Shown here piece after piece: positions 1-64,000 of a stretch of DNA of 64,000 bases. The first letter of the stretch is position 1; each line of letters begins with the position of its first letter. The DNA comes from Verticiella sediminum (lineage in GTDB: Bacteria; Pseudomonadota; Gammaproteobacteria; Burkholderiales; Burkholderiaceae_B). The notes under the pieces were generated by a model, which was not told the origin of the DNA, searched no databases, and worked only from the letters and a program-made list of their open reading frames with translations. The stretch spans positions 62,001 through 126,000 of the forward strand of contig NZ_VLTJ01000026.1 in assembly GCF_007558815.1 (NCBI RefSeq). The letters run 5' to 3'. The position numbers and the translations under genes were made by a program.

Positions 1-1244
1 CGCTCGCGATGGCGGCTGATGTTCTCGGCCACCACCACGGCATCGTCCACCACGAGCCCGGTGGCCACGATCAACGCCATCAGCGACAGGTTGTTGAGCG
101 AGAAACCCGACAAGTGCATGACGGCGAAGGTGCCGAGCACGGCGACCGGGATCGACAGGCTGGGCACGATCGCCGCACGCAGATTGCCCAGGAAGGCCCC
201 GACCACCAGGACCACCAGGACGCAGGCCAGCACGAGCGTCAGGTGGGCTTCGTGCAGGGTCGCGCGGATGCCGGGCGAACGATCGATCACCACCGCGAGT
301 TCGGCATCCCCGGGCAGCAGCTCGCGCAGCACGGGCAGCAGGTCGCGGATCGCATCGATGGTCTGCACGATGTTGGCGCCCGGCTGCCGGCTCACGCTCA
401 GCAGCACCGCCGGGCGCTCGTTGTGAAAGCCGCTGCTGTAGCGATTCTCCACCGAATCGCTGACCGCCGCCACGTCGCCCAGGCGCACCGCGGCGCCGTC
501 GCGGTAGCGCACGATCAGCTCGCGATACTCGGCCGCGGTGCGCAACTGGCCGGTGCCCCGCACATCCCAGCGCAGACGGTCCGACTCGATGCTGCCGGCC
601 GGCTGCCAGGCGTTGGCATCGACCAGGGCCTGGCGCACTTCGTCCAGGGCCATGCCGTAATGGCTCAGCGCCTGCGGATTGAGCTGCACGCGCACGGCGG
701 GCAGCGAGCTGCCGCCCACGCTGACGTCGCCCACGCCGGGCACCTGGGCGATCTTCTGCGCGAGCACACTGGCGGCCACGTCGTACAGCCGGCTCGGCGC
801 CAGGTTGGGCGAACTCAAGGCCAGTGCCAGGATGGGCGCCTGCGAAGGGTTCACCTTGCGGTAGCTGGGGTTGCCGGGCATGCCCGCGGGCAGTTGGCCC
901 CGCGCGGCATTGATGGCCGCCTGCACGTCGCGCGCGGCGGCATGGATGTCGCGGTCCAGGTCGAACTGCAGGCTGATCCGCGTGGCGCCCTGGTTGCTCG
1001 AGGAGGTGATCGAGGTCACGCCCGCGATGGCGCCGAGCGCCCTTTCGAGCGGTGCGGCAACCGTGCTCGCCATGCTTTCCGGGCTCGCGCCCGGCAGGCT
1101 CGCGCTGACCTGGATGGTCGGGAAATCCACCTCGGGCAGCGGCGCGACCGGCAGCAGCCGCCAGGCGAGCAGCCCCGCCAGCGCGATCGCGAGCGCCATC
1201 AGGCAGGCCGCCACGGGCCGCTCGAGAAACAGCCGGGGCAGCAT
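1..1244 (-). CDS. mdtC: RND multidrug efflux inner-membrane transporter, MdtC-like (3' end outside window)
   Basis: Proton-driven resistance-nodulation-division pump subunit of the inner membrane. Only the N-terminal 414 residues lie in the window; the family is about 1030 residues long. It starts with a short cytoplasmic end and TM1, then the periplasmic porter domain, and reaches TM4, where the paired proton-relay aspartates are visible at about residues 400-401 (VVDDAVVVAEN). The ATG overlaps the stop of the upstream pump gene by one base (TGATG), which suggests translational coupling. Two tandem, different RND subunits behind one adaptor is the layout of MdtABC/MuxABC systems, where MdtB and MdtC form a heterotrimer. 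Which subunit corresponds to MdtC is inferred from gene order. Confidence 0.85.
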   Translation of the reverse strand, partial: MLPRLFLERPVAACLMALAIALAGLLAWRLLPVAPLPEVDFPTIQVSASLPGASPESMASTVAAPLERALGAIAGVTSITSSSNQGATRISLQFDLDRDIHAAARDVQAAINAARGQLPAGMPGNPSYRKVNPSQAPILALALSSPNLAPSRLYDVAASVLAQKIAQVPGVGDVSVGGSSLPAVRVQLNPQALSHYGMALDEVRQALVDANAWQPAGSIESDRLRWDVRGTGQLRTAAEYRELIVRYRDGAAVRLGDVAAVSDSVENRYSSGFHNERPAVLLSVSRQPGANIVQTIDAIRDLLPVLRELLPGDAELAVVIDRSPGIRATLHEAHLTLVLACVLVVLVVGAFLGNLRAAIVPSLSIPVAVLGTFAVMHLSGFSLNNLSLMALIVATGLVVDDAVVVAENISRHRE

Positions 1245-4200
1245 CAGCCCGGCCTCGGCAGGCGGTCCCCGCGCGCGCGGGCGGGGCGGGCACGGCGCAG
1301 GCGATCGAAGGCCAAGTAGATCACGGGCGTGGTGTAGAGCGTGAGCACCTGGCTCACCAGCAGCCCGCCGACCATGACCAGGCCCAGCGGCTGGCGCAGC
1401 TCCGCGCCGGAACCCGTGGCGAACATCAGGGGCAGCGCGCCGACCAGGGCGGCGAGCGTGGTCATCAGAATGGGCCGCAGACGCTGCAGGGCCGCCTGGC
1501 GGATCGCATCGCGCGGCGCCATGCCGAGGCTGCGTTCGGCATCGAGCGCGAAATCGACCATCATGATGCCGTTCTTCTTGACCAGGCCGATGAGCAGCAC
1601 GATGCCGATCACCGCGATCAGGTCCAGCGGACGGCCGGACAGCAGCAGCGCCAGCAGGGCGCCGACCGCCGCCGACGGCAGTGTCGACAGAATGGTGACG
1701 GGGTGCACCGTGCTCTCGTAGAGGATGCCCAGTACGATGTACATGGTCACCACCGCCGCCAGGATGAGCCACAGCGTGTTGGCGAGCGAGGCCTCGAAGG
1801 CCTGCGCGGCGCCCTGCAGGCGGAACTCGATCGCGCCCGGCAAGCCCATCCCCGTACGCACCTCCTGCACCACGGCGACGGCATCGCCCAGCGACACGCC
1901 GGGCGCGGTATCGAAGGACACGGTCGCCGCGGGAAACTGCCCGACGCGGCTCACCAGCAGCGCAGCCTGCTCCTGCCGCACGCGCGCGAGCGAGGACAGC
2001 GGCACCAGCGCGCCATCGGCCGAGCGCACGCGCAGGCGTTCGAGATCCGCCGGCCCGCGCGCCAGCGCCGGGTCGGCCTCGAGCACGACGCGGTACTGGT
2101 TGGCCTGCGTAAAGAGCGTGGAGATCTGGCGCTGCCCGTAGGCGTCGTAGAGCACGGCGGCCACGTCGGCCAGGCTCACCCCCAGCCGGGCGGCCGCGTC
2201 GCGATCGACCTCCAGCCAGACACGCAGGCCGTCACGCTGGCGATCGCTCGCCACGCCGGACAACGCCGGGCGTGCCGCCAGGGCCTCGACCACCCGGGGC
2301 ACCCAGTCGTCCAGCAGCGCCTCGTCCGGCGAGGTCAAGGTGAAGCGGTACTGCGTGCGCGATACCGTATCCTCGATGCTGAGTTCCTGTACGGGTTGTA
2401 GGTACAATTGCAGTCCGCCCAGGCTCGCGGACGCCTGCTGCAAACGGGCCATCGTCTGCGCCAGTGGCCCCGTGCGCTCGGCCAGGGGCACCAGCTCGAT
2501 CAGCATGCGGCCCATGCTGGGCGTTGCGTTGACGCCGTCCACGCCCACGAAGGCGGCCACGCCCGCAACGTCCGGATCTTCGCGCAGCGCTGCGGCCAGC
2601 GCCTGCTGGCGCTCGGCGAGCACCGAGAACGCCATGGTCTGCGGCGCCTGCGTCACGCCTTGCAGCACGCCGTTGTCCTGCACCGGAAAGAAGCCCTTGG
2701 GCACCAGCAGGTACAGCAGCGCCGTCAGCGCCAGCGTGGCCAGCGCAACCAGCAGGGTCAAGCCCTGGCGCGCCAGCACCCAATCCAGCGAACGCGCATA
2801 GCGCGCCAGCATGCGATCCATGAAACCCGGCCGCGAGCGCGCCGCGGCGTGCCCTTGCGCCGGCAGCATGCGCGCGCACATCATCGGCGTGAGCGTCAGC
2901 GAGACCGCCAGCGAGATCAGGATGGCCACCGCCAGCGTGATGGCGAACTCGCGGAACAGCCGGCCCACCACGTCGCCCATGAAGAGCAGCGGAATCAGCA
3001 CGGCGATCAGCGATACCGTCAGCGAGACCAGGGTGAAGCCGATCTGGCGCGCGCCGGCCAGCGCGGCCTCGAGCCGGCCGGCGCCCTGCTCCCGATGCCG
3101 CGCGATGTTCTCCAGCATGACGATGGCATCGTCCACCACGAAGCCGGCCGCGATGGTCAGCGCCATCAGCGTGAGATTGTTGATCGAGAAGCCCGCGAGA
3201 TACATCACGCCGAACGTGCCGATCAGCGACAGCGGCACGACCACGCCCGGGATCAGGGTGGCGCACAGTTCGCGCAGGAACAGCCAGGTGACGAACACGA
3301 CCAGGCAGATGGCGAAGACAAGCTCGATCTGCACCCCGCGCACCGAAGACCGGATGCTGTGCGTACGGTCGGTGAACACCGCCACGTCGAGCGCGGCGGG
3401 CAGGCTCGCCGTCAGTTGCGGCAGCAGCGCCTGGATGCGGTCGACCACTTCGATCACGTTGGCGCCCGGCTGGCGCTGCACGTTGACCAGCACGGCCGGC
3501 TGCTCGCCCACCCAGGCAGCGAGCCGGCGGTCCTCCGGCCCGCGCTCGACGCGCGCCACGTCGCCCAGGCGCAGCGGCGCGCCGCCGGGCCAGGCCAGGA
3601 CCAGGTCGCGGTATTCCTCCACGGTGCGCAACTGATCGTTGGCGTCCATCAGCACGGTGCGCACAGGGCCGTCGAAACTGCCCTTGGGCTGGTTCACGTT
3701 GGCCGCGGCGACGGCCTGGCGCACGGACTCGAAATCCAGCCCGCGCGCGGCGAGGGCGTCGGGGTCGAGCTGGATCCGGACGGCCGGGCGCTGCCCGCCC
3801 GCCAGGCTGACCATGCCCACGCCCGGCACCTGCGCGATGCGCTGCGCCAGCCGGGTGTCGATGAGGTCGTACACCTCGGGCAGCGGCAGCGTGTCGGACG
3901 TGGCCGCCAACGTGATGATGGGCACGTCAGCCGGATTGACCTTGCGGTATACGGGCGGCGCGGGCAGGCCGTCGGGCAACAGGTTGGCGGCCGCCGCGAT
4001 GGCTGCCTGGACCTCCTGTTCGGCCACGCCCATGTCCAGACCGAGCGAGAACTGCAGGGTGATGACCGAGGCTCCCGCCGAGCTCGACGAGGACATCTGG
4101 TGCAGGCCCGGAATCTGGCCGAAACGCCGCTCCAGCGGCGCCGTGATCGTGCTCGCCGTGAGCTCCGGGCTGGCGCCCGGATGGAAGGTGAACACCTGGA

Positions 4201-4333
4201 TGATGGGGTAGTCCACCTGCGGCAGCGCCGCCACCGGCAGCAGCCGCCACGTCAGCACGCCGCAGAGCACCAGCGCGAACATCAACAGGCTGGTGGCGAC
4301 CGGCCGCAGGATGAAGGGCCGCGACAGGTTCAT
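1244..4333 (-). CDS. mdtB: RND multidrug efflux inner-membrane transporter, MdtB-like
   Basis: Full-length RND transporter (1029 residues, normal for the family). The N-terminus ([20 protein letters not shown]) is typical of MdtB/MuxB. TM4 carries the proton-relay pair Asp401-Asp402 ([15 protein letters not shown]), and TM10 carries the conserved lysine in [14 protein letters not shown] (Lys919/920). Two porter-domain halves of similar build lie between the TM bundles. It overlaps the adaptor gene by four bases (ATGA) and the next pump gene by one, so the three genes form one operon. Substrate cannot be read from the sequence; members export bile salts, antibiotics and, in Escherichia coli, enterobactin has been reported. 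The Fur-box-like site in front of the operon makes siderophore export worth considering. Confidence 0.9.
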
Positions 4334-5499
4334 CGGCTTTGCGCCGCCTGAGCAGCGCCCTGGACGGCGACCGCGCGGCCCTCGCTGAGGCGGTCCAGCC
4401 CTTCCAGCACCACCTGCTCGCCGCCCGCCAAGCCCTCGGAGACAGCGACCTCCCCATCGGCCGTCGGGCCGAGCACGACACTGCGCGTGCGCGCCCTGTC
4501 CTCGCCATCGACCAGATAGACGTAGGTGCCGCGGGCGCCATACTGCACGGCATCCACCGGGATCACGACCGCGTCGTCCAGCGTGCGCACCTGCAGGCGC
4601 ACGTTGACGAACTGACTGGGGAACAGCCGCTCCTCGGTATTGGCGAACTCCGCGCGCAACTGCAGCGTTCCGGTGGCGGGATCGATCTGGTTGTCGAAGG
4701 TACGCACCTGTCCCGTGGCGAGCACTTCGCGGCGTTCGCGGTCCCAGGCCTGCGCCGCCAGCGCCTCGCCGGCCCGCAGCGCGCTCAGGATGTGGGCCAT
4801 CCGGGTCTCGGACACGCTGAACAGTACCGAGATCGGCCGCGTCTGCGTGATGAGGGCAATGCCGTCGGCGTCCGCCGCCTGGATCAGGTTGCCCGGATGG
4901 GCCCGCCGCAAACCCACGCGGCCCCCGATGGGCGCCACGACGCGCGTGTAGTCCAGCCGCAGTTGCGCTTCGTCGACGGCAGCCGTCTGCGCCTGCAGGC
5001 TGCCTTCATGCTCGCGCACCAGGGCCTCCTGCGTCTCCAGTTGCCGGCGCGCCACCGAATCCTGCTGGTGCAGCGTGCGAAAGCGCGCCAGGTCGGCCCG
5101 GGCGTTGCGCAACTGGGCCTGGATCTGGCGCAACTGGCCGCGCGCCTGCGCGAGAGCGATCTCGTAGGGCCGGGGATCGATCACGGCGAGTAGCTCGCCG
5201 GCCTGCACCTCCTGCCCCTCGGCAAAACGTATCTCGAGCAGCTCCCCGTCGACGCGGCTGCGCACCAGCGCCTGGCCGAGGGGCGCCACCGTCCCGACCG
5301 CATCCAGGTGTATCGGCAGCGGGGCGCGGCGCGCCGGCACGACGGTGACCGGCACCGGGCCGGCATACTGGCCGCGTACAGGCGGCGCGGAGGGCGCGGG
5401 CCGCAGCAGCAGGTAGAGCGCGCCGGCCACGATCGCGAGCACGATCGCGGCGACGAGGAACCGTCGAGAGCCGCGGCGCGGCGAGGATGCTTGAGCCAT
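4330..5499 (-). CDS. mdtA: RND efflux periplasmic adaptor (membrane fusion protein), MdtA-like
   Basis: Adaptor that joins the RND pump to an outer-membrane channel. The 389-residue protein has one N-terminal membrane anchor at about residues 13-33 and no lipobox. A lipoyl-like half follows at about 80-112 ([20 protein letters not shown]), then an alpha-helical hairpin (about 113-180) with heptad-like Gln/Leu/Arg spacing, the second lipoyl half and a beta-barrel domain. It is the first gene of the operon and overlaps the downstream pump by ATGA. No outer-membrane channel gene is seen in the window; it may lie beyond the left edge. The promoter region is shared with the divergent fecI-like gene and holds a 15/19 Fur-box match 44 bp upstream of the start codon. 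Confidence 0.9.
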
Positions 5500-5542
5500 G
5501 AACCTGTCGGACGGCTGCGTCCGGGCAAAACCGCCATTATGC

Positions 5543-5561
5543 AGTAATGAGAAGCATTATC
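5543..5561. promoter_or_regulatory. Fur-box-like site upstream of the mdtABC-like operon
   Basis: Matches the 19-bp consensus GATAATGATAATCATTATC at 15 of 19 positions by hand alignment. It lies 44 bp before the adaptor start codon and 150 bp before the divergent sigma factor gene, so it could act on either promoter. Binding is inferred. Confidence 0.6.
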
Positions 5562-5653
5562 GGAACTTATGTCTGTCTTCGATAGGGCGCCGCTGGTGCC
5601 GAATTCGTTTCTCCAGTGCTGCGCAGCCTCTTACGCCCGCCAAGATCCCATGG

Positions 5654-5672
5654 TTAAATAAAAATCATTATT
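5654..5672. promoter_or_regulatory. Second Fur-box-like site, upstream of fecI-like gene
   Basis: Matches the Fur consensus at 13 of 19 positions, with the right half AATCATTAT intact. It lies about 39 bp upstream of the ATG of the ECF sigma factor, a normal place for Fur repression of iron-starvation sigma genes. Confidence 0.55.
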
Positions 5673-5710
5673 ACTTGTGCAGCGGGTACCCTGCCCCTGC
5701 ATCGCCTGCC

Positions 5711-6229
5711 ATGAGTCAGTCCATCGACGTCGACGCGGTCGCCCGCATCTATCTCGAGCAGCATGTCTGGCTCGTCGGCTGGCTGCGCCGGCGCGTGGGC
5801 TGCCCGCATGCGGCGGCCGATTTCGCCCACGACACCTTCGCCCGCCTGATCGGCAGCGGCGCCGCCACCGCACTGAGCGAACCCCGCGCCTGGCTGACCA
5901 CCACCGCGACCCGCCTGCTGGTGGACGACAGCCGCCGCCGGCGCATCGAGCAGGTGTTCCTCGCGTCCTGGAGCGCGCTGCACGGCAGCGACGTCCATCC
6001 CTCCACCGAGCTCGTTGCCCAGGCCTGCCAGTCCATCGCCCTGCTCGACGCCTGGCTCGCCGGCACCTCGCGCAAGGCGCGCGCCGCCTTTCTCATGGTG
6101 CGCGTCGAGGGCCTGACCAGTGCCGAAGCCGGCATACGCCTGGGCATCTCCCCGGGCCGGGTGCGGCAGTACGTCGCCGAAGTCCTGACGCACTGCTACA
6201 CCGTGGTCTTCGACCCGCCCTCGCCGTGA
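5711..6229 (+). CDS. fecI: FecI-family ECF RNA polymerase sigma factor
   Basis: Iron-starvation sigma factor of 172 residues. Region 2 covers about residues 8-75 (YLEQHVWLVGWLRRR, then DFAHDTFARL, the usual FecI core-binding segment). Region 4 with its helix-turn-helix covers about 110-162 (SAEAGIRLGISPGRVRQYVAEVL). The ATG at 5711 was chosen because it starts exactly at the family N-terminus; the frame stays open upstream but codes nothing recognisable there. Its stop overlaps the FecR start (GTGA), and a TonB receptor with a signalling domain follows, so this is a complete cell-surface signalling set. Expected to direct transcription of the receptor gene at 7384. Likely Fur-repressed (site at 5654). 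Confidence 0.9.
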   Translation: MSQSIDVDAVARIYLEQHVWLVGWLRRRVGCPHAAADFAHDTFARLIGSGAATALSEPRAWLTTTATRLLVDDSRRRRIEQVFLASWSALHGSDVHPSTELVAQACQSIALLDAWLAGTSRKARAAFLMVRVEGLTSAEAGIRLGISPGRVRQYVAEVLTHCYTVVFDPPSP

Positions 6230-7230
6230 AACGCCGGCACCGCACCCCGCCGGGCGAGCCCGACCTCGCCTGCGTCGAACAGGCGTCGCACTGGTACACC
6301 GCCCTGCACGACGGCACGGCCACCGAGGACGACCGCCAGCGTTTCGCCGAATGGATGGACACCGACCCGACCCACCGGCTCGCCTACGAGCGCGTGACGT
6401 GGCTATGGGGCCGCATGGACGAGTTCGCCCGGGCCGCGCGCTCGCCGGCGCGCCACACACTCGAAGCGCTCGCCGATCGGCCCGCCCGCAGGCGCACCGT
6501 GCGGCGCGCCGCCGCGCTCATGTTCGCCGCGGTCGGCGCGGGCATCCTGGCCGCGCATGGCTCCGATCTCGCAACCCTGGGCGCGGAACTGCGCACGTCG
6601 AACGCCGAACGGCGCAGCGTCGACCTCCCGGACGGCAGCCAGCTCGTGCTCAATGCGCGCTCCGCCGTCGACGTGCAATACACGGACGCCGAGCGGCGCA
6701 TCGTGCTGCGGCGCGGCGAGATCCTGGCCAGCGTGGCGGCCGATCCCGCGCGCCCCTTCGTCGTCCAGACCCGCGACGGCACCGCCACCGCGCTCGGCAC
6801 CCGCTACAGCGTGCGCGTGATGGAACACGGCAGCACCGTGAGCGTGCAGTCCTCCCGCGTGCGCGCCTGCGCGGCGGCCGGCCCGTGCCGCGACCTCGCC
6901 GCGGGCGACTCGGCGCACGTCTCGCCGGGCAGCGTCACCGCCGCGCAAGCCGTGGATGCCGCCGCGAGCTGGGCCTCGGGCCGGCTCAGCCTGGACGACC
7001 GCCCCCTGCCCGAGGTGCTCGCGCGCCTGGCCGACTACCGGCCGGGTTGGCTGGGCTACGACACCGAGGCCCTGGCTGGCCTGCGCGTTTCCGGGGTGAT
7101 TCCGCTGGACGACTCGGATGGCGCGCTCGACGCCCTGGCCGGCACACTGCCCCTGCGCGTCCTGCGGCCGTTGCCGTGGGTCACGTACGTCCAGCCGGCC
7201 CCGCCCCAGCCGCGTCCAGCCGGCGACTAG
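6226..7230 (+). CDS. fecR: FecR-family anti-sigma / sigma regulator
   Basis: Inner-membrane regulator that receives the signal from the TonB receptor N-terminus and controls the FecI-like sigma factor. The 334-residue protein starts with a DUF4880-type cytoplasmic domain (about residues 12-60, with HWYTALHDGTATEDDRQRFA) and has one membrane segment near 85-105. The periplasmic FecR domain spans about 118-215 (RRSVDLPDGSQLVLNARSAV) and the STN-contacting C-terminal region ends in LRPLPWVTYVQ. The GTG start at 6226 overlaps the sigma stop codon; there is no ATG at a suitable place. Translation is therefore probably coupled to fecI. Confidence 0.88.
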   Translation: MKRRHRTPPGEPDLACVEQASHWYTALHDGTATEDDRQRFAEWMDTDPTHRLAYERVTWLWGRMDEFARAARSPARHTLEALADRPARRRTVRRAAALMFAAVGAGILAAHGSDLATLGAELRTSNAERRSVDLPDGSQLVLNARSAVDVQYTDAERRIVLRRGEILASVAADPARPFVVQTRDGTATALGTRYSVRVMEHGSTVSVQSSRVRACAAAGPCRDLAAGDSAHVSPGSVTAAQAVDAAASWASGRLSLDDRPLPEVLARLADYRPGWLGYDTEALAGLRVSGVIPLDDSDGALDALAGTLPLRVLRPLPWVTYVQPAPPQPRPAGD

Positions 7231-7333
7231 AGGCCGGCCTCGCCCGGCAGGCGAGGTGGCGTTCCTGATGGAAGGGGCAGCGCGCCGTCGGCCCGCGCAC
7301 GGCCGCCGATTTGCCGGCGCGACCTAACACTCA

Positions 7334-7350
7334 CCCCTGCTCGTGCGTCA
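7334..7350 (+). promoter_or_regulatory. Element shared by both FecI/FecR-linked TonB receptor genes (candidate ECF promoter)
   Basis: The 17-mer here matches 15 of 17 bases of the element at 23301-23317, including an uninterrupted CTCGTGCGTCA. Both copies lie between a fecR stop and the next receptor start. The CGTC at the right end resembles -10 elements of ECF sigma factors. Function is inferred. Confidence 0.45.
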
Positions 7351-7383
7351 TGACAGTCAGGAACCCTACGCACGAGACACCCC

Positions 7384-9759
7384 ATGCCCCGCTTTCCACG
7401 CACCTCTGTTGCCGCCGCGCTGCTCGCCCTGGCCACGCCGGTGGCAGCCATCGCCGCCCAGGAAACCGCGTCCTACGTCGACATCGCTCCCGGCGCCCTC
7501 GCACCCGCCCTGAACCAGTATGCGCTGGCGGCCGGGATCACCCTGACCTTTCCGCCCGAGCTGACCGCCGGTCTGCGCACGCCGGGCGCCAGCGGCAGGT
7601 TCACTCCCGACCAGGCCTTTGCGACCCTGTTGGCGGGCACCGGGCTGCGCGCGGTATCGACCGGGCCGGCGCGCTTCCGCCTGGAAGCCGTGCCCCGTGT
7701 CGCCCAGCTCTCGACGGTGCAAGTCACCGCCGAACTCGAACGCGATCCCGACGCCTTCGTCGGCAGCGACACCACGACGGCCACCAAGACCGACACGCCG
7801 CTGATTCTGGTGCCCCAGACCGTCAACGTGGTCACCCAGGCGCAGATCGAGGCGCAGGGCTCGCAATCCGTCACGGAGGCGCTGCGCTACACGCCCGGCA
7901 TGATCGCCAGCTTCGGCGACAGCGACAGCCGCAACGACGTGCAGCAGAGCCGGGGCTTCTACGTGCGCTACAACCTGAATGGCTCGCGCCTGCCCTACGG
8001 GGCGTACAGCTCGGCCATGCAACGCATCGAGCCCTACGGCCTGGAGCGCGTGGACGTGCTCAAGGGGCCGGCTTCCGTACTGTACGGACAGAACACGCCG
8101 GGCGGCCTGGTCGACCTGACGACCAAACAGCCCGACGGCAAGCGCCTGCGCGAGATCTGGCTGCTGGGCGGCAGCCACGCACGCAAGCAAGCCGCCTTCG
8201 ACCTGGGCCAGCGCATCGACGCCGAGGGACGATGGGCGTTCCGCCTCACCGGCCTCGCCCGCGACGCCGACGGGCGCGTCGATTACGGTAACGACGAACG
8301 CCTCTACATCGCGCCCGCCCTGGCGTGGACACCGGATGCGCGCACCCGGCTCGTGCTGCACGCGCAGTACCAGCGCGACCGGACGCTGTCCGACTACGCC
8401 GCCCTGCCCGACGCCGGCACGCTGGACCCCGCCCCGTTCGGCCGGCTGCCGACTTCGCGCTACCTGGGCGAGCCGGATTTCGATGGCTACGAGCGCCGCC
8501 AGTACGCCACGGGCTATTCGTTCACACACGCTTTGAACGACGTCTGGACACTGCGCCAGCAGACGCAGTTCAACCATGTGGACGTGGACACCACCACCAG
8601 CCCCGGCTACCTGCTCGAAGACGACCGCTGGCTCTCGCGCGTCGCCTCGCGCGGCTGGGGGAGTGCCGACACGCTCACCGTGGACACCAGCGCCCAGGCC
8701 AAGTTCGCGGCGGCCGGCGTGCAGCACACCCTGCTGATCGGTTTCGATGCCCTGCGGCTGAAGGACAGCTACCGATTCTCATCCGGGCCGTACGCCACAC
8801 CCATCGACATCCTCGATCCAGCCTACGGCCAGGCCCTGCCGGAACTGATCCCGCGTATCGACTATCGCCAGGTACGCGAGCAATACGGCATCTACCTGCA
8901 GGAGCAGGCGCGCTGGCAGCGCTGGGCACTCACACTGGGCGCCCGCCACGACCGCGCCTCGGCGCGCAGCACCAACGCGTTGCCCGGCCCCAGCGCCGCG
9001 CGCACCACCGATACCGCCTGGACCGGCCGCGCCGGCCTCACCTACCTGTTCGACAACGGCTGGGCCCCCTATGCCAGCTACAGCAATTCCTTCGAACCCG
9101 TAGACGGCACCACCGCCGAGGGCACGCCGTTCCGCCCGATGACCGGACGGCAGTACGAACTCGGCGCCAAGTTCCAGCCCGAGGGCAGCAAGGCCATGTT
9201 CACGGTCTCCGCCTTCGACTTGCGCCAGCACAACATCGTCACGCCCGACCCCGTCAACCCCGGCTTCAACGTCCAGAACGGCAGCGCCTCAGTGCGCGGC
9301 CTGGAGCTCGAAGGCAAGGCCGACCTCGCCCGCGACGTCGAGCTGGTCGCCGCCTATGCCTATACGCATTCGGAGATCACGCGGGCCAATCCTCCGCCCA
9401 CCGGGGCCAGCCTGCTCGGCAATGCCTTGCCCATGACGCCCCGCCACCAGGCCGCCCTGTGGCTCAAGTACGGTCTGCACGAACTCGTCCCGGGCCTCGC
9501 CGTCTCCGCCGGGCTGCGCTATCAGGGCGAAAGCTGGGGCGACGCCGCCAACACCCTGCAGATGCCCGCGCGCACGCTGGTCGACGCCGGCCTGGAATAC
9601 GACGCCGGCCGGGCCTCGCCCTCGCTGGCCGGCGTCACCGCGCGCCTTTCCGTCGCCAACCTCTTCGACAAGGCGTACGTGGGCTACTGCCAGAGCGCGC
9701 TGCTCTGCTATTACGGCCAGGGCCGCACGGTGATGGCGTCGGTGAAGTATCGGTGGTGA
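7384..9759 (+). CDS. TonB-dependent siderophore receptor/transducer with STN domain (FpvA/FoxA/FhuE type)
   Basis: Outer-membrane ferric-siderophore receptor that also signals to the FecR partner. The 791-residue precursor has a signal peptide cut after about residue 25 (VAAIAA). A secretin/TonB short N-terminal (STN) signalling domain follows at about 30-98 (IAPGALAPALNQYALAAGIT). The plug domain covers about 135-250 (RVDVLKGPASVLYGQNTPGG) and a 22-strand barrel ends in ASVKYRW with the usual terminal aromatic. The plug wording (PQTVNVVTQAQIEAQ) groups it with hydroxamate/pyoverdine-type receptors rather than the FepA group; the exact ligand is unknown. It directly follows fecI-fecR, and the shared element at 7334 is a likely promoter. 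Confidence 0.92.
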   Translation: MPRFPRTSVAAALLALATPVAAIAAQETASYVDIAPGALAPALNQYALAAGITLTFPPELTAGLRTPGASGRFTPDQAFATLLAGTGLRAVSTGPARFRLEAVPRVAQLSTVQVTAELERDPDAFVGSDTTTATKTDTPLILVPQTVNVVTQAQIEAQGSQSVTEALRYTPGMIASFGDSDSRNDVQQSRGFYVRYNLNGSRLPYGAYSSAMQRIEPYGLERVDVLKGPASVLYGQNTPGGLVDLTTKQPDGKRLREIWLLGGSHARKQAAFDLGQRIDAEGRWAFRLTGLARDADGRVDYGNDERLYIAPALAWTPDARTRLVLHAQYQRDRTLSDYAALPDAGTLDPAPFGRLPTSRYLGEPDFDGYERRQYATGYSFTHALNDVWTLRQQTQFNHVDVDTTTSPGYLLEDDRWLSRVASRGWGSADTLTVDTSAQAKFAAAGVQHTLLIGFDALRLKDSYRFSSGPYATPIDILDPAYGQALPELIPRIDYRQVREQYGIYLQEQARWQRWALTLGARHDRASARSTNALPGPSAARTTDTAWTGRAGLTYLFDNGWAPYASYSNSFEPVDGTTAEGTPFRPMTGRQYELGAKFQPEGSKAMFTVSAFDLRQHNIVTPDPVNPGFNVQNGSASVRGLELEGKADLARDVELVAAYAYTHSEITRANPPPTGASLLGNALPMTPRHQAALWLKYGLHELVPGLAVSAGLRYQGESWGDAANTLQMPARTLVDAGLEYDAGRASPSLAGVTARLSVANLFDKAYVGYCQSALLCYYGQGRTVMASVKYRW

Positions 9760-9828
9760 GGCGAGCCTGGACATCGTGGTCGCCCGCGACGCCGAGGTGG
9801 CAGGTGTACGACCCGACCAATGTGCCCA

Positions 9829-10848
9829 TCAGGCGGTGTCGTGGGGAACGGCTCGACCCGCGCCGGCGATCCCCGCCGCCTCGGCGATGATCTCGAAGGA
9901 CCGCAGCCGACTGGCGGGATCGAACACGTCGGAGACGATCATCAGTTCGTCCGCGCCAGTGCGCTCGAGCAACTGTTCGATGCCCCTTCGCACCGTCTGC
10001 GGGCCGCCGACGATGCTCAGGGCCAGCATCTGCGAGGCTTGCGCCTTCTCCTGCGGGCTCCAGTAGGTGTCGATGTCCGCAATAGGCGGTTGCGTCAGGC
10101 CGCGCACGCCGCGGAGGATGTCGACGAACGACATCTGCTGCGAAGTGGCAAGGAACCGCGCCTCGTCGTCGCTCCCGGCCGCCACGATGTTGACGCCCAC
10201 CAGGGCATAGGGCTCGTCCAGTTGCGCGGACGGCTTGAACCGCTCCCGGTAGATGTCCAGCGCCGCGTCCAGCGATTGCGGTGCGAAGTGCGAGGCGAAG
10301 CCATAGGGCAGGCCCAGTTCGGCCGCGAGGTGTGCACCGAACAGGCTCGACCCCAGGATCCACAGCGGCACCTGCGTGCCCGAACCGGGGACGGCTTCGA
10401 TCCGCTGTCCCGGTTGGACCGGTGCCAGGTAGGCCTGCAGTTCCTGCACGTCCTGAGGGAAGTGCTCCGCGCTCGCCGGATGGCGCCGCAAGGCCCGCAG
10501 CGTCACCTGGTCGGTGCCGGGCGCACGGCCGAGTCCGAGGTCGATGCGGCCGGGGAACAGGGTGGCGAGCGTGCCGAACTGCTCGGCGATGACGTAGGGC
10601 GCATGGTTGGGCAGCATGATGCCGCCCGCTCCGACCCGGATCGTGCGGGTGCCGGCGGCGATATGGGCGATCACCAGCGAGGTCGCAGCCGTCGTGACCG
10701 CGGGCATGTTGTGGTGCTCGGCCACCCAGAATCGCCGGTAGCCCCAGCCTTCGGCATGGCGTGCGAGGTCTCTGGCTTCGTCCAGCGCAACCCGCCGGCC
10801 CGAGCCTTGCCGGACCCGGCCTAGCTCAAGAATTGAAAAGTCGGGCAT
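9829..10848 (-). CDS. LLM-class flavin-dependent oxidoreductase (luciferase-like, MsnO8/YhbW type)
   Basis: Cytoplasmic FMN- or F420-type TIM-barrel monooxygenase of 339 residues. The N-terminus ([17 protein letters not shown]) and the segments [11 protein letters not shown] and [16 protein letters not shown] are hallmarks of the short luciferase-like subfamily that includes E. coli YhbW. Substrate is not predictable. It is convergent with the upstream TonB receptor gene and not clearly part of an operon; the universal stress protein gene lies 65 bp upstream on the same strand. A good ribosome binding site (GGAGGTT) precedes the ATG at 10848. Confidence 0.88.
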
Positions 10849-10913
10849 GGCGGAACCTCCATGAGAACCGCGCCGCTTCGAGAAGCGCGGTGGGGATGGA
10901 ACGGAGCCGGCCC

Positions 10914-11765
10914 TCAGCGCGAGATCAGCATCGGCACATTGGCCCCGGACAACAGCGATCGCGTGACGCCACCGAACAGCAACTCGCTCGTGCGCGGGTG
11001 GCTGTAGGCACCGATCACCAGCAGGTCCGCGCCGCGCTCCTTCGCCTGGCCGAGAATCACTTCAGCGATCGGTGCGCCATGGGAGGAGATGGATGCAAGC
11101 TCGACCTTGGCGTCGTGCCTCGACAGGTGATCGACCAGATTCGCGCCCGGTGATTCGCCGAAGTGCTCGGGATTGCGGTCGCCGTCGATGACCAGCACCG
11201 TCACGCGGCCGGCCGCGCCGATGAAGGGCAAGGCATCGCCTACCGCGCGACGGGCCTCCCGGCTGCGGTTCCAGGCGATCAGCACGTTCTCGCCCAGCGC
11301 TTCGCCGGTCCAGCCCTCTGGAATGAGAAGCACGGGAATGCCCGTGATTAGCAACAGCCGCTCGGCAGACCAGTGCGGTGGCAGCCCTGCGGGTTGGGGC
11401 TGCGCCGACACGATGAGGTCGCAGTGCAGTGCTCGCAGGGGGGTGTCGTCTTTCGGACCGTCGCTCCAAACGACGCGGAACTCGGAGCCGATGCCATATT
11501 CGCGCGACAGCTCACCAAGGAAGCGGCCAGCGGCCAATATCTTCTGCTCATCCGCGGCACGACGCCGATCCATGACGTCCTTGATGGCTTGGGTGCCTCT
11601 GGCGTACCTCTCGGCATCGTGGCCTTCGTCGTCCCGCGAGACCCCGTAGACACCCACGAGATGCGCCTTGTGCCGCTGCGCCAGCCGCGCGGCATGCCGT
11701 CCAATCGCTGCGCCCGCAGGCGACCCATCGAGAAAAACAGCGACATCTCTCCACTGCGACGGCAT
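10914..11765 (-). CDS. Universal stress protein, two UspA domains
   Basis: Tandem UspA protein of 283 residues. The first domain spans about residues 6-145 and lacks a clear nucleotide motif. The second covers about 155-283 and ends with the family signature [20 protein letters not shown] followed by NVPMLIS, close to the ATP-binding G-x2-G-x9-G(S/T) pattern. Such proteins support survival in stasis, oxidative or membrane stress. The gene lies downstream of a TetR regulator on the same strand, and a 38-bp perfect palindrome sits 70 bp upstream of the start codon, so control by that regulator is a reasonable inference. Confidence 0.88.
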
Positions 11766-11834
11766 CGACAGACCTCCGAATATTGGGGTGCTGACGGCAT
11801 GAGACTGTGCGCTTTGCGCAGGACGGTCTGCCGT

Positions 11835-11872
11835 CTTCGTTTAATCATACACCTATGTATGATTAAACGAAG
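11835..11872. promoter_or_regulatory. 38-bp perfect palindrome, candidate TetR/AcrR operator upstream of usp
   Basis: Two 17-base arms are perfectly complementary around a 4-base centre (CCTA). The core CATACA-CCTA-TGTATG resembles AcrR/TtgR operators. The arms are AT-rich and have no T-run, so a terminator is less likely, although the right arm covers the TetR stop codon. It lies 70 bp upstream of the usp start. Confidence 0.6.
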
Positions 11873-12525
11873 TCTCGGCTTGTGCCGTCTCGGCGTTCGG
11901 GTCCGGCAGTCGCAGGACGGTGCCCGAACGAGTCGAGCAACTGGTTGATGCAGGCGATGCCGACGGTCCGCACATCGAAGCGCTCCGGTGCGCGCAGCCA
12001 TTGGTCGAGCAGGCCCATGATGGCGCAGTAGAGCGTGGTCGCCGCGATGGGCGGGGTCCAGTGCGGGGACAACTGGCCGGCTTTCCTGGCGCGCTCGAGC
12101 AGGCGTTCGTAGGCATGGCTCGATCGGCAGATCTCCTCGCGGCGAGCCTGCGCCAAAGGCTCCAGGTCGCCCAGCGCCTCGCGCCGGTGCATGACGATGC
12201 CGAATACGCGCTGGCGCAGCCGGTCTTGCACGAAGCGCTCGAACACGCCGATGCAGAACGCCCGCAACGTGGCCAGAGCATCCGCTTTCTCGCCTTCGGC
12301 AATGACGGGCAGGTCCGCATCCAGCGCGCGGGCGCGTTCGATCAAGGCCTCGAAGATCGCGGCCTTGTCCTTGAAGTGGTAGTAGAAGGCGCCCCGCGTG
12401 AGGTTCGCCGTTCGCGCGATGTCGAGCACCGAGGTGCGAGCCGCTCCCTGCGTCCAGAAAAGGCTCTCGGCCGCGTCGAGCAAGGCGAGTCTTGTCTGTT
12501 CAGTGTCGAGTTTCGTCTGGCGCAT
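11863..12525 (-). CDS. TetR/AcrR-family transcriptional regulator
   Basis: DNA-binding repressor of 220 residues. The helix-turn-helix lies at about residues 6-50 (TRLALLDAAESLFWTQG, then TRGAFYYHFKDKAAIFEAL), close to AcrR/TtgR regulators of efflux pumps. The C-terminal ligand domain has the AcrR-like segment DRLRQRVFGIVMHRREALGD. The ATG at 12525 is preferred over an upstream in-frame TTG at 12558: it has GGAG just upstream and matches family N-termini. The stop codon lies inside the 38-bp palindrome. Target is probably the usp gene and perhaps its own promoter or a distant pump; nothing in the window shows which ligand it senses. Confidence 0.87.
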   Translation of the reverse strand: MRQTKLDTEQTRLALLDAAESLFWTQGAARTSVLDIARTANLTRGAFYYHFKDKAAIFEALIERARALDADLPVIAEGEKADALATLRAFCIGVFERFVQDRLRQRVFGIVMHRREALGDLEPLAQARREEICRSSHAYERLLERARKAGQLSPHWTPPIAATTLYCAIMGLLDQWLRAPERFDVRTVGIACINQLLDSFGHRPATAGPERRDGTSRDFV

Positions 12526-12811
12526 GGGTCTCCAGTCGCTGGCTTGCGTAGCCGACAAAGTAGCACTGAAGAACTCTGTCGAGTTTGGGCGCTATCGTCC
12601 GGGGAGTGCACTGGCAACCAAGGGCGCCACACCATCAGCGACGGCGACGCGTTGCGCAGTGCCGCGCGCGATGGCATGGCATCGCCCGATTTCCGACTTG
12701 GCCGGTGCCGGCGCCGCGCCCGGGAAGTTCGGTAAGGATGCCAAGCCCCGGTAGACCGCATCCGAGAAATCACCGGAATCGCCTAGCGTACGCAGCCAGG
12801 GACCAAAATAC
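12526..12811. other. Intergenic region without recognisable gene
   Basis: Together with the following terminator and flank, a 349-bp spacer between the TetR gene and tRNA-Asp. Open frames here have no family resemblance. It should contain the tetR promoter; no clear operator is seen. Confidence 0.4.
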
Positions 12812-12842
12812 AAAAACCGGGCCACCCTTCGGTGTACCCGGC
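12812..12842 (-). terminator. Rho-independent terminator of tRNA-Asp
   Basis: On the minus strand a stem CCGGGTACACC / GGTGGCCCGG with a short GAAG loop is followed by TTTTTG. It begins about 33 bases after the tRNA 3' end. Confidence 0.75.
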
Positions 12843-12874
12843 TTCTGTAAGTGCTCGATTCAGCATGAATTCGT

Positions 12875-12951
12875 TGGCGGAGCGGACGGGACTCGAACCC
12901 GCGACCCCCGGCGTGACAGGCCGGTATTCTAACCAACTGAACTACCGCTCC
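12875..12951 (-). tRNA. tRNA-Asp (GTC)
   Basis: A 77-base minus-strand cloverleaf starts GGAGCGG and ends CCGCTCC-GCCA, with CCA encoded. The anticodon loop CTGTCAC gives GTC, the T-arm reads GGGTTCGAGTCCC and the D-arm AGTTCAGTTGGTTAGAA. Confidence 0.97.
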
Positions 12952-13246
12952 GCGGTTCTCTGTGACACTGGCTCGGGCTGCTTGCTTTCGCTTGCTGCCG
13001 TTGCGTACTGCGCTGCGTCAACCGAGATTCGAATTATGCCCCACCATTTTTTTCGTGTCAAACGCTTTCAGGAGATTTTCTCGAGTTTTCGTCTTCCCCG
13101 GACGGCCCAGCGTGAAGCACTGCGCGCCTCGCTCACGGCTTGCAGCTTGTATCATGGACAGCCGCACCCGATGTCAACGTTTTGCCGTTCGCGCTCGCGC
13201 AGGTCATGGCGCGGCAATCGATACAGGCGAGGAGAATGTCCGCGGT

Positions 13247-14548
13247 TTGAGCATCCGATACAAACGATTTCGTGAACAGGCCGGCATCTACGGCTCGGCC
13301 ATCGTCCTGTCGGTGGCGGCATTGGCACTCGCCATCTGGTGGATCGAGCCTGCGCCCCCGTCCTCCATCCGGCTCGCGACTGGCGCTGCGGGCGGGGCCT
13401 ACGCTGCCTGGGGCGAACAGTACAAGCAGATCCTCGAAGCGCAGGGGATCCGGGTGGAGTTGCAGGAAACGAGCGGGGCGGTCGACAACCTGCGCCGGCT
13501 GGCCGATGGCGAGGCCGACGTAGCCTTCCTGCAGGCCGGGCTGCCCCTGTCGGATGGGGAGCGCGGCGTACAGGCACTGGCCTCGATCGGCCCCGAGCCC
13601 TCGTGGATCTTCGTACGGCCCGGGATCGAAACGCTGCGCGACGCGGAAGGCCGCACGATCGCAGGTGGCGCCGCGGGCAGCGGCACGCTGGCCTTCTCCC
13701 GGGGGCTGGTCGAACTGACGGGGCTGGGCCGCAACGGTACGACAGTCCTGCCCATGGGCGGAGAGCAAGCGGTCGCCGCACTGCAGTCGGACAGCGTGGA
13801 CACGACGATCTTCGTATCGAATGCGGTGACCTCGCCGATCGAACGCCTCTTGCGCGACCCCGAGGTCCGCTTGCTGTCGGTGGACGACGCGGCAGGCCTG
13901 ATCAGCGCCAATCCATGGCTGACGAAAAGCACCCTGTTCCGGGGGTCGATCGACTATCGCGACACCATTCCGGCGCGGGACATCACGCTGCTGTCGACGA
14001 CCGGCTTGCTGGCAGCCGGCAGCCATCTGCACCCGGCCTTCGTGGACGTGCTCCTCTCGGCCGCAATCACCATTCACGCAAGCCCCGGGCTGTTCACGCA
14101 GATCGGTGAATACCCCCAGCGGCCGCGCGCGCAGCAGCTTCCCGCCAATGCCAATGCACTCCGGTATTTCGAGGACGGCCCGACTTTCCTGCGCCGCTAC
14201 CTGCCCTTCTGGGTGGCGAGCTTCGTCGAGCGCGGCTGGATCCTGATCTTCCCGCTGCTGACCGTCATGTTCCCGCTCTTCAAGATCGCCCCGCCGACCT
14301 ACCGCTGGCAGATCAAGCGCCGGATCAATCGCTACTATCTCGAGCTGCAGAAGATCGAGATGGAACTCGACGCGTCGCCCGATCCCGCCAAGGCGCAAGC
14401 GCTGCGCCGGCGCACGCAGGAGATCGACGCCAATGCGGCCCGCACCAGCGTGCCGCTCGTCTACATGGACGATCTCTATCATCTGCGCCGCCACATCCAC
14501 ATCCTCCAGATGAAGATTGCGGAAAGGATGGCGGGCGAGGCGCGATAG
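13247..14548 (+). CDS. TAXI-family TRAP-type solute receptor with extra C-terminal membrane and cytoplasmic part
   Basis: Periplasmic solute receptor of the TAXI type, anchored by an N-terminal membrane segment at about residues 16-33 (AIVLSVAALALAIWW). The binding domain begins with RLATGAAGGAYAAWGEQYKQ and covers about 40-310. A second hydrophobic segment near 325-345 (GWILIFPLLTVMFPLF) and a helical, charged tail of about 85 residues follow. No TRAP membrane subunits are adjacent, so it is an orphan. Start is uncertain: TTG at 13247 fits the family N-terminus and follows GGAG at 12 bases; an in-frame ATG at 13154 would add 31 residues of unlikely sequence. Convergent with the LysR gene. 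Confidence 0.75.
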   Translation: MSIRYKRFREQAGIYGSAIVLSVAALALAIWWIEPAPPSSIRLATGAAGGAYAAWGEQYKQILEAQGIRVELQETSGAVDNLRRLADGEADVAFLQAGLPLSDGERGVQALASIGPEPSWIFVRPGIETLRDAEGRTIAGGAAGSGTLAFSRGLVELTGLGRNGTTVLPMGGEQAVAALQSDSVDTTIFVSNAVTSPIERLLRDPEVRLLSVDDAAGLISANPWLTKSTLFRGSIDYRDTIPARDITLLSTTGLLAAGSHLHPAFVDVLLSAAITIHASPGLFTQIGEYPQRPRAQQLPANANALRYFEDGPTFLRRYLPFWVASFVERGWILIFPLLTVMFPLFKIAPPTYRWQIKRRINRYYLELQKIEMELDASPDPAKAQALRRRTQEIDANAARTSVPLVYMDDLYHLRRHIHILQMKIAERMAGEAR

Positions 14549-14572
14549 GCAAGCACGGAATCGGTACGGCCC

Positions 14573-15484
14573 TCACCCCACCTCGCCGTCTGCCCCCGCC
14601 TCGTCGAGCAGCCACTCACGGAATTGCCGCAGCGCCACGCCCTCCTCGCGCTGCGCCGGCGCGACCAGGTAATAGTTGCGCTCGCCGGGCAGCATGCGGT
14701 CGCAGGCGACGACCAGGTCTCCCCTGGCCAGCTCGTCCTCGATGAGAATCCGGGGCACCAGCGCCACGCCGGCGCCGTGCACCGCGGCCATCGCCGTCAT
14801 GGAAAAGAGTTCGTAGCGCGGTCCACGCAGCGCGTCCGGCGCCGCCACGCCGGCCGCGTCGAACCACTGCCGCCAGCCGTAGGGACGCGTGCTCTGCTGC
14901 AGCAAGGGCAGACGGGCGATCTCGGCCGGTGTCGCACCGGGCCGGTAGCCGGGCAGATCCGGGCTGCAGACGGGCAGCACATCCTCGCGCAGCAGCAGCG
15001 TCGCACGCGTGCCAGCCCAGTTGCGCACCTGCTCCGGCGTGCCGGCGTAGATGGCGGCGTCGAAGTCGGTATCGCCGAACATGAAGGGCCGCGTGCGCGT
15101 TTCCATGTGGATGATGAGCTCGGGATGGCGCGCGGCCAGGCGCGGCATGCGCGGCAGCAGCCAGCGGGTGGCGAAGGTTGCCACGGCGCCCAGCGTCAGC
15201 GTGCCGCCGCCATGGTAGGCGGCGGCGTCCAGCGTGGCGCGTTCCAGCGAGGCGAGCAGGCGCTCGGCCTGGCGCGCGTAATCAGCGCCGCAGGCAGTGA
15301 GCACGACGCCGTGCCGGGTGCGCCGAAAGAGCCGCGCGCCGAGATAGTCCTCCAGAGCGGCGATCTGGCGCGACACCGCGCCCTGGCTCAGCGCCAGCTC
15401 CTGGGCCGCCCGCGTATAGCTCTCGTGGCGGGCCGCGGCCTCGAAACAGGCCAGGGCCTGCGTGGATGGGATGCGCCTACGCAT
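14573..15484 (-). CDS. LysR-family transcriptional regulator (GcvA/GcdR-like)
   Basis: LysR-type regulator of 303 residues. The winged helix-turn-helix lies at about residues 3-62 (STQALACFEAAARHESYTRA and LSQGAVSRQIAALEDYLG) and the periplasmic-binding-like effector domain at about 90-295. The wording is close to the GcvA/AmpR subgroup. The ATG at 15484 was chosen because it begins right before the HTH (MRRRIPSTQ); the frame extends upstream without a sensible start. It is divergent from glutaryl-CoA dehydrogenase, and in Pseudomonas a LysR regulator (GcdR) next to gcdH responds to glutarate, so control of the neighbour is likely. Confidence 0.88.
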   Translation of the reverse strand: MRRRIPSTQALACFEAAARHESYTRAAQELALSQGAVSRQIAALEDYLGARLFRRTRHGVVLTACGADYARQAERLLASLERATLDAAAYHGGGTLTLGAVATFATRWLLPRMPRLAARHPELIIHMETRTRPFMFGDTDFDAAIYAGTPEQVRNWAGTRATLLLREDVLPVCSPDLPGYRPGATPAEIARLPLLQQSTRPYGWRQWFDAAGVAAPDALRGPRYELFSMTAMAAVHGAGVALVPRILIEDELARGDLVVACDRMLPGERNYYLVAPAQREEGVALRQFREWLLDEAGADGEVG

Positions 15485-15592
15485 GACATGCAGAACCTGA
15501 ACAATTAAAGATGCGTGACCACCGCGCCGGCCGACACCCTTCAGCCACTTACGAGGGAGGCCGCCGGACAAGGCGAGGCATACCCTACCGAT

Positions 15593-15623
15593 ATATGCGG
15601 AAATAGGATATCTCGATGCATAT
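15593..15623. promoter_or_regulatory. Inverted repeat in the LysR-gcdH spacer, possible LysR-type operator
   Basis: The arms ATATGC (15593-15598) and GCATAT (15618-15623) are separated by 19 bases in an AT-rich patch of the 322-bp divergent spacer, about 184 bp before gcdH. No other recognisable signal is seen in this spacer. LysR binding is a guess from position only. Confidence 0.3.
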
Positions 15624-15806
15624 TACTCGCTTGCAGGGGCGGCCGCAGCGGGGCTACCATCGCCTCCTGATCCAGGGGCGCGCCGATACGGCGTCCCCGG
15701 CAGCGTACGCTGCGCCGGCCGCCAGGCCGTGTCGCTCGCGTACCGCGCCGGACGACGGCGGCATCTCACCCGTCCCACGCCAACTCTCAGACTCCAGGAG
15801 ACATCC

Positions 15807-17006
15807 ATGGCCGACCGCGCCGCTTTCCAGTGGGACGATCCGTTCCTGCTCGACCTGCAACTCACCGAAGACGAGCGCATGGTGCGCGACGCGGCCAAGG
15901 CCTATTGCCAGGGCAAGCTCGCGCCCCGCGTGCTGGAGGCCTTCCGCAACGAGCACACCGACCCGTCCATCTTTCGCGAGATGGGCGAACTCGGCCTGCT
16001 CGGCCCGACCATCCCCACCGAATACGGCGGCCCCGGCCTGAACTACGTGGCCTACGGCCTGATCGCCCGCGAAGTCGAGAGCGTCGACTCGGGCTACCGC
16101 TCCATGATGAGCGTGCAGTCCTCGCTGGTGATGGTGCCCATCAACGCCTTCGGCACCGAGGAACAGAAGCAGAAGTTCCTGCCCAGGCTTGCCACCGGCG
16201 AATGGATCGGCTGCTTCGGCCTGACCGAGCCGGACCACGGTTCCGACCCCGGCTCCATGGCCACCCGCGCCTACAAGACCGATGGCGGCTACAAGCTGGT
16301 CGGCAACAAGATGTGGATCTCGAACAGCCCGATCGCCGACGTCTTCGTCGTGTGGGCCAAGGAGGTCGACACGGCCGGCAACGTCGGCCCGATCCGCGGC
16401 TTCATCCTCGAGAAAGGCATGCAGGGCCTCACCGCCCCCGCGATCCACGGCAAGGTCGGCCTGCGCGCCTCCATCACCGGCGAGATCGTGATGGACAACG
16501 TGTTCTGCCCCGAAGAGAACGCCTTTCCCGAGGTGCGCGGCCTCAAGGGCCCCTTCACCTGCCTGAACTCGGCCCGCTACGGCATCGCCTGGGGCGCGCT
16601 GGGCGCCGCCGAGGACTGCTGGCACCGTGCTCGCCAGTACGTGCTCGACCGCAAGCAGTTCGGCCGTCCGCTCGCCGCCAACCAGCTCATCCAGAAGAAG
16701 CTCGCCGACATGCAGACCGAGATCTCGCTCGGCCTGCAGGGCTGCCTGCGCCTGGGCCGCATGAAGGACGAGGACGTCGCCGCAGTGGAGATCACCTCCA
16801 TCCTCAAGCGCAACTCGTGCGGCAAGGCGCTGGACATCGCGCGCATGGCGCGCGACATGATGGGCGGCAACGGCATCTCCGACGAGTTCGGCGTGGCCCG
16901 CCATCTGGTCAACCTGGAAGTGGTCAACACCTACGAAGGCACGCACGACGTGCACGCGCTGATCCTGGGCCGCGCCCAGACCGGCATCGCCGCCTTCTCG
17001 AACTGA
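15807..17006 (+). CDS. gcdH: Glutaryl-CoA dehydrogenase
   Basis: FAD enzyme that oxidises and decarboxylates glutaryl-CoA to crotonyl-CoA in lysine, tryptophan and benzoate-type breakdown. The 399-residue length is normal. The N-terminus [20 protein letters not shown], the segment [15 protein letters not shown] and the C-terminal [20 protein letters not shown] are typical of GcdH; the catalytic base is Glu377 in YEGTHD. The ATG at 15807 has AGGAG seven bases before it, while the frame upstream is not conserved. Divergent from a LysR regulator. The CoA-transferase or ligase that often accompanies gcdH is not seen here. Confidence 0.95.
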
Positions 17007-17105
17007 GCGGCCGCCGGCAGGCCGCCCTGGCCTGCCCGCCAAGGCGGGCCGCGCGCGCCTTGGCTATGATGGTTCCATCGCCTTCACCAGCGCCCAGGAA
17101 CCATC

Positions 17106-17591
17106 ATGCGCTTCGAACACATCATCCAGATCAACTCCCACGAGATCGGCGCGCCGGCCGTGCTCAGCCGCGAGCAGGTCTGGCGCGGCATCGCCCTGCG
17201 CGCCTACGACCCGGCGCACTTCATCATCGGCCTCGAAGGGCATGCGGTGCGCCACCATGAGCGCCGCGACGACGGCACCGAAGTGATCGAGCGCACCCTG
17301 CACTTCGGCGTGTTCGAGGTGGACGACAAGGTCACCCTCACGCCCATGGAACAGATCCACGTCGAGGTCGCGGCCACCGACAAATGGCCGGCCTGCACGG
17401 CCACCGCCCGCATCGAGGAGCCCGAACCCTCGTCGCTGTTCCTGCGCTTCGTCTACGAATGGAACGACGCCGACCCCGCCGAGCAGGCGCTGTCGGACGA
17501 CGAGCGCCGCATGCGCGAACAGGCCCTCGTGGGCCTGGACATGGACACGGTGAGCCGGATTCGGGAACTGGCGGACAGCGGCATGCAGTGA
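17106..17591 (+). CDS. DUF1857 / AtaL-like SRPBCC family protein
   Basis: Small cytoplasmic protein of 161 residues with no signal or membrane segment. The beginning (MRFEHIIQINSHEIGAPAVL, then REQVWRGIALRAYDP) and the C-terminal part with SSLFLRFVYEWNDAD fit the DUF1857 group of the START/SRPBCC ligand-binding fold. Biochemical role is unknown. It follows gcdH on the same strand after 99 bp that hold a GC-rich hairpin (about 17030-17052), so it may have its own promoter. AGGAA lies just upstream of the ATG. Confidence 0.75.
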   Translation: MRFEHIIQINSHEIGAPAVLSREQVWRGIALRAYDPAHFIIGLEGHAVRHHERRDDGTEVIERTLHFGVFEVDDKVTLTPMEQIHVEVAATDKWPACTATARIEEPEPSSLFLRFVYEWNDADPAEQALSDDERRMREQALVGLDMDTVSRIRELADSGMQ

Positions 17592-17721
17592 GGCCGAGTG
17601 CATGGCCTGTCTCATGGTGGAGCAACGCATTGATACTGCCTCACCTGCTGCGATTCAACATCGAGACGCATCCCAAGCCTTACGCGAGGATTGCCGAACA
17701 GGGTTTTCTTTCAGCGCGCGC

Positions 17722-18117
17722 TCAACGCCTCGATGCCCCCGCGCTTTTCTTCGGCGAGCCGCGCCACCGTCGGCACAAGACGAGATAGACCGCCGCATTG
17801 CCGCCGATGAGCAGTGCGGCAAGCAGCGCCTGCACCGAACGGGTCAACCCCGGCGGGTAGATCATCAGCAAGAGATAGTGCTCGATGAAGCTGCCGCCGT
17901 ACGCCTGCTGCCCCGCCATTTGCCGCAGCGAAGTCTCCAGGGGCGTGAGCGGGCATACCCAGCCCATGGCGACCACCAGCGCGCCCCAAGCCATGGCCGG
18001 CAGGTGCAGCCAGACCACCCAGCGCCGCCAGAAGCCGAGCAGGCCGCCGAACACCGCGAAGACGATGAACAGGGCATGCACGAGCAGGACGAGGTCGGCC
18101 AGGATGCGGTAGATCAC
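17722..18117 (-). CDS. DUF2784 integral membrane protein
   Basis: A 131-residue inner-membrane protein with about four hydrophobic segments (near residues 7-27, 33-53, 85-100 and 100-118). The N-terminus MIYRILADLVLLVHALFIVF and the motif VVWLHLPAMAWGALV, then CPLTPLE, are typical of DUF2784. The highly basic C-terminus (RRWRGSPKKSAGASRR) should lie in the cytoplasm. Function unknown. It is convergent with the DUF1857 gene; the 130-bp spacer between them holds no recognisable gene. Confidence 0.85.
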   Translation of the reverse strand: MIYRILADLVLLVHALFIVFAVFGGLLGFWRRWVVWLHLPAMAWGALVVAMGWVCPLTPLETSLRQMAGQQAYGGSFIEHYLLLMIYPPGLTRSVQALLAALLIGGNAAVYLVLCRRWRGSPKKSAGASRR

Positions 18118-18358
18118 GGGCAGCCCTATGGCGAGGTCGGCCAGGAATTATAGGTAAGGACCGGCGCGCGCAGACGGCTGCGCCGCACATGGCAACCGCA
18201 GCACGCGCCGCAGACCGCCTTGCCCCAACACGCAAGCCTTGCCGAAGACCGACGAGACCACCCTGCGCCCCGGGGTCGCGGATACCTCATTCTGTGGCGA
18301 GGAAGCTGCGATCCCCGGACAACAGCGGCTCGGCGATATTGCCGGCCGATCCCGCTAT

Positions 18359-18395
18359 GAAATAACATATCGTTTCTTAATTGATACGTTATTAC
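18359..18395. promoter_or_regulatory. Zur-like inverted repeat in front of the ZnuD-like receptor
   Basis: Arms GAAATAACATATC (18359-18371) and GATACGTTATTAC (18383-18395) are inverted with 11 of 13 matching positions. Each arm holds a GTTAT core as in Neisseria-type Zur boxes (TGTTATNATAACA). It ends 5 bp before the ATG, a position that would block transcription or initiation. Confidence 0.5.
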
Positions 18396-18400
18396 ATACC

Positions 18401-20491
18401 ATGCCCACGCATCCGCCCCCCTATCCCCTGCTCGTCCTGGCCGCGGCCCTCTGTGGCGCTGCTCCGCTCGTCGTCCACGCAGCCCAGCCCGCCGCCATTC
18501 CCCAGCTCGCTCCCGTCACTGTCTCCGCCACGCCCTTCGAGCGCCCCGCCGACGATCTCGCCACGCCGGCGTTCATCCTGGAAGGCAGCGAGCTGGTGCG
18601 CCGCCGGGAGGCGACGCTGGGCGATACGCTGGCGGGCGAACCCGGCATCCATGCCAATACCTTCGGCGCGGGCGCCAGCCGGCCGGTGATCCGTGGCCAG
18701 GACGCGCCGCGGGTGAAGGTGCTGCAGGACGGATCGGAGATTCTCGACGCCTCGACGGTGAGCCCGGACCATGCCATCGTCACCGAGCCGCTGCTGACGC
18801 GCCAGGTCGAGGTACTGCGCGGGCCGTCCACCCTGCTCTACGGCGGCGGCGCCATCGGCGGGGTGGTCAACGTACTGGACGAGCGCGTCCCGACTGCGGT
18901 GCCCGAGCGCGGCGTGGAAGCCGAGGCGGAACTGCGCTACGGCACGGCGGCACGCGAGCGCGCCGGCGCCGTCGGCATAACGGCCGGCACGGGCAATCTC
19001 GCCGTGCGTGTGGAAGGGGCGAGGCGCCGTGCCGGCGACTACCGCGTGCCGGACTGGCAGGAACGCCGCGTGCCCGGCACCGACAACGACACGACGACTG
19101 GCACGGTGGGCGCCTCGTGGGTCACGCCCCGCGGCTACACGGGCATCGCCTTCACCCGGCACAACAGCAAGTACGGCCTGCCCGGGCACGACCAGGCGCA
19201 CGCCTACGAGGATTGTCATCCGCACGGCGCGCACCTGCACTGCGACGGCCACGACGATCACGATGACCATGACGACCATGACGATCACGGCGGCCACGAC
19301 GACCATGATCATGACCACAGCCACGATCACGATCACGCCGCCCCGTACGCCGACCTGACCAGCAAGCGCTGGGAGCTGCGCAGCGAGTACCGCGACCCCC
19401 TGCCCGGCTTCTCGCGCGTACGCCTGCGCGCTGCGCACACCGATTACCAGCACAGCGAGATCGAGGAAGACACCGCCGTGTCGGCGTTCCGCAACAAGGG
19501 CTACGACGCCCGGCTCGAACTGCAGCACCAGCCGCTGGCCGGCTGGCAGGGGGTGGTCGGCCTGTCCACCCTGCGCAGCGACTTCACGACCGACGGCACC
19601 GAGGCCTTCATGCCGCGCACCGTCACGCGCAACCACGGCGTGTTCCTGCTCGAGGAGTATGAGCGCGGCGACTGGCGCTTCCAGGCCGGCGCCCGCCACG
19701 AGCGCCAGCGCGTAACGCCCGAAGATACCCAGCCCCGCTTCAGCGGCGGCGCCACCTCGGTGTCCGGTTCGGCGCTGTGGCGTTTCGCGCCGCAATACTC
19801 GCTGGGCCTGTCGCTCTCGCGCTCGCAGCGCCTGCCCACCGCCCAGGAGCTGTATGCGGACGGCATCCATCTGGCCACCCTGACCTACGAACTGGGCAAC
19901 GCCGACCTCGGCAAGGAAACCTCGCACAACGTCGACCTCACCCTGCGCAAGTATCAGGGCGACACGACGTTCGAGGTGAGCGCCTATCACAACCGGGTGA
20001 AGGGCTACATCTACGCGGATACCCTGGACCAGCACGACGATTTCCGCCTCATCCAGTACGACCAGCGCGATGCCCGCTTCACCGGCATCGAAGGCCGGGT
20101 GCGCCAGCGCCTGAACGAGACCGTCAGCGCCAGCGTGTTCGGCGACTACGTGCGCGCGCGCTTCGCCGAGGGCGGCAACCTGCCCCGCATTCCTGCCGGA
20201 CGGCTGGGCGTGGCCCTGGACGCGCGCTGGCAGGCCTGGTCGGCGGGCGGCGAACTGTACCGCGTCTTCACGCAGAACCGGATTGCGGATTACGAGAGCG
20301 ACACCAGCGGCTACACCATGCTGGGCGCCTATGTCTCGTATCGCGGCAAGGCCGGCAGCACGGCTTACGAGGTTTATCTGAAAGGCAGCAACCTGCTCGA
20401 CAAGCTGGCCTACAACCACGCCTCGTTCCTGGCACGCACCACCCCGCTGATGGGACGCAGCGCCACGCTGGGGGTGCGCATCAGCTATTGA
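18401..20491 (+). CDS. znuD: ZnuD-like TonB-dependent zinc receptor with His/Asp-rich loop
   Basis: Outer-membrane receptor of 696 residues, predicted to import zinc. It has a signal peptide to about residue 25, a short TonB-box region (LAPVTVSATPFERP) and a plug at about 45-150 (RQVEVLRGPSTLLYGGGAIG). The barrel ends in LGVRISY. It lacks an STN domain, so it does not signal. A surface loop at residues 273-312 contains 16 His and 15 Asp plus Cys281, as expected for zinc or heme capture in the ZnuD family. The ATG at 18401 was chosen because the signal peptide begins there; the frame is open further upstream. The inverted repeat just before the start is a candidate Zur operator. Confidence 0.85.
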   Translation: MPTHPPPYPLLVLAAALCGAAPLVVHAAQPAAIPQLAPVTVSATPFERPADDLATPAFILEGSELVRRREATLGDTLAGEPGIHANTFGAGASRPVIRGQDAPRVKVLQDGSEILDASTVSPDHAIVTEPLLTRQVEVLRGPSTLLYGGGAIGGVVNVLDERVPTAVPERGVEAEAELRYGTAARERAGAVGITAGTGNLAVRVEGARRRAGDYRVPDWQERRVPGTDNDTTTGTVGASWVTPRGYTGIAFTRHNSKYGLPGHDQAHAYEDCHPHGAHLHCDGHDDHDDHDDHDDHGGHDDHDHDHSHDHDHAAPYADLTSKRWELRSEYRDPLPGFSRVRLRAAHTDYQHSEIEEDTAVSAFRNKGYDARLELQHQPLAGWQGVVGLSTLRSDFTTDGTEAFMPRTVTRNHGVFLLEEYERGDWRFQAGARHERQRVTPEDTQPRFSGGATSVSGSALWRFAPQYSLGLSLSRSQRLPTAQELYADGIHLATLTYELGNADLGKETSHNVDLTLRKYQGDTTFEVSAYHNRVKGYIYADTLDQHDDFRLIQYDQRDARFTGIEGRVRQRLNETVSASVFGDYVRARFAEGGNLPRIPAGRLGVALDARWQAWSAGGELYRVFTQNRIADYESDTSGYTMLGAYVSYRGKAGSTAYEVYLKGSNLLDKLAYNHASFLARTTPLMGRSATLGVRISY
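19250..19336 (+). repeat. Imperfect short repeat coding the His/Asp loop
   Basis: Degenerate tandem units of the type GA(C/T)CA(C/T)GAC encode runs of Asp-His-Asp inside the ZnuD-like gene. The length is a multiple of three, so slippage would change loop length without breaking the frame. Confidence 0.7.
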
Positions 20492-20550
20492 GCGCAGCAG
20501 CGGCGCCGGCACGCCGCTGCGACCGCCCACGAACCCAAAGCGCCGCCCGG

Positions 20551-20573
20551 CACCGGCCCCCCGGGGTCCGGTG
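20551..20573. terminator. GC-rich hairpin between convergent genes
   Basis: CACCGG-CCCC / GGGG-T-CCGGTG forms a stem of about nine pairs with one mismatch, between the ends of the zinc receptor and cytochrome b561 genes. There is no T-run, so termination is only likely by position. Confidence 0.4.
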
Positions 20574-20593
20574 ACGGGCGCGCGGTCTAGCGC

Positions 20594-21160
20594 TCAGCGC
20601 ACCTTTGCCGAATCCGTCGGCAAAGGCCCCATCATGCGGCTGGCAACGTCGTCGCGCCACAGCCGCTGATGGACGATCACCATGACGATGTGGCCGGCGA
20701 TGGCGGCGAGCAGCACCCACGCCAGCAGCCCGTGAAAAGCGCTCGCCGGCGCCGTCAGCGCCGGCACCTGCACACCGGTGGGCTCGATCAGCGTCATGCC
20801 GAAGAAGTTCAGCCCCTTGCCCGAACCGTAGGCGCGCAGGATCGCGAGCCCGGGGATGACGAGCATCAGCGCATACAGCGCCGCATGCCCCACGCGCACG
20901 GCCAGGCCGCGCGTGCCACCGCCGTGCGGCGGACGATGGCGCAGGTTGAGCAGCGCCCAGACGATGCGCAGCACCACCAGCGCGAACAGCAAAGTGCCGA
21001 CCGAGGCGTGGGTACCCACCCAGAACGACACCAGGGGTGTGCGCCCCAGCGTGATGCGCAGGATCATCCCGGTGAACTGCCAGAGAAACAGCAGCGCCAT
21101 GCCCCAGTGCAGACATCGGCTGATCAGGCCATAACCGGTGGGGGTGTCCCAGATGCGCAT
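20594..21160 (-). CDS. Cytochrome b561
   Basis: Small di-heme membrane electron carrier of 188 residues with four membrane helices. Histidines suited to heme binding are seen in ISRCLHWGMALL (helix 1), FWVGTHASVGTL (helix 2) and AFHGLLAWVLLAAIAGHIVM (helix 4), the family layout. It would pass electrons between the quinone pool and a periplasmic acceptor, often in superoxide or sugar-oxidation chains. It stands alone and convergent with the zinc receptor gene. GGGAG precedes the ATG at 21160. Confidence 0.9.
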   Translation of the reverse strand: MRIWDTPTGYGLISRCLHWGMALLFLWQFTGMILRITLGRTPLVSFWVGTHASVGTLLFALVVLRIVWALLNLRHRPPHGGGTRGLAVRVGHAALYALMLVIPGLAILRAYGSGKGLNFFGMTLIEPTGVQVPALTAPASAFHGLLAWVLLAAIAGHIVMVIVHQRLWRDDVASRMMGPLPTDSAKVR

Positions 21161-21593
21161 ACTTTGCTCCCATGCCGGCCGATGGCCGGGCGTATTGACG
21201 AAGTCGTATCACGGCGACGCCGCGCCGCCCTTGCGCGGCAAACCTTCATGCGCTGCCGCGCGCGCAGGCCGGCGCCTGCGCCAGGCTCGTCGGACTGGCC
21301 AGCGGCACAAAGGTTCACGCCAGACCGCAACCATCTGGCGTCGCGCATAGCCTGGCGGCCGGGACAGCCCCGGGATCACAGCACAGCCGTCGTGCGATGC
21401 CGAACGCCACGCCCGGTTCTTCGGAACACCGCGCCGACGGACATCGTGCCCCCCGGCGATAGATCAAACGCAGATCGCCTTCGCCGGTCTCGTACAAAGG
21501 ACCTCGATGTCATCCCGGTACTGCGACTGCAGCCGCTTGATCGGCTCGCATGCTGCGATCCGGCAACGTTCTCATTGAATCTATGCGTACAAT
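21161..21593. other. Intergenic region without recognisable gene
   Basis: The divergent spacer between cytochrome b561 and the second fecI-like gene. No family-like reading frame is seen. It should hold both promoters. An ATTCTCA-like half-site at its right end is listed separately; GTTCTCATTGAAT near 21568 is a second, weaker copy. Confidence 0.4.
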
Positions 21594-21615
21594 TGTGAAA
21601 CAATTCTCATTCTTA
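21594..21615. promoter_or_regulatory. Weak Fur-box-like site before second fecI gene
   Basis: An ATTCTCA half with a poorer left half (TGTGAAAC) is followed by CATTCTT, all in an AT-rich patch 24-45 bp before the ATG at 21639. About 10 of 19 consensus positions match. Position and context support iron control more than the match does. Confidence 0.35.
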
Positions 21616-21638
21616 AATGTTCTGTGCTCCGGCTCAGC

Positions 21639-22136
21639 ATGCAATCTCTCGACACTCTTTACCGCGAGCACCATGCATGGCTAGTGAAGCTGCTCCTGCG
21701 CAAACTCGACAGCCGCGAGGGCGCGGCCGATATCGCGCACGACACCTTCGAGCACCTGCTGCGCCAAGGCAGCGCGTTGCAGGCGCTGCGCGAGCCGCGT
21801 GCCTATCTGACCGCAGTTGCGCAGCGACTGGCGATCAGCCAGCACCGGCGGCAGATCCTGGAGCACGCGTATCTGCAAGCACTGCAAGCTCAACCCGAAG
21901 CGCTGGCGCCGCCCCCGGAAACCCGTTTGATGATCATGCAGGCCCTGGAGACCATCTGCAGGGTGCTGGAAGGGCTGAGCCCCCGCACGCGCACCATCTT
22001 CCTGCTATCGCGCCTGGACGGCCTGAGCCATCTCGAGATTGCCGCCGCTCTGCACATTTCGCCCAAAGCCGTACAGAAGGCGATATCGCAAGTCCTGCAG
22101 CACTGCTACGCCGTGATCTACGCGCATGACGTCTAA
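21639..22136 (+). CDS. fecI: FecI-family ECF RNA polymerase sigma factor (second module)
   Basis: Iron-starvation sigma factor of 165 residues. Region 2 at about residues 4-70 contains LYREHHAWLVKLLLRKL and IAHDTFEHLL. Region 4 at about 105-158 contains LDGLSHLEIAAALHISPKAV, the helix-turn-helix. The ATG at 21639 fits the family N-terminus (MQSLDTLYREH); a GTG five codons upstream is possible. It overlaps the FecR start by 11 bases. Sequence differs clearly from the first FecI in this window, so the two modules are not a recent duplication. It should drive the receptor operon at 23413. Confidence 0.9.
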   Translation: MQSLDTLYREHHAWLVKLLLRKLDSREGAADIAHDTFEHLLRQGSALQALREPRAYLTAVAQRLAISQHRRQILEHAYLQALQAQPEALAPPPETRLMIMQALETICRVLEGLSPRTRTIFLLSRLDGLSHLEIAAALHISPKAVQKAISQVLQHCYAVIYAHDV

Positions 22137-23235
22137 GCCTCGACCCCAGCCCCACGCTTCGCAATCTCCCCGCCCTGGCCTGGCCGATGGTGCGATGAAC
22201 GCCGGCACGCCGTCAGCGTTCACCCCGCAAAGGCCGCAAGCCTGCCCACTGCCGCCCGCCGTCGTGGCCGAGGCCGCCGACTGGATAGTCCAACTGCAAT
22301 CCGGCACGGCGGACGAGGCCGATATCCGGGCCTGCCAGGACTGGCGCGCCGCCGATCCGCGCCACGAGCTGGCGTGGCAGCGCCTGGCCTCGCTGGACCA
22401 TGATCTGCAACACCGCCTGGCGGCCGACGCACAGACGCCGGCTGCCGGCGCGGCACTGCGCCGCGGCCTGGATGAAATCGACCGCCGCCGGTCACGCCGC
22501 AAGTGGCTGGGCCGAACCTTGGGTGTGGCCGGCGCCGGTGTGCTGGGCTGGCACCTGCACCGGCACGGTGCCTGGTCAGGGTTGACGGCCGATCTGCATA
22601 CCGCAACCGGCAGCCGCCGCGTCCTGACGCTGGACGACGGCACGCTATTGCACCTGGCCACCGCCAGCGCGGTGGACCTGCGCTTCACGCCGCAGGAACG
22701 CCGCATCGTGCTGCATGGCGGGGAAATCCTGATCGCCACCGGCGCCGACCCGTTGGGGCGGCCGCTGCGCGTCGCCACGGCCGACGGCACGGTCTCGCCG
22801 CTCGGCACCCGTTTCGTCGTGCGGCGGCATGACAAACTGGCGGCTGCGGAGCCGACCACGTCCGTCGCGGTTCTGCAGGGCCGAGTACAGATTCAACCGC
22901 GCAGCGCGACCGGCATGCTGACGCTGGGTACCGACCAGCAGGCCGCCTTCAATGCCCAGCGCGTCGTGCGCGGGCCCATGCCCAGCGATCCTGGCGCGGG
23001 AGTCTGGACCGAAGGCATGCTGGTCGCCGAACGCCAACTGCTGGGCGAGTTCGTCGATGAACTGGCGCGCTGGCGTCCAGGCGTCCTGCGTTGCCATCCA
23101 TCGGTGGCAGCGCTGCAGGTCACCGGCAGCTTTCCGCTTGCCGACACCGACCAGGTGCTGGCAATGCTTGCGCGCATCCTGCCTTTGCAGGTCGTCACAC
23201 GCACGCGCTGGTGGGTCGAATTGCGGCCCGCCTGA
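22126..23235 (+). CDS. fecR: FecR-family sigma regulator (second module)
   Basis: Membrane regulator of 369 residues. A proline-rich N-terminus of about 40 residues precedes the DUF4880-type cytoplasmic domain (about 45-95; AADWIVQLQSGTADEADIRA and PRHELAWQRLASLD). A single membrane segment lies near 133-150, then comes the periplasmic FecR domain (about 165-275; RRVLTLDDGTLLHLATASAV) and the C-terminal receptor-contact region ending RTRWWVELRPA. It overlaps the sigma gene by 11 bases. The next receptor gene follows after 177 bp that hold a perfect 7-bp hairpin at 23288-23304 and the shared element. Confidence 0.9.
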   Translation: MTSKPRPQPHASQSPRPGLADGAMNAGTPSAFTPQRPQACPLPPAVVAEAADWIVQLQSGTADEADIRACQDWRAADPRHELAWQRLASLDHDLQHRLAADAQTPAAGAALRRGLDEIDRRRSRRKWLGRTLGVAGAGVLGWHLHRHGAWSGLTADLHTATGSRRVLTLDDGTLLHLATASAVDLRFTPQERRIVLHGGEILIATGADPLGRPLRVATADGTVSPLGTRFVVRRHDKLAAAEPTTSVAVLQGRVQIQPRSATGMLTLGTDQQAAFNAQRVVRGPMPSDPGAGVWTEGMLVAERQLLGEFVDELARWRPGVLRCHPSVAALQVTGSFPLADTDQVLAMLARILPLQVVTRTRWWVELRPA

Positions 23236-23287
23236 ACCTCGCTTCGGCGACCGCCGGGCTGCAATCGCCGCAAGAATTTTGTAACAA

Positions 23288-23304
23288 GAGGGGGAGTCCC
23301 CCTC
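23288..23304. other. Short perfect hairpin after fecR
   Basis: GAGGGGG-AGT-CCCCCTC forms a perfect seven-pair stem immediately before and partly overlapping the shared element at 23301. There is no T-run. It may separate the fecIR and receptor transcripts or stabilise a 3' end. Confidence 0.35.
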
Positions 23305-23317
23305 TCCTCGTGCGTCA
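23301..23317 (+). promoter_or_regulatory. Second copy of the element shared by the FecI/FecR-linked TonB receptor genes
   Basis: 15 of 17 bases match the element at 7334-7350, with CTCGTGCGTCA identical. It lies 96 bp before the receptor start. As both copies follow a fecIR pair, a -10-containing promoter for FecI-type sigma factors is the simplest reading. Confidence 0.45.
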
Positions 23318-23412
23318 AGGAAAGCAGAGGCACCTAGTGCCGCCGGTGCGATGCACCGGCCAGCCACTGTCCCCTTCATTCAAGCCATCCGCACACGAGG
23401 ACCTCCCTTTCC

Positions 23413-26028
23413 ATGACCCGCACTACTTCCCGCTCTCAACGTCCCTTCCGGTCGCCTCGACACGCTCCGCTACGGCCGTCGCCGCTGATGCTGGCCCTGC
23501 GCGCCGCACTGCTGGCCGGCGTGCTGGGCACTGCAACCGCTCTTGCGCCGGTCGGTCAGGCACAGGCACAGGCCCAGGCCGAGACGCGCGCCTACGATAT
23601 CTCGGCGGGGCCGCTGGACGAGGCCCTGAGCCGGTTCGGCCGCGCCGCGGGCCTGCTCCTGGCCGCCGACCCTCAGCTCACGGCAGGGCTACGCAGCCCC
23701 GGCTTGCAGGGAAGCTACCGTGTAGAACAGGGCTTGGCACGCTTGCTGGCCGGCACCGGGCTCGAAGCCGTACGCACAGCCGAAGGCGGCTACGCCCTGC
23801 GGCGCGTGCCCAACTCCCTCGGCGCGGCCGATACCGCACAGCCCGGCCCGAGCGAAGTGACCGTCCTGTCGACGATCCAGGTAACGGCCGAAGACCAGTT
23901 GCGCCAATCCCTGGGAGTTTCGGTCATCACCCAGGAGGACCTGGAGCTGCGCCCGCCCGCCAATGACCTGGCCGAAATCCTCATGACCCAGCCGGGCGTC
24001 AGCCTTTCGGGCGCCAGCTCCGTCGGCGCGTACGGCAACCAGCGCGAGATCGACCTACGCGGGATGGGTGCGGAAAATACGATGATCCTGGTCGACGGCA
24101 AGCCCGTGCAGTCACGCCAGGGCGCCATCACGCGCCGTACCGGCGATCGCGACACCAGCGGCGACACCAACTGGGTGCCGGTCGATGAGATCGAGCGCGT
24201 CGAGATCATCCGAGGCCCGGCCGCCGCCCGCTACGGATCGGGTGCCTCGGGTGGTGTGATCAACATCATCACCAAGAAGCCGTCGGACAAATTCCGGGGC
24301 TCCGTCACCACCTACCTGAGCATGCCGGAGAGCGACCTCGAGGGCAACGGAACACGCCGCCTGGGTGTCAATCTTTCGGGCCCGATCGCCGAGAATCTGT
24401 CGTTCCGCCTGTACGGCAACGTCGCCAAGACCGATGGCGACAAACCCACCATCAACGGGGTTCTCGACGACGGTTCGCCGAACTGGGTCGCTGGCCGCGA
24501 GGGCCGCCGCAACCGCGATATCAACGGTTTGCTGCGCTGGGATCTGACACCCGACCAGGTGATCGAATTCGAAGCCGGCTTCAGCCGTCTGGGCAATCGC
24601 TACGCCGGCGATACCTCCAACACCACGCCCTCGGGCGATGCGGCCGAGTTGCTGGGCGAATGGGCCGAACGGGGCGCCGAGACGCGGCGCGTCTACCGGC
24701 AGACCGCCGCCGTCACCCACCGCGGCAACTGGGGGGATCTGGGCAGCTCGCGCACGTTGTTCCAGTACGAAGGGACGCGCACCTCCAACTGCCGCCAGGG
24801 GTCGGGCGGGATGGGAGAAGGCAATTGCGGCACGACCGGCGAGCAGCAGCAATCCAACATGGACAACTTCTTCTTCAACAGCGAACTGAACACGCCGCTG
24901 AAGCTCGGCGGCCTGCAGCAGATGCTGACGACCGGCGTGGAGTGGCGCAAACAAAAGCTGAACGACAACAACGCGCTGCTGACTAGTGCCACGCCGCCGG
25001 AATTTGTCAAGATGGAAAGCAACACGCTCGCCTTCTACATGGAAGACAACATCAGCATCGGCAACGCCCTGATCCTGACGCCCGGCGTGCGGCTGGATCA
25101 CCACAGCAAGTTCGGCAACAACTGGAGTCCCAGCGCGAACGCCACCTACGAGCTGGGCGGCGGCTTCATGCTGAAGGGCGGCATTGCCCGCACCTTCAAG
25201 GCCCCGACGCTGTACCAGACGGCGCCCTCGTACACCTCGAGCCTGGGCGGCGCATGCCCTTACAACGGCCTGGGGCTTCCTGCCGACAGCTACGACTGCA
25301 CGGTCAACGGCAACCCCGATCTGAAACCCGAAATCAGCGTCAACAAGGAAATCGGCGTGGCCTGGGATGGGGAGAGCGGCGGGCACGCCAGCATGGCCTA
25401 CTTCCGCAACGACTACAAGAACCGGATCGTCGCCGAGGCGCTGTCAGCCATCGACACCGTGCCCTCGCTGGACGAGCCGGCCATCTTCGAATGGCAGAAC
25501 TCGGGCAAAGCGATAGTCCATGGCCTGGAAGGCAGTCTCACGATTCCCATCCTCGGTCGAAACGGCAGCACGCTACGGCTGCTGAACAACGTCACCTGGA
25601 TGTTCAGCAACCGCAACAAGGACACCAATCAGCCGCTGTCCATCATCCCGAAGTACACGCTGAACAGCACGCTGGACTGGCGCGTCTCGGAGAGCTTCAG
25701 CATGCAACTGACCTCGACGCTGTATGGCCGCCGCAAGCCGCGCACGGTGAGCTATCACGGCTACCGAATGGAAGGCGACGCCTTGCGCGAGCGCGGGTCA
25801 TACGTTTTGCTGGGCTTGAGCGGATCCTACAAGTTCAACGAGCAGCACCGCCTGACATTCGGCGTGAGCAACCTGCTGGATCGTCAGATCAAGCGCGCCG
25901 AGCGATTGGCCGCAGGCAACACCGCAAGCGGGCCGCTCGAGGAGCGCGTGATCACCAGCGGTGCCGGCGCACTGACCTACAACGAACCGGGTCGGGCGTT
26001 CTACGCCTCGTACACTGCGTCGTTCTGA
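23413..26028 (+). CDS. TonB-dependent siderophore receptor/transducer, FepA/BfeA-like with STN domain
   Basis: Outer-membrane receptor of 871 residues. A long signal region to about residue 57 is followed by an STN signalling domain (about 60-125; YDISAGPLDEALSRFGRAAG). The plug has FepA-type wording (LAEILMTQPGVSLSG, LRGMGAENTMILVDGKPV and PAAARYGSGASGGVINIITK). The barrel ends with ASYTASF. The plug groups it with catecholate (enterobactin-type) receptors, but FepA itself has no STN domain; the STN fits the adjacent fecI-fecR. Its stop overlaps the ATG of the methyltransferase (TGATG), so at least these two are co-translated. Confidence 0.92.
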   Translation: MTRTTSRSQRPFRSPRHAPLRPSPLMLALRAALLAGVLGTATALAPVGQAQAQAQAETRAYDISAGPLDEALSRFGRAAGLLLAADPQLTAGLRSPGLQGSYRVEQGLARLLAGTGLEAVRTAEGGYALRRVPNSLGAADTAQPGPSEVTVLSTIQVTAEDQLRQSLGVSVITQEDLELRPPANDLAEILMTQPGVSLSGASSVGAYGNQREIDLRGMGAENTMILVDGKPVQSRQGAITRRTGDRDTSGDTNWVPVDEIERVEIIRGPAAARYGSGASGGVINIITKKPSDKFRGSVTTYLSMPESDLEGNGTRRLGVNLSGPIAENLSFRLYGNVAKTDGDKPTINGVLDDGSPNWVAGREGRRNRDINGLLRWDLTPDQVIEFEAGFSRLGNRYAGDTSNTTPSGDAAELLGEWAERGAETRRVYRQTAAVTHRGNWGDLGSSRTLFQYEGTRTSNCRQGSGGMGEGNCGTTGEQQQSNMDNFFFNSELNTPLKLGGLQQMLTTGVEWRKQKLNDNNALLTSATPPEFVKMESNTLAFYMEDNISIGNALILTPGVRLDHHSKFGNNWSPSANATYELGGGFMLKGGIARTFKAPTLYQTAPSYTSSLGGACPYNGLGLPADSYDCTVNGNPDLKPEISVNKEIGVAWDGESGGHASMAYFRNDYKNRIVAEALSAIDTVPSLDEPAIFEWQNSGKAIVHGLEGSLTIPILGRNGSTLRLLNNVTWMFSNRNKDTNQPLSIIPKYTLNSTLDWRVSESFSMQLTSTLYGRRKPRTVSYHGYRMEGDALRERGSYVLLGLSGSYKFNEQHRLTFGVSNLLDRQIKRAERLAAGNTASGPLEERVITSGAGALTYNEPGRAFYASYTASF

Positions 26029-27452
26029 TGTCACAGCAAGACCTGGCCGGCTATGTTGCCGATGTCGAATACCCGCGGCATTTCTTCCGGGAAACCATGC
26101 CGCTGTGGCTGACCTCGGTGACGACGGCCCTCGGACGACGCGCGCCGGACCTGACCGCGCCTTACACGTGGCTGGAACTCGGCTGCGGCAGCGGGTTGGG
26201 CGCCGTGCTGGCAGCCGCCACCAACCCCCTCGGGCGCTTCATCGGCATCGACTTCAACCCCGATGCCATCGAGCACGCGCGCGCGCTGGCCGAGGCGGCC
26301 GGTGTGGCCAACGCACAGTTCCTCGCTCTCGGCTTCGAGCAGGCGCTGGACACGAGCGAGCAGGCGCTGCCGCCGTGCGACTTCATCGTGGTGCATGGCG
26401 TGTATTCGTGGATCGCGCCCACGCAACGCCGGGCCATCCAGGCGCTGGTGCGCCAGCGTCTCAAGCCCGGGGGCATTCTGTACTTGAATTACCTCAGCCA
26501 ACCGGGGTCGGCCTCGTTCGCGGCGGCCCAGCGGATGATGTACCTGCACACGCAGGGCCTTGCGGGCAGCGCCGCCCGCAAGGCGCGCGAGGCCGTCGCG
26601 CTGCTGCACGACATGGCCGATGCCGGGCTGGGCTATTTCCAGGATTTTCCGAACGCGCTGGCGAACATCCCGGCCGCCGACGCCCTGGACGAGGCCGGTG
26701 CAGCCTATCATGCCCACGACTACTTGAACCGGCACTGGGAAGCCCTGCACGTCTCCGACGTAATGCAGGACTTCGCTGCCGCCGACTGCGAATTCGTCGG
26801 CAGCGCGGCTCCTTACGAAAATATCGACAATGCCTCGCTGCCGGGGCGTGCCCAGGCCCTGTTGCGCCGACTACGGAGGCGGGGCGCGAGCGCAGCCGAG
26901 GTCGAGACGTTCAAGGACCTGGCGCGCAACCAGCTCTCGCGCGCCGACCTCTACCAGCGCCGTCATCCCGACGGCAACCTGCTGGGCGACGAGGCGCTGC
27001 GCCAGGCGCTGCTGGCGCAGCGTGTGTGCCTGCTGCCCGCCGCCCCCCGTGGCGCCGTGACCATGCAGGGCACACTGACGCTCCAGTCGCGCATCGGCCC
27101 CGTCAGGCTGCCGATACACAACGTCGCCCCGCTGCTCGATGCGCTGCAGGGCAGCCCGCGCAGCTATGCCGAACTGGCGCAGCTACCAGCCTATGCCGAC
27201 CGGCCCGGCACGATCAACGGCCTGCTGCAGATACTGGCCTGGGCGGGCTGGCTGCATTTCGTCCGGCCGGACCTCGCGCACGGCGCCGAGTGGAGCGACG
27301 CGGCCGACGACGCGGCAGGCAGGTTCAACGATGCGCTGACGAAGCTGCCCGAGCCCTACAACGGAGCCATCCGTGCCCACGGCTTGATCGGCTCCGCAGT
27401 CAGTGTGCCGGCCCGGCCGACCGACGCACCGCAGGCCTCGCACATGTCCTGA
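26028..27452 (+). CDS. SAM-dependent methyltransferase with methyltransferase regulatory domain
   Basis: Cytoplasmic class I methyltransferase of 474 residues. The SAM-binding motif I is seen at residues 49-56 (LELGCGSG), followed by FIGIDFNPDAIEHARALAEA and a motif-IV-like PPCDFIVVHGVYSWI. Residues of about 205-320 match the methyltransferase regulatory domain (HDYLNRHWEALHVSDVMQDF), and the C-terminal 150 residues look like the winged or PKMT-type tail of this group. The substrate is not known. The ATG overlaps the receptor stop by one base, which places a methyltransferase inside an iron-uptake operon; modification of a siderophore or of a transport component is speculation. Confidence 0.82.
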   Translation: MSQQDLAGYVADVEYPRHFFRETMPLWLTSVTTALGRRAPDLTAPYTWLELGCGSGLGAVLAAATNPLGRFIGIDFNPDAIEHARALAEAAGVANAQFLALGFEQALDTSEQALPPCDFIVVHGVYSWIAPTQRRAIQALVRQRLKPGGILYLNYLSQPGSASFAAAQRMMYLHTQGLAGSAARKAREAVALLHDMADAGLGYFQDFPNALANIPAADALDEAGAAYHAHDYLNRHWEALHVSDVMQDFAAADCEFVGSAAPYENIDNASLPGRAQALLRRLRRRGASAAEVETFKDLARNQLSRADLYQRRHPDGNLLGDEALRQALLAQRVCLLPAAPRGAVTMQGTLTLQSRIGPVRLPIHNVAPLLDALQGSPRSYAELAQLPAYADRPGTINGLLQILAWAGWLHFVRPDLAHGAEWSDAADDAAGRFNDALTKLPEPYNGAIRAHGLIGSAVSVPARPTDAPQASHMS

Positions 27453-27548
27453 AACCGCTGTGCGTCGATTCCCTTCTCACAGCCGAAAGACCGGCATGGC
27501 AAGGACATTTTCCCGGTCATCCCTATTTTCTTTTCCAAGGAAACAACA

Positions 27549-28991
27549 GTGCTACACATTCATGCCTTCCCACCGTTGCGCACGGCCCGGACCGCCGTGG
27601 CGGCTTGCATCCTGCTCGCGGCCGGCACCGCCTGGGCCGACGCGCGCTTCGGCCAGCCCGACGACAACTTCCAGGGACGCGTGAGCGCGGGCGGCGTCGT
27701 CTACCCGGGCAGCACGGTCACGCTGCAGGGCACGAACTTCAAGCCGGGACAGAAGGTGCAGTTCCTCTACGAGGGCGAGACGATCTCCGGCGAACCCGTA
27801 GCCGCCGATGTCGATGGCAAATTCAGCGTCGAGACCACCGTTCCCAAGAACGCCGTGCCTGGCCGTCACTCGGTGGTCGTGAGCGCCACCGAGCCTTCTG
27901 CTGCACTGATACACACACTCAAGGTGTCGCCTGATCTTCCGGTCTCGGGCGCCAACCGTTTCGACATCAAGTCCGAGAAGACGGTGACCGGCGTGTATCA
28001 GTCCGGCTACAGCGCCACGAACAGCGCGCTGTTCGTGGCCGCCGCCGTCGGCCGTCCGCCGGTCAAGGAATCCGTGCTGGCCAGGCTCGACCCCCGAACC
28101 CTGAAGGTCGTGCAGCAGGTCACACCCGGCCCGGCGCCCGGCCGTCCCGACGCTCAGGGCAACGCGCAGGACGGCGGGGTCTACGCCGTCTACGGCGTGG
28201 GCGTGGACGACGCGAACGGCAACATCTGGGTCAGCAACACTCGGCAGAACACGGTTGCCGTGTACCGACAGTCGGATCTGACGCTGCTCAAGCAGTTCGA
28301 CGCGGGCACCATCGGCCACCCACGCGACGTCATCGCGGACCAGAAAAACGGCAAAGTCTTCGTCAACCAGGCGCGCGGTACCAACGTCGCCGTGTTCGAT
28401 GCGAAGACGCTGCTACTGACCACCACCCTGGAATTGAACGCGCCACCTCCGCCGGCTGGCGCTGGCGGGCCTCCCGGACGCGGCGCCGCGCCAGCCGCTT
28501 TCCCGACCATGAGCATGAGCCTGGACGCCAGCGCAGGCAAACTCTTCGTGGTGGGCGCCAACGGCGAAGTCGCCGTCATCGATGCGGCCAGCAACGCCGT
28601 GGAGAAGGCCTACACGGTCAAAGGCGCTGCCGGCGCCATCGGCATCGCCCATGACGCGCAAAGCAACCGAATCTTCATCGCGTCCCAAGGCGCCGACGCG
28701 ATCGTCATCGCCGAAGCGGATACGGGTGACGTGCTGCACCGCGTGCCGGTCGGCGCCGGCCCGCTCAGCGTCGTGTTCGAACCCGTCAGCAAACGCGTCT
28801 ACGCCGCCAACCGCGGTTCAGGCACGATCACCGTGCTCGACGTCGACGGCAAGATCGTGGCGAACCTGCCGGGTGGCCCGCTACCGAACCACTTGACGGT
28901 GGCGCCCGGTGGCGTGGTCTACGCACTGAACAAAGGTCAGGCCGACGATGCTGCCAGCAACCACGTCCAGCGGATCCACGCCAAGCAATAG
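27549..28991 (+). CDS. YncE-like exported beta-propeller protein with Ig-like N-terminal domain
   Basis: Periplasmic protein of 480 residues with a signal peptide ending near TAWA (residue about 30). An Ig/IPT-like beta domain covers about 35-130 (VVYPGSTVTLQGTNFKPGQK). A seven-bladed YncE-type propeller covers about 140-470, with recurrent blades such as GVDDANGNIWVSNTRQNTVA and VSKRVYAANRGSGTITVLD. A Pro/Gly-rich insertion lies near residues 297-315. In E. coli yncE is iron-regulated and neighbours the TonB receptor gene yncD, which matches this context. Its own role there is unclear; here it probably handles a periplasmic ligand of the receptor. Confidence 0.8.
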   Translation: MLHIHAFPPLRTARTAVAACILLAAGTAWADARFGQPDDNFQGRVSAGGVVYPGSTVTLQGTNFKPGQKVQFLYEGETISGEPVAADVDGKFSVETTVPKNAVPGRHSVVVSATEPSAALIHTLKVSPDLPVSGANRFDIKSEKTVTGVYQSGYSATNSALFVAAAVGRPPVKESVLARLDPRTLKVVQQVTPGPAPGRPDAQGNAQDGGVYAVYGVGVDDANGNIWVSNTRQNTVAVYRQSDLTLLKQFDAGTIGHPRDVIADQKNGKVFVNQARGTNVAVFDAKTLLLTTTLELNAPPPPAGAGGPPGRGAAPAAFPTMSMSLDASAGKLFVVGANGEVAVIDAASNAVEKAYTVKGAAGAIGIAHDAQSNRIFIASQGADAIVIAEADTGDVLHRVPVGAGPLSVVFEPVSKRVYAANRGSGTITVLDVDGKIVANLPGGPLPNHLTVAPGGVVYALNKGQADDAASNHVQRIHAKQ

Positions 28992-29023
28992 GCTTTGTGC
29001 GTGGAATTCAAGCGGGTGACTTT

Positions 29024-29046
29024 CCGGCGGCCTGGATGGCCGCCGG
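29024..29046. other. Strong hairpin between the propeller and binding-protein genes
   Basis: CCGGCGGCC and GGCCGCCGG form nine perfect pairs around a TGGAT loop. No T-run follows. It may attenuate read-through or protect the upstream message. Confidence 0.45.
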
Positions 29047-29168
29047 CGTCCCCACATTTGTCATATAACGTTCACCAATCGGTGCTTCGACGCATGCCGA
29101 AGCGGATGCGATTCATCGTGCCCAGGAACCGCCCCTGGAACACCAGCCATGATTTTTGGAGAATTCTT

Positions 29169-30209
29169 TTGCAGACACCGATACTGACGCGCCGCCGTTT
29201 CACGGCGGCCCTGGGCCTGAGCCTGGTTGCAGCCGGCACTTTCGCAAGAGCTGCCGCGCCGAGCAGGAAAGTGGTGGCCCTGGACCTGACCGCGCTGGAC
29301 ACGCTCGACGCGATGGGCATCGAGCCGAGCATGGTCCCTGCTCCGCCGTCCGGCGAATCCACCGCCCGGTGGCCCAGCCACCTGATCGCCCAATACGGGC
29401 AGGATAAGTATGCCAAGCTGCCCGCGGGCCGCGCCGGCGAGGGCGAGCCCAATCCCCAACTGCAGCAGGTCGCGGCTTTCGCGCCCGACCTCATCGTGTC
29501 GGGGAGCCGTGGACGCGGCGGTTCGGCCGATGCGTTCAAGGACATCGCGCCCGTCGTCGTGCTGTCGGTCGACAATGCCCGCTTCGTCGAGAGCATTGCC
29601 GGAAATGTTGCGAGCTTGGGTGCGGCCCTCGGCCAGGAAGCCCTGGGACGCCGCGAGGCCGACGCGCTGCGCACCAGAGTGCGGACGCTGCATTCGAGCG
29701 CAGCCCGGCAGGGTACGGGCCTCGTGATGTTCAACGTCGGCAGCCGCGTGATGCCCCAACAGTCGGACGCCCGCTTTGGCATGCTTTATGAGTTGATCGG
29801 CATCCGTTCCGCCCTTTCTCCCGACGACGGCGCAGGCGGTCTGGGCAGCGGCCGCCCGCCGGCCAACAACGCGGCCAACGCAGACGACCCGGCTGCCAAG
29901 GCCGCTGCCGAGATCGAACAGAAGGCCCGCCAAGCAGCCGAAGCGAAGTACCTTGCAGACGCGCTGGCGCATGAACCCGACTGGTTGTTCGTGGTCGATC
30001 GCAACGCGGCATTCGGTGAGCTCAAAGCAGCGGAGACAATGGCGGCAACACCCGCCGTCGCCAACAGCCGGGCCTGGCGGCAAAACAAGGTCGTCTTCCT
30101 GGATCAGGACGGCGCGAGCTGGTATCTGATGGCAGGCAGCCTCGGGCTGCTGAATAACACGGTCGGGCTGGTGCAAGCCGCGTTCGATCAGCATGACGCT
30201 GGGAGGTGA
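29169..30209 (+). CDS. Tat-exported iron-siderophore ABC-type substrate-binding protein
   Basis: Periplasmic binding protein of the FepB/CeuE/FatB class, 346 residues. The N-terminus has a twin-arginine signal (TRRRFTAALGLSLVAAGTFA) ending at ARAA. The segments KVVALDLTALDTLDAMGIEP, QVAAFAPDLIVSGSRG and FKDIAPVVVLSVDN are typical of siderophore-binding proteins. The start is TTG at 29169: GGAGA lies six bases before it and the Tat signal begins directly; the longer frame upstream has no ribosome site. An unusual Ala/Asn-rich insertion lies near residues 220-260. No matching permease or ATPase genes are adjacent, so it is either an orphan or uses a transporter elsewhere. Confidence 0.85.
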   Translation: MQTPILTRRRFTAALGLSLVAAGTFARAAAPSRKVVALDLTALDTLDAMGIEPSMVPAPPSGESTARWPSHLIAQYGQDKYAKLPAGRAGEGEPNPQLQQVAAFAPDLIVSGSRGRGGSADAFKDIAPVVVLSVDNARFVESIAGNVASLGAALGQEALGRREADALRTRVRTLHSSAARQGTGLVMFNVGSRVMPQQSDARFGMLYELIGIRSALSPDDGAGGLGSGRPPANNAANADDPAAKAAAEIEQKARQAAEAKYLADALAHEPDWLFVVDRNAAFGELKAAETMAATPAVANSRAWRQNKVVFLDQDGASWYLMAGSLGLLNNTVGLVQAAFDQHDAGR

Positions 30210-30689
30210 TGCTGGCGCGTGCCTGTTTCGCGACCCCCATTGAAAGGCTGGCAAGCGAGGGGGTAGTGCCACGACCGAGCTGCAGGACGGCAGGAACGTC
30301 GCACGCACCCTCCCGCCGGGCCGGTAGTTTTGGCCAAGCGCTGGCAGCTCGGAAATCAGCGGCGCAGCCGTCGCCGGGCCAGCCGCTCCATGGCTTTGGC
30401 GAAGTCGCTTTTTTCTACGCCCGACTCCAAGGGATTGTTGTTTACACGGCTCAGTCTAATCGCAGTGGCGGCGCTCGCTGCAGTGGCAGAGGCATCTGTG
30501 TCTTTGTTTCATGACCCGCCGCCCTGGATTTGTGGCAAGCCTACATAGAGCGCAACGGCTCGACTGAATTTGTGAACCTGAGCCAGGCGACTAACGTTCA
30601 CGTACCGTACGTTCAAGCGACATTTCGGCGTCGCGCCTTCGAGCTTCTATCAATAGGCCAAGGCTTGGCAACCAAGGCCGTGCCCGCCG
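30210..30689. other. Intergenic region without recognisable gene
   Basis: About 480 bp separating the iron operon from the catabolic cluster (convergent ends). Short reading frames are present, one with a hydrophobic stretch near 30435-30500, but none has a ribosome site or family resemblance. Confidence 0.35.
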
Positions 30690-31535
30690 CTATGCCCTGC
30701 GGCTCGCATGTTCCAGCCGTGCACGCACGACGGGATTGTCGAATGCGCTCTTGGGAATATGCATGCCGCCGTCGACATTCAGCACTTGGCCTGTGGCGAA
30801 CGGCAGGCCTCCCCCCGCCAGCGTCGCCACAGTGCAGGCAATGTCCCCAGGTTCTCCCCAGCGAGACATAGGGCAGACGCCCCCTTCCTCGATGACAACA
30901 CCGTAAGCCTCGTGCAGGGAGACGTTGAGATCCGTCTTGATGAGGCCGGGCTGGACGTCATAGCAGCAAATCCCGTGTGGCGCCAGTTGCAGGGCGAGAA
31001 TCTTGGCAAACATGGCGATTGCCGCTTTCGAAATACTGTATTCCGCGGCGCGCGTACGCGCATGGCTTGCGTTGACGGAGGATATCGTGACGATGGACTG
31101 GAACGCGTCCGCGCAGGTTGCTCGTCTGGCCACCATCTCGCGGGCAAAGGCCTGGGCAAGAAAGAACGTGCCCCTGAGGTTGACCGACATCACGTGATCG
31201 AAGCTGTCGACGGTGGTGTGCAGGACGTCCGCGAGACGGTCCTTTCCCATCACTCCCGCATTGTTGACCAGGCAATCGACGCGGCCGAAGGCGTCGAACG
31301 CAGCCTGGCAGACGTCGGCGGACCGAGCGACATCGGCGATATCGGCAACGATGAACTCGGCGGCGGCACCGCTGCCCCGGATGGCATCCAGGGTCGAACG
31401 CGCCGCTTCGTCCTCGACCAGGTCGATCGCGACAATGCTCCACCCTTGCATGGCCAGCGCCTGCGCGATGGCGCTTCCGATGCCTCGGCGCGCGCCCGTG
31501 ACCACAGCGACCCGTTGCGCATCGATCGTCTTCAT
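30690..31535 (-). CDS. Short-chain dehydrogenase/reductase (FabG-like)
   Basis: NAD(P)-dependent SDR of 281 residues. It has the cofactor motif TGARRGIG near residues 14-21, the structural NNAG motif in VDCLVNNAGVMGKD, catalytic Ser in TISSVNASH and the Tyr-x3-Lys pair in AEYSISKAA. The C-terminal LPFATGQVLNVDGGMHIP is the usual SDR end. The ATG at 31535 begins the Rossmann fold; the frame extends upstream over unrelated sequence. It is the last gene of the minus-strand arm of the IclR-type cluster, behind an FAD dehydrogenase and a Bug receptor. It probably oxidises or reduces a hydroxy/keto intermediate; substrate unknown. Confidence 0.9.
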   Translation of the reverse strand: MKTIDAQRVAVVTGARRGIGSAIAQALAMQGWSIVAIDLVEDEAARSTLDAIRGSGAAAEFIVADIADVARSADVCQAAFDAFGRVDCLVNNAGVMGKDRLADVLHTTVDSFDHVMSVNLRGTFFLAQAFAREMVARRATCADAFQSIVTISSVNASHARTRAAEYSISKAAIAMFAKILALQLAPHGICCYDVQPGLIKTDLNVSLHEAYGVVIEEGGVCPMSRWGEPGDIACTVATLAGGGLPFATGQVLNVDGGMHIPKSAFDNPVVRARLEHASRRA

Positions 31536-31648
31536 GTCGTGTTCCTGTGGATTCCCTTCATGTCGTCTCCTCCCGGGAGTGCCGGACCAGCGCAGCCTGC
31601 AAGGCGAGGGCGCCCCTTGCCCCTCCCCTCGGCCAAGGAGGCTGCGCG

Positions 31649-32623
31649 CTAGCTCTCCTGGATCGTCAGATTGGCGCTGCGAATCAGGCCCCCCCAGCGG
31701 TCCGCCTCGGATTTGATGAAGGCCTGCGTTTCGGCCTGCGTCATTTTCATGGCCACCTGGCCGGTCTCGAAAAGCGCATCTTGGATGCGCTTTTCCTCGG
31801 CCGCCTGCATGACGATCTCCGAAAGCCTGTCCACGATCTCGGCCGGGGTTCCTGTAGGAGCGGCCAGTGCCAGCCATGAGCCGCCGACGAGGTCCGGATA
31901 GCCGCTTTCCGCGAACGTGGGAACGTCCAGACCGGGCCAACGCTCCTGCTCCAGCAGCCCGACGATCCGGACGCGCCCTGCCTTGTGGTAGGGCAAGGAC
32001 CCATTCAAGGCATCGAGCTGGCTGTCGAGCAGCCCCTGGATGAGATCCATGTTCGCGGGCACATTGCCCTTGTACGGAACGCCCGTCATCCTAATCTTCA
32101 AAGTCTGCGCGACCAGCACGCCAAGGAGATGGTTGGCGCTGCCGGCGCCGATGTGGCCGTAGGTCACGGGCTCGGCTTGAGCCGCCGCCCATTGCGCGAA
32201 CTCCTTCGGATCCTTCACCGGGACCCGGTTGGCCACCGTCAATACGTAGGGAAGCCGGCTGAGCAGCCCGATCGGCGTGAGATCCGCCACGCTGTATCCC
32301 GGCTCCTTGAAAAGGAACTGGTTGATGGAGAATATCGATGAGCCTGCCAGCAACAGCGTGTAGCCATCGGCAGGCGAGCGGGCGACGAATTGAGCGCCGA
32401 TGCGCGCAGCCGCCCCTGGCTTGTTCTCGACGACCACCGATCCGTTCAACTCGCGGGCGATGCTTTCACCGTACATGCGTGCGATGCCGTCGGTCGTGCC
32501 GCCCGCCGCAAAGGGCACGATGAGCCTGATGGGCCGCGAAGGATATTGCTGCGCGCGCACCGGAAGATGCACCGCTGCCGCCGCGCAGCTTGCGGCGGTC
32601 ACGAACTTGCGTCGATTCATCAT
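31649..32623 (-). CDS. Bug-family (tripartite tricarboxylate transporter) substrate-binding protein
   Basis: Periplasmic solute receptor of the TctC/Bug family, 324 residues. The N-terminus has a Tat-like signal (NRRKFVTAASCAAAA), and the mature part begins QQYPSRPIRLIVPFAAGGTT, the Bug signature. Further family segments are VVENKPGAAARIGAQFVARS, PADGYTLLLA and LAAPTGTPAEIVDRL. Such receptors bind small carboxylic acids and often serve as sensors; the TctA/TctB membrane parts are not present here. It lies between an FAD dehydrogenase and an SDR on the same strand, so its ligand is probably the substrate of this cluster. Confidence 0.92.
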   Translation of the reverse strand: MMNRRKFVTAASCAAAAVHLPVRAQQYPSRPIRLIVPFAAGGTTDGIARMYGESIARELNGSVVVENKPGAAARIGAQFVARSPADGYTLLLAGSSIFSINQFLFKEPGYSVADLTPIGLLSRLPYVLTVANRVPVKDPKEFAQWAAAQAEPVTYGHIGAGSANHLLGVLVAQTLKIRMTGVPYKGNVPANMDLIQGLLDSQLDALNGSLPYHKAGRVRIVGLLEQERWPGLDVPTFAESGYPDLVGGSWLALAAPTGTPAEIVDRLSEIVMQAAEEKRIQDALFETGQVAMKMTQAETQAFIKSEADRWGGLIRSANLTIQES

Positions 32624-32739
32624 GGAATGGGAACCTGGAAAGAATAAGCAACGGGATGGGCGTGGCGCCCGCTATCGGTATTCGTTCGAAGCCAACCTGC
32701 GCTTGGCCTGGGGGCCCGCCGACCTGCGAGCCCGGTCGG

Positions 32740-34233
32740 TCAGTGCCCGCCGGCCGATGCCGCCGCCTGGGCGCCCGCCTTACGTCCCGTGACGAGAGCG
32801 CAAGCCAGCCCGCCCATGTAGCCGCGGTTGCTCAGTCCACCGACATCGCAACCGGCGGCATAGAGATTCGGAAGTGCGCAATAGCTCACGTCCGCTGCAT
32901 CGGCCAGCACCATCGGAAGCGTGGAAATGGTGCCCGTGCGCCGCAGTACCCGCATGTCCACGTCCGTGGCCAGCCCGCCGCAGGTGAACGTGATGCCCGC
33001 TCGCACCTTGACGGCCATGAAAGGCGGCTTTGCGATGGGATGCTGATTTCGCCTTCTTGGCGGCACGAGCTGATCGGCCGTGCCGGCCGTCAGCGCCTCG
33101 TTGAAGGTCCGAAGCGTGTTCAGCACTTCCTGCGGGGGTACGCCCCAGGCTTTCAACGCGTGCGCCAAGGCTTCCAGGCTGTCCGCGCGGATGACCGACG
33201 CACCGGCAGCTTCGGCGCGAGACACACTGACATGGGGAGGCGCCAGCACGAATTCCTGCGATATCTGCGCGATATCGCTGTCGATGATGTAGATCGCCGT
33301 CGCCTCTTCCTGCCTGGCGACTTCGGCATTCAGCGTTTCTTCCCCGGTCCCGGCCGATTCATCCGCGAAGCGCCTGCCGCTGAGATTCAGCGCCAGCGCG
33401 TAATTTCCGTATCGCTGGGTCATCTCGGAGAATTGCTTCGGCCCGAAACGCGCCGGCGGCGCGGCCATGGCATGGCCGTAGCATTCGCCCATGCCGCTCG
33501 TCAGGGCCGCGCCTAGATCCATCGCCACGCTCAGGCCGTCTCCGGTGCTCCAAGGGTTTGCGCGCAGATAGATGAAGTCCGTGTTCGGGGTAATCCAGCG
33601 AGCGAGTAACGCCGGGTTGCCCTGGAAGCCGCCCGTCGCCAGGATGACGGCGTCCGCCTCGAACACCTCCTCTGCGGTCTCGGACACGCGCAACTCGGCT
33701 GCGTAGCCCCGGTCGCAGACAGGCCGTAATCGATGCAGCGCCACTCCGGTCCGGATCCGGCCGCCCAGCGCCTCGATCTGACGGGTCATGGCGGCGATCA
33801 CCTGGTCGGGTGCCACCGTTCGACCACGGCCATACCACTGGAACGGTCGGAAAGGCCCGCATTCGACACCCAGCTTCGCCAGCCAGTCGAGGTCCCGGAC
33901 CAGACTTTCGGACACCATATCCTGCAGCGACTCGTTGCCGCGAACCTCGCTGCGCAGCGCGGAGGTGTCCTTGAACGTCCACACCAGGCCGTTCGATAGC
34001 CGCATGGAACCGCCGAGCTTCTCGCCCTTTTCGATCATGGTGACTGCCGCTCCCATCTCGAGCGCGGAAACGGCAGCGCACAATCCCGCCATGCCACCGC
34101 CCACGATCAGGACTTTCGGAACGCGCGGCGATTTCGATTCAGTCGTCAAGGCGCACCCCGCTTCGAAGCGCGCCGCTCCAGACAATTCCCGCTCCGTGGC
34201 GTCGCCGGGCCATGACCCGGATGGTCGATCCAT
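32740..34233 (-). CDS. FAD-dependent dehydrogenase of the fumarate reductase/ketosteroid dehydrogenase type
   Basis: Flavoprotein of about 497 residues. The N-terminal FAD site is VLIVGGGMAGLCAAVSALE followed by MIEKGEKLGGSM; ADAVILATGGFQGNP is the second flavin contact. The C-terminal GLSNRGYMGGLACALVTGRK is typical of the FRD/SDH-flavoprotein superfamily. Starts are uncertain: ATG at 34233 lies 12 bases after AAGGAG; a TTG at 34149 would place the first residue nine codons before the FAD motif and would be coupled to the small leader frame at 34139-34243. First gene of the minus arm, 112 bp from the nearer palindromic operator. Confidence 0.85.
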   Translation of the reverse strand: MDRPSGSWPGDATERELSGAARFEAGCALTTESKSPRVPKVLIVGGGMAGLCAAVSALEMGAAVTMIEKGEKLGGSMRLSNGLVWTFKDTSALRSEVRGNESLQDMVSESLVRDLDWLAKLGVECGPFRPFQWYGRGRTVAPDQVIAAMTRQIEALGGRIRTGVALHRLRPVCDRGYAAELRVSETAEEVFEADAVILATGGFQGNPALLARWITPNTDFIYLRANPWSTGDGLSVAMDLGAALTSGMGECYGHAMAAPPARFGPKQFSEMTQRYGNYALALNLSGRRFADESAGTGEETLNAEVARQEEATAIYIIDSDIAQISQEFVLAPPHVSVSRAEAAGASVIRADSLEALAHALKAWGVPPQEVLNTLRTFNEALTAGTADQLVPPRRRNQHPIAKPPFMAVKVRAGITFTCGGLATDVDMRVLRRTGTISTLPMVLADAADVSYCALPNLYAAGCDVGGLSNRGYMGGLACALVTGRKAGAQAAASAGGH

Positions 34234-34243
34234 TGCAAAGCAT
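34139..34243 (-). CDS. Possible 34-residue leader peptide overlapping the FAD dehydrogenase start
   Basis: An ATG placed seven bases behind AAGGAG (the best ribosome site in this region) opens a frame of 34 codons in a different frame from the dehydrogenase. Its TGA lies just inside the TTG candidate start of that gene (TTGACGACTGA). Either it is a translated leader that couples to the main gene, or the ribosome site really serves the nearby ATG at 34233. No homology is recognised. Confidence 0.3.
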   Translation of the reverse strand: MLCNGSTIRVMARRRHGAGIVWSGALRSGVRLDD

Positions 34244-34344
34244 GTCTCCTTCACGTCTCGGAACCAGCGCGCCGGGTTGCAAGGCCTGAACAGCCACCGC
34301 TTGCCGGACGATATGCGCACGCGCTCGATTCCGATTTCTTTTTG

Positions 34345-34383
34345 GGTAACCTGGGTTACTCGTTATTGGTAACCGAAGTTACC
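34345..34383. promoter_or_regulatory. Two 16-bp palindromic operators (IclR-type) before the minus-strand arm
   Basis: GGTAACCTGGGTTACT (34345-34360) and GGTAACCGAAGTTACC (34368-34383) each match GGTAACC-NN-GGTTACC with one deviation; centres are 23 bp apart. The same motif occurs twice at 36841-36889 beside the iclR gene. Binding by the IclR protein is inferred from this pairing. Confidence 0.7.
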
Positions 34384-34531
34384 ATGCAAGACGGGCATAT
34401 ACAAGGGCTTTCCTGCTCGATGATGCCCAGGGGAAATCAGGTCATTCGAATGTGCCGACGGAAGGAGCAGCCCTGCGTGGCCAGTTGCTCGCGATGTCGG
34501 CATGGAGCGCCGTCGACGCCGAGCGTCGACC

Positions 34532-35989
34532 TTATTCCTGGCGCGCAGCCGTAGCTGCGGATCTGCCCGCTACGCGACCGGAAACGAATGCCCAGGCAAG
34601 ATGGTGGCCGTGGCCCTTGAGCAGCAGGCCGCCCTGCCCGGCCGCTCCGGCCGCATACAGGCCCGGGATAGGCACGTTCGCCGCGTCCAGGACTTCAAGG
34701 CGAGGGCTGACCGCCAGCCCGCCGTCCGCAATCACCGTCACGGCCTGGATGGGCCCCAGCAGCAGATACGGGCCGCTCTCGAACCCTGCAGCTTGGGCCG
34801 TCTGCTGCAGCGCGGCCAGGGGCATGCCGCTGCGGGCAGCCAATGTGCGAATATCCCGGGCCCGCGTGCACAGGTCGGGACGATTGCGCTCATAGTCGTC
34901 GATGTAGGCGTAGGCAACCCCCGGCGCCGTTGAGATGAAATTCGGCCAATGCGAGAAGAGCGCCAATCGGGGGCCATCCATGAACAGCCACGCAGCATTG
35001 TCCGGCTGCCGGGCGATGCCATGGCCGATCTTCTCGCTATCGCGCAGGAACACTTCACCCTTTCTGTTGACCAGGGAGGCCCCCAACTTGAGCAAGTGCG
35101 CCTCGGGAGCCAGCGCCGTCGTCACGAAACTCATGACGAACGGACGCGCCAGGCGCGGCGGCAGTACGCGCATCGCCCATCGCATGATCGTGGTGATCGG
35201 CCGTACAGGGGGCAGCGACAGGAACCAGGGCCGGCGCGCCGGCGGCGCAAAGCGAAAACGCGGATCGCTGAGCGCGATGTCGCCATTGACGACGCGCCCA
35301 CCCGACTCGCGCCCCATGCGCTGGCAATCCCCGGTGGCCAGACGGTTGATCGCGGGAATGTCCACCTGGTCGGCGTTGCCGAACTCGAGCTTGAATTCGC
35401 GGCTGGCGTTGAAGTCGCCGCCGGCCAGCACGACGGCCCCGGCATTCAGGACTTGCATATCGCCGTCCGGGCCGCGCGCCTGGACGCCCGTGACGCGCCC
35501 ATCGGGCGCCTGCAACAGTTTCTCGGCCCGCGTCTGCAGCAGGCACTGTACGCCGGCCCGCCGTGCCCGGCGCGACAAATGGTAGATATAGGAACCCGAA
35601 TTGGGCAGCACGTTGTGCATGCGCGGCTTGCGGTGCGGCGGCTCTTCGAAGACACCGATGAATTCGACGCCGCTTTCGCGCAGCCACGCCACGGCCTGCG
35701 CGGCATGACGCGTCAAGACCTCGCATAGCGCCATGTTGTCGCGCGCGGCCTGGTCGCCGGCCCAGGCGGGCATATCGGCGAGGTGGTCTTCCCAATGGTC
35801 CTGCACGCCGGCCGCGCGCTGATCGGGCGTTCCCGCGGCCGTGATGGAGCCGATCGACCAGCCCGTACTGCCGCCCAGACGCTCGCCCTTCTCGAGCAGC
35901 AGCACGGAACAGCCGGCCTCCGCGGCCGTGATGGCGGCCGCCAGGCCGGCGCCACCGCCGCCGACCACCAGAACGTTAGGCTTCTTCAT
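34532..35989 (-). CDS. FAD-dependent dehydrogenase of the fumarate reductase/ketosteroid dehydrogenase type (second)
   Basis: Flavoprotein of 485 residues. It has the FAD motif VLVVGGGGAGLAAAITAAEA right after the start, LLLEKGERLGGSTGWSIGSI, AGAVVLAGGDFNASREF and a C-terminal GLYAAGAAGQGGLLLKGHGH that closes the flavin site. Related to but clearly different from the dehydrogenase at 32740. The ATG at 35989 (MKKPNVLVV) overlaps the end of iclR by 14 bases and has GGTGA five bases upstream; two upstream in-frame ATGs would add only iclR-overlapping sequence. Expression therefore follows iclR. Substrate unknown; desaturation or reduction next to a carbonyl is usual for the family. Confidence 0.87.
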   Translation of the reverse strand: MKKPNVLVVGGGGAGLAAAITAAEAGCSVLLLEKGERLGGSTGWSIGSITAAGTPDQRAAGVQDHWEDHLADMPAWAGDQAARDNMALCEVLTRHAAQAVAWLRESGVEFIGVFEEPPHRKPRMHNVLPNSGSYIYHLSRRARRAGVQCLLQTRAEKLLQAPDGRVTGVQARGPDGDMQVLNAGAVVLAGGDFNASREFKLEFGNADQVDIPAINRLATGDCQRMGRESGGRVVNGDIALSDPRFRFAPPARRPWFLSLPPVRPITTIMRWAMRVLPPRLARPFVMSFVTTALAPEAHLLKLGASLVNRKGEVFLRDSEKIGHGIARQPDNAAWLFMDGPRLALFSHWPNFISTAPGVAYAYIDDYERNRPDLCTRARDIRTLAARSGMPLAALQQTAQAAGFESGPYLLLGPIQAVTVIADGGLAVSPRLEVLDAANVPIPGLYAAGAAGQGGLLLKGHGHHLAWAFVSGRVAGRSAATAARQE

Positions 35990-36812
35990 GAAGTTCACCC
36001 ACATGGGTGTGCGGCCAGACGGCGGCCAACTTCTTCGCAGCGGCAATGACCTTCGGGGCGCAACGCTCCAGGGCGGGACGATCCATGTGGGCCACTGGAG
36101 CGGCCAGCGTGACGACCCCCACGCACAGGGGCTCGTCCTGATCGAACGGTTGAATCATGACGGGTGCGCCCACTGCCCCCACGCCCAGGCCATGCTCTTC
36201 ATACGAAATGGCATAGCCGCGCTCGGCCGTCAGGCGCAGGTCGGCCATGACTTCCTTGATTCCCGTCAGCGAATGCGGAGTCATGCGCTGCAGCCCACTC
36301 GCCAGAATCAACCGGCGCGCCTTGGCAAGGTCCAGCGTAGCCAGCCACGCCTTGCCGGCGGCATGCGTATGAAGGCCGATCTCGGTACTGTAGTTCGGGT
36401 CGATCTGGAGGATCCGCTTCTTCGTCAGGATCGACATCACCCACGTAATGGTGTCCTGCTCGACCACGGCCAGGCGGATGAACTCGCCCGTCTGGTCCGC
36501 CAGCTCGCGCAGGATCACCTGGCTTTGATTCAACAGCCGCGAACGCGACATTTTCCTCATGCCGACATTGCTGATCCGGTAGGTCAGGCAGTAATTCCCG
36601 GTGCGCTCGTCCTTGAAGACGTAGTGGGTCGCGATGAGCGTGTTGAGCAGCTTGAAAGCGATGGATTTGTTCACTCCCAGCAGGTTGAGGATCTCCGTGA
36701 ACGACAAGCCATCCTGGGAATCGGCCAACTGCTCGATGATGAACAGGGCTCGCTCCACGCCAGTGATGGTCTCGGCCTGCTTCTCTTCCTGGATTTCGGG
36801 AATCTTGCTCAT
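35976..36812 (-). CDS. IclR-family transcriptional regulator
   Basis: Regulator of 278 residues. The winged helix-turn-helix is at about residues 16-75 (VERALFIIEQLADSQDGLSF and NKSIAFKLLNTLIATHYV) and the effector-binding GAF-like domain at about 90-262 (GLHTHAAGKAWLATLDLAKA). It is divergent from the Bug-receptor operon at 36926 and overlaps the downstream FAD dehydrogenase. Two copies of GGTAACC-NN-GGTTACC lie in the divergent promoter, one starting 29 bp before its own start codon, so autoregulation is likely. Its lower GC content and frequent Ile/Lys codons compared with neighbours may hint at acquisition with the cluster. Confidence 0.92.
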   Translation of the reverse strand: MSKIPEIQEEKQAETITGVERALFIIEQLADSQDGLSFTEILNLLGVNKSIAFKLLNTLIATHYVFKDERTGNYCLTYRISNVGMRKMSRSRLLNQSQVILRELADQTGEFIRLAVVEQDTITWVMSILTKKRILQIDPNYSTEIGLHTHAAGKAWLATLDLAKARRLILASGLQRMTPHSLTGIKEVMADLRLTAERGYAISYEEHGLGVGAVGAPVMIQPFDQDEPLCVGVVTLAAPVAHMDRPALERCAPKVIAAAKKLAAVWPHTHVGELHEEA

Positions 36813-36840
36813 AGGTCTCGGCCCTGATTGACAGATTTTA

Positions 36841-36889
36841 GGTAACCCATGTTACCATGCCGACAATTTCATAGGTAACCTTGGTTACC
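36841..36889. promoter_or_regulatory. Two 16-bp palindromic operators in the iclR/Bug divergent promoter
   Basis: GGTAACCCATGTTACC (36841-36856, one deviation) and GGTAACCTTGGTTACC (36874-36889, perfect) have centres 33 bp apart. They occupy the 113-bp space between the iclR and Bug-receptor start codons and can control both directions. Confidence 0.75.
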
Positions 36890-36925
36890 ATAAAAGTCGG
36901 GACCCTTCCTGCACTGGAGAGAGAC

Positions 36926-37915
36926 ATGCTCGTCCATCTGCGCCGCTGGGCAATGCTCTACGCCGCCCTGGCACTCGCCGCCCACAGCACTCAGACCCTT
37001 GCCGTCGAGGCATCGACACAGGGCTTTCCCAACAGGCCGATCAGACTCATCGTGCCGTATCCCGCCGGCGGATCCACCGACCAGTTGGCACGCATGATTG
37101 CCGAACCCATGTCCAAGTCGCTGGGACAAGCGGTCTTCGTGGAGAATCGCGGCGGCGGCAACACCATGATCGGCTCCGCGGCGGCCGCGCGCGCGCCGGC
37201 GGACGGCTACACGCTGCTGGTCAACAGCCTCGCGTTCTCCGTGAACGTACTGGTCACCAAGGAGCCCTCCTATCGCACCGAGGACTTCGTTCCGGTTGCT
37301 CCGCTGGTGACCACGCCCTATGTGCTGAGCACCAACCTTGATGTGCCGGCGCATTCGCTCAAGGAGCTGCTCGACTACGCGCGGCGCGCGCCCGACGAGG
37401 TCAACGCGGTCTCTCTGGGACTGGGCGGCGTGACGCACCTGCTCAACGAACGGCTGGCCGCGGCGACCCAAGTGCCGATCACCAGCGTTCACTATCGCGG
37501 GGCTGGCCCCGCGATGATCGACCTGCTGTCGGGCCAGGTTCAGTTCTTCATCGACACGGCCGTGACGGCCATGCCGAACCTGCGGGCGAACAAGCTGCGC
37601 CCGCTCGCGGCGACCTCCGCGGAGCGCTCGACATTGCTTCCGGAGGTACCGACCTTCAACGAGCTGGGTTATCCGGGCATGACGCAAGACTCGTGGTTCG
37701 GCGTCTTCGCGCCCACGGGAACGCCCGCCGAGATCGTGCAGCGGCTCAACCTCGAAGTTCGCAAGGCCATGGCCTCGCCGGAGGTCCGACAGATCGTCGC
37801 CCGTGACGGACTGACGGTGCCGGACTGGACACCACAGGAGTTCGGCCAGTTCATCCAGCAGGACACCGCCGCCTGGGCAGCCATCGTGAAACAGCTAAAC
37901 ATCCGGATGGACTGA
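36926..37915 (+). CDS. Bug-family (tripartite tricarboxylate transporter) substrate-binding protein (second)
   Basis: Periplasmic receptor of 329 residues. A Sec-type signal (WAMLYAALALAAHSTQTLA) is followed by FPNRPIRLIVPYPAGGSTDQ, the Bug signature. VFVENRGGGNTMIGSAAAAR, APADGYTLLVNS and GVFAPTGTPAEIVQRLN confirm the family. The ATG at 36926 has GGAGAG five to ten bases upstream; a TTG at 36881 would lie inside the operator. It heads the plus-strand operon and is followed after 21 bp by the quinone oxidoreductase. No TctAB genes are nearby. The ligand should be the substrate of this operon. Confidence 0.93.
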   Translation: MLVHLRRWAMLYAALALAAHSTQTLAVEASTQGFPNRPIRLIVPYPAGGSTDQLARMIAEPMSKSLGQAVFVENRGGGNTMIGSAAAARAPADGYTLLVNSLAFSVNVLVTKEPSYRTEDFVPVAPLVTTPYVLSTNLDVPAHSLKELLDYARRAPDEVNAVSLGLGGVTHLLNERLAAATQVPITSVHYRGAGPAMIDLLSGQVQFFIDTAVTAMPNLRANKLRPLAATSAERSTLLPEVPTFNELGYPGMTQDSWFGVFAPTGTPAEIVQRLNLEVRKAMASPEVRQIVARDGLTVPDWTPQEFGQFIQQDTAAWAAIVKQLNIRMD

Positions 37916-37936
37916 ACGACATCGTCGGATGAAGCC

Positions 37937-38932
37937 ATGAAAGCCATTGAGATCAGCCAGCCCGGCGGCCCCGAGGCCCTGCGTCTGTGCGAGCGCCCGG
38001 AACCCACCGTCGGCGAGCAGGACGTGCTCATCCGCGTCGCTGCAGCCAGCGTGAACCGCCCCGACGTGCAACAGCGCAAGGGCCTGTACGACCCACCACC
38101 AGGGGCCTCGGATATCCCCGGCCTGGACACCGCCGGCGTCGTCGAACGGGTCGGTGCCGCGGTGGAGCGTTTTCGCCCTGGCGACCGGGTTTGCGCCCTA
38201 TCCACCGGCGGCGGCTACGCCGAACTGTGCGCCGTGCCGCAAGGCCAGGTGATGCCGGTACCCGCCGGGCTGAGCCTGACGCAAGCCGCGTCGCTGCCCG
38301 AAGTGTTCTTCACGGCCTGGCACAACGTCTTCCAGCTATGCCGGCTGGACCGGGGCGAGACCCTGCTGATACAAGGCGGCACCAGCGGCGTGGGCCTGGC
38401 GGCGACCCAGATGGCGCGCGTACTGCGCGATGCACGCGTATTCGCGACCGCCGGCACCGACGAGAAATGCGCCGTCAGCCAGAACTACGGCGCCGAGCGC
38501 TGCGTGAACTACCGCAACGCTGCCTGGGCCGAAAGCCTGCGCCATCTCGCGGGGACGCACGGCTTCGACGTGATCCTGGATTCGCAGGCCGGCGACTACG
38601 TCGGCATCGAGGTCGAACTCCTGGCCATGGGCGGGCGCCTGGCTTTGATCGGCAACCATCGGGGCGAGCACTCCACGCTCCGCACCCGCTCGTTCGTACA
38701 GCGCAGCCTGACGCTCACCGGCGCGCAGATCCGCCGACGCGATACCGCCTTCAAGCAACGGATCGCCGACGAACTCGTAGAGCACGTGTGGCCGGAACTG
38801 GAGCGAGGGCGCGTCCGCACGCTGGTGCAGGCCACGTTCTCGCTCGAACAGGCGTCGATTGCGCACGAGATCCTCGACCGGAACCAGCAGATCGGCAAGG
38901 TGGTGCTGATCGTCGATCCGGCCATGGCCTGA
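37937..38932 (+). CDS. NADPH:quinone oxidoreductase / zinc-free MDR family (PIG3-like)
   Basis: Medium-chain dehydrogenase/reductase of 331 residues without the zinc cysteines of alcohol dehydrogenases. Family segments are MKAIEISQPGGPEALRL, AAASVNRPDVQQRKGLYDPP, DIPGLDTAGVVERVG and the NADPH motif LIQGGTSGVGLAATQMA. The end QIGKVVLIVD is typical of the quinone-oxidoreductase group, which includes human PIG3 and bacterial acryloyl-CoA-reductase-like enzymes. It lies between the Bug receptor and the FAH hydrolase, so it probably reduces an enone intermediate of the pathway rather than acting in stress defence. Confidence 0.88.
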   Translation: MKAIEISQPGGPEALRLCERPEPTVGEQDVLIRVAAASVNRPDVQQRKGLYDPPPGASDIPGLDTAGVVERVGAAVERFRPGDRVCALSTGGGYAELCAVPQGQVMPVPAGLSLTQAASLPEVFFTAWHNVFQLCRLDRGETLLIQGGTSGVGLAATQMARVLRDARVFATAGTDEKCAVSQNYGAERCVNYRNAAWAESLRHLAGTHGFDVILDSQAGDYVGIEVELLAMGGRLALIGNHRGEHSTLRTRSFVQRSLTLTGAQIRRRDTAFKQRIADELVEHVWPELERGRVRTLVQATFSLEQASIAHEILDRNQQIGKVVLIVDPAMA

Positions 38933-38993
38933 TGGCATCCCTCCCCGCTTCTTTTCGACGTCTTCCCTTCCCTCCTTGATCAGAACAAGTCCC

Positions 38994-39860
38994 ATGAAAT
39001 TCGTCAGTTTTGAAATCGATGGCAGCGCCTCTTACGGTATCCAGCAAGACGATGGCATACACGACCTGGGCCCGGTATTCGCCGCACAGGCGCCCGACCT
39101 GAAGACCCTCATCGCCTGCGGCCTGCTGGATCAAGCCATGGCTCACGTCCGCGGCCGCGCAGCCCAGCTGCGGGCCGGCGACGTCAAGCTGCTGCCGGTG
39201 ATCCCGAATCCGGAGAAGATCATCTGCGTCGGCCTCAACTACGGAGAGCACGTACGCGAAACGGGGCGCGAAGTCACCGAAAGCCCGACGCTGTTCCTGC
39301 GAGTCGCTTCGTCGCAGATCGCGCACGATGAAGCCCTCGTGCGTCCCGCCGAGTCCGCCAAGCTGGACTATGAAGGCGAGATCGCGGTCATCATCGGCCG
39401 CGGCGGGCGGCGTATCGCGGCGGCCGATGCGTGGTCCCACATCGCCGGGTATGCCTGCTACAACGACGGCTCCGTGCGCGACTGGCAGACCTCTACCTCG
39501 CAGTGGACCGCGGGCAAGAACTTCTGGCGCACCGGCGCCTTCGGCCCATGGATGACGAGCGCCCACGACATCCCGCCCGGACACGTGATGACGCTGGTGA
39601 CGCGCCTGAATGGACAGGAGATGCAACGCACGACGACGGACAAGATGATCCACGACATCCCGAGCCAGATCGCCTACGTCTCCACCTTCGTCCCCTTGGC
39701 GCCGGGCGACGTGATCGTGACCGGCACCCCGGGCGGCGTTGGCGCCAAGCGCAATCCGCCGGTCTTCATGAAGCATGGCGATGTCGTGGAGGTCGAAGTC
39801 GACGCCATCGGGGTGCTACGCAACACCGTCTGCGACGAAAGCCGGCTGACGGAGGCCTGA
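38994..39860 (+). CDS. Fumarylacetoacetate hydrolase (FAH) family protein
   Basis: Metal-dependent C-C hydrolase, decarboxylase or isomerase family, 288 residues. The FAH fold is shown by ICVGLNYGEHVRETGR, the metal-binding glutamates in SAKLDYEGEIAVIIG, Asp in GYACYNDGSVRDWQ, and the closing GDVIVTGTPGGVGAKRNPPV. The ATG at 38994 begins the conserved N-terminus MKFVSFE. It lies 61 bp after the oxidoreductase and one base before hyuA. Such enzymes cut or decarboxylate acylpyruvate or 2-hydroxymuconate-type acids in catabolism of aromatic or cyclic compounds. The exact reaction cannot be told. Confidence 0.9.
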   Translation: MKFVSFEIDGSASYGIQQDDGIHDLGPVFAAQAPDLKTLIACGLLDQAMAHVRGRAAQLRAGDVKLLPVIPNPEKIICVGLNYGEHVRETGREVTESPTLFLRVASSQIAHDEALVRPAESAKLDYEGEIAVIIGRGGRRIAAADAWSHIAGYACYNDGSVRDWQTSTSQWTAGKNFWRTGAFGPWMTSAHDIPPGHVMTLVTRLNGQEMQRTTTDKMIHDIPSQIAYVSTFVPLAPGDVIVTGTPGGVGAKRNPPVFMKHGDVVEVEVDAIGVLRNTVCDESRLTEA

Positions 39861-39861
39861 C

Positions 39862-41937
39862 ATGCAGAAAGGCAGCAGACTGGCTGCGGACATCGGCGGC
39901 ACGTTCACCGATGTCGCCTATTTCGATCCTGCCAGCGGCGCCCTGTCGCTGGGCAAGACGCTCAGCACGCCGGAGCGAATGGTGGACGGCATTGCCAACG
40001 GCGTCGGCAAAGCCGGCACGTCCTTCGATCAGGCGGAGACCTTTCTCCATGGATCGACCGTCGCGATCAATGCCCTGCTCGAGCGCAAGGGCGCGCGCAC
40101 GGCATTACTGATCACCGAGGGGTTCCGGGACATCTACGAGATCGGCCGCATCAACCGGCCCGATGCCTACAATCTGTTCTTTCGCAAGCACGTCCCGCTG
40201 GTCGAACGGCGGCTGCGTTACGAGGTGCGCGAGCGGCTGACGGCCGAGGGAGACGTGGACACGCCGCTGGACGAAGCGGGCATACAGCGCATCTGCGATC
40301 GCATGCTCGAGGAGGGCATCGAAGCGGTGGCCATCCTGCTGCTGCACTGCTATGCCAATCCCAGCCACGAGCTTGCGGTCAAGGCGATCGTGCAGCGGCG
40401 CCTGCCCCAGGCCTTCGTCACGGCATCACACGAGCTTTCGCAGGAATACCGCGAGTTCGAACGCTGCTCCACCACCGTTGCCAATGCGTTCGTCGGGCCC
40501 ATCGTAAGCCGGTACGTTGCGCAGATAGATTCGCGCCTGCACCGGGAGGGCTTCGACGGCAAGTTCCTCATCGTCCAGTCCACCGGCGGGCTGTATGAAT
40601 CGCAGCAGGCACAACGCCAGTGCGTGCGCATGCTCGAATCGGGCCCGGCCGCCGGCGTGATCGGTGCGCACGCCCTGTGCCGGGCGCTCGGCTTGAAGGA
40701 CGCGGTGGCTTTCGACATGGGGGGCACCACCGCCAAGGCGGGCGTGATCCATGACGATACCGTCATGACGACGAACCTCGCCATGGTCGGCGGCTACAAC
40801 GAAGGCCTGCCGATCCAGATACCGCTGGTGGATGTGTTCGAGGTGGGCACGGGCGGCGGCAGCATTGCCGAGGTCGGCCTGGGCGGGGCGCTGCGTGTCG
40901 GCCCGCACAGCGCCGGTGCCGAGCCAGGGCCCGCCTGCTACGGCCGCGGCGGCGGCTTCGCCACGGTGACGGATGCCAACCTTGTCCTCGGGCGTCTGGA
41001 TGCGCAGAACTTTCTCGGCGGCGAGATGCCGCTGGACGTCTCCGCGGCCACCGAAGCGATTCGCGCCAAGGTGGCCGAGCCCCTGGGCATGGACACGGTG
41101 GCGGCCGCCGAGGGCATCCTGCAGATCGCGGTGACCAAGATGTCCTACGCCGTCAAGGGCGTTTCGACCGAGCGCGGTTTCGACGCCGCGGCCTTTCCGA
41201 TGATCGCGTATGGCGGCGCAGGCCCGCTGCACGCCAGCGCCATCGGGCGGGAGATCGGCATCCGGCACCTCATCATTCCGCGCGCGCCGGGCCACTTCTG
41301 CGCCTTCGGCATGCTGCACTCCGATCTGCGCTACGACAACGTACGCACCACGTTCCGCAAGCTGGAAGACCTGGACTTCGACGAGCTGGAACAGGCCCTG
41401 GCCGAGCTGGCCGCGCAGGGACACCGCTCGCTCGAAGAGAGCCGCGTACGGACCGCCCATGTCAGAGTCGACTACGCCGCCGACATGCGCTACGTGGGAC
41501 AGGAGCATTCGGTGACGGTCGACATCACGGCGTCCCTGCTGAGCGCGCGCGACCACGCAGCGCTGAAGCGCCGGTTCGACGAAGTGCATCAGTTCCGCTA
41601 CGGCACTTGCGCACCCGCCGAGAAGGTGGAAATCGTCACGCTGCGCGCCACGGTGGTCGGCGTGATGGACAAGCCGCCGATGGAGAAGATCCCGCAGGGC
41701 GAGGCGGCACCGCCGGTTGAGGCGCGCCGGGGCGCGCGCGAGGTGTATTTCAGCGAGACCGGCAAGGCTGTGCCCACCGAGGTATTCGACCGCGACCGCC
41801 TGTTGGCCGGCAATCGAATCAGCGGACCGGCTCTCGTCGAAGAGCACGCCTCCACCACCGTGGTGCTGCCGGGCGACGAACTCGAAGTGGACGCCTACGG
41901 GAACCTGAGAATCGATTTGGGAGTAAAGCAGGCATGA
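39862..41937 (+). CDS. hyuA: Hydantoinase/oxoprolinase family protein, A subunit (HyuA; carboxylase-like)
   Basis: ATP-dependent hydantoinase or carboxylase subunit of 691 residues. The N-terminal actin-like ATPase core starts with LAADIGGTFTDVAYFD, then FLHGSTVAINALLERKGART. The second phosphate region is VAFDMGGTTAKAGVIHDD, followed by EVGTGGGSIAEVGLGGALRV and PGPACYGRGG. The same family includes N-methylhydantoinase, 5-oxoprolinase, and the beta-type subunits of acetone and acetophenone carboxylases. It overlaps the B subunit by four bases (ATGA). Whether this pair hydrolyses a cyclic amide or carboxylates a ketone is open. Confidence 0.92.
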   Translation: MQKGSRLAADIGGTFTDVAYFDPASGALSLGKTLSTPERMVDGIANGVGKAGTSFDQAETFLHGSTVAINALLERKGARTALLITEGFRDIYEIGRINRPDAYNLFFRKHVPLVERRLRYEVRERLTAEGDVDTPLDEAGIQRICDRMLEEGIEAVAILLLHCYANPSHELAVKAIVQRRLPQAFVTASHELSQEYREFERCSTTVANAFVGPIVSRYVAQIDSRLHREGFDGKFLIVQSTGGLYESQQAQRQCVRMLESGPAAGVIGAHALCRALGLKDAVAFDMGGTTAKAGVIHDDTVMTTNLAMVGGYNEGLPIQIPLVDVFEVGTGGGSIAEVGLGGALRVGPHSAGAEPGPACYGRGGGFATVTDANLVLGRLDAQNFLGGEMPLDVSAATEAIRAKVAEPLGMDTVAAAEGILQIAVTKMSYAVKGVSTERGFDAAAFPMIAYGGAGPLHASAIGREIGIRHLIIPRAPGHFCAFGMLHSDLRYDNVRTTFRKLEDLDFDELEQALAELAAQGHRSLEESRVRTAHVRVDYAADMRYVGQEHSVTVDITASLLSARDHAALKRRFDEVHQFRYGTCAPAEKVEIVTLRATVVGVMDKPPMEKIPQGEAAPPVEARRGAREVYFSETGKAVPTEVFDRDRLLAGNRISGPALVEEHASTTVVLPGDELEVDAYGNLRIDLGVKQA

Positions 41938-43697
41938 CTCTGTCCAATCCACGCAGGCACGCGGATGCCGTGCTGACCGAGATCGTACGCAACGGCGTGC
42001 TGGCCGTGACCGAGGAGATGAAGACCAACCTCATGCGCACGGCCTACAACATGATCATCTACGAGGCCCTCGACTTCACGGTCGGCCTCTTTACCGCCGA
42101 AGGAGAGACGATTTCCATCGGTATCGGGCTGCCGAGCTTCATCCGCGGCATGTCCAATACGATCAAGGCCAAGCTCGCGTACTACGCCGCCCCGGAGAAC
42201 GGCACGATCGGGCCGGACGACATCCTGGTGACCAACGACGCCTATATCACCGGCAGCCACCTGAACCATTTCACGTTCAGCCAGCCCATCTTCTTCGACG
42301 GCAAGCTCAGCGCCTGGGCGTGCTGCATGGCGCACTGGCCGGACGTGGGCGGCGCACTCGGCGGCGTGACCTCGGACATCTATTCCGAGGGCATCCAGAT
42401 TCCGGTCATGAAGTACCGGGACAACGGGCGCATCAACGACGACCTCGTGCGTATCATCAAGACGAACGTGCGCCTGGCCGAGCGGGCGATGGGCGATCTG
42501 CGGGCGCAGATCATCGCCGTCAACACCGGGCACCGCCGCTTCACCGAGATCCTGCAGCGCTATGGACGGGAGCCTGTACTGGAATCGATCTCGCGCATCA
42601 TGGACCTTTCCGAAGCGGCGGCACGCGCGCGCACCCGCTCGATTCCCGACGGCGTCTACGAAGCCGAGTCGTTCATGGATGACGACGGGCTGGATATCGG
42701 CTCGCGCGTGCCCATCAAGGTTCGCGTGATCAAGCGCGGCGAGGAGATTACGGTCGATCTGTCCGAGGTCAGCCCGCAGGTCAGGGGGTTCTTCAATTCG
42801 GGGCCCAGCACGGGCTATTCGTGCGCGCAGGTGGCATACAAGTGTCTTACTTCACCCACCGACTACCCCATCAACGAAGGCAGCTTCCGGCCGCTGAAGG
42901 TCATCGTTCCCGAAGGCACCGTGGTCAGCGCCAGCAAACCAGCCGCCATGCGCAAATGGATGACCTTCCCGATGACCGTGGTGGACACCATCTTCAAGGC
43001 GATGGCCAGTGCCATTCCCGACCGCACGATCGCGGCGCATCACGCGGACCTCGTGATCGCGCTGTTCCACGGCCTCTCGCCGCGCGACGGCAAGTTCTTC
43101 ATCGGGTTCGTCGGCCCCACCGGCGGCGGCTGGGGCGCCAAGCAGAACGAAGACGGGATGAGCGGCGTGGTGTGTTCCAACGACGGAGACACGCACAACA
43201 GCCCATGCGAGCAACTGGAAGCCAAGTATCCGATCCTGATCGAACGCCAGGCCTTGCGTCCCGATTCCGGCGGCGCCGGCCGGTACCGCGGCGGCCTTGG
43301 CACCGAGACTGTCGTGCGCGCACGTGCCCCCATGTCGGTCGATGTGCAGTCCGACCGCATGCATTGCCCGCCCTGGGGGCTGGACGGCGGGCACGCCGGC
43401 CTGCCCAACGAAGTGTTCGTGGCCACCCGGGGCGAAGACCCTGACGACCAACAGACCGGCAAGGTGCGCAATCAGCGGCTGCGGCCAGGCGACCGGCTGT
43501 TCCTGCGTGCCGGCGGCGGCGGCGGCTTCGGCTCGCCGCAACAGCGCGACCCGGAGCAGGTGGCCCGAGACGTTCGCCAGGGCTACGTCAGCATGCAGAA
43601 TGCGCGTGAGAAATACCGGGTGGCGCTGCACGAGAACGGCGCCGTCGATACGCAGGCCACGCAAGCCCTGCGCGCCGCTGACGCCACGGTGGAGTGA
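41934..43697 (+). CDS. hyuB: Hydantoinase/carboxylase family protein, B subunit (HyuB)
   Basis: Partner subunit of 587 residues. Family features are EEMKTNLMRTAYNMIIYEAL, GPDDILVTNDAYITGSHLNH, VDLSEVSPQVRGFFNSGPST and the C-terminal glycine-rich FLRAGGGGGFGSPQQRDPEQ followed by VARDVRQGYVS. HyuA and HyuB act as a complex in the cytoplasm. It overlaps hyuA by ATGA and is followed after seven bases by a small gene. An extra small gene behind HyuB resembles the arrangement of carboxylase systems that need a third, small subunit, but the small protein is not recognisably a known gamma subunit. Confidence 0.92.
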   Translation: MTLSNPRRHADAVLTEIVRNGVLAVTEEMKTNLMRTAYNMIIYEALDFTVGLFTAEGETISIGIGLPSFIRGMSNTIKAKLAYYAAPENGTIGPDDILVTNDAYITGSHLNHFTFSQPIFFDGKLSAWACCMAHWPDVGGALGGVTSDIYSEGIQIPVMKYRDNGRINDDLVRIIKTNVRLAERAMGDLRAQIIAVNTGHRRFTEILQRYGREPVLESISRIMDLSEAAARARTRSIPDGVYEAESFMDDDGLDIGSRVPIKVRVIKRGEEITVDLSEVSPQVRGFFNSGPSTGYSCAQVAYKCLTSPTDYPINEGSFRPLKVIVPEGTVVSASKPAAMRKWMTFPMTVVDTIFKAMASAIPDRTIAAHHADLVIALFHGLSPRDGKFFIGFVGPTGGGWGAKQNEDGMSGVVCSNDGDTHNSPCEQLEAKYPILIERQALRPDSGGAGRYRGGLGTETVVRARAPMSVDVQSDRMHCPPWGLDGGHAGLPNEVFVATRGEDPDDQQTGKVRNQRLRPGDRLFLRAGGGGGFGSPQQRDPEQVARDVRQGYVSMQNAREKYRVALHENGAVDTQATQALRAADATVE

Positions 43698-43704
43698 GCG
43701 GCCC

Positions 43705-44073
43705 ATGGGAGGCGCAAACCCTGCGAGCAACCCTGCCCTGCGCGCCATCGGCCTGATGGCCGCATGGCGGCGCGCAACCGCCACCCACATGGCGCTGTCG
43801 GGTGGGCTCGCCTGCGCCTGCGGCTCGCCGTTCGACGGCCTGTCCGGCGCCGCGCTGGAGCGCGACCTGGTCCTGTACGTCTACGAAAAACACCGCGCCA
43901 CGCACGCTCTGCGGCCGGTGTTCGAACAGGCCGGGTGCACGGACGATGACGATTGCGACCTCGCGAGCCTGATGCGCGCCATTACCGGGGCATCCTCGTC
44001 CGACGAGGCGGCGATCCAGCATCTGCTGGATGACCTGGAGACGGCCATCTCTGGGTTGAGCCAAAGTTGTTGA
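43705..44073 (+). CDS. Uncharacterised 122-residue protein at the end of the hyuAB operon
   Basis: No family is recognised. The protein has an N-terminal Ala-rich helix (ALRAIGLMAAWRRATATHMA), a short motif GGLACACGSPFDG with two cysteines three residues apart, and an acidic middle (QAGCTDDDDCDLASLM) with two more cysteines. The end is again helical and acidic. Four cysteines in pairs could bind a metal or an iron-sulfur cluster. It begins seven bases behind hyuB and lacks a signal peptide, so it is probably a cytoplasmic accessory protein of the HyuAB enzyme, comparable in position to a small carboxylase subunit. Confidence 0.65.
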   Translation: MGGANPASNPALRAIGLMAAWRRATATHMALSGGLACACGSPFDGLSGAALERDLVLYVYEKHRATHALRPVFEQAGCTDDDDCDLASLMRAITGASSSDEAAIQHLLDDLETAISGLSQSC

Positions 44074-44095
44074 TGACCGGCCGGCGGTGGTGCGT

Positions 44096-44122
44096 GCCGG
44101 CTCGATCCCGGTTTCAGGCACC
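44096..44122 (+). other. tRNA 3'-end-like fragment
   Basis: A T-arm-like sequence (GCCGG, loop CTCGATC, CCGGT) is followed by a seven-base acceptor-like TTCAGGC and ACC. It resembles the 3' third of a tRNA-Leu. No D-arm or anticodon arm precedes it. It sits where the catabolic operon ends and decayed accessory DNA begins, so it may be an attachment-site remnant. Confidence 0.35.
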
Positions 44123-44286
44123 GGTCCGGAAACCATCCCTGTCCACGCGGAGTCAGCTTCCTTCTTTGGGCCAGGTCATCGTGACCGGAAACAGTCACGG
44201 CCGCGGGCGAGACTGGCGCAGTCAGGCTCGATGCACAGCACGCGAGCCCGCCCCAGCTAACGGCCCAACACCAGTTGACAGGCCTG

Positions 44287-44892
44287 TTACAAACTTCCCG
44301 ACCCGGATGATGGGCCTTGCGAACAAGGCTGCTGGGGCGCGGTCAGGTCCAACACCTCGGCGCCTGCCGGCGCACCGGCTTCTCGCTCCACTCTGACGAC
44401 GTCTTCGATATCGCCGGCCTGCGCCTTTGCCTCGATCAGACGGTTGATTTCGTCAGCGAAGGAATTGCGGAAGTTGTCCGCATCCCACTTCTGCGTCATG
44501 TCCTCGATGAGCTGCATCGCCATCGTCAGCTTGGCGTCCTTGATGCCAGCTACCTTGGCGTCGAGCGGCGGCAGGTTCAGTTGCTCGAACGAGCGGATCT
44601 CGCCACCCCAACGCAAGAGGTTCAGGGTCAGCGCTCGGCCGCAGGCCGCTCCAGGTAGACGAATGGGATTTCATCGGCATCCAGAAATGCCTCGATCTCG
44701 ATGGTCTGCGTGACCTTCGGAAAGGCGGCTTCGATCTCGTCGGGTGACAGGATCGCGTACCGCCCGTCCTCATAGGCAACGTCCTTCACGGTGTCTGAAG
44801 AAGCGATTTCCTTGCCGGTGACCTTATTGACGCGTTTGTAGCCGACTGGCTCCATTGAGCGTTTGTCGAGCCAATCAAAATCGATGCCGGAT
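44287..44892 (-). pseudogene. Ku (non-homologous end-joining) gene remnant with internal deletion
   Basis: Two Ku pieces lie in different frames. The 5' piece reads GIDFDWLDKRSMEPVGYKRV, then KVTGKEIASSDTVKDVAYED and EIPFVYLERP before a stop at 44628. The 3' piece reads LTLNLLRWGGEIRSFEQLNL, then GIKDAKLTMAMQLIEDMTQK. In complete Ku proteins roughly 80 residues separate these pieces, so an internal deletion with frame loss is seen at about 44630. The true N-terminus (the usual start up to SFGLVxIPV) is also missing and replaced by DUF3606-like sequence. The DNA-end-binding ring cannot form, and no LigD is nearby. Confidence 0.8.
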
Positions 44893-45045
44893 GCGGACCA
44901 AGCCAAAGCTGATGGCCCCTTTTCCACATCGTCCGGGACTCCTCTTCAGAAACGCCAGACTCTGAGTCCAGTCGCGCACCTCGTAGGGCGTATTCAAATC
45001 GATCAACTTGCGATCGTGGGCTGTCTTATTCTTGTCGTCGCCCAT
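44893..45045 (-). pseudogene. DUF3606-like gene remnant fused to the Ku remnant
   Basis: From the ATG at 45045 the frame reads MGDDKNKTAHDRKLIDLNTP, then YEVRDWTQSLA, matching the start of small DUF3606 proteins. A frame change near 44960 is needed to continue with VSEEE and DDVEKGPSA, the expected second half. The frame then runs directly into Ku sequence, so the intervening DNA has been lost. DUF3606 function is unknown; the genes are common near stress and DNA-repair loci. Confidence 0.55.
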
Positions 45046-45197
45046 GGTGCGGACCTCGTTATAGAAGAGACGGTTGCTTCACATCACCAGCATGTTTCAG
45101 TCCCTCTGCACCAGAAAACAGAGCAACCCGATGTCAGCGGATTCTGGAGTATGCGCCGGCCCGACGCGAGCTACCTGAGCCCTTGCTGAACATTGCT

Positions 45198-45212
45198 AAT
45201 GTTGCTAACATT
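45198..45212. promoter_or_regulatory. Candidate autoregulatory operator of the toxin-antitoxin pair
   Basis: AATGTT-GCT-AACATT is a perfect palindrome with a three-base centre, about 104 bp before the antitoxin start. TTGCTAA occurs twice in tandem here. Phd/YefM antitoxins usually bind such repeats in their own promoter. Confidence 0.45.
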
Positions 45213-45315
45213 GAAATTAGGTTGAATATCCTTGCCCAGCCCGAGGACAAGCATGGACCCGATAATTGCTCAAGGACTGGAGCTGACGCAGGTATGGATT
45301 CGGAGAGGTCACACC

Positions 45316-45579
45316 ATGGGACACGCACACATCAAAACCGTCACGAGCCGTGAGTTCGTGCACAACGTGAGCGCAGCCAAGCGCGTGGCCAGCGCAGGCG
45401 GCACCGTCATCATCACTGACCGTGGCGAGCCCGCGCTCGCGCTCATTCCGATCGCCGAGTACCGTCGCCTGACGAAGACCGACAGGAACTTGGTCGAGCT
45501 GCTGCGCATGCCCGAGGCCGATGATGTCGACTTCGATATTGAGCCGATCCGCATCGACGCAAGGGAGCTGGACGCATGA
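45316..45579 (+). CDS. Type II antitoxin, Phd/YefM family
   Basis: Antitoxin of 87 residues. The N-terminal Phd/YefM fold contains KTVTSREFVHNVSAAKRVAS and TVIITDRGEPALALIPIAEY; the acidic C-terminus (EADDVDFDIEPIRIDAREL) would wrap and block the toxin. The ATG at 45316 is preceded by GGAGAGG eight bases upstream; in-frame starts further upstream lack a ribosome site. A PIN-domain toxin gene follows after 58 bp, with a 22-codon frame (45576-45644) that bridges the two and could couple their translation. Confidence 0.9.
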   Translation: MGHAHIKTVTSREFVHNVSAAKRVASAGGTVIITDRGEPALALIPIAEYRRLTKTDRNLVELLRMPEADDVDFDIEPIRIDARELDA

Positions 45580-45637
45580 CGACAACGCAAGCCCTCAAGA
45601 CAGGCCGCCTGGCCGTCATCAGCGGCCAAGTACAGCG

Positions 45638-46081
45638 ATGCTGATACTGGACACCAACGTCATTTCCGAGGTCCGCAAGAGGGCGTGCGATCCCAGTGTG
45701 GAGGCCTGGATGGCCGCACAAGCCACTGACCAGCTATACATCACGGCCATCACGGTACTGGAGATCCAGCGCGGCATCAGCCAGGCCGCGCAGCGCGGGA
45801 ACGACGCACGGGCGGCGGTATTGGCGCGCTGGCTTGATGACATGGTGCTGCCGGCATTCGCCGGCCGCGTCGTACCGATAGACCACGTGATCGCCCGGCG
45901 AGCCGCGAAACTGCCATGGGCCGACAGCCGTGACTATCGTGATCCGCTGATCGCTGCCACGGGCCTGGTGCACGGCGCGCCCGTGGTCACGCGCAACACT
46001 AAGCACTTTGAGGTGTCCGGGGTGCAGCTCATCAATCCCTGGGAGTTTCTGTCCGAGAAGCCCGGAGGCGGCCGAGCGTAA
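45638..46081 (+). CDS. vapC: Type II toxin, PIN-domain ribonuclease (VapC/FitB-like)
   Basis: Toxin of 147 residues. The PIN active-site acidic residues are visible: Asp5 in LILDTNVISE, Glu near residue 43 in ITVLEIQRG, and Asp in RDYRDPLIAATGLVHG near residue 109. The C-terminal PVVTRNTKHFEVSGVQLINP with PWEFL is typical of FitB-type VapC. The frame is intact, so the pair is probably functional, in contrast with the decayed genes on both sides. The start ATG at 45638 fits the family (MLILDTN). Confidence 0.92.
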   Translation: MLILDTNVISEVRKRACDPSVEAWMAAQATDQLYITAITVLEIQRGISQAAQRGNDARAAVLARWLDDMVLPAFAGRVVPIDHVIARRAAKLPWADSRDYRDPLIAATGLVHGAPVVTRNTKHFEVSGVQLINPWEFLSEKPGGGRA

Positions 46082-46690
46082 GGGCCCGCACCGCGGGCTG
46101 TAGATCTAGATGTGCTGCCCCGCGTCAACCACTGCCCGACAGTCATGGTGTGGGCACGCCTCTCCCGGCGGCTCACCCCACATCTCGTGGAGTTCTCTTA
46201 GCGCGGCGGCTTTGATGGCTTCCTGCTCGGCCAGGGGGCAAGCGCTCGTGGTACGCCGGCTCCAGAATGGGTGCTGAGCGGCAGAACCCGCAAGATCTAT
46301 TACCGCTTCGGCAGCGGAAGGGGCGTCCTAGCCCGAAAACTCGACCTATCGGTGCTTCGATGCGTGCGCCAGGATCTCTGTAGCGGCGCAATCGAATTTG
46401 AGCTCATTTCGGCATGCCGACAGTCTCGAAAGTCGACGGGCGTGAGATCGCAGGCGCTCGCAAGCGGTTCAGAGGCGCCAGCGACCGGTTCGAAGATCTA
46501 CGCACCGCCGCGATGGAGGCCGGCCCACACGGCTTACCGCAAGAAGACGCCCAGCAGCAGTTGGCCGCGGCCAGAGCCAGGCTGGGTCAACTGAGCGCTG
46601 AACTGGCTACCCTGGAACGTGTAGGGCACACACGGCGAGAAAAGCTGCAGCGCTGCAACCCAGTGATGTGCAGCCGCTGCTCCAGGACCG
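46082..46690. other. Decayed accessory DNA without intact gene
   Basis: On the minus strand, the frame ending in TAG near 46101 reads AEQEAIKAAALRELHEMWGE, then PPGEACPHHDCRAVVDAGQHI; it looks like the C-terminal end of a real but unidentified gene with no start. On the plus strand a frame from 46414 has a coiled-coil-like stretch (QQQLAAARARLGQLSAELAT) but no known family. Nothing else is recognised. Confidence 0.35.
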
Positions 46691-46862
46691 ATGCGCCGCT
46701 GCAAACTCGCGGTAGAGCTGCCGGATGTTCGTACTGGCCTCGCCAATGATCTCGAAATTGCGGATCATGGGGTCCTGAACCAACGGGTTGTTGAGGAAGG
46801 CCAGTCCGCTCATGTCGCCGTGTGCAGCGTTCGATGGCTTCGAGGACATGATGCAGGCGCGG
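46691..46862 (-). pseudogene. HepT-like (DUF86) toxin gene remnant, frameshifted and truncated
   Basis: One frame reads RLHHVLEAIERCT; after a frame change near 46825 the next reads GDMSGLAFLNNPLVQDPMIR, then NFEIIGEASTNIRQLYREFA. Both fit the middle of HepT/DUF86 ribonuclease toxins. The C-terminal part with the RNase motif (R-x4-6-H) is absent and the sequence after AAAH is unrelated. No intact MntA-type nucleotidyltransferase partner is seen upstream. Confidence 0.6.
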
Positions 46863-47094
46863 TGAGACTCGACCACATGCCGGATCGCGGCCCGGTTCGG
46901 GGCCAAGGCTTCGGAGGGCGCTCCTGCAATAAAGTCCGCTTCCGTATGAACATAACGGACGTCGAAAGGCGGCGTACCCTGCACGACCTCGCTATCTAGT
47001 CGACCCTGACACAGGCCCGACACGCGTCATATCGCCCCGCTTGGGCGACGAGCACCGGCGGCTTGTCCACGTAGCAAATTGCCGACAGGTAAAC

Positions 47095-47120
47095 AAAAAA
47101 GGCCGCCCAAGGCAGCCTTT
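47095..47120 (-). terminator. Rho-independent terminator of the gltX-tRNA unit
   Basis: On the minus strand a ten-pair stem AAAGGCTGCC / GGCGGCCTTT with a TTG loop runs into TTT. It lies 73 bases after the tRNA-Glu 3' end. Two further inverted repeats lie between (47126-47148 and 47166-47182) and may aid 3' processing. Confidence 0.8.
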
Positions 47121-47192
47121 CGTCAGAAGCAATCATTGCCATTGCTTCTCTTGTTACGCCATCCGACTCTTTTAATAAGAGTAGGATAATAT

Positions 47193-47268
47193 TGGCGTCC
47201 CCTAGGGGATTCGAACCCCTGTACTCACCGTGAAAGGGTGATGTCCTAGGCCTCTAGACGAAGGGGAC
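47193..47268 (-). tRNA. tRNA-Glu (TTC)
   Basis: A 76-base minus-strand tRNA starts GTCCCCTTCGTCTAGAGG and ends GGGGACGCCA, with CCA encoded. The anticodon loop CTTTCAC gives TTC, and the T-arm is GGGTTCGAATCCC. Confidence 0.97.
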
Positions 47269-47366
47269 AGGACCAGATTGCTAACTGCTAAAAACCAGCA
47301 TTTTAGCAGTTTTTCCAGACTTTGCATCTTGCGACAACATTGCCTGTTCTCTTCGAAGAGAAAGCT

Positions 47367-47442
<76 letters not shown>

Positions 47443-47560
47443 AAAGCAACGAGCCGACAGAAAATTCCTATTGACTCAGCCTCTCCGGGCTCCCACCAAC
47501 ACCGCGTTGCCGCGTTGTTTTTGTGTTCGCCCTGCGAAGAAACAAGATTATGCACGAGTT

Positions 47561-48985
47561 CTAAATCGTGCGCAAGCGGTTTTGCACGTTTTCTTTGCCG
47601 AGCAGTTCCAGCACGGCATCGATGGATGGCGTTTGCGCCTTGCCGGTCAACGCAACCCGCAGGGGCACGCCGAGCTTGGGCATCTTGACGTTGTGGCGGG
47701 CGAGGACGGATTTCATCACGGCCGACAACTCGGTGCGGTTCCACTCGTCGATTCCGGCCGCTGCAGTGGCGAAATCGCGCAGCAGCACGCGTGCCTCGTC
47801 GGTCAGGTGCTGCTCGACCAGGTCGGCGGGCAATGCGGCGGCATCGAAGGGGGCGTAGAACAGCATGGCTTCGTCGGCCAGTTGCTCCAGCGTTTCGGCG
47901 CGCGGCGCGATCAACGCCAGCACGGCGGCCAGGGGCGCGGCGCCTTCGAGCACGCCGCCGCGGGCGCGGATGCGCGGCTCGACCCGACGTGCCAGTTCGT
48001 CCACCGGCAGTTGGCGCAGATAGTGGGCGTTGACCCAGTTCAGCTTCTTCGGGTCCCATTGGGCGGCCGAGCGCGACATGTGCGTGCCGTCGAACCAGGC
48101 GACTAGCTGGTCGCGGTCGAACAGTTCGTCGTCGCCATGGCTCCAGCCCAAACGTGCCAGGTAGTTCACCATGGCCTCCGGCAGGTAGCCGAGGTCGTCG
48201 TACTGCATGACGCTGACCGCGCCGTGGCGCTTGGAGAGCTTCTCGCCGTCGGGGCCGAGGATCATGGGCACGTGGCCGTACAGCGGGGTCTCGCCGCCCA
48301 GGGCGCGCAGGATGTTGATCTGGCGCGGCGTGTTGTTGACGTGGTCGTCGCCGCGGATCACGTGGGTGATCTGCATGTCCCAGTCGTCGACCACCACGCA
48401 GAAGTTGTAGGTGGGCGTGCCGTCGGCGCGGGCGATGACGAGGTCGTCCAGTTCGTCGTTGGAGAACGTGATGGGGCCCTTGACCAGGTCGTTCCAGGTG
48501 ACGTCGCCATCGAGCGGATTGCGAAAGCGCACGACGGGCTTGCGGCCTTCAGGCACGGGCGGCAACGCTTTGCCGGGTTCGGGCCGCCAAGTGCCGTCGT
48601 AGCGCGGCTTGCGCCCTTCAGCGCGGGCCTTTTCGCGCATCGCCTCGACTTCCTCGGGCGAGCTGTAGCAATGGTAGGCCTTGCCGTCGGTCAGCATCTG
48701 CGCCACCACCTCACGGTAGCGGTCCATGCGCTGCATCTGATAGAACGGCCCTTCGTCGGGCTGAAAACCCAGCCACTGCATGCCGTCCAGGATGGCCTGT
48801 ACGGCCTCGGGCGTGGAGCGGGCCACGTCGGTGTCTTCGATGCGCAGCACGAAGGTGCCGCCGAAATGCCGGGCGTAGGCCCAGGAGAACAGCGCCGTAC
48901 GGGCGCCGCCCAGGTGCAGAAAGCCCGTCGGCGACGGCGCGAAGCGCGTGCGGACCGGGCGCGAGGAAGAAGTGTCGATGCTCAT
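47561..48985 (-). CDS. gltX: Glutamyl-tRNA synthetase
   Basis: Class I aminoacyl-tRNA synthetase charging tRNA-Glu (474 residues, normal length). The HIGH-like signature is in [20 protein letters not shown] (residues about 16-35) and the KMSKS-like loop is KLSKR at residues 249-253 in [13 protein letters not shown]. The anticodon-binding C-terminal part ends with [11 protein letters not shown]. Its substrate tRNA-Glu gene lies downstream on the same strand together with tRNA-Ala, so enzyme and tRNA may share a transcript that ends at 47095. The upstream side is closed by a terminator at 49038. Confidence 0.98.
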
Positions 48986-49037
48986 GGGCGGTTATTGTAT
49001 GACTGTCGCGGCCGGTGCATGGCTGGCCACGCCAACG

Positions 49038-49070
49038 AAAACGGCGCCGGCCCTCGAGGACCGGCGCCGT
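49038..49070 (-). terminator. Rho-independent terminator of the MaoC-like gene
   Basis: On the minus strand the stem ACGGCGCCGG / CCGGCGCCGT, extended by two more pairs after one mismatch, has a TCGA loop and runs into TTTTCG. It lies between the MaoC-like stop and the gltX start. Confidence 0.75.
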
Positions 49071-49134
49071 CGGAGGCGCCCGGTGTGCGCGCATCCAGTC
49101 GGGCGCAACCGCGCCCCACCGTGCGGGCAGCCGC

Positions 49135-49587
49135 TCAGTAGCGGCGCACCAGCGACTCGGCCACGCAGACCGGCTTGTCGCCGCCTTCGCGCTCGACGGT
49201 AGCCACCACCGTGAGCTGCACACCGTTGTCGGGCAGCGGCTTGTATTCCTTCAGCGTGAAGCGCGCGCGCACCTTGCTGTCGACCGGCACGGGCGACGGG
49301 AACCGCACCTTGTCCAGGCCGTAGTTCACGCCCATCTTGCCGCCGTCGATGCGATAGGCCGAGGCGGTCAGGATGGGCAACAGCGACAACGTCAGGAAGC
49401 CGTGGGCGATGGGAGCCTTGAAAGGCCCGGCCTTGGCGCGCTCCACATCGACGTGGATCCATTGCATGTCGCCGGTGACTTCGCCGAACTTGTTGATCTT
49501 GTCCTGATCGACCGTGAGCCAGTCGCTGACGGCGATTTCCTGGCCAACCAGGGGTTCGAGTTCGGTAAAGCTCTGGAATACACGCAT
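49135..49587 (-). CDS. MaoC-family (R)-specific enoyl-CoA hydratase-like protein
   Basis: Hotdog-fold hydratase of 150 residues. The hydratase-2 motif with the catalytic Asp/His pair appears as WIHVDVERAKAGPFKAPIAH, followed by GFLTLSLLPIL. The N-terminus (GQEIAVSDWLTVDQDKINKF) matches the NodN/MaoC group found in many proteobacteria. The ATG at 49587 has GGAGA seven bases upstream; the longer frame upstream is unrelated. Stands alone between two terminators. Likely acts on enoyl-CoA in lipid or PHA metabolism. Confidence 0.9.
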   Translation of the reverse strand: MRVFQSFTELEPLVGQEIAVSDWLTVDQDKINKFGEVTGDMQWIHVDVERAKAGPFKAPIAHGFLTLSLLPILTASAYRIDGGKMGVNYGLDKVRFPSPVPVDSKVRARFTLKEYKPLPDNGVQLTVVATVEREGGDKPVCVAESLVRRY

Positions 49588-49903
49588 GGAAATATCTCCG
49601 TATCTTGTCTTGAGGCGGGCGACGCGCGCCGGTGCAATAGGGGGCCACGCCGCGCCCGCAGGGCTGCTCGCCAGCAGCGGCCGTCGCCTTCGGCGCAAGG
49701 GCGGCCTGATCTCGGCTGGCAGGCCCTCGATGACGAGGCTCGGGCGTTGGCCCGTGGTGAAGACTACACCATGGCGCCCGGGTACGGCTGTATGCGGAAC
49801 GCAGGCTTTCGCAATCCGAAAGCCACGCCGGCAAACCGGGCGTGCCGACCACGGCAGCAGGCCCCGGGCGCCAGCGCGTTGCCGCCACCCCGCACGCAAG
49901 AAA
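49588..49903. other. Intergenic region without recognisable gene
   Basis: With the following terminator and flank it is 457 bp between the MaoC-like gene and the ompA-like gene. It should carry the MaoC promoter. No reading frame or RNA motif is recognised. Confidence 0.4.
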
Positions 49904-49934
49904 GCCTGGGCCCGGTGCGATACCGGACCCAGGC
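49904..49934 (-). terminator. Terminator of the OmpA-like lipoprotein gene
   Basis: GCCTGGG-T-CCGGT / ACCGG-G-CCCAGGC on the minus strand pairs at 12 of 13 positions around a five-base loop and is followed by TTTCTTG. It lies 111 bp after the ompA-like stop. Confidence 0.7.
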
Positions 49935-50044
49935 CTTGAGCCCTAGGCACCCACGGCCCGACACCCTGCGGTCGGTGCAATGCGCGCCTTCACGGCATGC
50001 GGGTCACGCCGGCCACAGCTCGCGGCCGACGCCCGTCACATGGA

Positions 50045-50695
50045 TCAGCGCTGTTCCTGCGGGGCGTAGAGATAGATCTCGACGCGGCGATTCTGCGCGC
50101 GGCCGTCGGCAGTATTGTTGTCGGCGATCGGATCGGTCAGGCCACGGCCCTCGGAGGTCAGGCGCGAAGCCGCGACACCTTGGCGCGACAGGTAGTTCGT
50201 GACCGCGCGGGCACGGTTCTCGGACAGGGTCTGGTTGTAGGCGGCCTGGCCGGTGCTGTCGGTGTGGCCGACCACGTGCGCGCGAAGCTGCGGGTTCTCG
50301 CCGAGCGAGCGGGCCACCGTGTCGAGCACGGGGCGCAGCGCGGGCTTGAGCGTGTAGCTGTCGGTGTCGAAGGACACCGTGCTCGGCACGTTGACCTTCA
50401 GCGAGCCGTCCGGCTGCTCGGCCACGTCGATGCCCATGTCGCTGGCGCCGGAGTTCTGCACGTCGCCCTTGATCTTGTTCCAGTTGTAGCCTGCGACACC
50501 GCCGGCCACGGCGCCGATGCCGGCGCCGATCGCCGCGCCGCGGCTGTTGCCGATCAAGGCGCCCAGGCCCGCGCCCAGCGCGGCGCCGGCACCCGTGCCG
50601 ACGGCCGTACGGTTCTGCTGATCGGTGGCGCAACCAGCGAGGAGGGCGCCGGCAGCGACCAGGGTTGCGATACGAAGCGAGACTGTTTTGTTCAT
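50045..50695 (-). CDS. OmpA-family outer-membrane lipoprotein with glycine zipper
   Basis: Lipoprotein of 216 residues. The signal ends in a lipobox (AGALLAGC, Cys at about residue 22). A glycine-zipper region follows at about 33-70 (GAGAALGAGLGALIGNSRGA and AAIGAGIGAVAGGVAGYNW), and a peptidoglycan-binding OmpA domain covers about 100-212 (VVGHTDSTGQAAYNQTLSEN, SRLTSEGRGLTDPIADN and GRAQNRRVEIYL). The layout is that of YiaD and related proteins, anchored in the outer membrane and bound to the cell wall. Monocistronic, with its own terminator. Confidence 0.93.
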   Translation of the reverse strand: MNKTVSLRIATLVAAGALLAGCATDQQNRTAVGTGAGAALGAGLGALIGNSRGAAIGAGIGAVAGGVAGYNWNKIKGDVQNSGASDMGIDVAEQPDGSLKVNVPSTVSFDTDSYTLKPALRPVLDTVARSLGENPQLRAHVVGHTDSTGQAAYNQTLSENRARAVTNYLSRQGVAASRLTSEGRGLTDPIADNNTADGRAQNRRVEIYLYAPQEQR

Positions 50696-50981
50696 TGTTG
50701 GACTCCTTGTGCCTTGCGGCGTCAGCTTGTTACCGAGGCATTATGGATTGAAAGGCGACCTCGACTATGGAACCATTCGATACGACTCGCAACAAAATCC
50801 GAGCCGTTCTGCCCGTCCGCCATGACTGCACCGCCGAGGACGCGGGCCCGACCCCCGGGAGCGAGTCCAACGGCAAGTTGCATGCCCGGCACGAATAGCC
50901 CGCCGCAGCTCTTGACGCCCGGCTCCGGCGGGCTCAGGGTATCGGGCAACGCGACTCGCCCCCAAGTCCGCACCCTCATCC

Positions 50982-53423
50982 ATGCATCGCCACGCCCTTT
51001 CTCCGCTGTTCGACCCCAAGTCGCTGGTGCTCGTCAGCCGCTATCCGCTGCCCGTGACCCGCGACCTGCCGCCCCGTTTCGAAGGACGCACGACCCTTGC
51101 GAACTTCGCGGACGACGGCACGATCACGGTGCCGCCCCCCGCCGGCCTGGGGCCTGGAGAACGGCCCGACCTGGCCGTCGTCTGGGTCGAGCCCGGCGAG
51201 CTCGAACGCGCCCTCGCGGCACTGTCCAGCGTGCGCCCGCGCGCGGCCATCGTGCATACCCTGGCGCCCGACGCCGCCTTCTGTCGCGCCTGGGCGGCCG
51301 ATCACGACTGCGTGCTGATCGGCCCGCATTCGCTCGGCATGCAGCGTCCGCCGGCCGGCCTGAACGCCAGTCAGCACGCGACGCTCGCCGGCGCCGGCCG
51401 TGTGGCACTGGTGGCGCAATCGCGCGCCATCATGGCCGCGGTCATGGACTGGGCGGACGACAGCCGCACGGCGTTCTCACTCGCCGTGGCGCTCGATGAC
51501 GGCGACCTGGTCAACCTGCCGCGCATGCTGGACTTCCTGGCCTCGGACCCGCACACCGACAGCATCGCCCTCTATTTCGAGGAAGTCGGCAACGCGCGCG
51601 AGTTCATGAGCGCCCTGCGCGGGGCCGCCGGGGCCAAGCCCGTGGTCGTGCTCAAACCCGGCCGCGCCCAGGCCGGGCCCGCCGGCGCCCCGCTGCGCCC
51701 GGACACCGTGGTCGATGCGGCCTTGCGCCGCGCCGGCGCGCTGCGCGTGCAGTTCTTCGTCCAGCTCTTTTCCACCATCAAGGCCCTGAGCCAGTTCAGC
51801 CGGCCGCGCGGTCAGCGCGTGGCTCTGCTGTGCAACGGCGAAGCCCAGGCCCTGCTCGCGCAGGACCTCATGGCCGTGCAACACGCCGTTACCATTGCTT
51901 CGCTCTCCATGGAGACGCGGGCGGTGCTTGCGCAGACGCTGTCTTCGAGCGCAACCGTGCGCAATCCGGTGATCGAGCGGGCACCGCTCAGCCCCCGGCT
52001 CGTGACGGAAGCGCTGCGCCACCTGCTCGCCGACCCCGGTGTGGACGGCGTCCTCGTGCTGCTCACACCGGATGCGCAGAGCGACATGGCGGGCGTGGCC
52101 CAGGCGCTCAGCGTGACGGCGCCGCAGGCGCGCAAACCCGTCCTCACCTGCCTGCTCGGCGACGGCTCCATGCGCAAGCTGCGCGACAGCATGGCCCAGG
52201 CCGGCGTCGCCACCTTCCGCACGCCGGAAACGGCCACCGATGCCTTCGGACAGGTCGCGCGCTATCACTACAACCAGCAGCTACTGCTGCAGACCCAGCC
52301 GCCGGAGGAGTTTGGCGCCCCGCCCGACGTGGCCTGCGCCGAGACCATCGTCGACGACGCCCGCGCCGCGGGCCGCCGAGCCCTCGGGCCGGACGAAGCG
52401 GCGCGGCTCCTGGGCGCCTTCCATATTCCGGTCCTGCGCACCAATGCGCCGGCCGGCGTGCTCGCCGCCCGGTTGCGCATCGTGCGCGATGCGGTGTTCG
52501 GGCCGGTGCTGGGCATCACCGCCTCGCCGGCCTGGCCTTCCCCATCCAGCGCGGGGCTGGAGCTGGTTCCCCTCAACGGCTTTCTCGCGCGGCGCCTGAT
52601 TGAGCGCAGCCAGCTCGCGCAGTACGGGCTGCTGTCCAGGATCTCGGCCGTGGTCCTGGACAAGCTCGAAGACCTGATGGTGGCCTTCAGCGAGATGGCC
52701 GCGGCGCTGCCCGACCTGCAGGAGGGCACGCTGGAGCCGGTGGCGCTCGGCGAAGCCAGCCTGTCGGTGCACGCGGCCTGCATCAAGCTGACCCCGGCGC
52801 CGGCGCCGCGCGTGGCCGGCCATCCGCATCTGACGATCGCCCCCTACCCCCGGCACTGGGTGCGCACCCTCGCCTTCGACAACGGCGAGCCCTGGACCTT
52901 GCGCCCCATCCGCCCGGAAGACGCCGAGCCGCTGCAGAACTTCATCCGGGGCCTGTCCGAGGAATCGCGCTACATGCGCTTCATTTCGGCGATGCGCGAG
53001 CTGCCCGCGCGCATGCTGGCGCGCTACACGCAGATCGACTATCACCGCGAGCTGGCGCTGATCGCCACGGTGCAGCAGCCCAACCCGGCGCATCGCGGAC
53101 ATCCGCACGAAGTCATCATCGGCCTGGCGCACTACCTGCGCAATGCGGATGGCGTGGGCGCCGAGTATGCGCTGGTCATCGCCGACGGCTGGCAACGGCG
53201 CCGGCTCGGCCCGCAGCTCATGCGGGCCCTGATCGCGGCGGCCAGGGACCAGGGCCTGCTCTACCTGGAAGGCACGGTGCTGGCGACCAATCGGCCCATG
53301 ATCAAGCTGATGACCAGCCTGGGCTTTCGCAACGAGACCTATCCCGACGACGCCAGCATGCGCCGCATCTGGCTGGACCTCACGGAAGCAGCCCCCGCCG
53401 ACGCCGGCCCGTCAGCGGGGTAG
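50982..53423 (+). CDS. Pat-like protein lysine acetyltransferase (acyl-CoA synthetase-like + GNAT)
   Basis: Large GNAT acetyltransferase of 813 residues, related to E. coli PatZ/YfiQ, which acetylates and inactivates acetyl-CoA synthetase. A CoA-binding Rossmann domain covers about 5-130 (LFDPKSLVLVSRYPLPVTRD), a CoA-ligase-like domain about 140-440 (GRVALVAQSRAIMAAVMDWA), and a short ATP-grasp-like part about 460-610 (LGPDEAARLLGAFHIPVLRT). The GNAT domain covers about 640-800 (LRPIRPEDAEPLQNFIRGLS and GWQRRRLGPQLMRALIAAA). The ATP-grasp section lacks the usual stretch around the HKSD-like motif, so the protein is somewhat shorter than PatZ. Confidence 0.87.
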   Translation: MHRHALSPLFDPKSLVLVSRYPLPVTRDLPPRFEGRTTLANFADDGTITVPPPAGLGPGERPDLAVVWVEPGELERALAALSSVRPRAAIVHTLAPDAAFCRAWAADHDCVLIGPHSLGMQRPPAGLNASQHATLAGAGRVALVAQSRAIMAAVMDWADDSRTAFSLAVALDDGDLVNLPRMLDFLASDPHTDSIALYFEEVGNAREFMSALRGAAGAKPVVVLKPGRAQAGPAGAPLRPDTVVDAALRRAGALRVQFFVQLFSTIKALSQFSRPRGQRVALLCNGEAQALLAQDLMAVQHAVTIASLSMETRAVLAQTLSSSATVRNPVIERAPLSPRLVTEALRHLLADPGVDGVLVLLTPDAQSDMAGVAQALSVTAPQARKPVLTCLLGDGSMRKLRDSMAQAGVATFRTPETATDAFGQVARYHYNQQLLLQTQPPEEFGAPPDVACAETIVDDARAAGRRALGPDEAARLLGAFHIPVLRTNAPAGVLAARLRIVRDAVFGPVLGITASPAWPSPSSAGLELVPLNGFLARRLIERSQLAQYGLLSRISAVVLDKLEDLMVAFSEMAAALPDLQEGTLEPVALGEASLSVHAACIKLTPAPAPRVAGHPHLTIAPYPRHWVRTLAFDNGEPWTLRPIRPEDAEPLQNFIRGLSEESRYMRFISAMRELPARMLARYTQIDYHRELALIATVQQPNPAHRGHPHEVIIGLAHYLRNADGVGAEYALVIADGWQRRRLGPQLMRALIAAARDQGLLYLEGTVLATNRPMIKLMTSLGFRNETYPDDASMRRIWLDLTEAAPADAGPSAG

Positions 53424-53484
53424 AGCACGGCGCGGAGCAGGCATGCCACCCCGCGCCGCCATACAGGGCGCAGGGCGCGCCGCT

Positions 53485-53997
53485 TCAGCCTTGCGGACGC
53501 CGGAAGAACATACCCCAGGAGCGCATGGTCATGACTACCTCGCCGGCCGGGTTGGTAAGCCTCAGCTCGGACAGCACCATGCCGCGATCCGGCTTGCTGC
53601 GCGAGGGCTTGATCTCCAGCGTCTCGCGCTCGATGCGTATGGTCTGGTCCGGGAGCACCGGCTTCTTCCACGCAATGTCCTGCACACCGGGCGAGCCGCC
53701 GCTGGCCGCCTCGAGCAGGAAGGCATCGCACAGTGCCCGCATAGTGCGCGAGCAAGTGTGCCAGCCGCTGGCCACCAGCCCGCCGAAGGACGAATGCTTG
53801 GCCGCCTCCTCGTCGGTATGGAAGACCTGCGGGTCGAACTGCCGCGCGAAAGCGATGATCTCTTCCTTGCTGAGCGAGAACTCGCCGATGTGCTGGCGCT
53901 GGCCCGGCGTGAAATCCTCCAAGTGCCAGCGCTTGCCGTCACTGGCGACGGGCGGGCGCGCCGGTTGAGCGGCCGGTCCCGATCCGGCTTGCGTCAT
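53485..53997 (-). CDS. MaoC-like acyl dehydratase
   Basis: Hotdog-fold protein of 170 residues. FSLSKEEIIAFARQFDPQVF and FHTDEEAAKHSSFGGLVASG with WHTCSRTMRALCD form the MaoC core; the Asp-x4-His hydration motif is modified (FDPQVFHTDEEAAKHSSFGG). The family includes enoyl-CoA hydratases and mesaconyl-CoA-type enzymes. It overlaps the upstream SDR by ATGA and ends the long beta-oxidation unit. The ATG at 53997 was chosen for that overlap; the first 25 residues are Pro/Ala-rich and not conserved. Confidence 0.85.
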   Translation of the reverse strand: MTQAGSGPAAQPARPPVASDGKRWHLEDFTPGQRQHIGEFSLSKEEIIAFARQFDPQVFHTDEEAAKHSSFGGLVASGWHTCSRTMRALCDAFLLEAASGGSPGVQDIAWKKPVLPDQTIRIERETLEIKPSRSKPDRGMVLSELRLTNPAGEVVMTMRSWGMFFRRPQG

Positions 53998-54902
53998 GCC
54001 GCAGACTCCGGCGCCAGCATGCGCTCGCGCAGCGCCTCGCGCACGTGCGGCCGCTCGGCAAAGGGGTCGGGCGGGCGGCCGGTGCGCAGCATGCCCTCCA
54101 TGCGCGCCTCCAAGTTGCCGAGCGCGTGGGGGTGCGAGTAGATGTAGAAGCGGTTCTCGTCGATCGCCTCGTAGGTCATGCGCCCGATGTCGGCGGCAGT
54201 GAGCTTGCCCGAGCTGACAGCCTTGCGGCCGTTCTCCCTGCCGACCTCCTGCGAGCGCGTCAGCGGCTGCTTGGGCGTGGTGCGGTTGCGCTCGGCGTCG
54301 CTGATCCCGGTCGGCACGAAATACGGGCACAGCACCGAGGCGCCGACGCGCGCGCCGATCAGGTCCAGATCCTGGTAGAGCGTTTCCGACACCGAGATGA
54401 CGGCTTCCTTGGAGACGTTGTAGACGCCCATGTTGGGCGGGTTGAGCAGGCCGGCCATGGATGCCGTGTTGACCACGTGCCCCCGGTAGTTCTCGTCCTT
54501 CTGCCCGGCGGCGACCATCGCGGGCACGAAGGCGCGGATACCGTAGATCACGCCCCAGAGGTTCACCCCCATCACCCATTCCCAATCCTCGAGCGCGCTT
54601 TCCCAGATCAGCCCGCCCGAACCCACGCCGGCATTGTTGAACAGCAGGTGCGGGGTGCCGAAGCGCTCGAAGGTGGCCTTGGCCAGAGCGTCGACCTGCT
54701 CGACCTTGGCCACGTCCACGCGCTGGGTGATCACGGGCGCGCCCGCCTTCTCCATCTCGGCGCGCGTCTCGTCCAGGGCATCCTGCTGGATGTCGGCCAG
54801 GACCAGGTTCATCCCGCGCGCGGCGGCGATGCGGGCGAACTCGCGCCCGAAACCGCTGCCCGCGCCGGTGATGACTGCGGTTCTTCCTTCATACGAAAAC
54901 AT
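53994..54902 (-). CDS. Short-chain dehydrogenase/reductase
   Basis: SDR of 302 residues. It has the cofactor motif TGAGSGFG near residues 12-19, NNAG in LLFNNAGVGSGGLIW, catalytic Ser in NTASMAGLLNPPN and Tyr-x3-Lys in GVYNVSKEAVISVSE. The C-terminal extension of about 50 residues (PHALGNLEARMEGMLRTGRP) occurs in a group of proteobacterial SDRs near acyl-CoA genes. The ATG at 54902 has AGGAGG eight bases upstream and starts directly at the Rossmann fold; an alternative start 14 codons earlier is weaker. Followed by the overlapping MaoC-like gene. Confidence 0.9.
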   Translation of the reverse strand: MFSYEGRTAVITGAGSGFGREFARIAAARGMNLVLADIQQDALDETRAEMEKAGAPVITQRVDVAKVEQVDALAKATFERFGTPHLLFNNAGVGSGGLIWESALEDWEWVMGVNLWGVIYGIRAFVPAMVAAGQKDENYRGHVVNTASMAGLLNPPNMGVYNVSKEAVISVSETLYQDLDLIGARVGASVLCPYFVPTGISDAERNRTTPKQPLTRSQEVGRENGRKAVSSGKLTAADIGRMTYEAIDENRFYIYSHPHALGNLEARMEGMLRTGRPPDPFAERPHVREALRERMLAPESAA

Positions 54903-54950
54903 GCTCGCGTTCCTCCTTTCGATGTTCGTCTCGTGCGCGGCCACGCCGCG

Positions 54951-55730
54951 TCACAGGATGGCCGACACGCCGCCATCCACGGCCAGGATCTGGCCGGTGA
55001 TGTGCTTGCCCGCGTCGCTGGCGAACAGCAGTGCGGCGCCCTTCAGGTCTTCCTCGTCGCCCAGGCGCGCCAACGGCACCCGCGCGACCAGCTTGTCGCC
55101 GACTTCGGAGAGCAGCCCGCGCGTCATCTTGGACGGAAAGAAACCCGGCGCGAGCGCGTTGACGCGGATGCCGTAGCGGCCCCATTCACCCGCCAGCGCC
55201 CGCGTGAGGTTCACGACCGCGCCCTTGCTGGTGTTGTAGGCGAGCGTCTTCATCTCGTCGGGGTGGTTGCCGCGCAGGCCCGCGATCGAGGCCACGTTGA
55301 TGATGCTGCCCTTGCGGCGCGGGATCATCGAGCTGCGTCCGACTTCCTGCGACAGCACGAACAGGCCGCGCACGTTCAGGTTCATGAGCTTGTCCCAGGC
55401 GTCGAGCGGATGGTCCTCGGCCGCGGCGCCCCAGGACGCGCCGGCGTTGTTCACGAGCACGTCGATCTCGCCCAGCTTCTCGCGCGCCGCCGCGGCCAGG
55501 GCGCGCGCATCGCTCTCGTCGCCCATGTTGCCGGCCACCCAGTGCGCCTCGATGCCGCGCTTGGCCAGGTGCTCCACCGCGTGCTCGAGTTCGTCGGCCT
55601 TGCGGGCGGACAGCACCAGGCGCGCGCCGGCGTCGCCCAGCACCTCGGCGATCTGCAGCCCCAGCCCGCGCGAGCCGCCGGTGATGATCGCCGTGCGGCC
55701 GGCGAGGCTGAACATTTCCTGTATGGACAT
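54951..55730 (-). CDS. Short-chain dehydrogenase/reductase (FabG-like)
   Basis: SDR of 259 residues. It shows TGGSRGLG (cofactor), VLVNNAGASWGA, catalytic Ser in NVASIAGLRGN and Tyr-x3-Lys in AYNTSKGAVVNLTRAL. The end HITGQILAVDGGVSAIL is typical. It probably works as a 3-hydroxyacyl-CoA or related dehydrogenase in the same pathway as the flanking acyl-CoA genes. The ATG at 55730 has GGAG about eight bases before it. It differs clearly from the neighbouring SDR, so the two are not recent copies. Confidence 0.92.
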   Translation of the reverse strand: MSIQEMFSLAGRTAIITGGSRGLGLQIAEVLGDAGARLVLSARKADELEHAVEHLAKRGIEAHWVAGNMGDESDARALAAAAREKLGEIDVLVNNAGASWGAAAEDHPLDAWDKLMNLNVRGLFVLSQEVGRSSMIPRRKGSIINVASIAGLRGNHPDEMKTLAYNTSKGAVVNLTRALAGEWGRYGIRVNALAPGFFPSKMTRGLLSEVGDKLVARVPLARLGDEEDLKGAALLFASDAGKHITGQILAVDGGVSAIL

Positions 55731-55824
55731 TCGTTTTCTCCTTGAGGCCTGGCGGCGTCGCAACGCCCCCAGGCTGGGCGCGGCCCCGCAAGGGGGCCGC
55801 GTGTCGGTCATCGCGGGGCGGTGC

Positions 55825-57681
55825 TCAGAACCACCCCTCCTGCATGTCGAGCGTGGTCGTGTCGAGCGAAGCGAGCAGGTCAAGCTGCGGATCGACGCTG
55901 GGCAGCTCCCAGGCGAAGAAGTACCGGCAGGCCTGCCGCTTGCCCTGTGCGAAGTCGTCGTCGCCCTTGACGGCCATCGCCTGCTGCAGCCAGACCCAGG
56001 CCAGCACCACGTGCCCGAAGGCTTCGAGATACACGCTGGCGTTGGCCAGCGTCAGCAGGGGGTCGCCGCTGTCCCACAGTTCGCGGGTGACGGCCAGCAG
56101 CCGGCGCCAGCGGGTATCGAGCTGCAGGGCGTAGCCCTGCAGCTCGGCATCCTCGCCGGCCTGCGCGCGGCCCAGGTCCCGGCGCAGGCGCGCCTCCAGC
56201 GCGGCCAGCGCCGCGCCGTTCTGCATGACCACCTTGCGCCCGAGCAGGTCCAGCCCCTGGATGCCGTGGGTGCCTTCGTGGATCGGGTTGAGACGGTTGT
56301 CGCGATAGAACTGCTCCACCGGGTAGTCCCGGGTGTAGCCGTAGCCACCGTGCACCTGGATCGCCAGACTGTTGGCATGCAGGCACCATTGCGAAGGCCA
56401 GCTCTTGGCGATCGGCGTGAGGATGTCGAGCAGCAGCTCGGCCTCGGCCCGCGCCGCTTCGTCGGGGTGCGTGTGCTGGTCGTCGACCAGACGCGCGCAA
56501 TACAGATTCAAGCCCAGCGCGCCTTCCACGTAGGCCTTCTGGGCCAGCAGCATGCGGCGCACGTCCGGATGCCGCACGATGGGCACCTGCGGCGCCGCGG
56601 CGTTCTTGCCGGCGGGCCCCATCAGGCGCCCCTGGGGACGGTTGCGCGCATACTCGAGGGCGTGCAGATAGCCCGTGTAGCCGAGCACCGTGGCGCCCAG
56701 GCCCACGCCGATGCGGGCCTCGTTCATCATGTGGAACATCGCGGCCAGCCCCTGCCCCGGCTGGCCGACCAGCCAGCCGATCGCGCCGGCAGCCGGATCG
56801 AGCCCGAGGTCGGCCCCGGGGCGGTGCCGCCCCTCGCCGAAGTTCAGCAAGGTGTTGGTGGTGCCGCGATAGCCCATCTTGTGGTTGAGGCCTGCCAGCA
56901 CCACGTCGTTGCGCTCGCCCAGCGTGCCGTCGCGCTTGATGATGCGCTTGGGCACGGCAAAGAGCGACAGCCCCTTGACGCCGGGCACCGGCTTGCCGTC
57001 CGGCCCCGGGATCTTGGCCAGCACCAGGTGCACGATGTTCTCGGACAGTTCGTGCTCGCCCGCCGAGATCCACATCTTGTTGCCGAACAGGCGGTAGCGC
57101 GGCCCGAGCGGGTCGCCGGCCGCATCCGGCGCGGCGTCGGGCACGGCGCGCGTGGCGACGTCCGAGAGCGACGAGCCGGCCTGGGGTTCGGACAGGCACA
57201 TCGTGCCCAGGAACTGCCCGGTCATCTGCGGACGCACGAAGGCGTCGATCTGTGCCGGCGTGCCGTGCGCGAGCAGCAGGTTGGCGTTGCCGATCGACAG
57301 GAACGGATAGGCCGCGGTGCCGATGTTGGCCGCCATGAACCAGGCCATGCAGGCCTTGTCCACGACGGTGGGCAGTTGCATGCCGCCCAGGTCGTAATCC
57401 TGGGCGGCCGCCATCAGGCCCGCATCGCAGAAGGCCCGCAGAGCCTCGCCCACCTCGGGGATCATGTGCACGCGCTCGCCGTCGAAGGTCGGCTCGTTCA
57501 GATCCGACTTGCGGTTGTGCGGTGCGAACTTGTCGGTGGCGATGGCCTCGCTGGTGTCCAGCGCCGCCTCGAAGGTCTCGCGCGAGTGGTCCGCGTAGCG
57601 CGGCCGCTCGCACAAGGATTCCACCGCGAGCCAGTCGTACAGCATGAACGACAGGTCGCGGCGCGACAGCAGCAAGGACAT
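55825..57681 (-). CDS. Acyl-CoA dehydrogenase with C-terminal extra domain (DmdC/FadE-like)
   Basis: FAD-dependent acyl-CoA dehydrogenase of 618 residues, longer than the classic 380-400. N-terminal helical part, then MCLSEPQAGSSLSDVATRAV and KMWISAGEHELSENIVHLVL in the flavin and substrate region; the catalytic base is Glu469 in NPIHEGTHGIQG. The last 140 residues form the extra acyl-CoA dehydrogenase C-terminal domain known from DmdC (methylmercaptopropionyl-CoA dehydrogenase) and related medium-chain enzymes. The start overlaps the thiolase stop by one base (TGATG). Substrate chain type is not predictable. Confidence 0.92.
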   Translation of the reverse strand: MSLLLSRRDLSFMLYDWLAVESLCERPRYADHSRETFEAALDTSEAIATDKFAPHNRKSDLNEPTFDGERVHMIPEVGEALRAFCDAGLMAAAQDYDLGGMQLPTVVDKACMAWFMAANIGTAAYPFLSIGNANLLLAHGTPAQIDAFVRPQMTGQFLGTMCLSEPQAGSSLSDVATRAVPDAAPDAAGDPLGPRYRLFGNKMWISAGEHELSENIVHLVLAKIPGPDGKPVPGVKGLSLFAVPKRIIKRDGTLGERNDVVLAGLNHKMGYRGTTNTLLNFGEGRHRPGADLGLDPAAGAIGWLVGQPGQGLAAMFHMMNEARIGVGLGATVLGYTGYLHALEYARNRPQGRLMGPAGKNAAAPQVPIVRHPDVRRMLLAQKAYVEGALGLNLYCARLVDDQHTHPDEAARAEAELLLDILTPIAKSWPSQWCLHANSLAIQVHGGYGYTRDYPVEQFYRDNRLNPIHEGTHGIQGLDLLGRKVVMQNGAALAALEARLRRDLGRAQAGEDAELQGYALQLDTRWRRLLAVTRELWDSGDPLLTLANASVYLEAFGHVVLAWVWLQQAMAVKGDDDFAQGKRQACRYFFAWELPSVDPQLDLLASLDTTTLDMQEGWF

Positions 57682-58859
57682 CACAGCACCTCGAACAGGC
57701 CCGCGGCCCCCATGCCACCGCCGATGCACATGGTCACCACGGCATACTTCGCGCCGCGGCGCTTGCCCTCGATGAGCGCATGGCCGGTCAGGCGCTGACC
57801 GCTCACGCCGTACGGGTGGCCCAGCGCAATGGCACCGCCGTCCACGTTCAGCTTGTCGGCAGGGATGCCGAGCTTGTCGCGGCAGTACAGCACCTGCACG
57901 GCGAAGGCTTCGTTCAGCTCCCAGAGGTCGATGTCGTCGACCGACAGGCCGGCGCGCTGCAGCAGCTTGGGCACGGCGAACACGGGGCCGATGCCCATCT
58001 CGTCCGGCTCGCAGCCGGCGACCGCGAAGCCGCGGAAGATGCCCAGCGGCTGCAGGCCGCGCTGCTCGGCGAGCTTGCGGCTCATGAGGACGCAGGCGCC
58101 CGCGCCGTCGGAGAACTGGCTGGCGTTGCCGGCCGAGATCACGCCGCCGGGGATCGCCGGACGGATCTTGGCCACGCCCTCGAGCGTGGTGTCGGCGCGT
58201 ATGCCTTCGTCCTTGCTCACCGTGACTTCGCGCGTGAGGATCTGGCGGGTCTTGGGGTCGGCGACGGCCATGCGCGTGGTCACGGACACGATCTCGGCAT
58301 CCAGGCGGCCCTGCTCCTGCGCGGCGAAAGCGCGCTGCTGGCTCTGCACGCCGTATTCGTCCTGGCGCTCGCGAGAGATGCCGTAGCGCTTGGCCACGTT
58401 CTCGGCGGTCTGCAGCATGTTCCAGTAGATCTCGGGCTTGTTCTTCACCAGCCACGAATCGGCCGCCATGTAGCGGTTGGCCTGGTTCTGCACGCACGAG
58501 ATCGATTCCACGCCGCCGGCGACGTAGACGTCACCCTCGCCCGCGATGATGCGCTGCGCCGCCATGGCGATGGTCTGCAGCCCCGACGAGCAGAAGCGGT
58601 TGACGGTGGCGCCGCTGACCGTGACCGGGCAGCCGGCGCGCAGGGCGATCTGGCGGGCGATGTTGCCGCCGGTGGCGCCCTCGGGCGTGGCGCAGCCCAT
58701 GAGGACGTCTTCCACTTCGCCCGCGTCGATGCCGGCGCGCTCGATGGCGGCGGCCACGGCCGCCCCGCCCATGGTCGCGCCATGGGTCATGTTGAAGGCC
58801 CCGCGCCACGACTTGGCAAGCGGCGTGCGGGCGGTACTGACGATGACGGCTTCGTTCAT
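57681..58859 (-). CDS. Acetyl-CoA C-acyltransferase (thiolase)
   Basis: Degradative thiolase of 392 residues cutting 3-ketoacyl-CoA with CoA. All catalytic residues are visible: nucleophile Cys90 in [11 protein letters not shown], His348 in [13 protein letters not shown] and Cys378 in [13 protein letters not shown]. The N-terminus [20 protein letters not shown] is typical of FadA/PimB-type thiolases. It lies 13 bp behind the hydratase/dehydrogenase gene and overlaps the next gene, so the three enzymes of the spiral are co-expressed. Confidence 0.95.
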
Positions 58860-58872
58860 TCGGTGCTCCTGA

Positions 58873-60960
58873 TCATTCGAAATTCTTGCCTTCGGCCACC
58901 AGGCGGCGCAGCAGCGGCGCGGGTTGCCAGAATGCCGGGTCGGCGTGCGGATTGCGCGCGAACGACTCCATGGCCTGCATCACGTTGTAGAGGCCGAACT
59001 CGTTGGCGTACTGCATGGGGCCGCCCCGGTAGGCCGGAAAGCCGTAGCCGGTGAGATACACCACGTCGATGTCCGAAGCGCGCAGGGCGATGCCCTCTTC
59101 CAGGATGTGGCAGGCCTCGTTGACCAGCGAGAAGACCAGGCGCTGCACGATCTCGGCATCCGAGATCTTGCGCGGCGTGGTGCCGACCTCCTTGCGGTAG
59201 TCGACGATCAACTGCTCGACCTCGGCCGAGGGAATGGCCTTGCGATCGCCCGGCTTGTAGTCGTACCAGCCCTTGCCGACCTTCTGGCCCTTGCGGTCGA
59301 ATTTCTCGATCAGGTAGTCGGCGAGCTTGCCGTAGTGCATGTCCGGGCGCTCCTGGTAGCGGCGCTGACGGATGTCGTAGCCGATGTCGTTGCCGGCCAG
59401 ATCGCTCATGCGGAACGGCCCCATGGCGAAGCCGAAGCGCTCGATCGCGCCGTCCACCTGGGCCGGCGTGGCGCCCTCCTCCAGCATGAAGCCCGCCTGG
59501 CGCGTGTACTGCTCGACCATGCGGTTGCCGATGAAACCGTCGCACACGCCCGAGACCACGGCGGTCTTCTTGAGCTTCTTGGCAAGCTTCATGACGGTGG
59601 CCAGCACGTCCTTGGCGGTCTTCTCGCCGCGCACGACCTCCAGCAGCTTCATCACGTTGGCCGGGCTGAAGAAGTGCGTGCCGATGACGTCCTGCGGACG
59701 CGCCGTGACCGCGGCGATGCGGTCCACGTCCAGGGTGGAGGTGTTGGTGGCGAGGATCGCGCCCTGCTTCATGACCTTGTCGAGGGTCTGGAACACCTGT
59801 TCCTTCACATCGAAGCGCTCGAACACGGCTTCGATCACGATGTCGGCGTCGGCAATGTCGTCATAGCTCATCGTGGGCTGCAGCAGGCCCATGCGCTCTT
59901 CGACCTGTTCCTGAGTGATGCGCCCCTTCTTGGCGGTGTTCTCGTAGTTCTTGCGGATGGTGGCCAGCCCGCGGTCGAGCGCCTCCTGCTTCATCTCGAG
60001 CAGCTTGACCGGGATGCCGGCATTGACGAAGTTCATGGCGATCCCGCCGCCCATGGTGCCGGCCCCGATCACGGCGGCAAGCTTGATCTCGCGAATGGGC
60101 GTATCGGCCGGCACGTCGGGGATGTTCTGTGCCGCGCGCTCGGCAAAGAACGCATGGCGCAGGGCACGCGATTCGGGCGTGACCGACAGCTCGTGGAAGT
60201 AGGCGAACTCCTTCTTGAGCGCGGCGTCGAACTTGTCGGTGACCGCGGCGGTGACGGCATCCACGCAGCGCAGCGGCGCCGGATACTGCGGGGCCGTCGC
60301 GGCCACCGTCATGCGTGCCCAGCCGAGGTAGCCCTCGGCCTCCGGGAAATCGATGCGGATGTCGCGGGCGCGCGGATGCTTCTCGGCACCGGCCACCTTG
60401 CCGGCCAGCGCGATGGCAGCCGGCAGCGGATCGCCCTCGAGCACCTCGTCGAAGAGCTTGGTGCCCGCGAGCTTCTTCGCCGGTACGGCGTCGCCCGAGA
60501 CGATCATGTTGAGCGCCGCCTCCAGCCCGACCAGGCGGGGCAGGCGCTGGGTGCCGCCCGCGCCCGGCAGCAGGCCCAGCTTGACCTCGGGGAGCGCGAT
60601 CTGGGCCTGCGCCGCGGCCACGCGATAGTGGCAGCCCATGGCCAGCTCCAGTCCGCCGCCCATGGCGGTGCCCGACACGGCGGCGACCACCGGCTTGGCG
60701 CTGCTCTCGAGCACCTCGATCACATTGCCCAGATGCGGCGCCTGCGACATGCGCGGGGTGTTGAATTCACGGATGTCCGCACCGCCGGAAAAGATCTTGC
60801 TGCCGCCGGTGATGACGATGGCGCGCACCGCGTCGTCCTGGTTGGCCTTGGTCACGGCCTCGACGATGCCTTGACGGGTGGCATGGTTCAGCCCGTTGAC
60901 GGGCGGATTGTTCAGCGTGACGACGGCCACGCCTGACTCGACTCGATACTCGGCAGTCAT
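58873..60960 (-). CDS. Bifunctional enoyl-CoA hydratase / 3-hydroxyacyl-CoA dehydrogenase
   Basis: Multifunctional beta-oxidation protein of 695 residues. The N-terminal crotonase part (about 1-190) shows the oxyanion hole in [10 protein letters not shown] and the two catalytic Glu regions [13 protein letters not shown] and [20 protein letters not shown]. The dehydrogenase starts near residue 295 with the NAD motif [20 protein letters not shown], followed by [19 protein letters not shown]. Two C-terminal helical domains follow ([19 protein letters not shown]). The length matches the FadJ/PimF-like single-chain proteins of Burkholderiales. First enzyme gene behind the liv transporter genes (51-bp gap). 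Confidence 0.95.
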
Positions 60961-61011
60961 GCCTGCTCCTTGCTAGAAAACGAAATGCGAAAACGGTTCG
61001 GGCAACATCGG

Positions 61012-61755
61012 CTACACCTCCAGCCACTCGCGCCGCACCTGCGCATCGGTGCGCAGCTCGGCGGGCGTGCCCTCGAAGACGATGTTCCCATGCCCCATCA
61101 CGTACACGCGATCGGACACGTCGAACGCGATGGACAACTTCTGTTCGATCAGCAGCACGGCGAGGCCGCTCTCACGCAACTGCACGAGAAAGTCGGCCAC
61201 CAACTGCACGATCATGGGGGCGAGCCCTTCGGTGGGCTCGTCGATGATGATGACCCGGGGGTCGCCCATCAGGCTGCGGCACAGGGTCAGCATCTGCTGC
61301 TCGCCGCCCGAGAGCACGCCGGCCGCCGTGTTCGCGCGCTCGCCCAGGCGGGGAAACAGGCGGTACATGTCGGCATAGGTCCAGCGGCCGGGCTGGCGGC
61401 CCTTCTGGCCGAGGAACAGGTTCTGCTCGACGGTCATGCCCGGGAAGATGTCCCGGCTCTCCGGCACATAGCCCAGGCCCAGATGGGCAATCTCGTGGGC
61501 CGGCATGCCGACCGTCTCGTGCCCGTCGAGCAGGACCGAGCCGGTCCGGTGGACCAGCCCCATCACCGCCTTGGCGGTGGTGGAGCGGCCCACACCGTTG
61601 CGCCCGAGCAGGCTCACGATCTCGCCCTGGCGCAGGTCCAGGTCGACGCCATGCAGCACATGGCTCTTGCCGTAGTAGGCATGCAGGTCGCGCACCTGCA
61701 GGATGGGTGCGTGGGAAGGCTGGGGCTGGGGCTGGGGCTGGGGCTGGGCACTCAT
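61012..61755 (-). CDS. livF: Branched-chain-type ABC transporter ATPase LivF
   Basis: ATPase of 247 residues. Walker A reads GRNGVGRSTT, with Arg57 in place of the usual lysine; the signature LSGGEQQ, Walker B VIIIDEPTEGLAP and the H-loop region (here LIEQKLS) follow, all typical of LivF. A (Gln-Pro)5 linker opens the protein and is coded by a perfect hexamer repeat. It overlaps livG by ATGA. The liv genes here precede a beta-oxidation set instead of amino-acid genes, so a carboxylic acid or aromatic acid is a more likely cargo than leucine. Confidence 0.92.
   Translation of the reverse strand: MSAQPQPQPQPQPSHAPILQVRDLHAYYGKSHVLHGVDLDLRQGEIVSLLGRNGVGRSTTAKAVMGLVHRTGSVLLDGHETVGMPAHEIAHLGLGYVPESRDIFPGMTVEQNLFLGQKGRQPGRWTYADMYRLFPRLGERANTAAGVLSGGEQQMLTLCRSLMGDPRVIIIDEPTEGLAPMIVQLVADFLVQLRESGLAVLLIEQKLSIAFDVSDRVYVMGHGNIVFEGTPAELRTDAQVRREWLEV
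61718..61747. repeat. Hexanucleotide tandem repeat, five perfect units of GGCTGG
   Basis: Codes the (Gln-Pro)5 linker after Met-Ser-Ala at the LivF start. Because the unit is two codons, copy changes would alter linker length but keep the frame. Confidence 0.85.
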
Positions 61756-62531
61756 GCTTCTGCCTCCATGGCGGTGCCGAGGTAGGCTTCCTGGACGCGA
61801 GGGTTCTCGCGGATGGCGGTCGGGGCGTCCGTGGCGATCACTTCGCCGTACACCAGCACGGAGATGCGGTCGGCCAGGCCGAATACCACGCTCATGTCGT
61901 GCTCGACCATCACCAGCGTGCGGCCTTCGGAAATCTGGCGGATAAGCTCGACCACGCGTTCGGTCTCGTGCCGGCTCATGCCCGCGGTGGGCTCGTCCAG
62001 CAGAATCACCTTGGCGCCGCCGGCGATGGTGATGCCGATCTCCAGTGCGCGCTGCTCGGCGTAGGTGAGCAGGCCGGCGAGCGTGTCGCGGCGGCGCTGC
62101 AGGCCGAGCTGCTCGAGCACCTGATCGGCGCGCTGGCCCACGTCGCGCAGCGCGTTCAGGCGCTTCCAGAACGCATAGCCGTGGCCCTGCGACCACAGCA
62201 CGGCGCAGCGCAGATTCTCGTACACCGACAGGTTGTGGAAGATGTTGGTGATCTGGAAGCTGCGCGACATCCCCATGCGGTTGATCCTATAGGGCGGCAG
62301 GCCGGTGATCTCCTGGCCATGCAGCCGGATGCTGCCCGCGCTGACCGGAATCCGCCCCGAGATCAGGTGGAAGGTGGTCGACTTGCCCGCCCCGTTGGGA
62401 CCGATGATGGCGTGGCGCTCGCCCTCTCGCACGGCAAGATCCAGCCCGCGGATGATCTGCGTATTGCCGAAGTTCTTGCGCACGCCCTTGAGTTCGAGCG
62501 CCGTGCCGGCCGTCTGCTGTTGTACCGTCAT
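61752..62531 (-). CDS. livG: Branched-chain-type ABC transporter ATPase LivG
   Basis: ATPase of 259 residues with a normal Walker A (GPNGAGKSTTFHLISG), Walker B VILLDEPTAGMS, and H-loop VMVEHDMSVVFGLADRISVL. The signature region reads LTYAEQRALEIGITIAGG, as is usual in LivG. The ATG at 62531 overlaps the livM stop (ATGA), and its own stop overlaps livF in the same way. Forms the transporter motor with LivF on the LivH/LivM membrane subunits. Confidence 0.95.
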   Translation of the reverse strand: MTVQQQTAGTALELKGVRKNFGNTQIIRGLDLAVREGERHAIIGPNGAGKSTTFHLISGRIPVSAGSIRLHGQEITGLPPYRINRMGMSRSFQITNIFHNLSVYENLRCAVLWSQGHGYAFWKRLNALRDVGQRADQVLEQLGLQRRRDTLAGLLTYAEQRALEIGITIAGGAKVILLDEPTAGMSRHETERVVELIRQISEGRTLVMVEHDMSVVFGLADRISVLVYGEVIATDAPTAIRENPRVQEAYLGTAMEAEA

Positions 62532-63856
62532 GCGCCACCTCCCGCTTGCACGGCCTCGGCGATGCGCGCCAGGGCCAGGTCCCATCGCCGCCGGAAGCCG
62601 CGCCACGCGTAGGTGAACAACGCTGCGCCCACCAGCGTCCAGGCCATACCCAGCGCCCAGGAGCCGCCACTGCGCGCATCGAAGGGCACGCCGAGCAGCG
62701 AGAACTGCGCGCTCGCCACCTGGCTCCAGCTTACGGCGTAGGTCATCTCGATCAGGGCGACGATGCCGCAGAGCAGGATGAAGCCCGTCGCGAGCACCGC
62801 CAACAGCGGCGCCGCGACCAGCCTCGCCTGCCCCGCGCGCCGCACCGCGAGCAGGCCGGCGCCGATGCCCGCCAGACCGCCCGGCGCGAACATCACCAGC
62901 AGGACGAAGAACACCCCCAGGTAGAGCTGCCATGCGTAGGTCAGCTCGGCCAGCGCGATCGAGAAGAACACGAACAGCAGCGCGCCGACCACCGGGCCGA
63001 AGAAAAAGCCCGCGCCGCCGATGAAGGTGGCCAGCAGCATGCTGCCCGAGCGGATGGCGCCCACGTTCTCGGCATTGACGATCTCGAAGATCATCACCAT
63101 CAGCGCGCCGGCCACGCCCGCGAAGAACGCCGACAGCGTGAGCATCAGAAAGCGCACCCGCTGCGGGTTGTAGCCGACGAACTCGGCGCGCTCGGGATTG
63201 TCGCGCACCGCGTTGGCGATGCGCCCCAGGGGCGTGCGCGTGAGCGCGAACATGGCCAGCATGGCGATGAAGGTCCAGGCGGCCACCAGGTAATACACCT
63301 GGATCGCCGGGCCGTAGGTGATGCCGAACAGCGGCTCGCCCGCGACCCGGTCGGTGAAGATGCCGCCCTCGCCGCCGAAGAACCCCGTGAACATCATCGC
63401 CACGGTATGCACCAGCTCGCCGATGCCCAGCGAGATCATGGCGAAGGTGACGCCCGAACGCTTGGTGCTGACCCAGCCGAAGAGGATGCCGAACAGGGCG
63501 CCGAACACGCCGCCGATCAAGGGCAGCAAGGTGACGGGAAAGAGCAGCGTGCCCTCGCCGATGCGGTTCAGCGCGTGGATGGCGAAATAGGCGCCCAGGC
63601 CCGAATACACCGCGTGCCCGAAGGACAGCATGCCGGTCTGGCCGAGCAGCATGTTGTAGGACAGCGCGAGCACGATCATGACGCCCATCTGGGCCATCAG
63701 GCTCAACGACGAAGCCTTGGTGAAGATGTAGGGCAGCGCGAGGAACAGCACGGCGATCACGAGCCAGACGAGAGGGCTGGACGTATCCAGCCGCCGCCTG
63801 GGCGCGCCCGCGTGCTGCAGCGCCGCGCCCTTGGTCGAAACGGAGGCTGCGTTCAT
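62528..63856 (-). CDS. livM: Branched-chain-type ABC transporter permease LivM
   Basis: Membrane permease of 442 residues with about ten helices. Family segments are MLLGQTGMLSFGHAVYSGLG, ERAEFVGYNPQRVRFLMLTL and MLLATFIGGAGFFFGPVVGA. A C-terminal extension of about 100 residues with two more hydrophobic stretches (LLAVLATGFILLCGIVALIE and WALGMAWTLVGAALFTYAW) is longer than in standard LivM. The livH permease and the binding protein should lie to the right of the window. Confidence 0.93.
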   Translation of the reverse strand: MNAASVSTKGAALQHAGAPRRRLDTSSPLVWLVIAVLFLALPYIFTKASSLSLMAQMGVMIVLALSYNMLLGQTGMLSFGHAVYSGLGAYFAIHALNRIGEGTLLFPVTLLPLIGGVFGALFGILFGWVSTKRSGVTFAMISLGIGELVHTVAMMFTGFFGGEGGIFTDRVAGEPLFGITYGPAIQVYYLVAAWTFIAMLAMFALTRTPLGRIANAVRDNPERAEFVGYNPQRVRFLMLTLSAFFAGVAGALMVMIFEIVNAENVGAIRSGSMLLATFIGGAGFFFGPVVGALLFVFFSIALAELTYAWQLYLGVFFVLLVMFAPGGLAGIGAGLLAVRRAGQARLVAAPLLAVLATGFILLCGIVALIEMTYAVSWSQVASAQFSLLGVPFDARSGGSWALGMAWTLVGAALFTYAWRGFRRRWDLALARIAEAVQAGGGA

Positions 63857-64000
63857 CGAGCCCTCCCGGCGCTCGCCGCGCGCAGGAGCGGCATGGGCCG
63901 CAAGTCGATATGCTTCATGTCAGTTCTTCCATGGCGTTGGCGCCATCCGCGATGCATGAAAGTACGCCGCGCCACCCAGGGCACAGCGGATCCGGCTTCG
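63857..64000. other. Upstream flank of livM, no gene recognised
   Basis: On the minus strand a 21-codon frame (63918-63853) starts with ATGAAGCAT and ends in a TGA that overlaps the livM ATG (ATGA). It has no known homologue and could be a coupling leader. No LivH C-terminus is recognised in any frame up to the window edge. Confidence 0.3.

Follow-up and report, generated by a model that had tools for sequence, protein, structure and literature searches.

The window, a stretch of 64,000 nucleotides from Verticiella sediminum (contig NZ_VLTJ01000026.1, positions 62,001 to 126,000), contains six same-strand genes. ORF and family checks assign them to fecI, fecR, a FepA-family receptor that bears an STN domain, a methyltransferase, a propeller protein resembling YncE and a binding protein for siderophores. 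These checks bear out the gene content and order given by the first-pass annotation, which had been made from the sequence without database searches. The features are:

21639..22136, + strand: fecI-like ECF sigma factor gene (PF08281/PF04542 and FecI-like NCBIfam models)
22126..23235, + strand: fecR-like anti-sigma/signal transducer gene (PF04773 FecR, PF16220 (DUF4880))
23287..23305, + strand: 9-bp perfect hairpin between fecR and the receptor gene (inverted repeat)
23413..26028, + strand: FepA-family TonB-dependent receptor with STN (Pfam STN/Plug/barrel, NCBIfam FepA, PDB matches)
26028..27452, + strand: PKMT-like methyltransferase of a receptor-linked clade (PF10119; PDB and fold match to PKMT1/PKMT2; tree)
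27549..28991, + strand: YncE-like beta-propeller with N-terminal beta domain (GTG start; NCBIfam, fold match)
29024..29046, + strand: 9-bp hairpin between the YncE-like and binding-protein genes (inverted repeat)
29169..30209, + strand: periplasmic ferric-siderophore binding protein, YclQ/CeuE/FatB-like (PF01497; TTG start)

An ECF sigma factor, a FecR protein and an STN-bearing receptor are thus encoded together, in the same order as in FecI-FecR-FecA signalling. The window differs from that system in that the barrel is FepA-type, not FecA, and in that the operon continues into the methyltransferase. The fecI ORF opens with an ATG at 21639 (a GTG at 21624 is an alternative start), its product scores below the cut-off of the NCBIfam FecI equivalog, and its 3' end is overlapped by the start of fecR (22136 versus 22126). 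By eye, an AT-rich stretch precedes fecI (minus strand AATGAGAAT). The start codon of the methyltransferase (474 aa) shares one base with the receptor stop codon (TGATG), as had been described earlier. Gaps of 96 nt and 177 nt respectively separate the methyltransferase from the YncE-like gene and the latter from the binding-protein gene. For the binding protein, a TTG at 29169 with GGAG seven bases ahead was preferred by eye to the mechanical start at 28995, giving an N-terminus (TRRRFTAALGLSLVAAG) that looks Tat-like by eye.

The receptor and methyltransferase genes sit in what reads as a FecI-FecR signalling operon, and co-transcription of all six genes is a tentative possibility. The hairpin at 29024-29046 possibly marks a break in the transcript; the terminator scan did not call it, and gave 2 terminator-like sites compared with a shuffled mean of 6.8. 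The promoter scan returned 0 promoters. Compared with a Fur consensus, no 19-mer in 21400-21660, ahead of fecI, had at least 12 matches.

The receptor and the methyltransferase

The receptor (871 aa) consists of STN, plug and barrel. It scores 819.3 bits with the NCBIfam FepA family model (cut-off 493), placing it within that family, and its PDB matches are PirA and ferric enterobactin receptors.

The methyltransferase matches PF10119 (MethyTransf_Reg) with 56.8 bits against a cut-off of 25.5. Its closest solved proteins by sequence are the Rickettsia OmpB lysine methyltransferases PKMT2 (E 1.1e-17) and PKMT1 (E 2.5e-15) in a single-protein search of the PDB, and a profile of 14 relatives strengthens both matches (E 2.7e-38 and 6.5e-36), the PKMT match stopping at profile position 317 of 453. 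An AF2 model (pLDDT 85.9) yielded PKMT1/2 structures at all of Foldseek ranks 1-8 (PDB 5dnk, 5do0, 5doo and 5dpl are the solved Rickettsia enzymes). In VIA, the PKMT match had a Z of 26.5 over 406 residues, with the alignment to 5doo within residues 13-474; the lysine methyltransferase Rv2067c was second (Z 20.9), and the other rows shown were at or below 15.9. The domains are those of an OM PKMT, namely a class I AdoMet domain, a PF10119-type domain and C-terminal PKMT-fold domains. By sequence and predicted fold, then, the enzyme is a relative of the outer-membrane-protein lysine methyltransferases, although identity to the PKMTs is only 16-19%. A relative on contig C43 of the same genome is far closer to the Rickettsia enzymes (233.8 bits versus 67.5 for the window enzyme), and the receptor-linked clade groups apart from the set holding this C43 enzyme in a tree built without KmtA.

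The main text of the KmtA study names an Asp and a His as AdoMet-contact residues of PKMTs (RtPKMT2 D74 and H118; PMC11784438), and the equivalents of these named residues in the window enzyme are D75 and H123. In the alignment of relatives D75 is invariant (14 of 14 rows), while H123 is kept in 12 of 14, with Thr in the other two. According to the same text, KmtA of Acinetobacter sp. Tol 5 is a PKMT-related enzyme of OM PKMT type A with these same contact residues, and modifies the trimeric autotransporter adhesin AtaA (PMC11784438). By eye the window enzyme lacks a signal peptide, and it is taken to be cytoplasmic.

Receptor-methyltransferase linkage across genomes

In a first tree of 121 enzymes, the window enzyme falls in a clade of 17 (SH-aLRT 100), 16 of which have a receptor directly upstream and one of which lies at a contig edge. 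The remaining 104 comprise 1 linked enzyme, 100 unlinked and 3 with less than 1 kb upstream, so that outside the clade a receptor lies directly upstream in 1 of 101 assessable relatives. Frames shorter than 380 aa (e.g. L126) were excluded from this tree and count, L120 and L160 had no usable frame, and the window locus was entered in the linked count by hand. Flanks were fetched mainly for the highest-scoring places, and the profile searches, limited to 4 scored candidates per genome, can miss members. In a second family all 19 window-type loci are linked (one already counted), to 14 FepA-type receptors and 5 resembling the receptor of L173, whereas the single relative of the other enzyme type is unlinked. 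In a wider tree, with 26 chosen outgroup rows and the new rows, the clade holds 38 of the enzymes sampled (SH-aLRT 100). For 36 of these, the gene directly upstream encodes a catecholate-type TonB-dependent receptor; of the two others, one begins at a contig edge and one has a divergent FepA gene at its locus. The L263 and L274 frames carry extra letters ahead of the enzyme, and L255, which has an in-frame TGA, is represented by its longest open piece.

Two types occur among the linked receptors, which do not group in a single clade. The five that were scanned (window, L056, L058, L172 and L173) have their best scores with FepA-family or CirA-like models. FepA-type receptors with and without the linked enzyme intermingle; the enzyme clade is therefore the constant element. 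In the family sample the methyltransferase accompanies only 10 of 53 FepA-like places, which indicates that such receptors work without it.

The pair is found in several families, with differing genes around it, and also on plasmids, with Acidovorax sp. DW039 and Haematobacter massiliensis as cases from the 6 of 26 plasmid records opened; it thus appears to move as a unit. Receptor and enzyme distances correlate across 16 pairs (r 0.79, reached in 0 of 5000 permutations), as plain co-inheritance would also produce. At two linked loci an AraC-type regulator gene takes the place of FecI/FecR. In Paracoccus methylovorus the enzyme gene comes after those for a response regulator and an ATP-binding (kinase-like) protein, and the receptor gene is not its immediate upstream neighbour. 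A relative on a Roseomonas haemaphysalidis plasmid is in pieces, with no receptor within 5 kb; at 40.6% it is as near to L172 as the enzyme of Haematobacter is (40.5%) and, having no long frame, was left outside the tree. In none of 5426 E. coli genomes does a single place cover 80% of the L172 receptor-enzyme pair; the listed matches are to fepA only.

What is conserved is a cassette of two genes, receptor then methyltransferase. Lack of conserved linkage outside close relatives had been named at the outset as grounds for discarding the locus as a system; the pair survives this test because the link is conserved far beyond close relatives, in scattered, unrelated bacteria. Linkage by itself does not name the substrate.

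Downstream genes and transport elsewhere in the genome

The AF2 model of the YncE-like protein agrees with the propeller plus Ig-like domain described earlier: the best PDB match of the propeller is E. coli YncE, and the N-terminal part (residues ~44-126) is all-beta, consistent with an Ig-like fold. The two proteins share the propeller, but the window protein has the extra beta domain and scores 96.5 bits against the NCBIfam YncE equivalog (cut-off 400), and is called YncE-like rather than YncE. It also differs in that its relatives lie near EntF-like NRPS genes, a paralogue being encoded near such genes; among 12 YncE-like places fetched of 30 besides that of the window, 11 have an NRPS in the locus and L111 has none. 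In E. coli the YncE gene adjoins a TonB receptor gene. The binding protein has a ferric-siderophore binding domain (PF01497, 55.2 bits, cut-off 27.5), and its PDB matches are YclQ, an enterochelin uptake binding protein and FatB.

In tblastn searches (1e-5), neither the YncE-like nor the binding-protein gene was detected at 12 other linked loci with downstream sequence, and FecI/FecR were absent from 10 other linked loci with upstream sequence. The two downstream genes look like local additions to the cassette, and no other locus with the complete six-gene set was found.

As noted earlier, there is no permease at the locus; the two PF01032 (FecCD permease) matches of the genome are on contigs C45 and C21. 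On contig C45 a set of binding-protein and FecCD-permease genes is accompanied by genes that were recognised, by eye and by BLAST, as ATPase and esterase-like; in genome G101 relatives of this set adjoin a FepA-like receptor. With such a set on C45, the lack of a permease at the locus does not point to a new route, and a permease-free route was lowered as a candidate.

Possible substrates of the methyltransferase

The linkage suggests that the linked TonB-dependent receptors are themselves chemically modified. In our preferred reading, the window enzyme is probably a dedicated lysine methyltransferase that modifies its own catecholate-type receptor before export. The enzyme would meet the receptor chain during synthesis, aided by translation from the same mRNA across the TGATG overlap, and receptor lysines would be methylated before Sec export, as OmpB is by the Rickettsia PKMTs and AtaA by KmtA. 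Methylation of lysine keeps its charge while altering size, hydrogen bonding and protease sensitivity, and the likely effects would be on the level of receptor at the surface or on loop behaviour. What was observed is the gene order, the family, fold and clade of the enzyme and its linkage; the lysine target, the receptor as substrate, and the timing and effect of methylation are inferred. KmtA offers a likeness, acting on one outer-membrane protein with high specificity, although its substrate is a trimeric autotransporter adhesin and not, as proposed here, a TonB-dependent receptor; the words TonB, siderophore and operon never occur in the main text of that paper (PMC11784438). Some related enzymes of the other type also adjoin genes for large surface proteins (RTX, DUF4214, autotransporter), in 8 of 10 neighbours that were hand-picked by size or exported look and so represent no rate.

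The first-pass annotation had the methyltransferase modify either the siderophore or a transport factor. The transport-factor half fits if that factor is the receptor, whereas the siderophore half sits poorly with nearest relatives that act otherwise. In the fuller form of this reading, the enzyme would work in the cytoplasm, inactivating or recycling a catecholate siderophore, or a product of its breakdown, by O- or N-methylation. A catechol may indeed be the common ligand of the FepA-/CirA-like receptors scanned, and class I methyltransferases of the same fold, seen in the lower fold-search rows, methylate many small molecules. The best matches by sequence and by fold, the latter spanning almost the full length, are nevertheless protein lysine methyltransferases, and outside the clade 100 of 101 assessable relatives lack a receptor directly upstream; the sequence and fold matches lowered the siderophore candidate, which we consider unlikely. 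A protein methyltransferase with another target in the uptake or signalling chain (FecI, FecR, TonB or a periplasmic protein) would suit both the FecI-FecR setting of the window enzyme and the Paracoccus methylovorus gene behind a response regulator and kinase-like protein, but appears improbable when FecI/FecR are missing at 10 other linked loci, an AraC-type gene stands at two, and the receptor is the sole constant partner.

The earlier annotation proposed more broadly that the set could be a variant uptake route. In the form weighed here, all six genes would make up a single route, in which the YncE-like protein is a partner in the periplasm and the binding protein is exported by Tat. The common strand, the short to moderate gaps, the siderophore ties of the YncE-like and binding-protein relatives, and a genome of the same genus with a YncE-like gene between two receptor-like stretches are in its favour. 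It gives way before the absence of the downstream pair from 12 linked loci and of FecI/FecR from 10, a FecIR-receptor relative in genome G099 without any of the three downstream genes, and the hairpin and 177 nt ahead of the binding-protein gene, leaving this route very unlikely. Neutral linkage, in which the methyltransferase is carried along with the receptor by chance, could draw on the mobility of the pair amid varied neighbours and on plasmids, yet is scarcely credible given 36 of 38 clade members behind a receptor against 1 of 101 outside, and linked members that span distinct receptor types and several families.

Returning to methylation of the receptor itself, a broader version is tentative and rather doubtful: a distinct clade of lysine methyltransferases, each serving one catecholate-siderophore receptor, whose pre-export mark would tune what the receptor admits or limit its amount at the surface. 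Tuning would keep ferric-catecholate uptake while changing lysines used by competing ligands, bacteriocins or phages. Iron, phages, bacteriocins and siderophore-antibiotic conjugates all enter through TonB-dependent receptors; the mark, if real, would control this uptake at a level not described before. A search of open-licence papers, supplementary proteome tables excluded, turned up no account of lysine methylation of such a receptor. The linkage names a likely further target class for this enzyme family and a simple two-gene cassette for testing.

A lysine signature was sought by comparing 16 linked with 25 unlinked receptors, unlinked meaning that no detected methyltransferase place adjoins. 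Lysine content of FepA-type receptors was 2.6-4.1% in linked and 2.5-4.4% in unlinked proteins, with no enrichment, and no alignment column separates the two sets; the signature was rejected. Because lysine content and positions are alike in both sets, the receptor sequences lend no direct support to lysine methylation. One column, at window position 722, leans to Lys, in 8 of 12 linked rows (L173 included) compared with 1 of 25 unlinked, and the window receptor itself has Arg there. The four linked second-type receptors in the family contain 4.8-5.3% lysine, in a sample holding no unlinked receptor of that type.

Gene content of the operon and relatives of its methyltransferase

The putative operon comprises six genes in a genome of 6.0 Mb. 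The family names given in the first-pass annotation were all borne out, namely a FecI-like sigma factor, FecR, an STN-bearing FepA-family receptor, a PF10119 methyltransferase, a YncE-like protein and a ferric-siderophore binding protein. The YncE-like protein does not reach the YncE equivalog cut-off (96.5 versus 400 bits). The receptor stop and methyltransferase start have one base in common, and the binding-protein gene most likely starts at TTG 29169, a start chosen by eye. The operon and nearby features are as follows (window coordinates):

5543-5561: the best Fur-box-like 19-mer of the window (15/19 against a Fur consensus), lying about 2 kb ahead of another receptor with an STN domain (7546-7665)
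18239-20491, plus strand: ZnuD-like receptor with a His/Asp-rich stretch, just 5' of the operon (at 729.5 bits, short of the 950-bit ZnuD cut-off)
20594-21160, minus strand: cytochrome b561 gene, opposite in strand to the operon and just before it
21639-30209, plus strand: the six-gene operon

A sequence search found the solved proteins nearest to the window methyltransferase to be PKMT2 and PKMT1, which are protein lysine methyltransferases of Rickettsia; a profile of 14 relatives matched them with E values of 2.7e-38 and 6.5e-36, respectively. The predicted structure (mean pLDDT 85.9) retrieved PKMT chains at Foldseek ranks 1-8. Using VIA, the model aligned with PKMT2 with a Z score of 26.5 over 406 residues (within residues 13-474), followed by the lysine methyltransferase Rv2067c (Z 20.9), the remaining rows among those shown having Z scores of 15.9 or below and spanning about 170-210 residues. 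According to the KmtA paper (PMC11784438), an Asp and a His hold AdoMet in these enzymes. D75 and H123 of the window methyltransferase align with these two residues, with the Asp kept in 14/14 aligned relatives and the His in 12/14.

Linkage of the methyltransferase to TonB-dependent receptors

Among the 151 genomes from the window's family, 32 contain a relative of the methyltransferase at E 1e-20 or better. Flanks were inspected for relatives sampled at the family, order, class and phylum levels, and the relatives' frames were typed against three reference enzymes from the window's genome. A 121-enzyme tree places the window enzyme within a clade of 17 (SH-aLRT 100; quick method, no bootstrap). 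A TonB-dependent receptor lies directly upstream on the same strand in 16 of these 17, the intergenic distance being -1 to 197 nt; the remaining member, locus L010, starts at a contig edge. Among the 104 enzymes outside the clade, one is linked in this manner, 100 are unlinked and three have less than 1 kb of upstream sequence (Fisher 8.4e-19 for inside versus outside, the tree rows not being independent). The linked outsider (L171, G010:C10:1-13000, at 5906-9746 on the minus strand) lies 112 nt behind its receptor, and is possibly a second, independent recruitment of a methyltransferase to a receptor.

In the family to which a distant clade member belongs, 19/198 genomes had a match, with a receptor directly upstream in 19/19 window-type loci (one of these, L172, also being counted earlier). 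By best match, 14 of the receptors are FepA-type and five resemble the receptor of locus L173. The sole relative of the other kind in this family has no receptor directly upstream. On a plasmid of Acidovorax sp. DW039, a FepA-family receptor is followed after 257 bases by the methyltransferase, and the two genes are 46 bases apart on a plasmid of the alphaproteobacterium Haematobacter massiliensis OT1. In Paracoccus methylovorus, also an alphaproteobacterium, the FepA gene is divergent and the methyltransferase is preceded by a response regulator and an ATP-binding protein. With the second family and plasmid cases included, the clade grows to 38 rows (SH-aLRT 100), the receptor being directly upstream in 36, with L010 and the Paracoccus gene as exceptions. 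No receptor was found within 5 kb of a fragmented relative on Roseomonas haemaphysalidis plasmid p546-2 (L272, about 4995-6255); its frames are too short for the tree, it was reckoned against the linkage rule as a broken copy, and it may be an orphaned, decaying member of such a pair. Outside the clade, the Azospirillum and Rhodospirillum relatives adjoin glycosyltransferases and an M10 metallopeptidase-type protein.

The receptor-methyltransferase pair is patchily distributed rather than universal. The clade is represented in 11/151 genomes from the window's family, in 19/198 from the second family and, among the places fetched, in 3/398 genomes of the phylum sample including the window's own; the places fetched from the order sample of 399 held none besides the window's own. 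Named betaproteobacterial hosts are Azoarcus, Xenophilus and Acidovorax. The families of genomes G761 and G628 belong to a different order of the window's class and, on the older definition, would be gammaproteobacteria.

Model scans covered five linked receptors. Those of the window and L172 pass FepA cut-offs. The receptors of L056, L058 and L173 pass none, their best models being PRK13483/PRK13513 'ligand-gated channel', then CirA and FepA; by sequence these three appear CirA-like, and 'catecholate' would be their putative ligand class. Such CirA-like receptors are accompanied by one sub-clade of the methyltransferase. The linked receptors do not form one clade, as their tree needs 6 label changes, at least 5 of them forced by well supported branches, with long branches leaving deep placements unsure. 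In the family sample, compared by coordinate, 10 of 53 FepA-like places have a methyltransferase, and the window genome holds two further FepA-like receptors in tandem (C28:92175-96771, L243) without one. Thus, the enzyme accompanies receptors, and receptors often occur without the enzyme. Beyond the pair, neighbours vary (MacB-type exporter, glutamyl-tRNA reductase, SbcC-like protein and AraC regulators among ten proteins scanned). The first-pass annotation had put the whole operon forward as a candidate for an undescribed uptake system. Its gene set was correctly read, but the conserved unit is smaller and of another kind: a scattered, long-lived cassette of receptor and methyltransferase.

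The YncE-like and binding-protein genes

In 11 of the YncE-like homologues fetched, one of them on contig C45 of the window genome, an EntF-like NRPS gene lies upstream on the same strand, at a distance of 200 nt or less in seven and 1.3-1.9 kb in four. These NRPS genes were identified by likeness to that of C45, which scores 910 bits against the EntF model (cut-off 2400). As its homologues are encoded near EntF-like NRPS genes, the window YncE-like protein appears to be paralogous to one from a catecholate cluster, its gene having ended up in a receptor operon. A further copy, in a same-genus genome, is flanked by two receptor-like stretches at a locus without an NRPS. The C45 region (about 11600-28600; L094, L065) contains the EntF-like NRPS, the YncE-like paralogue, a binding protein, a FecCD permease, an ATPase and esterase-like genes; it is likely a catecholate siderophore cluster of this genome, and its transport genes likely provide the inner-membrane partner in trans. 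Relatives of the window binding protein (32-37% identity) occur in 21 other genomes of 151, none beside a receptor-methyltransferase pair in the linked loci examined.

Substrate of the methyltransferase

The receptor itself is probably the substrate. The nearest relatives with known targets modify outer-membrane proteins, the receptor is the constant partner of the clade enzymes, and, in a sample chosen by hand, some of the other-type relatives adjoin large surface proteins. Counting against a receptor substrate, receptor lysines do not differ between linked and unlinked FepA-type receptors. The linkage fits receptor lysine methylation and methylation of something imported by the receptor equally; action on a small molecule is considered unlikely, and we give similarly little credence to another protein as the target. 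The KmtA paper (PMC11784438) suggests that species without trimeric adhesins may apply KmtA-type enzymes to other outer-membrane proteins, and the receptor-methyltransferase pair fits this suggestion. In open-licence papers, supplements excluded, we found no report linking a receptor or TonB to lysine methylation or a lysine methyltransferase, nor one joining 'methyltransferase regulatory domain' with TonB-dependent receptors; the novelty of the link is limited to that literature.

Outside the clade, PKMT-like genes at L190, L195, L183, L200, L167, L069, L169 and L124 adjoin RTX, DUF4214 or autotransporter proteins, which are possible substrates of the adjoining enzymes. Locus L188 (G1050:C1:2713000-2732999) carries three PKMT-like methyltransferase genes in 11 kb, two of which overlap by 26 bases as called.
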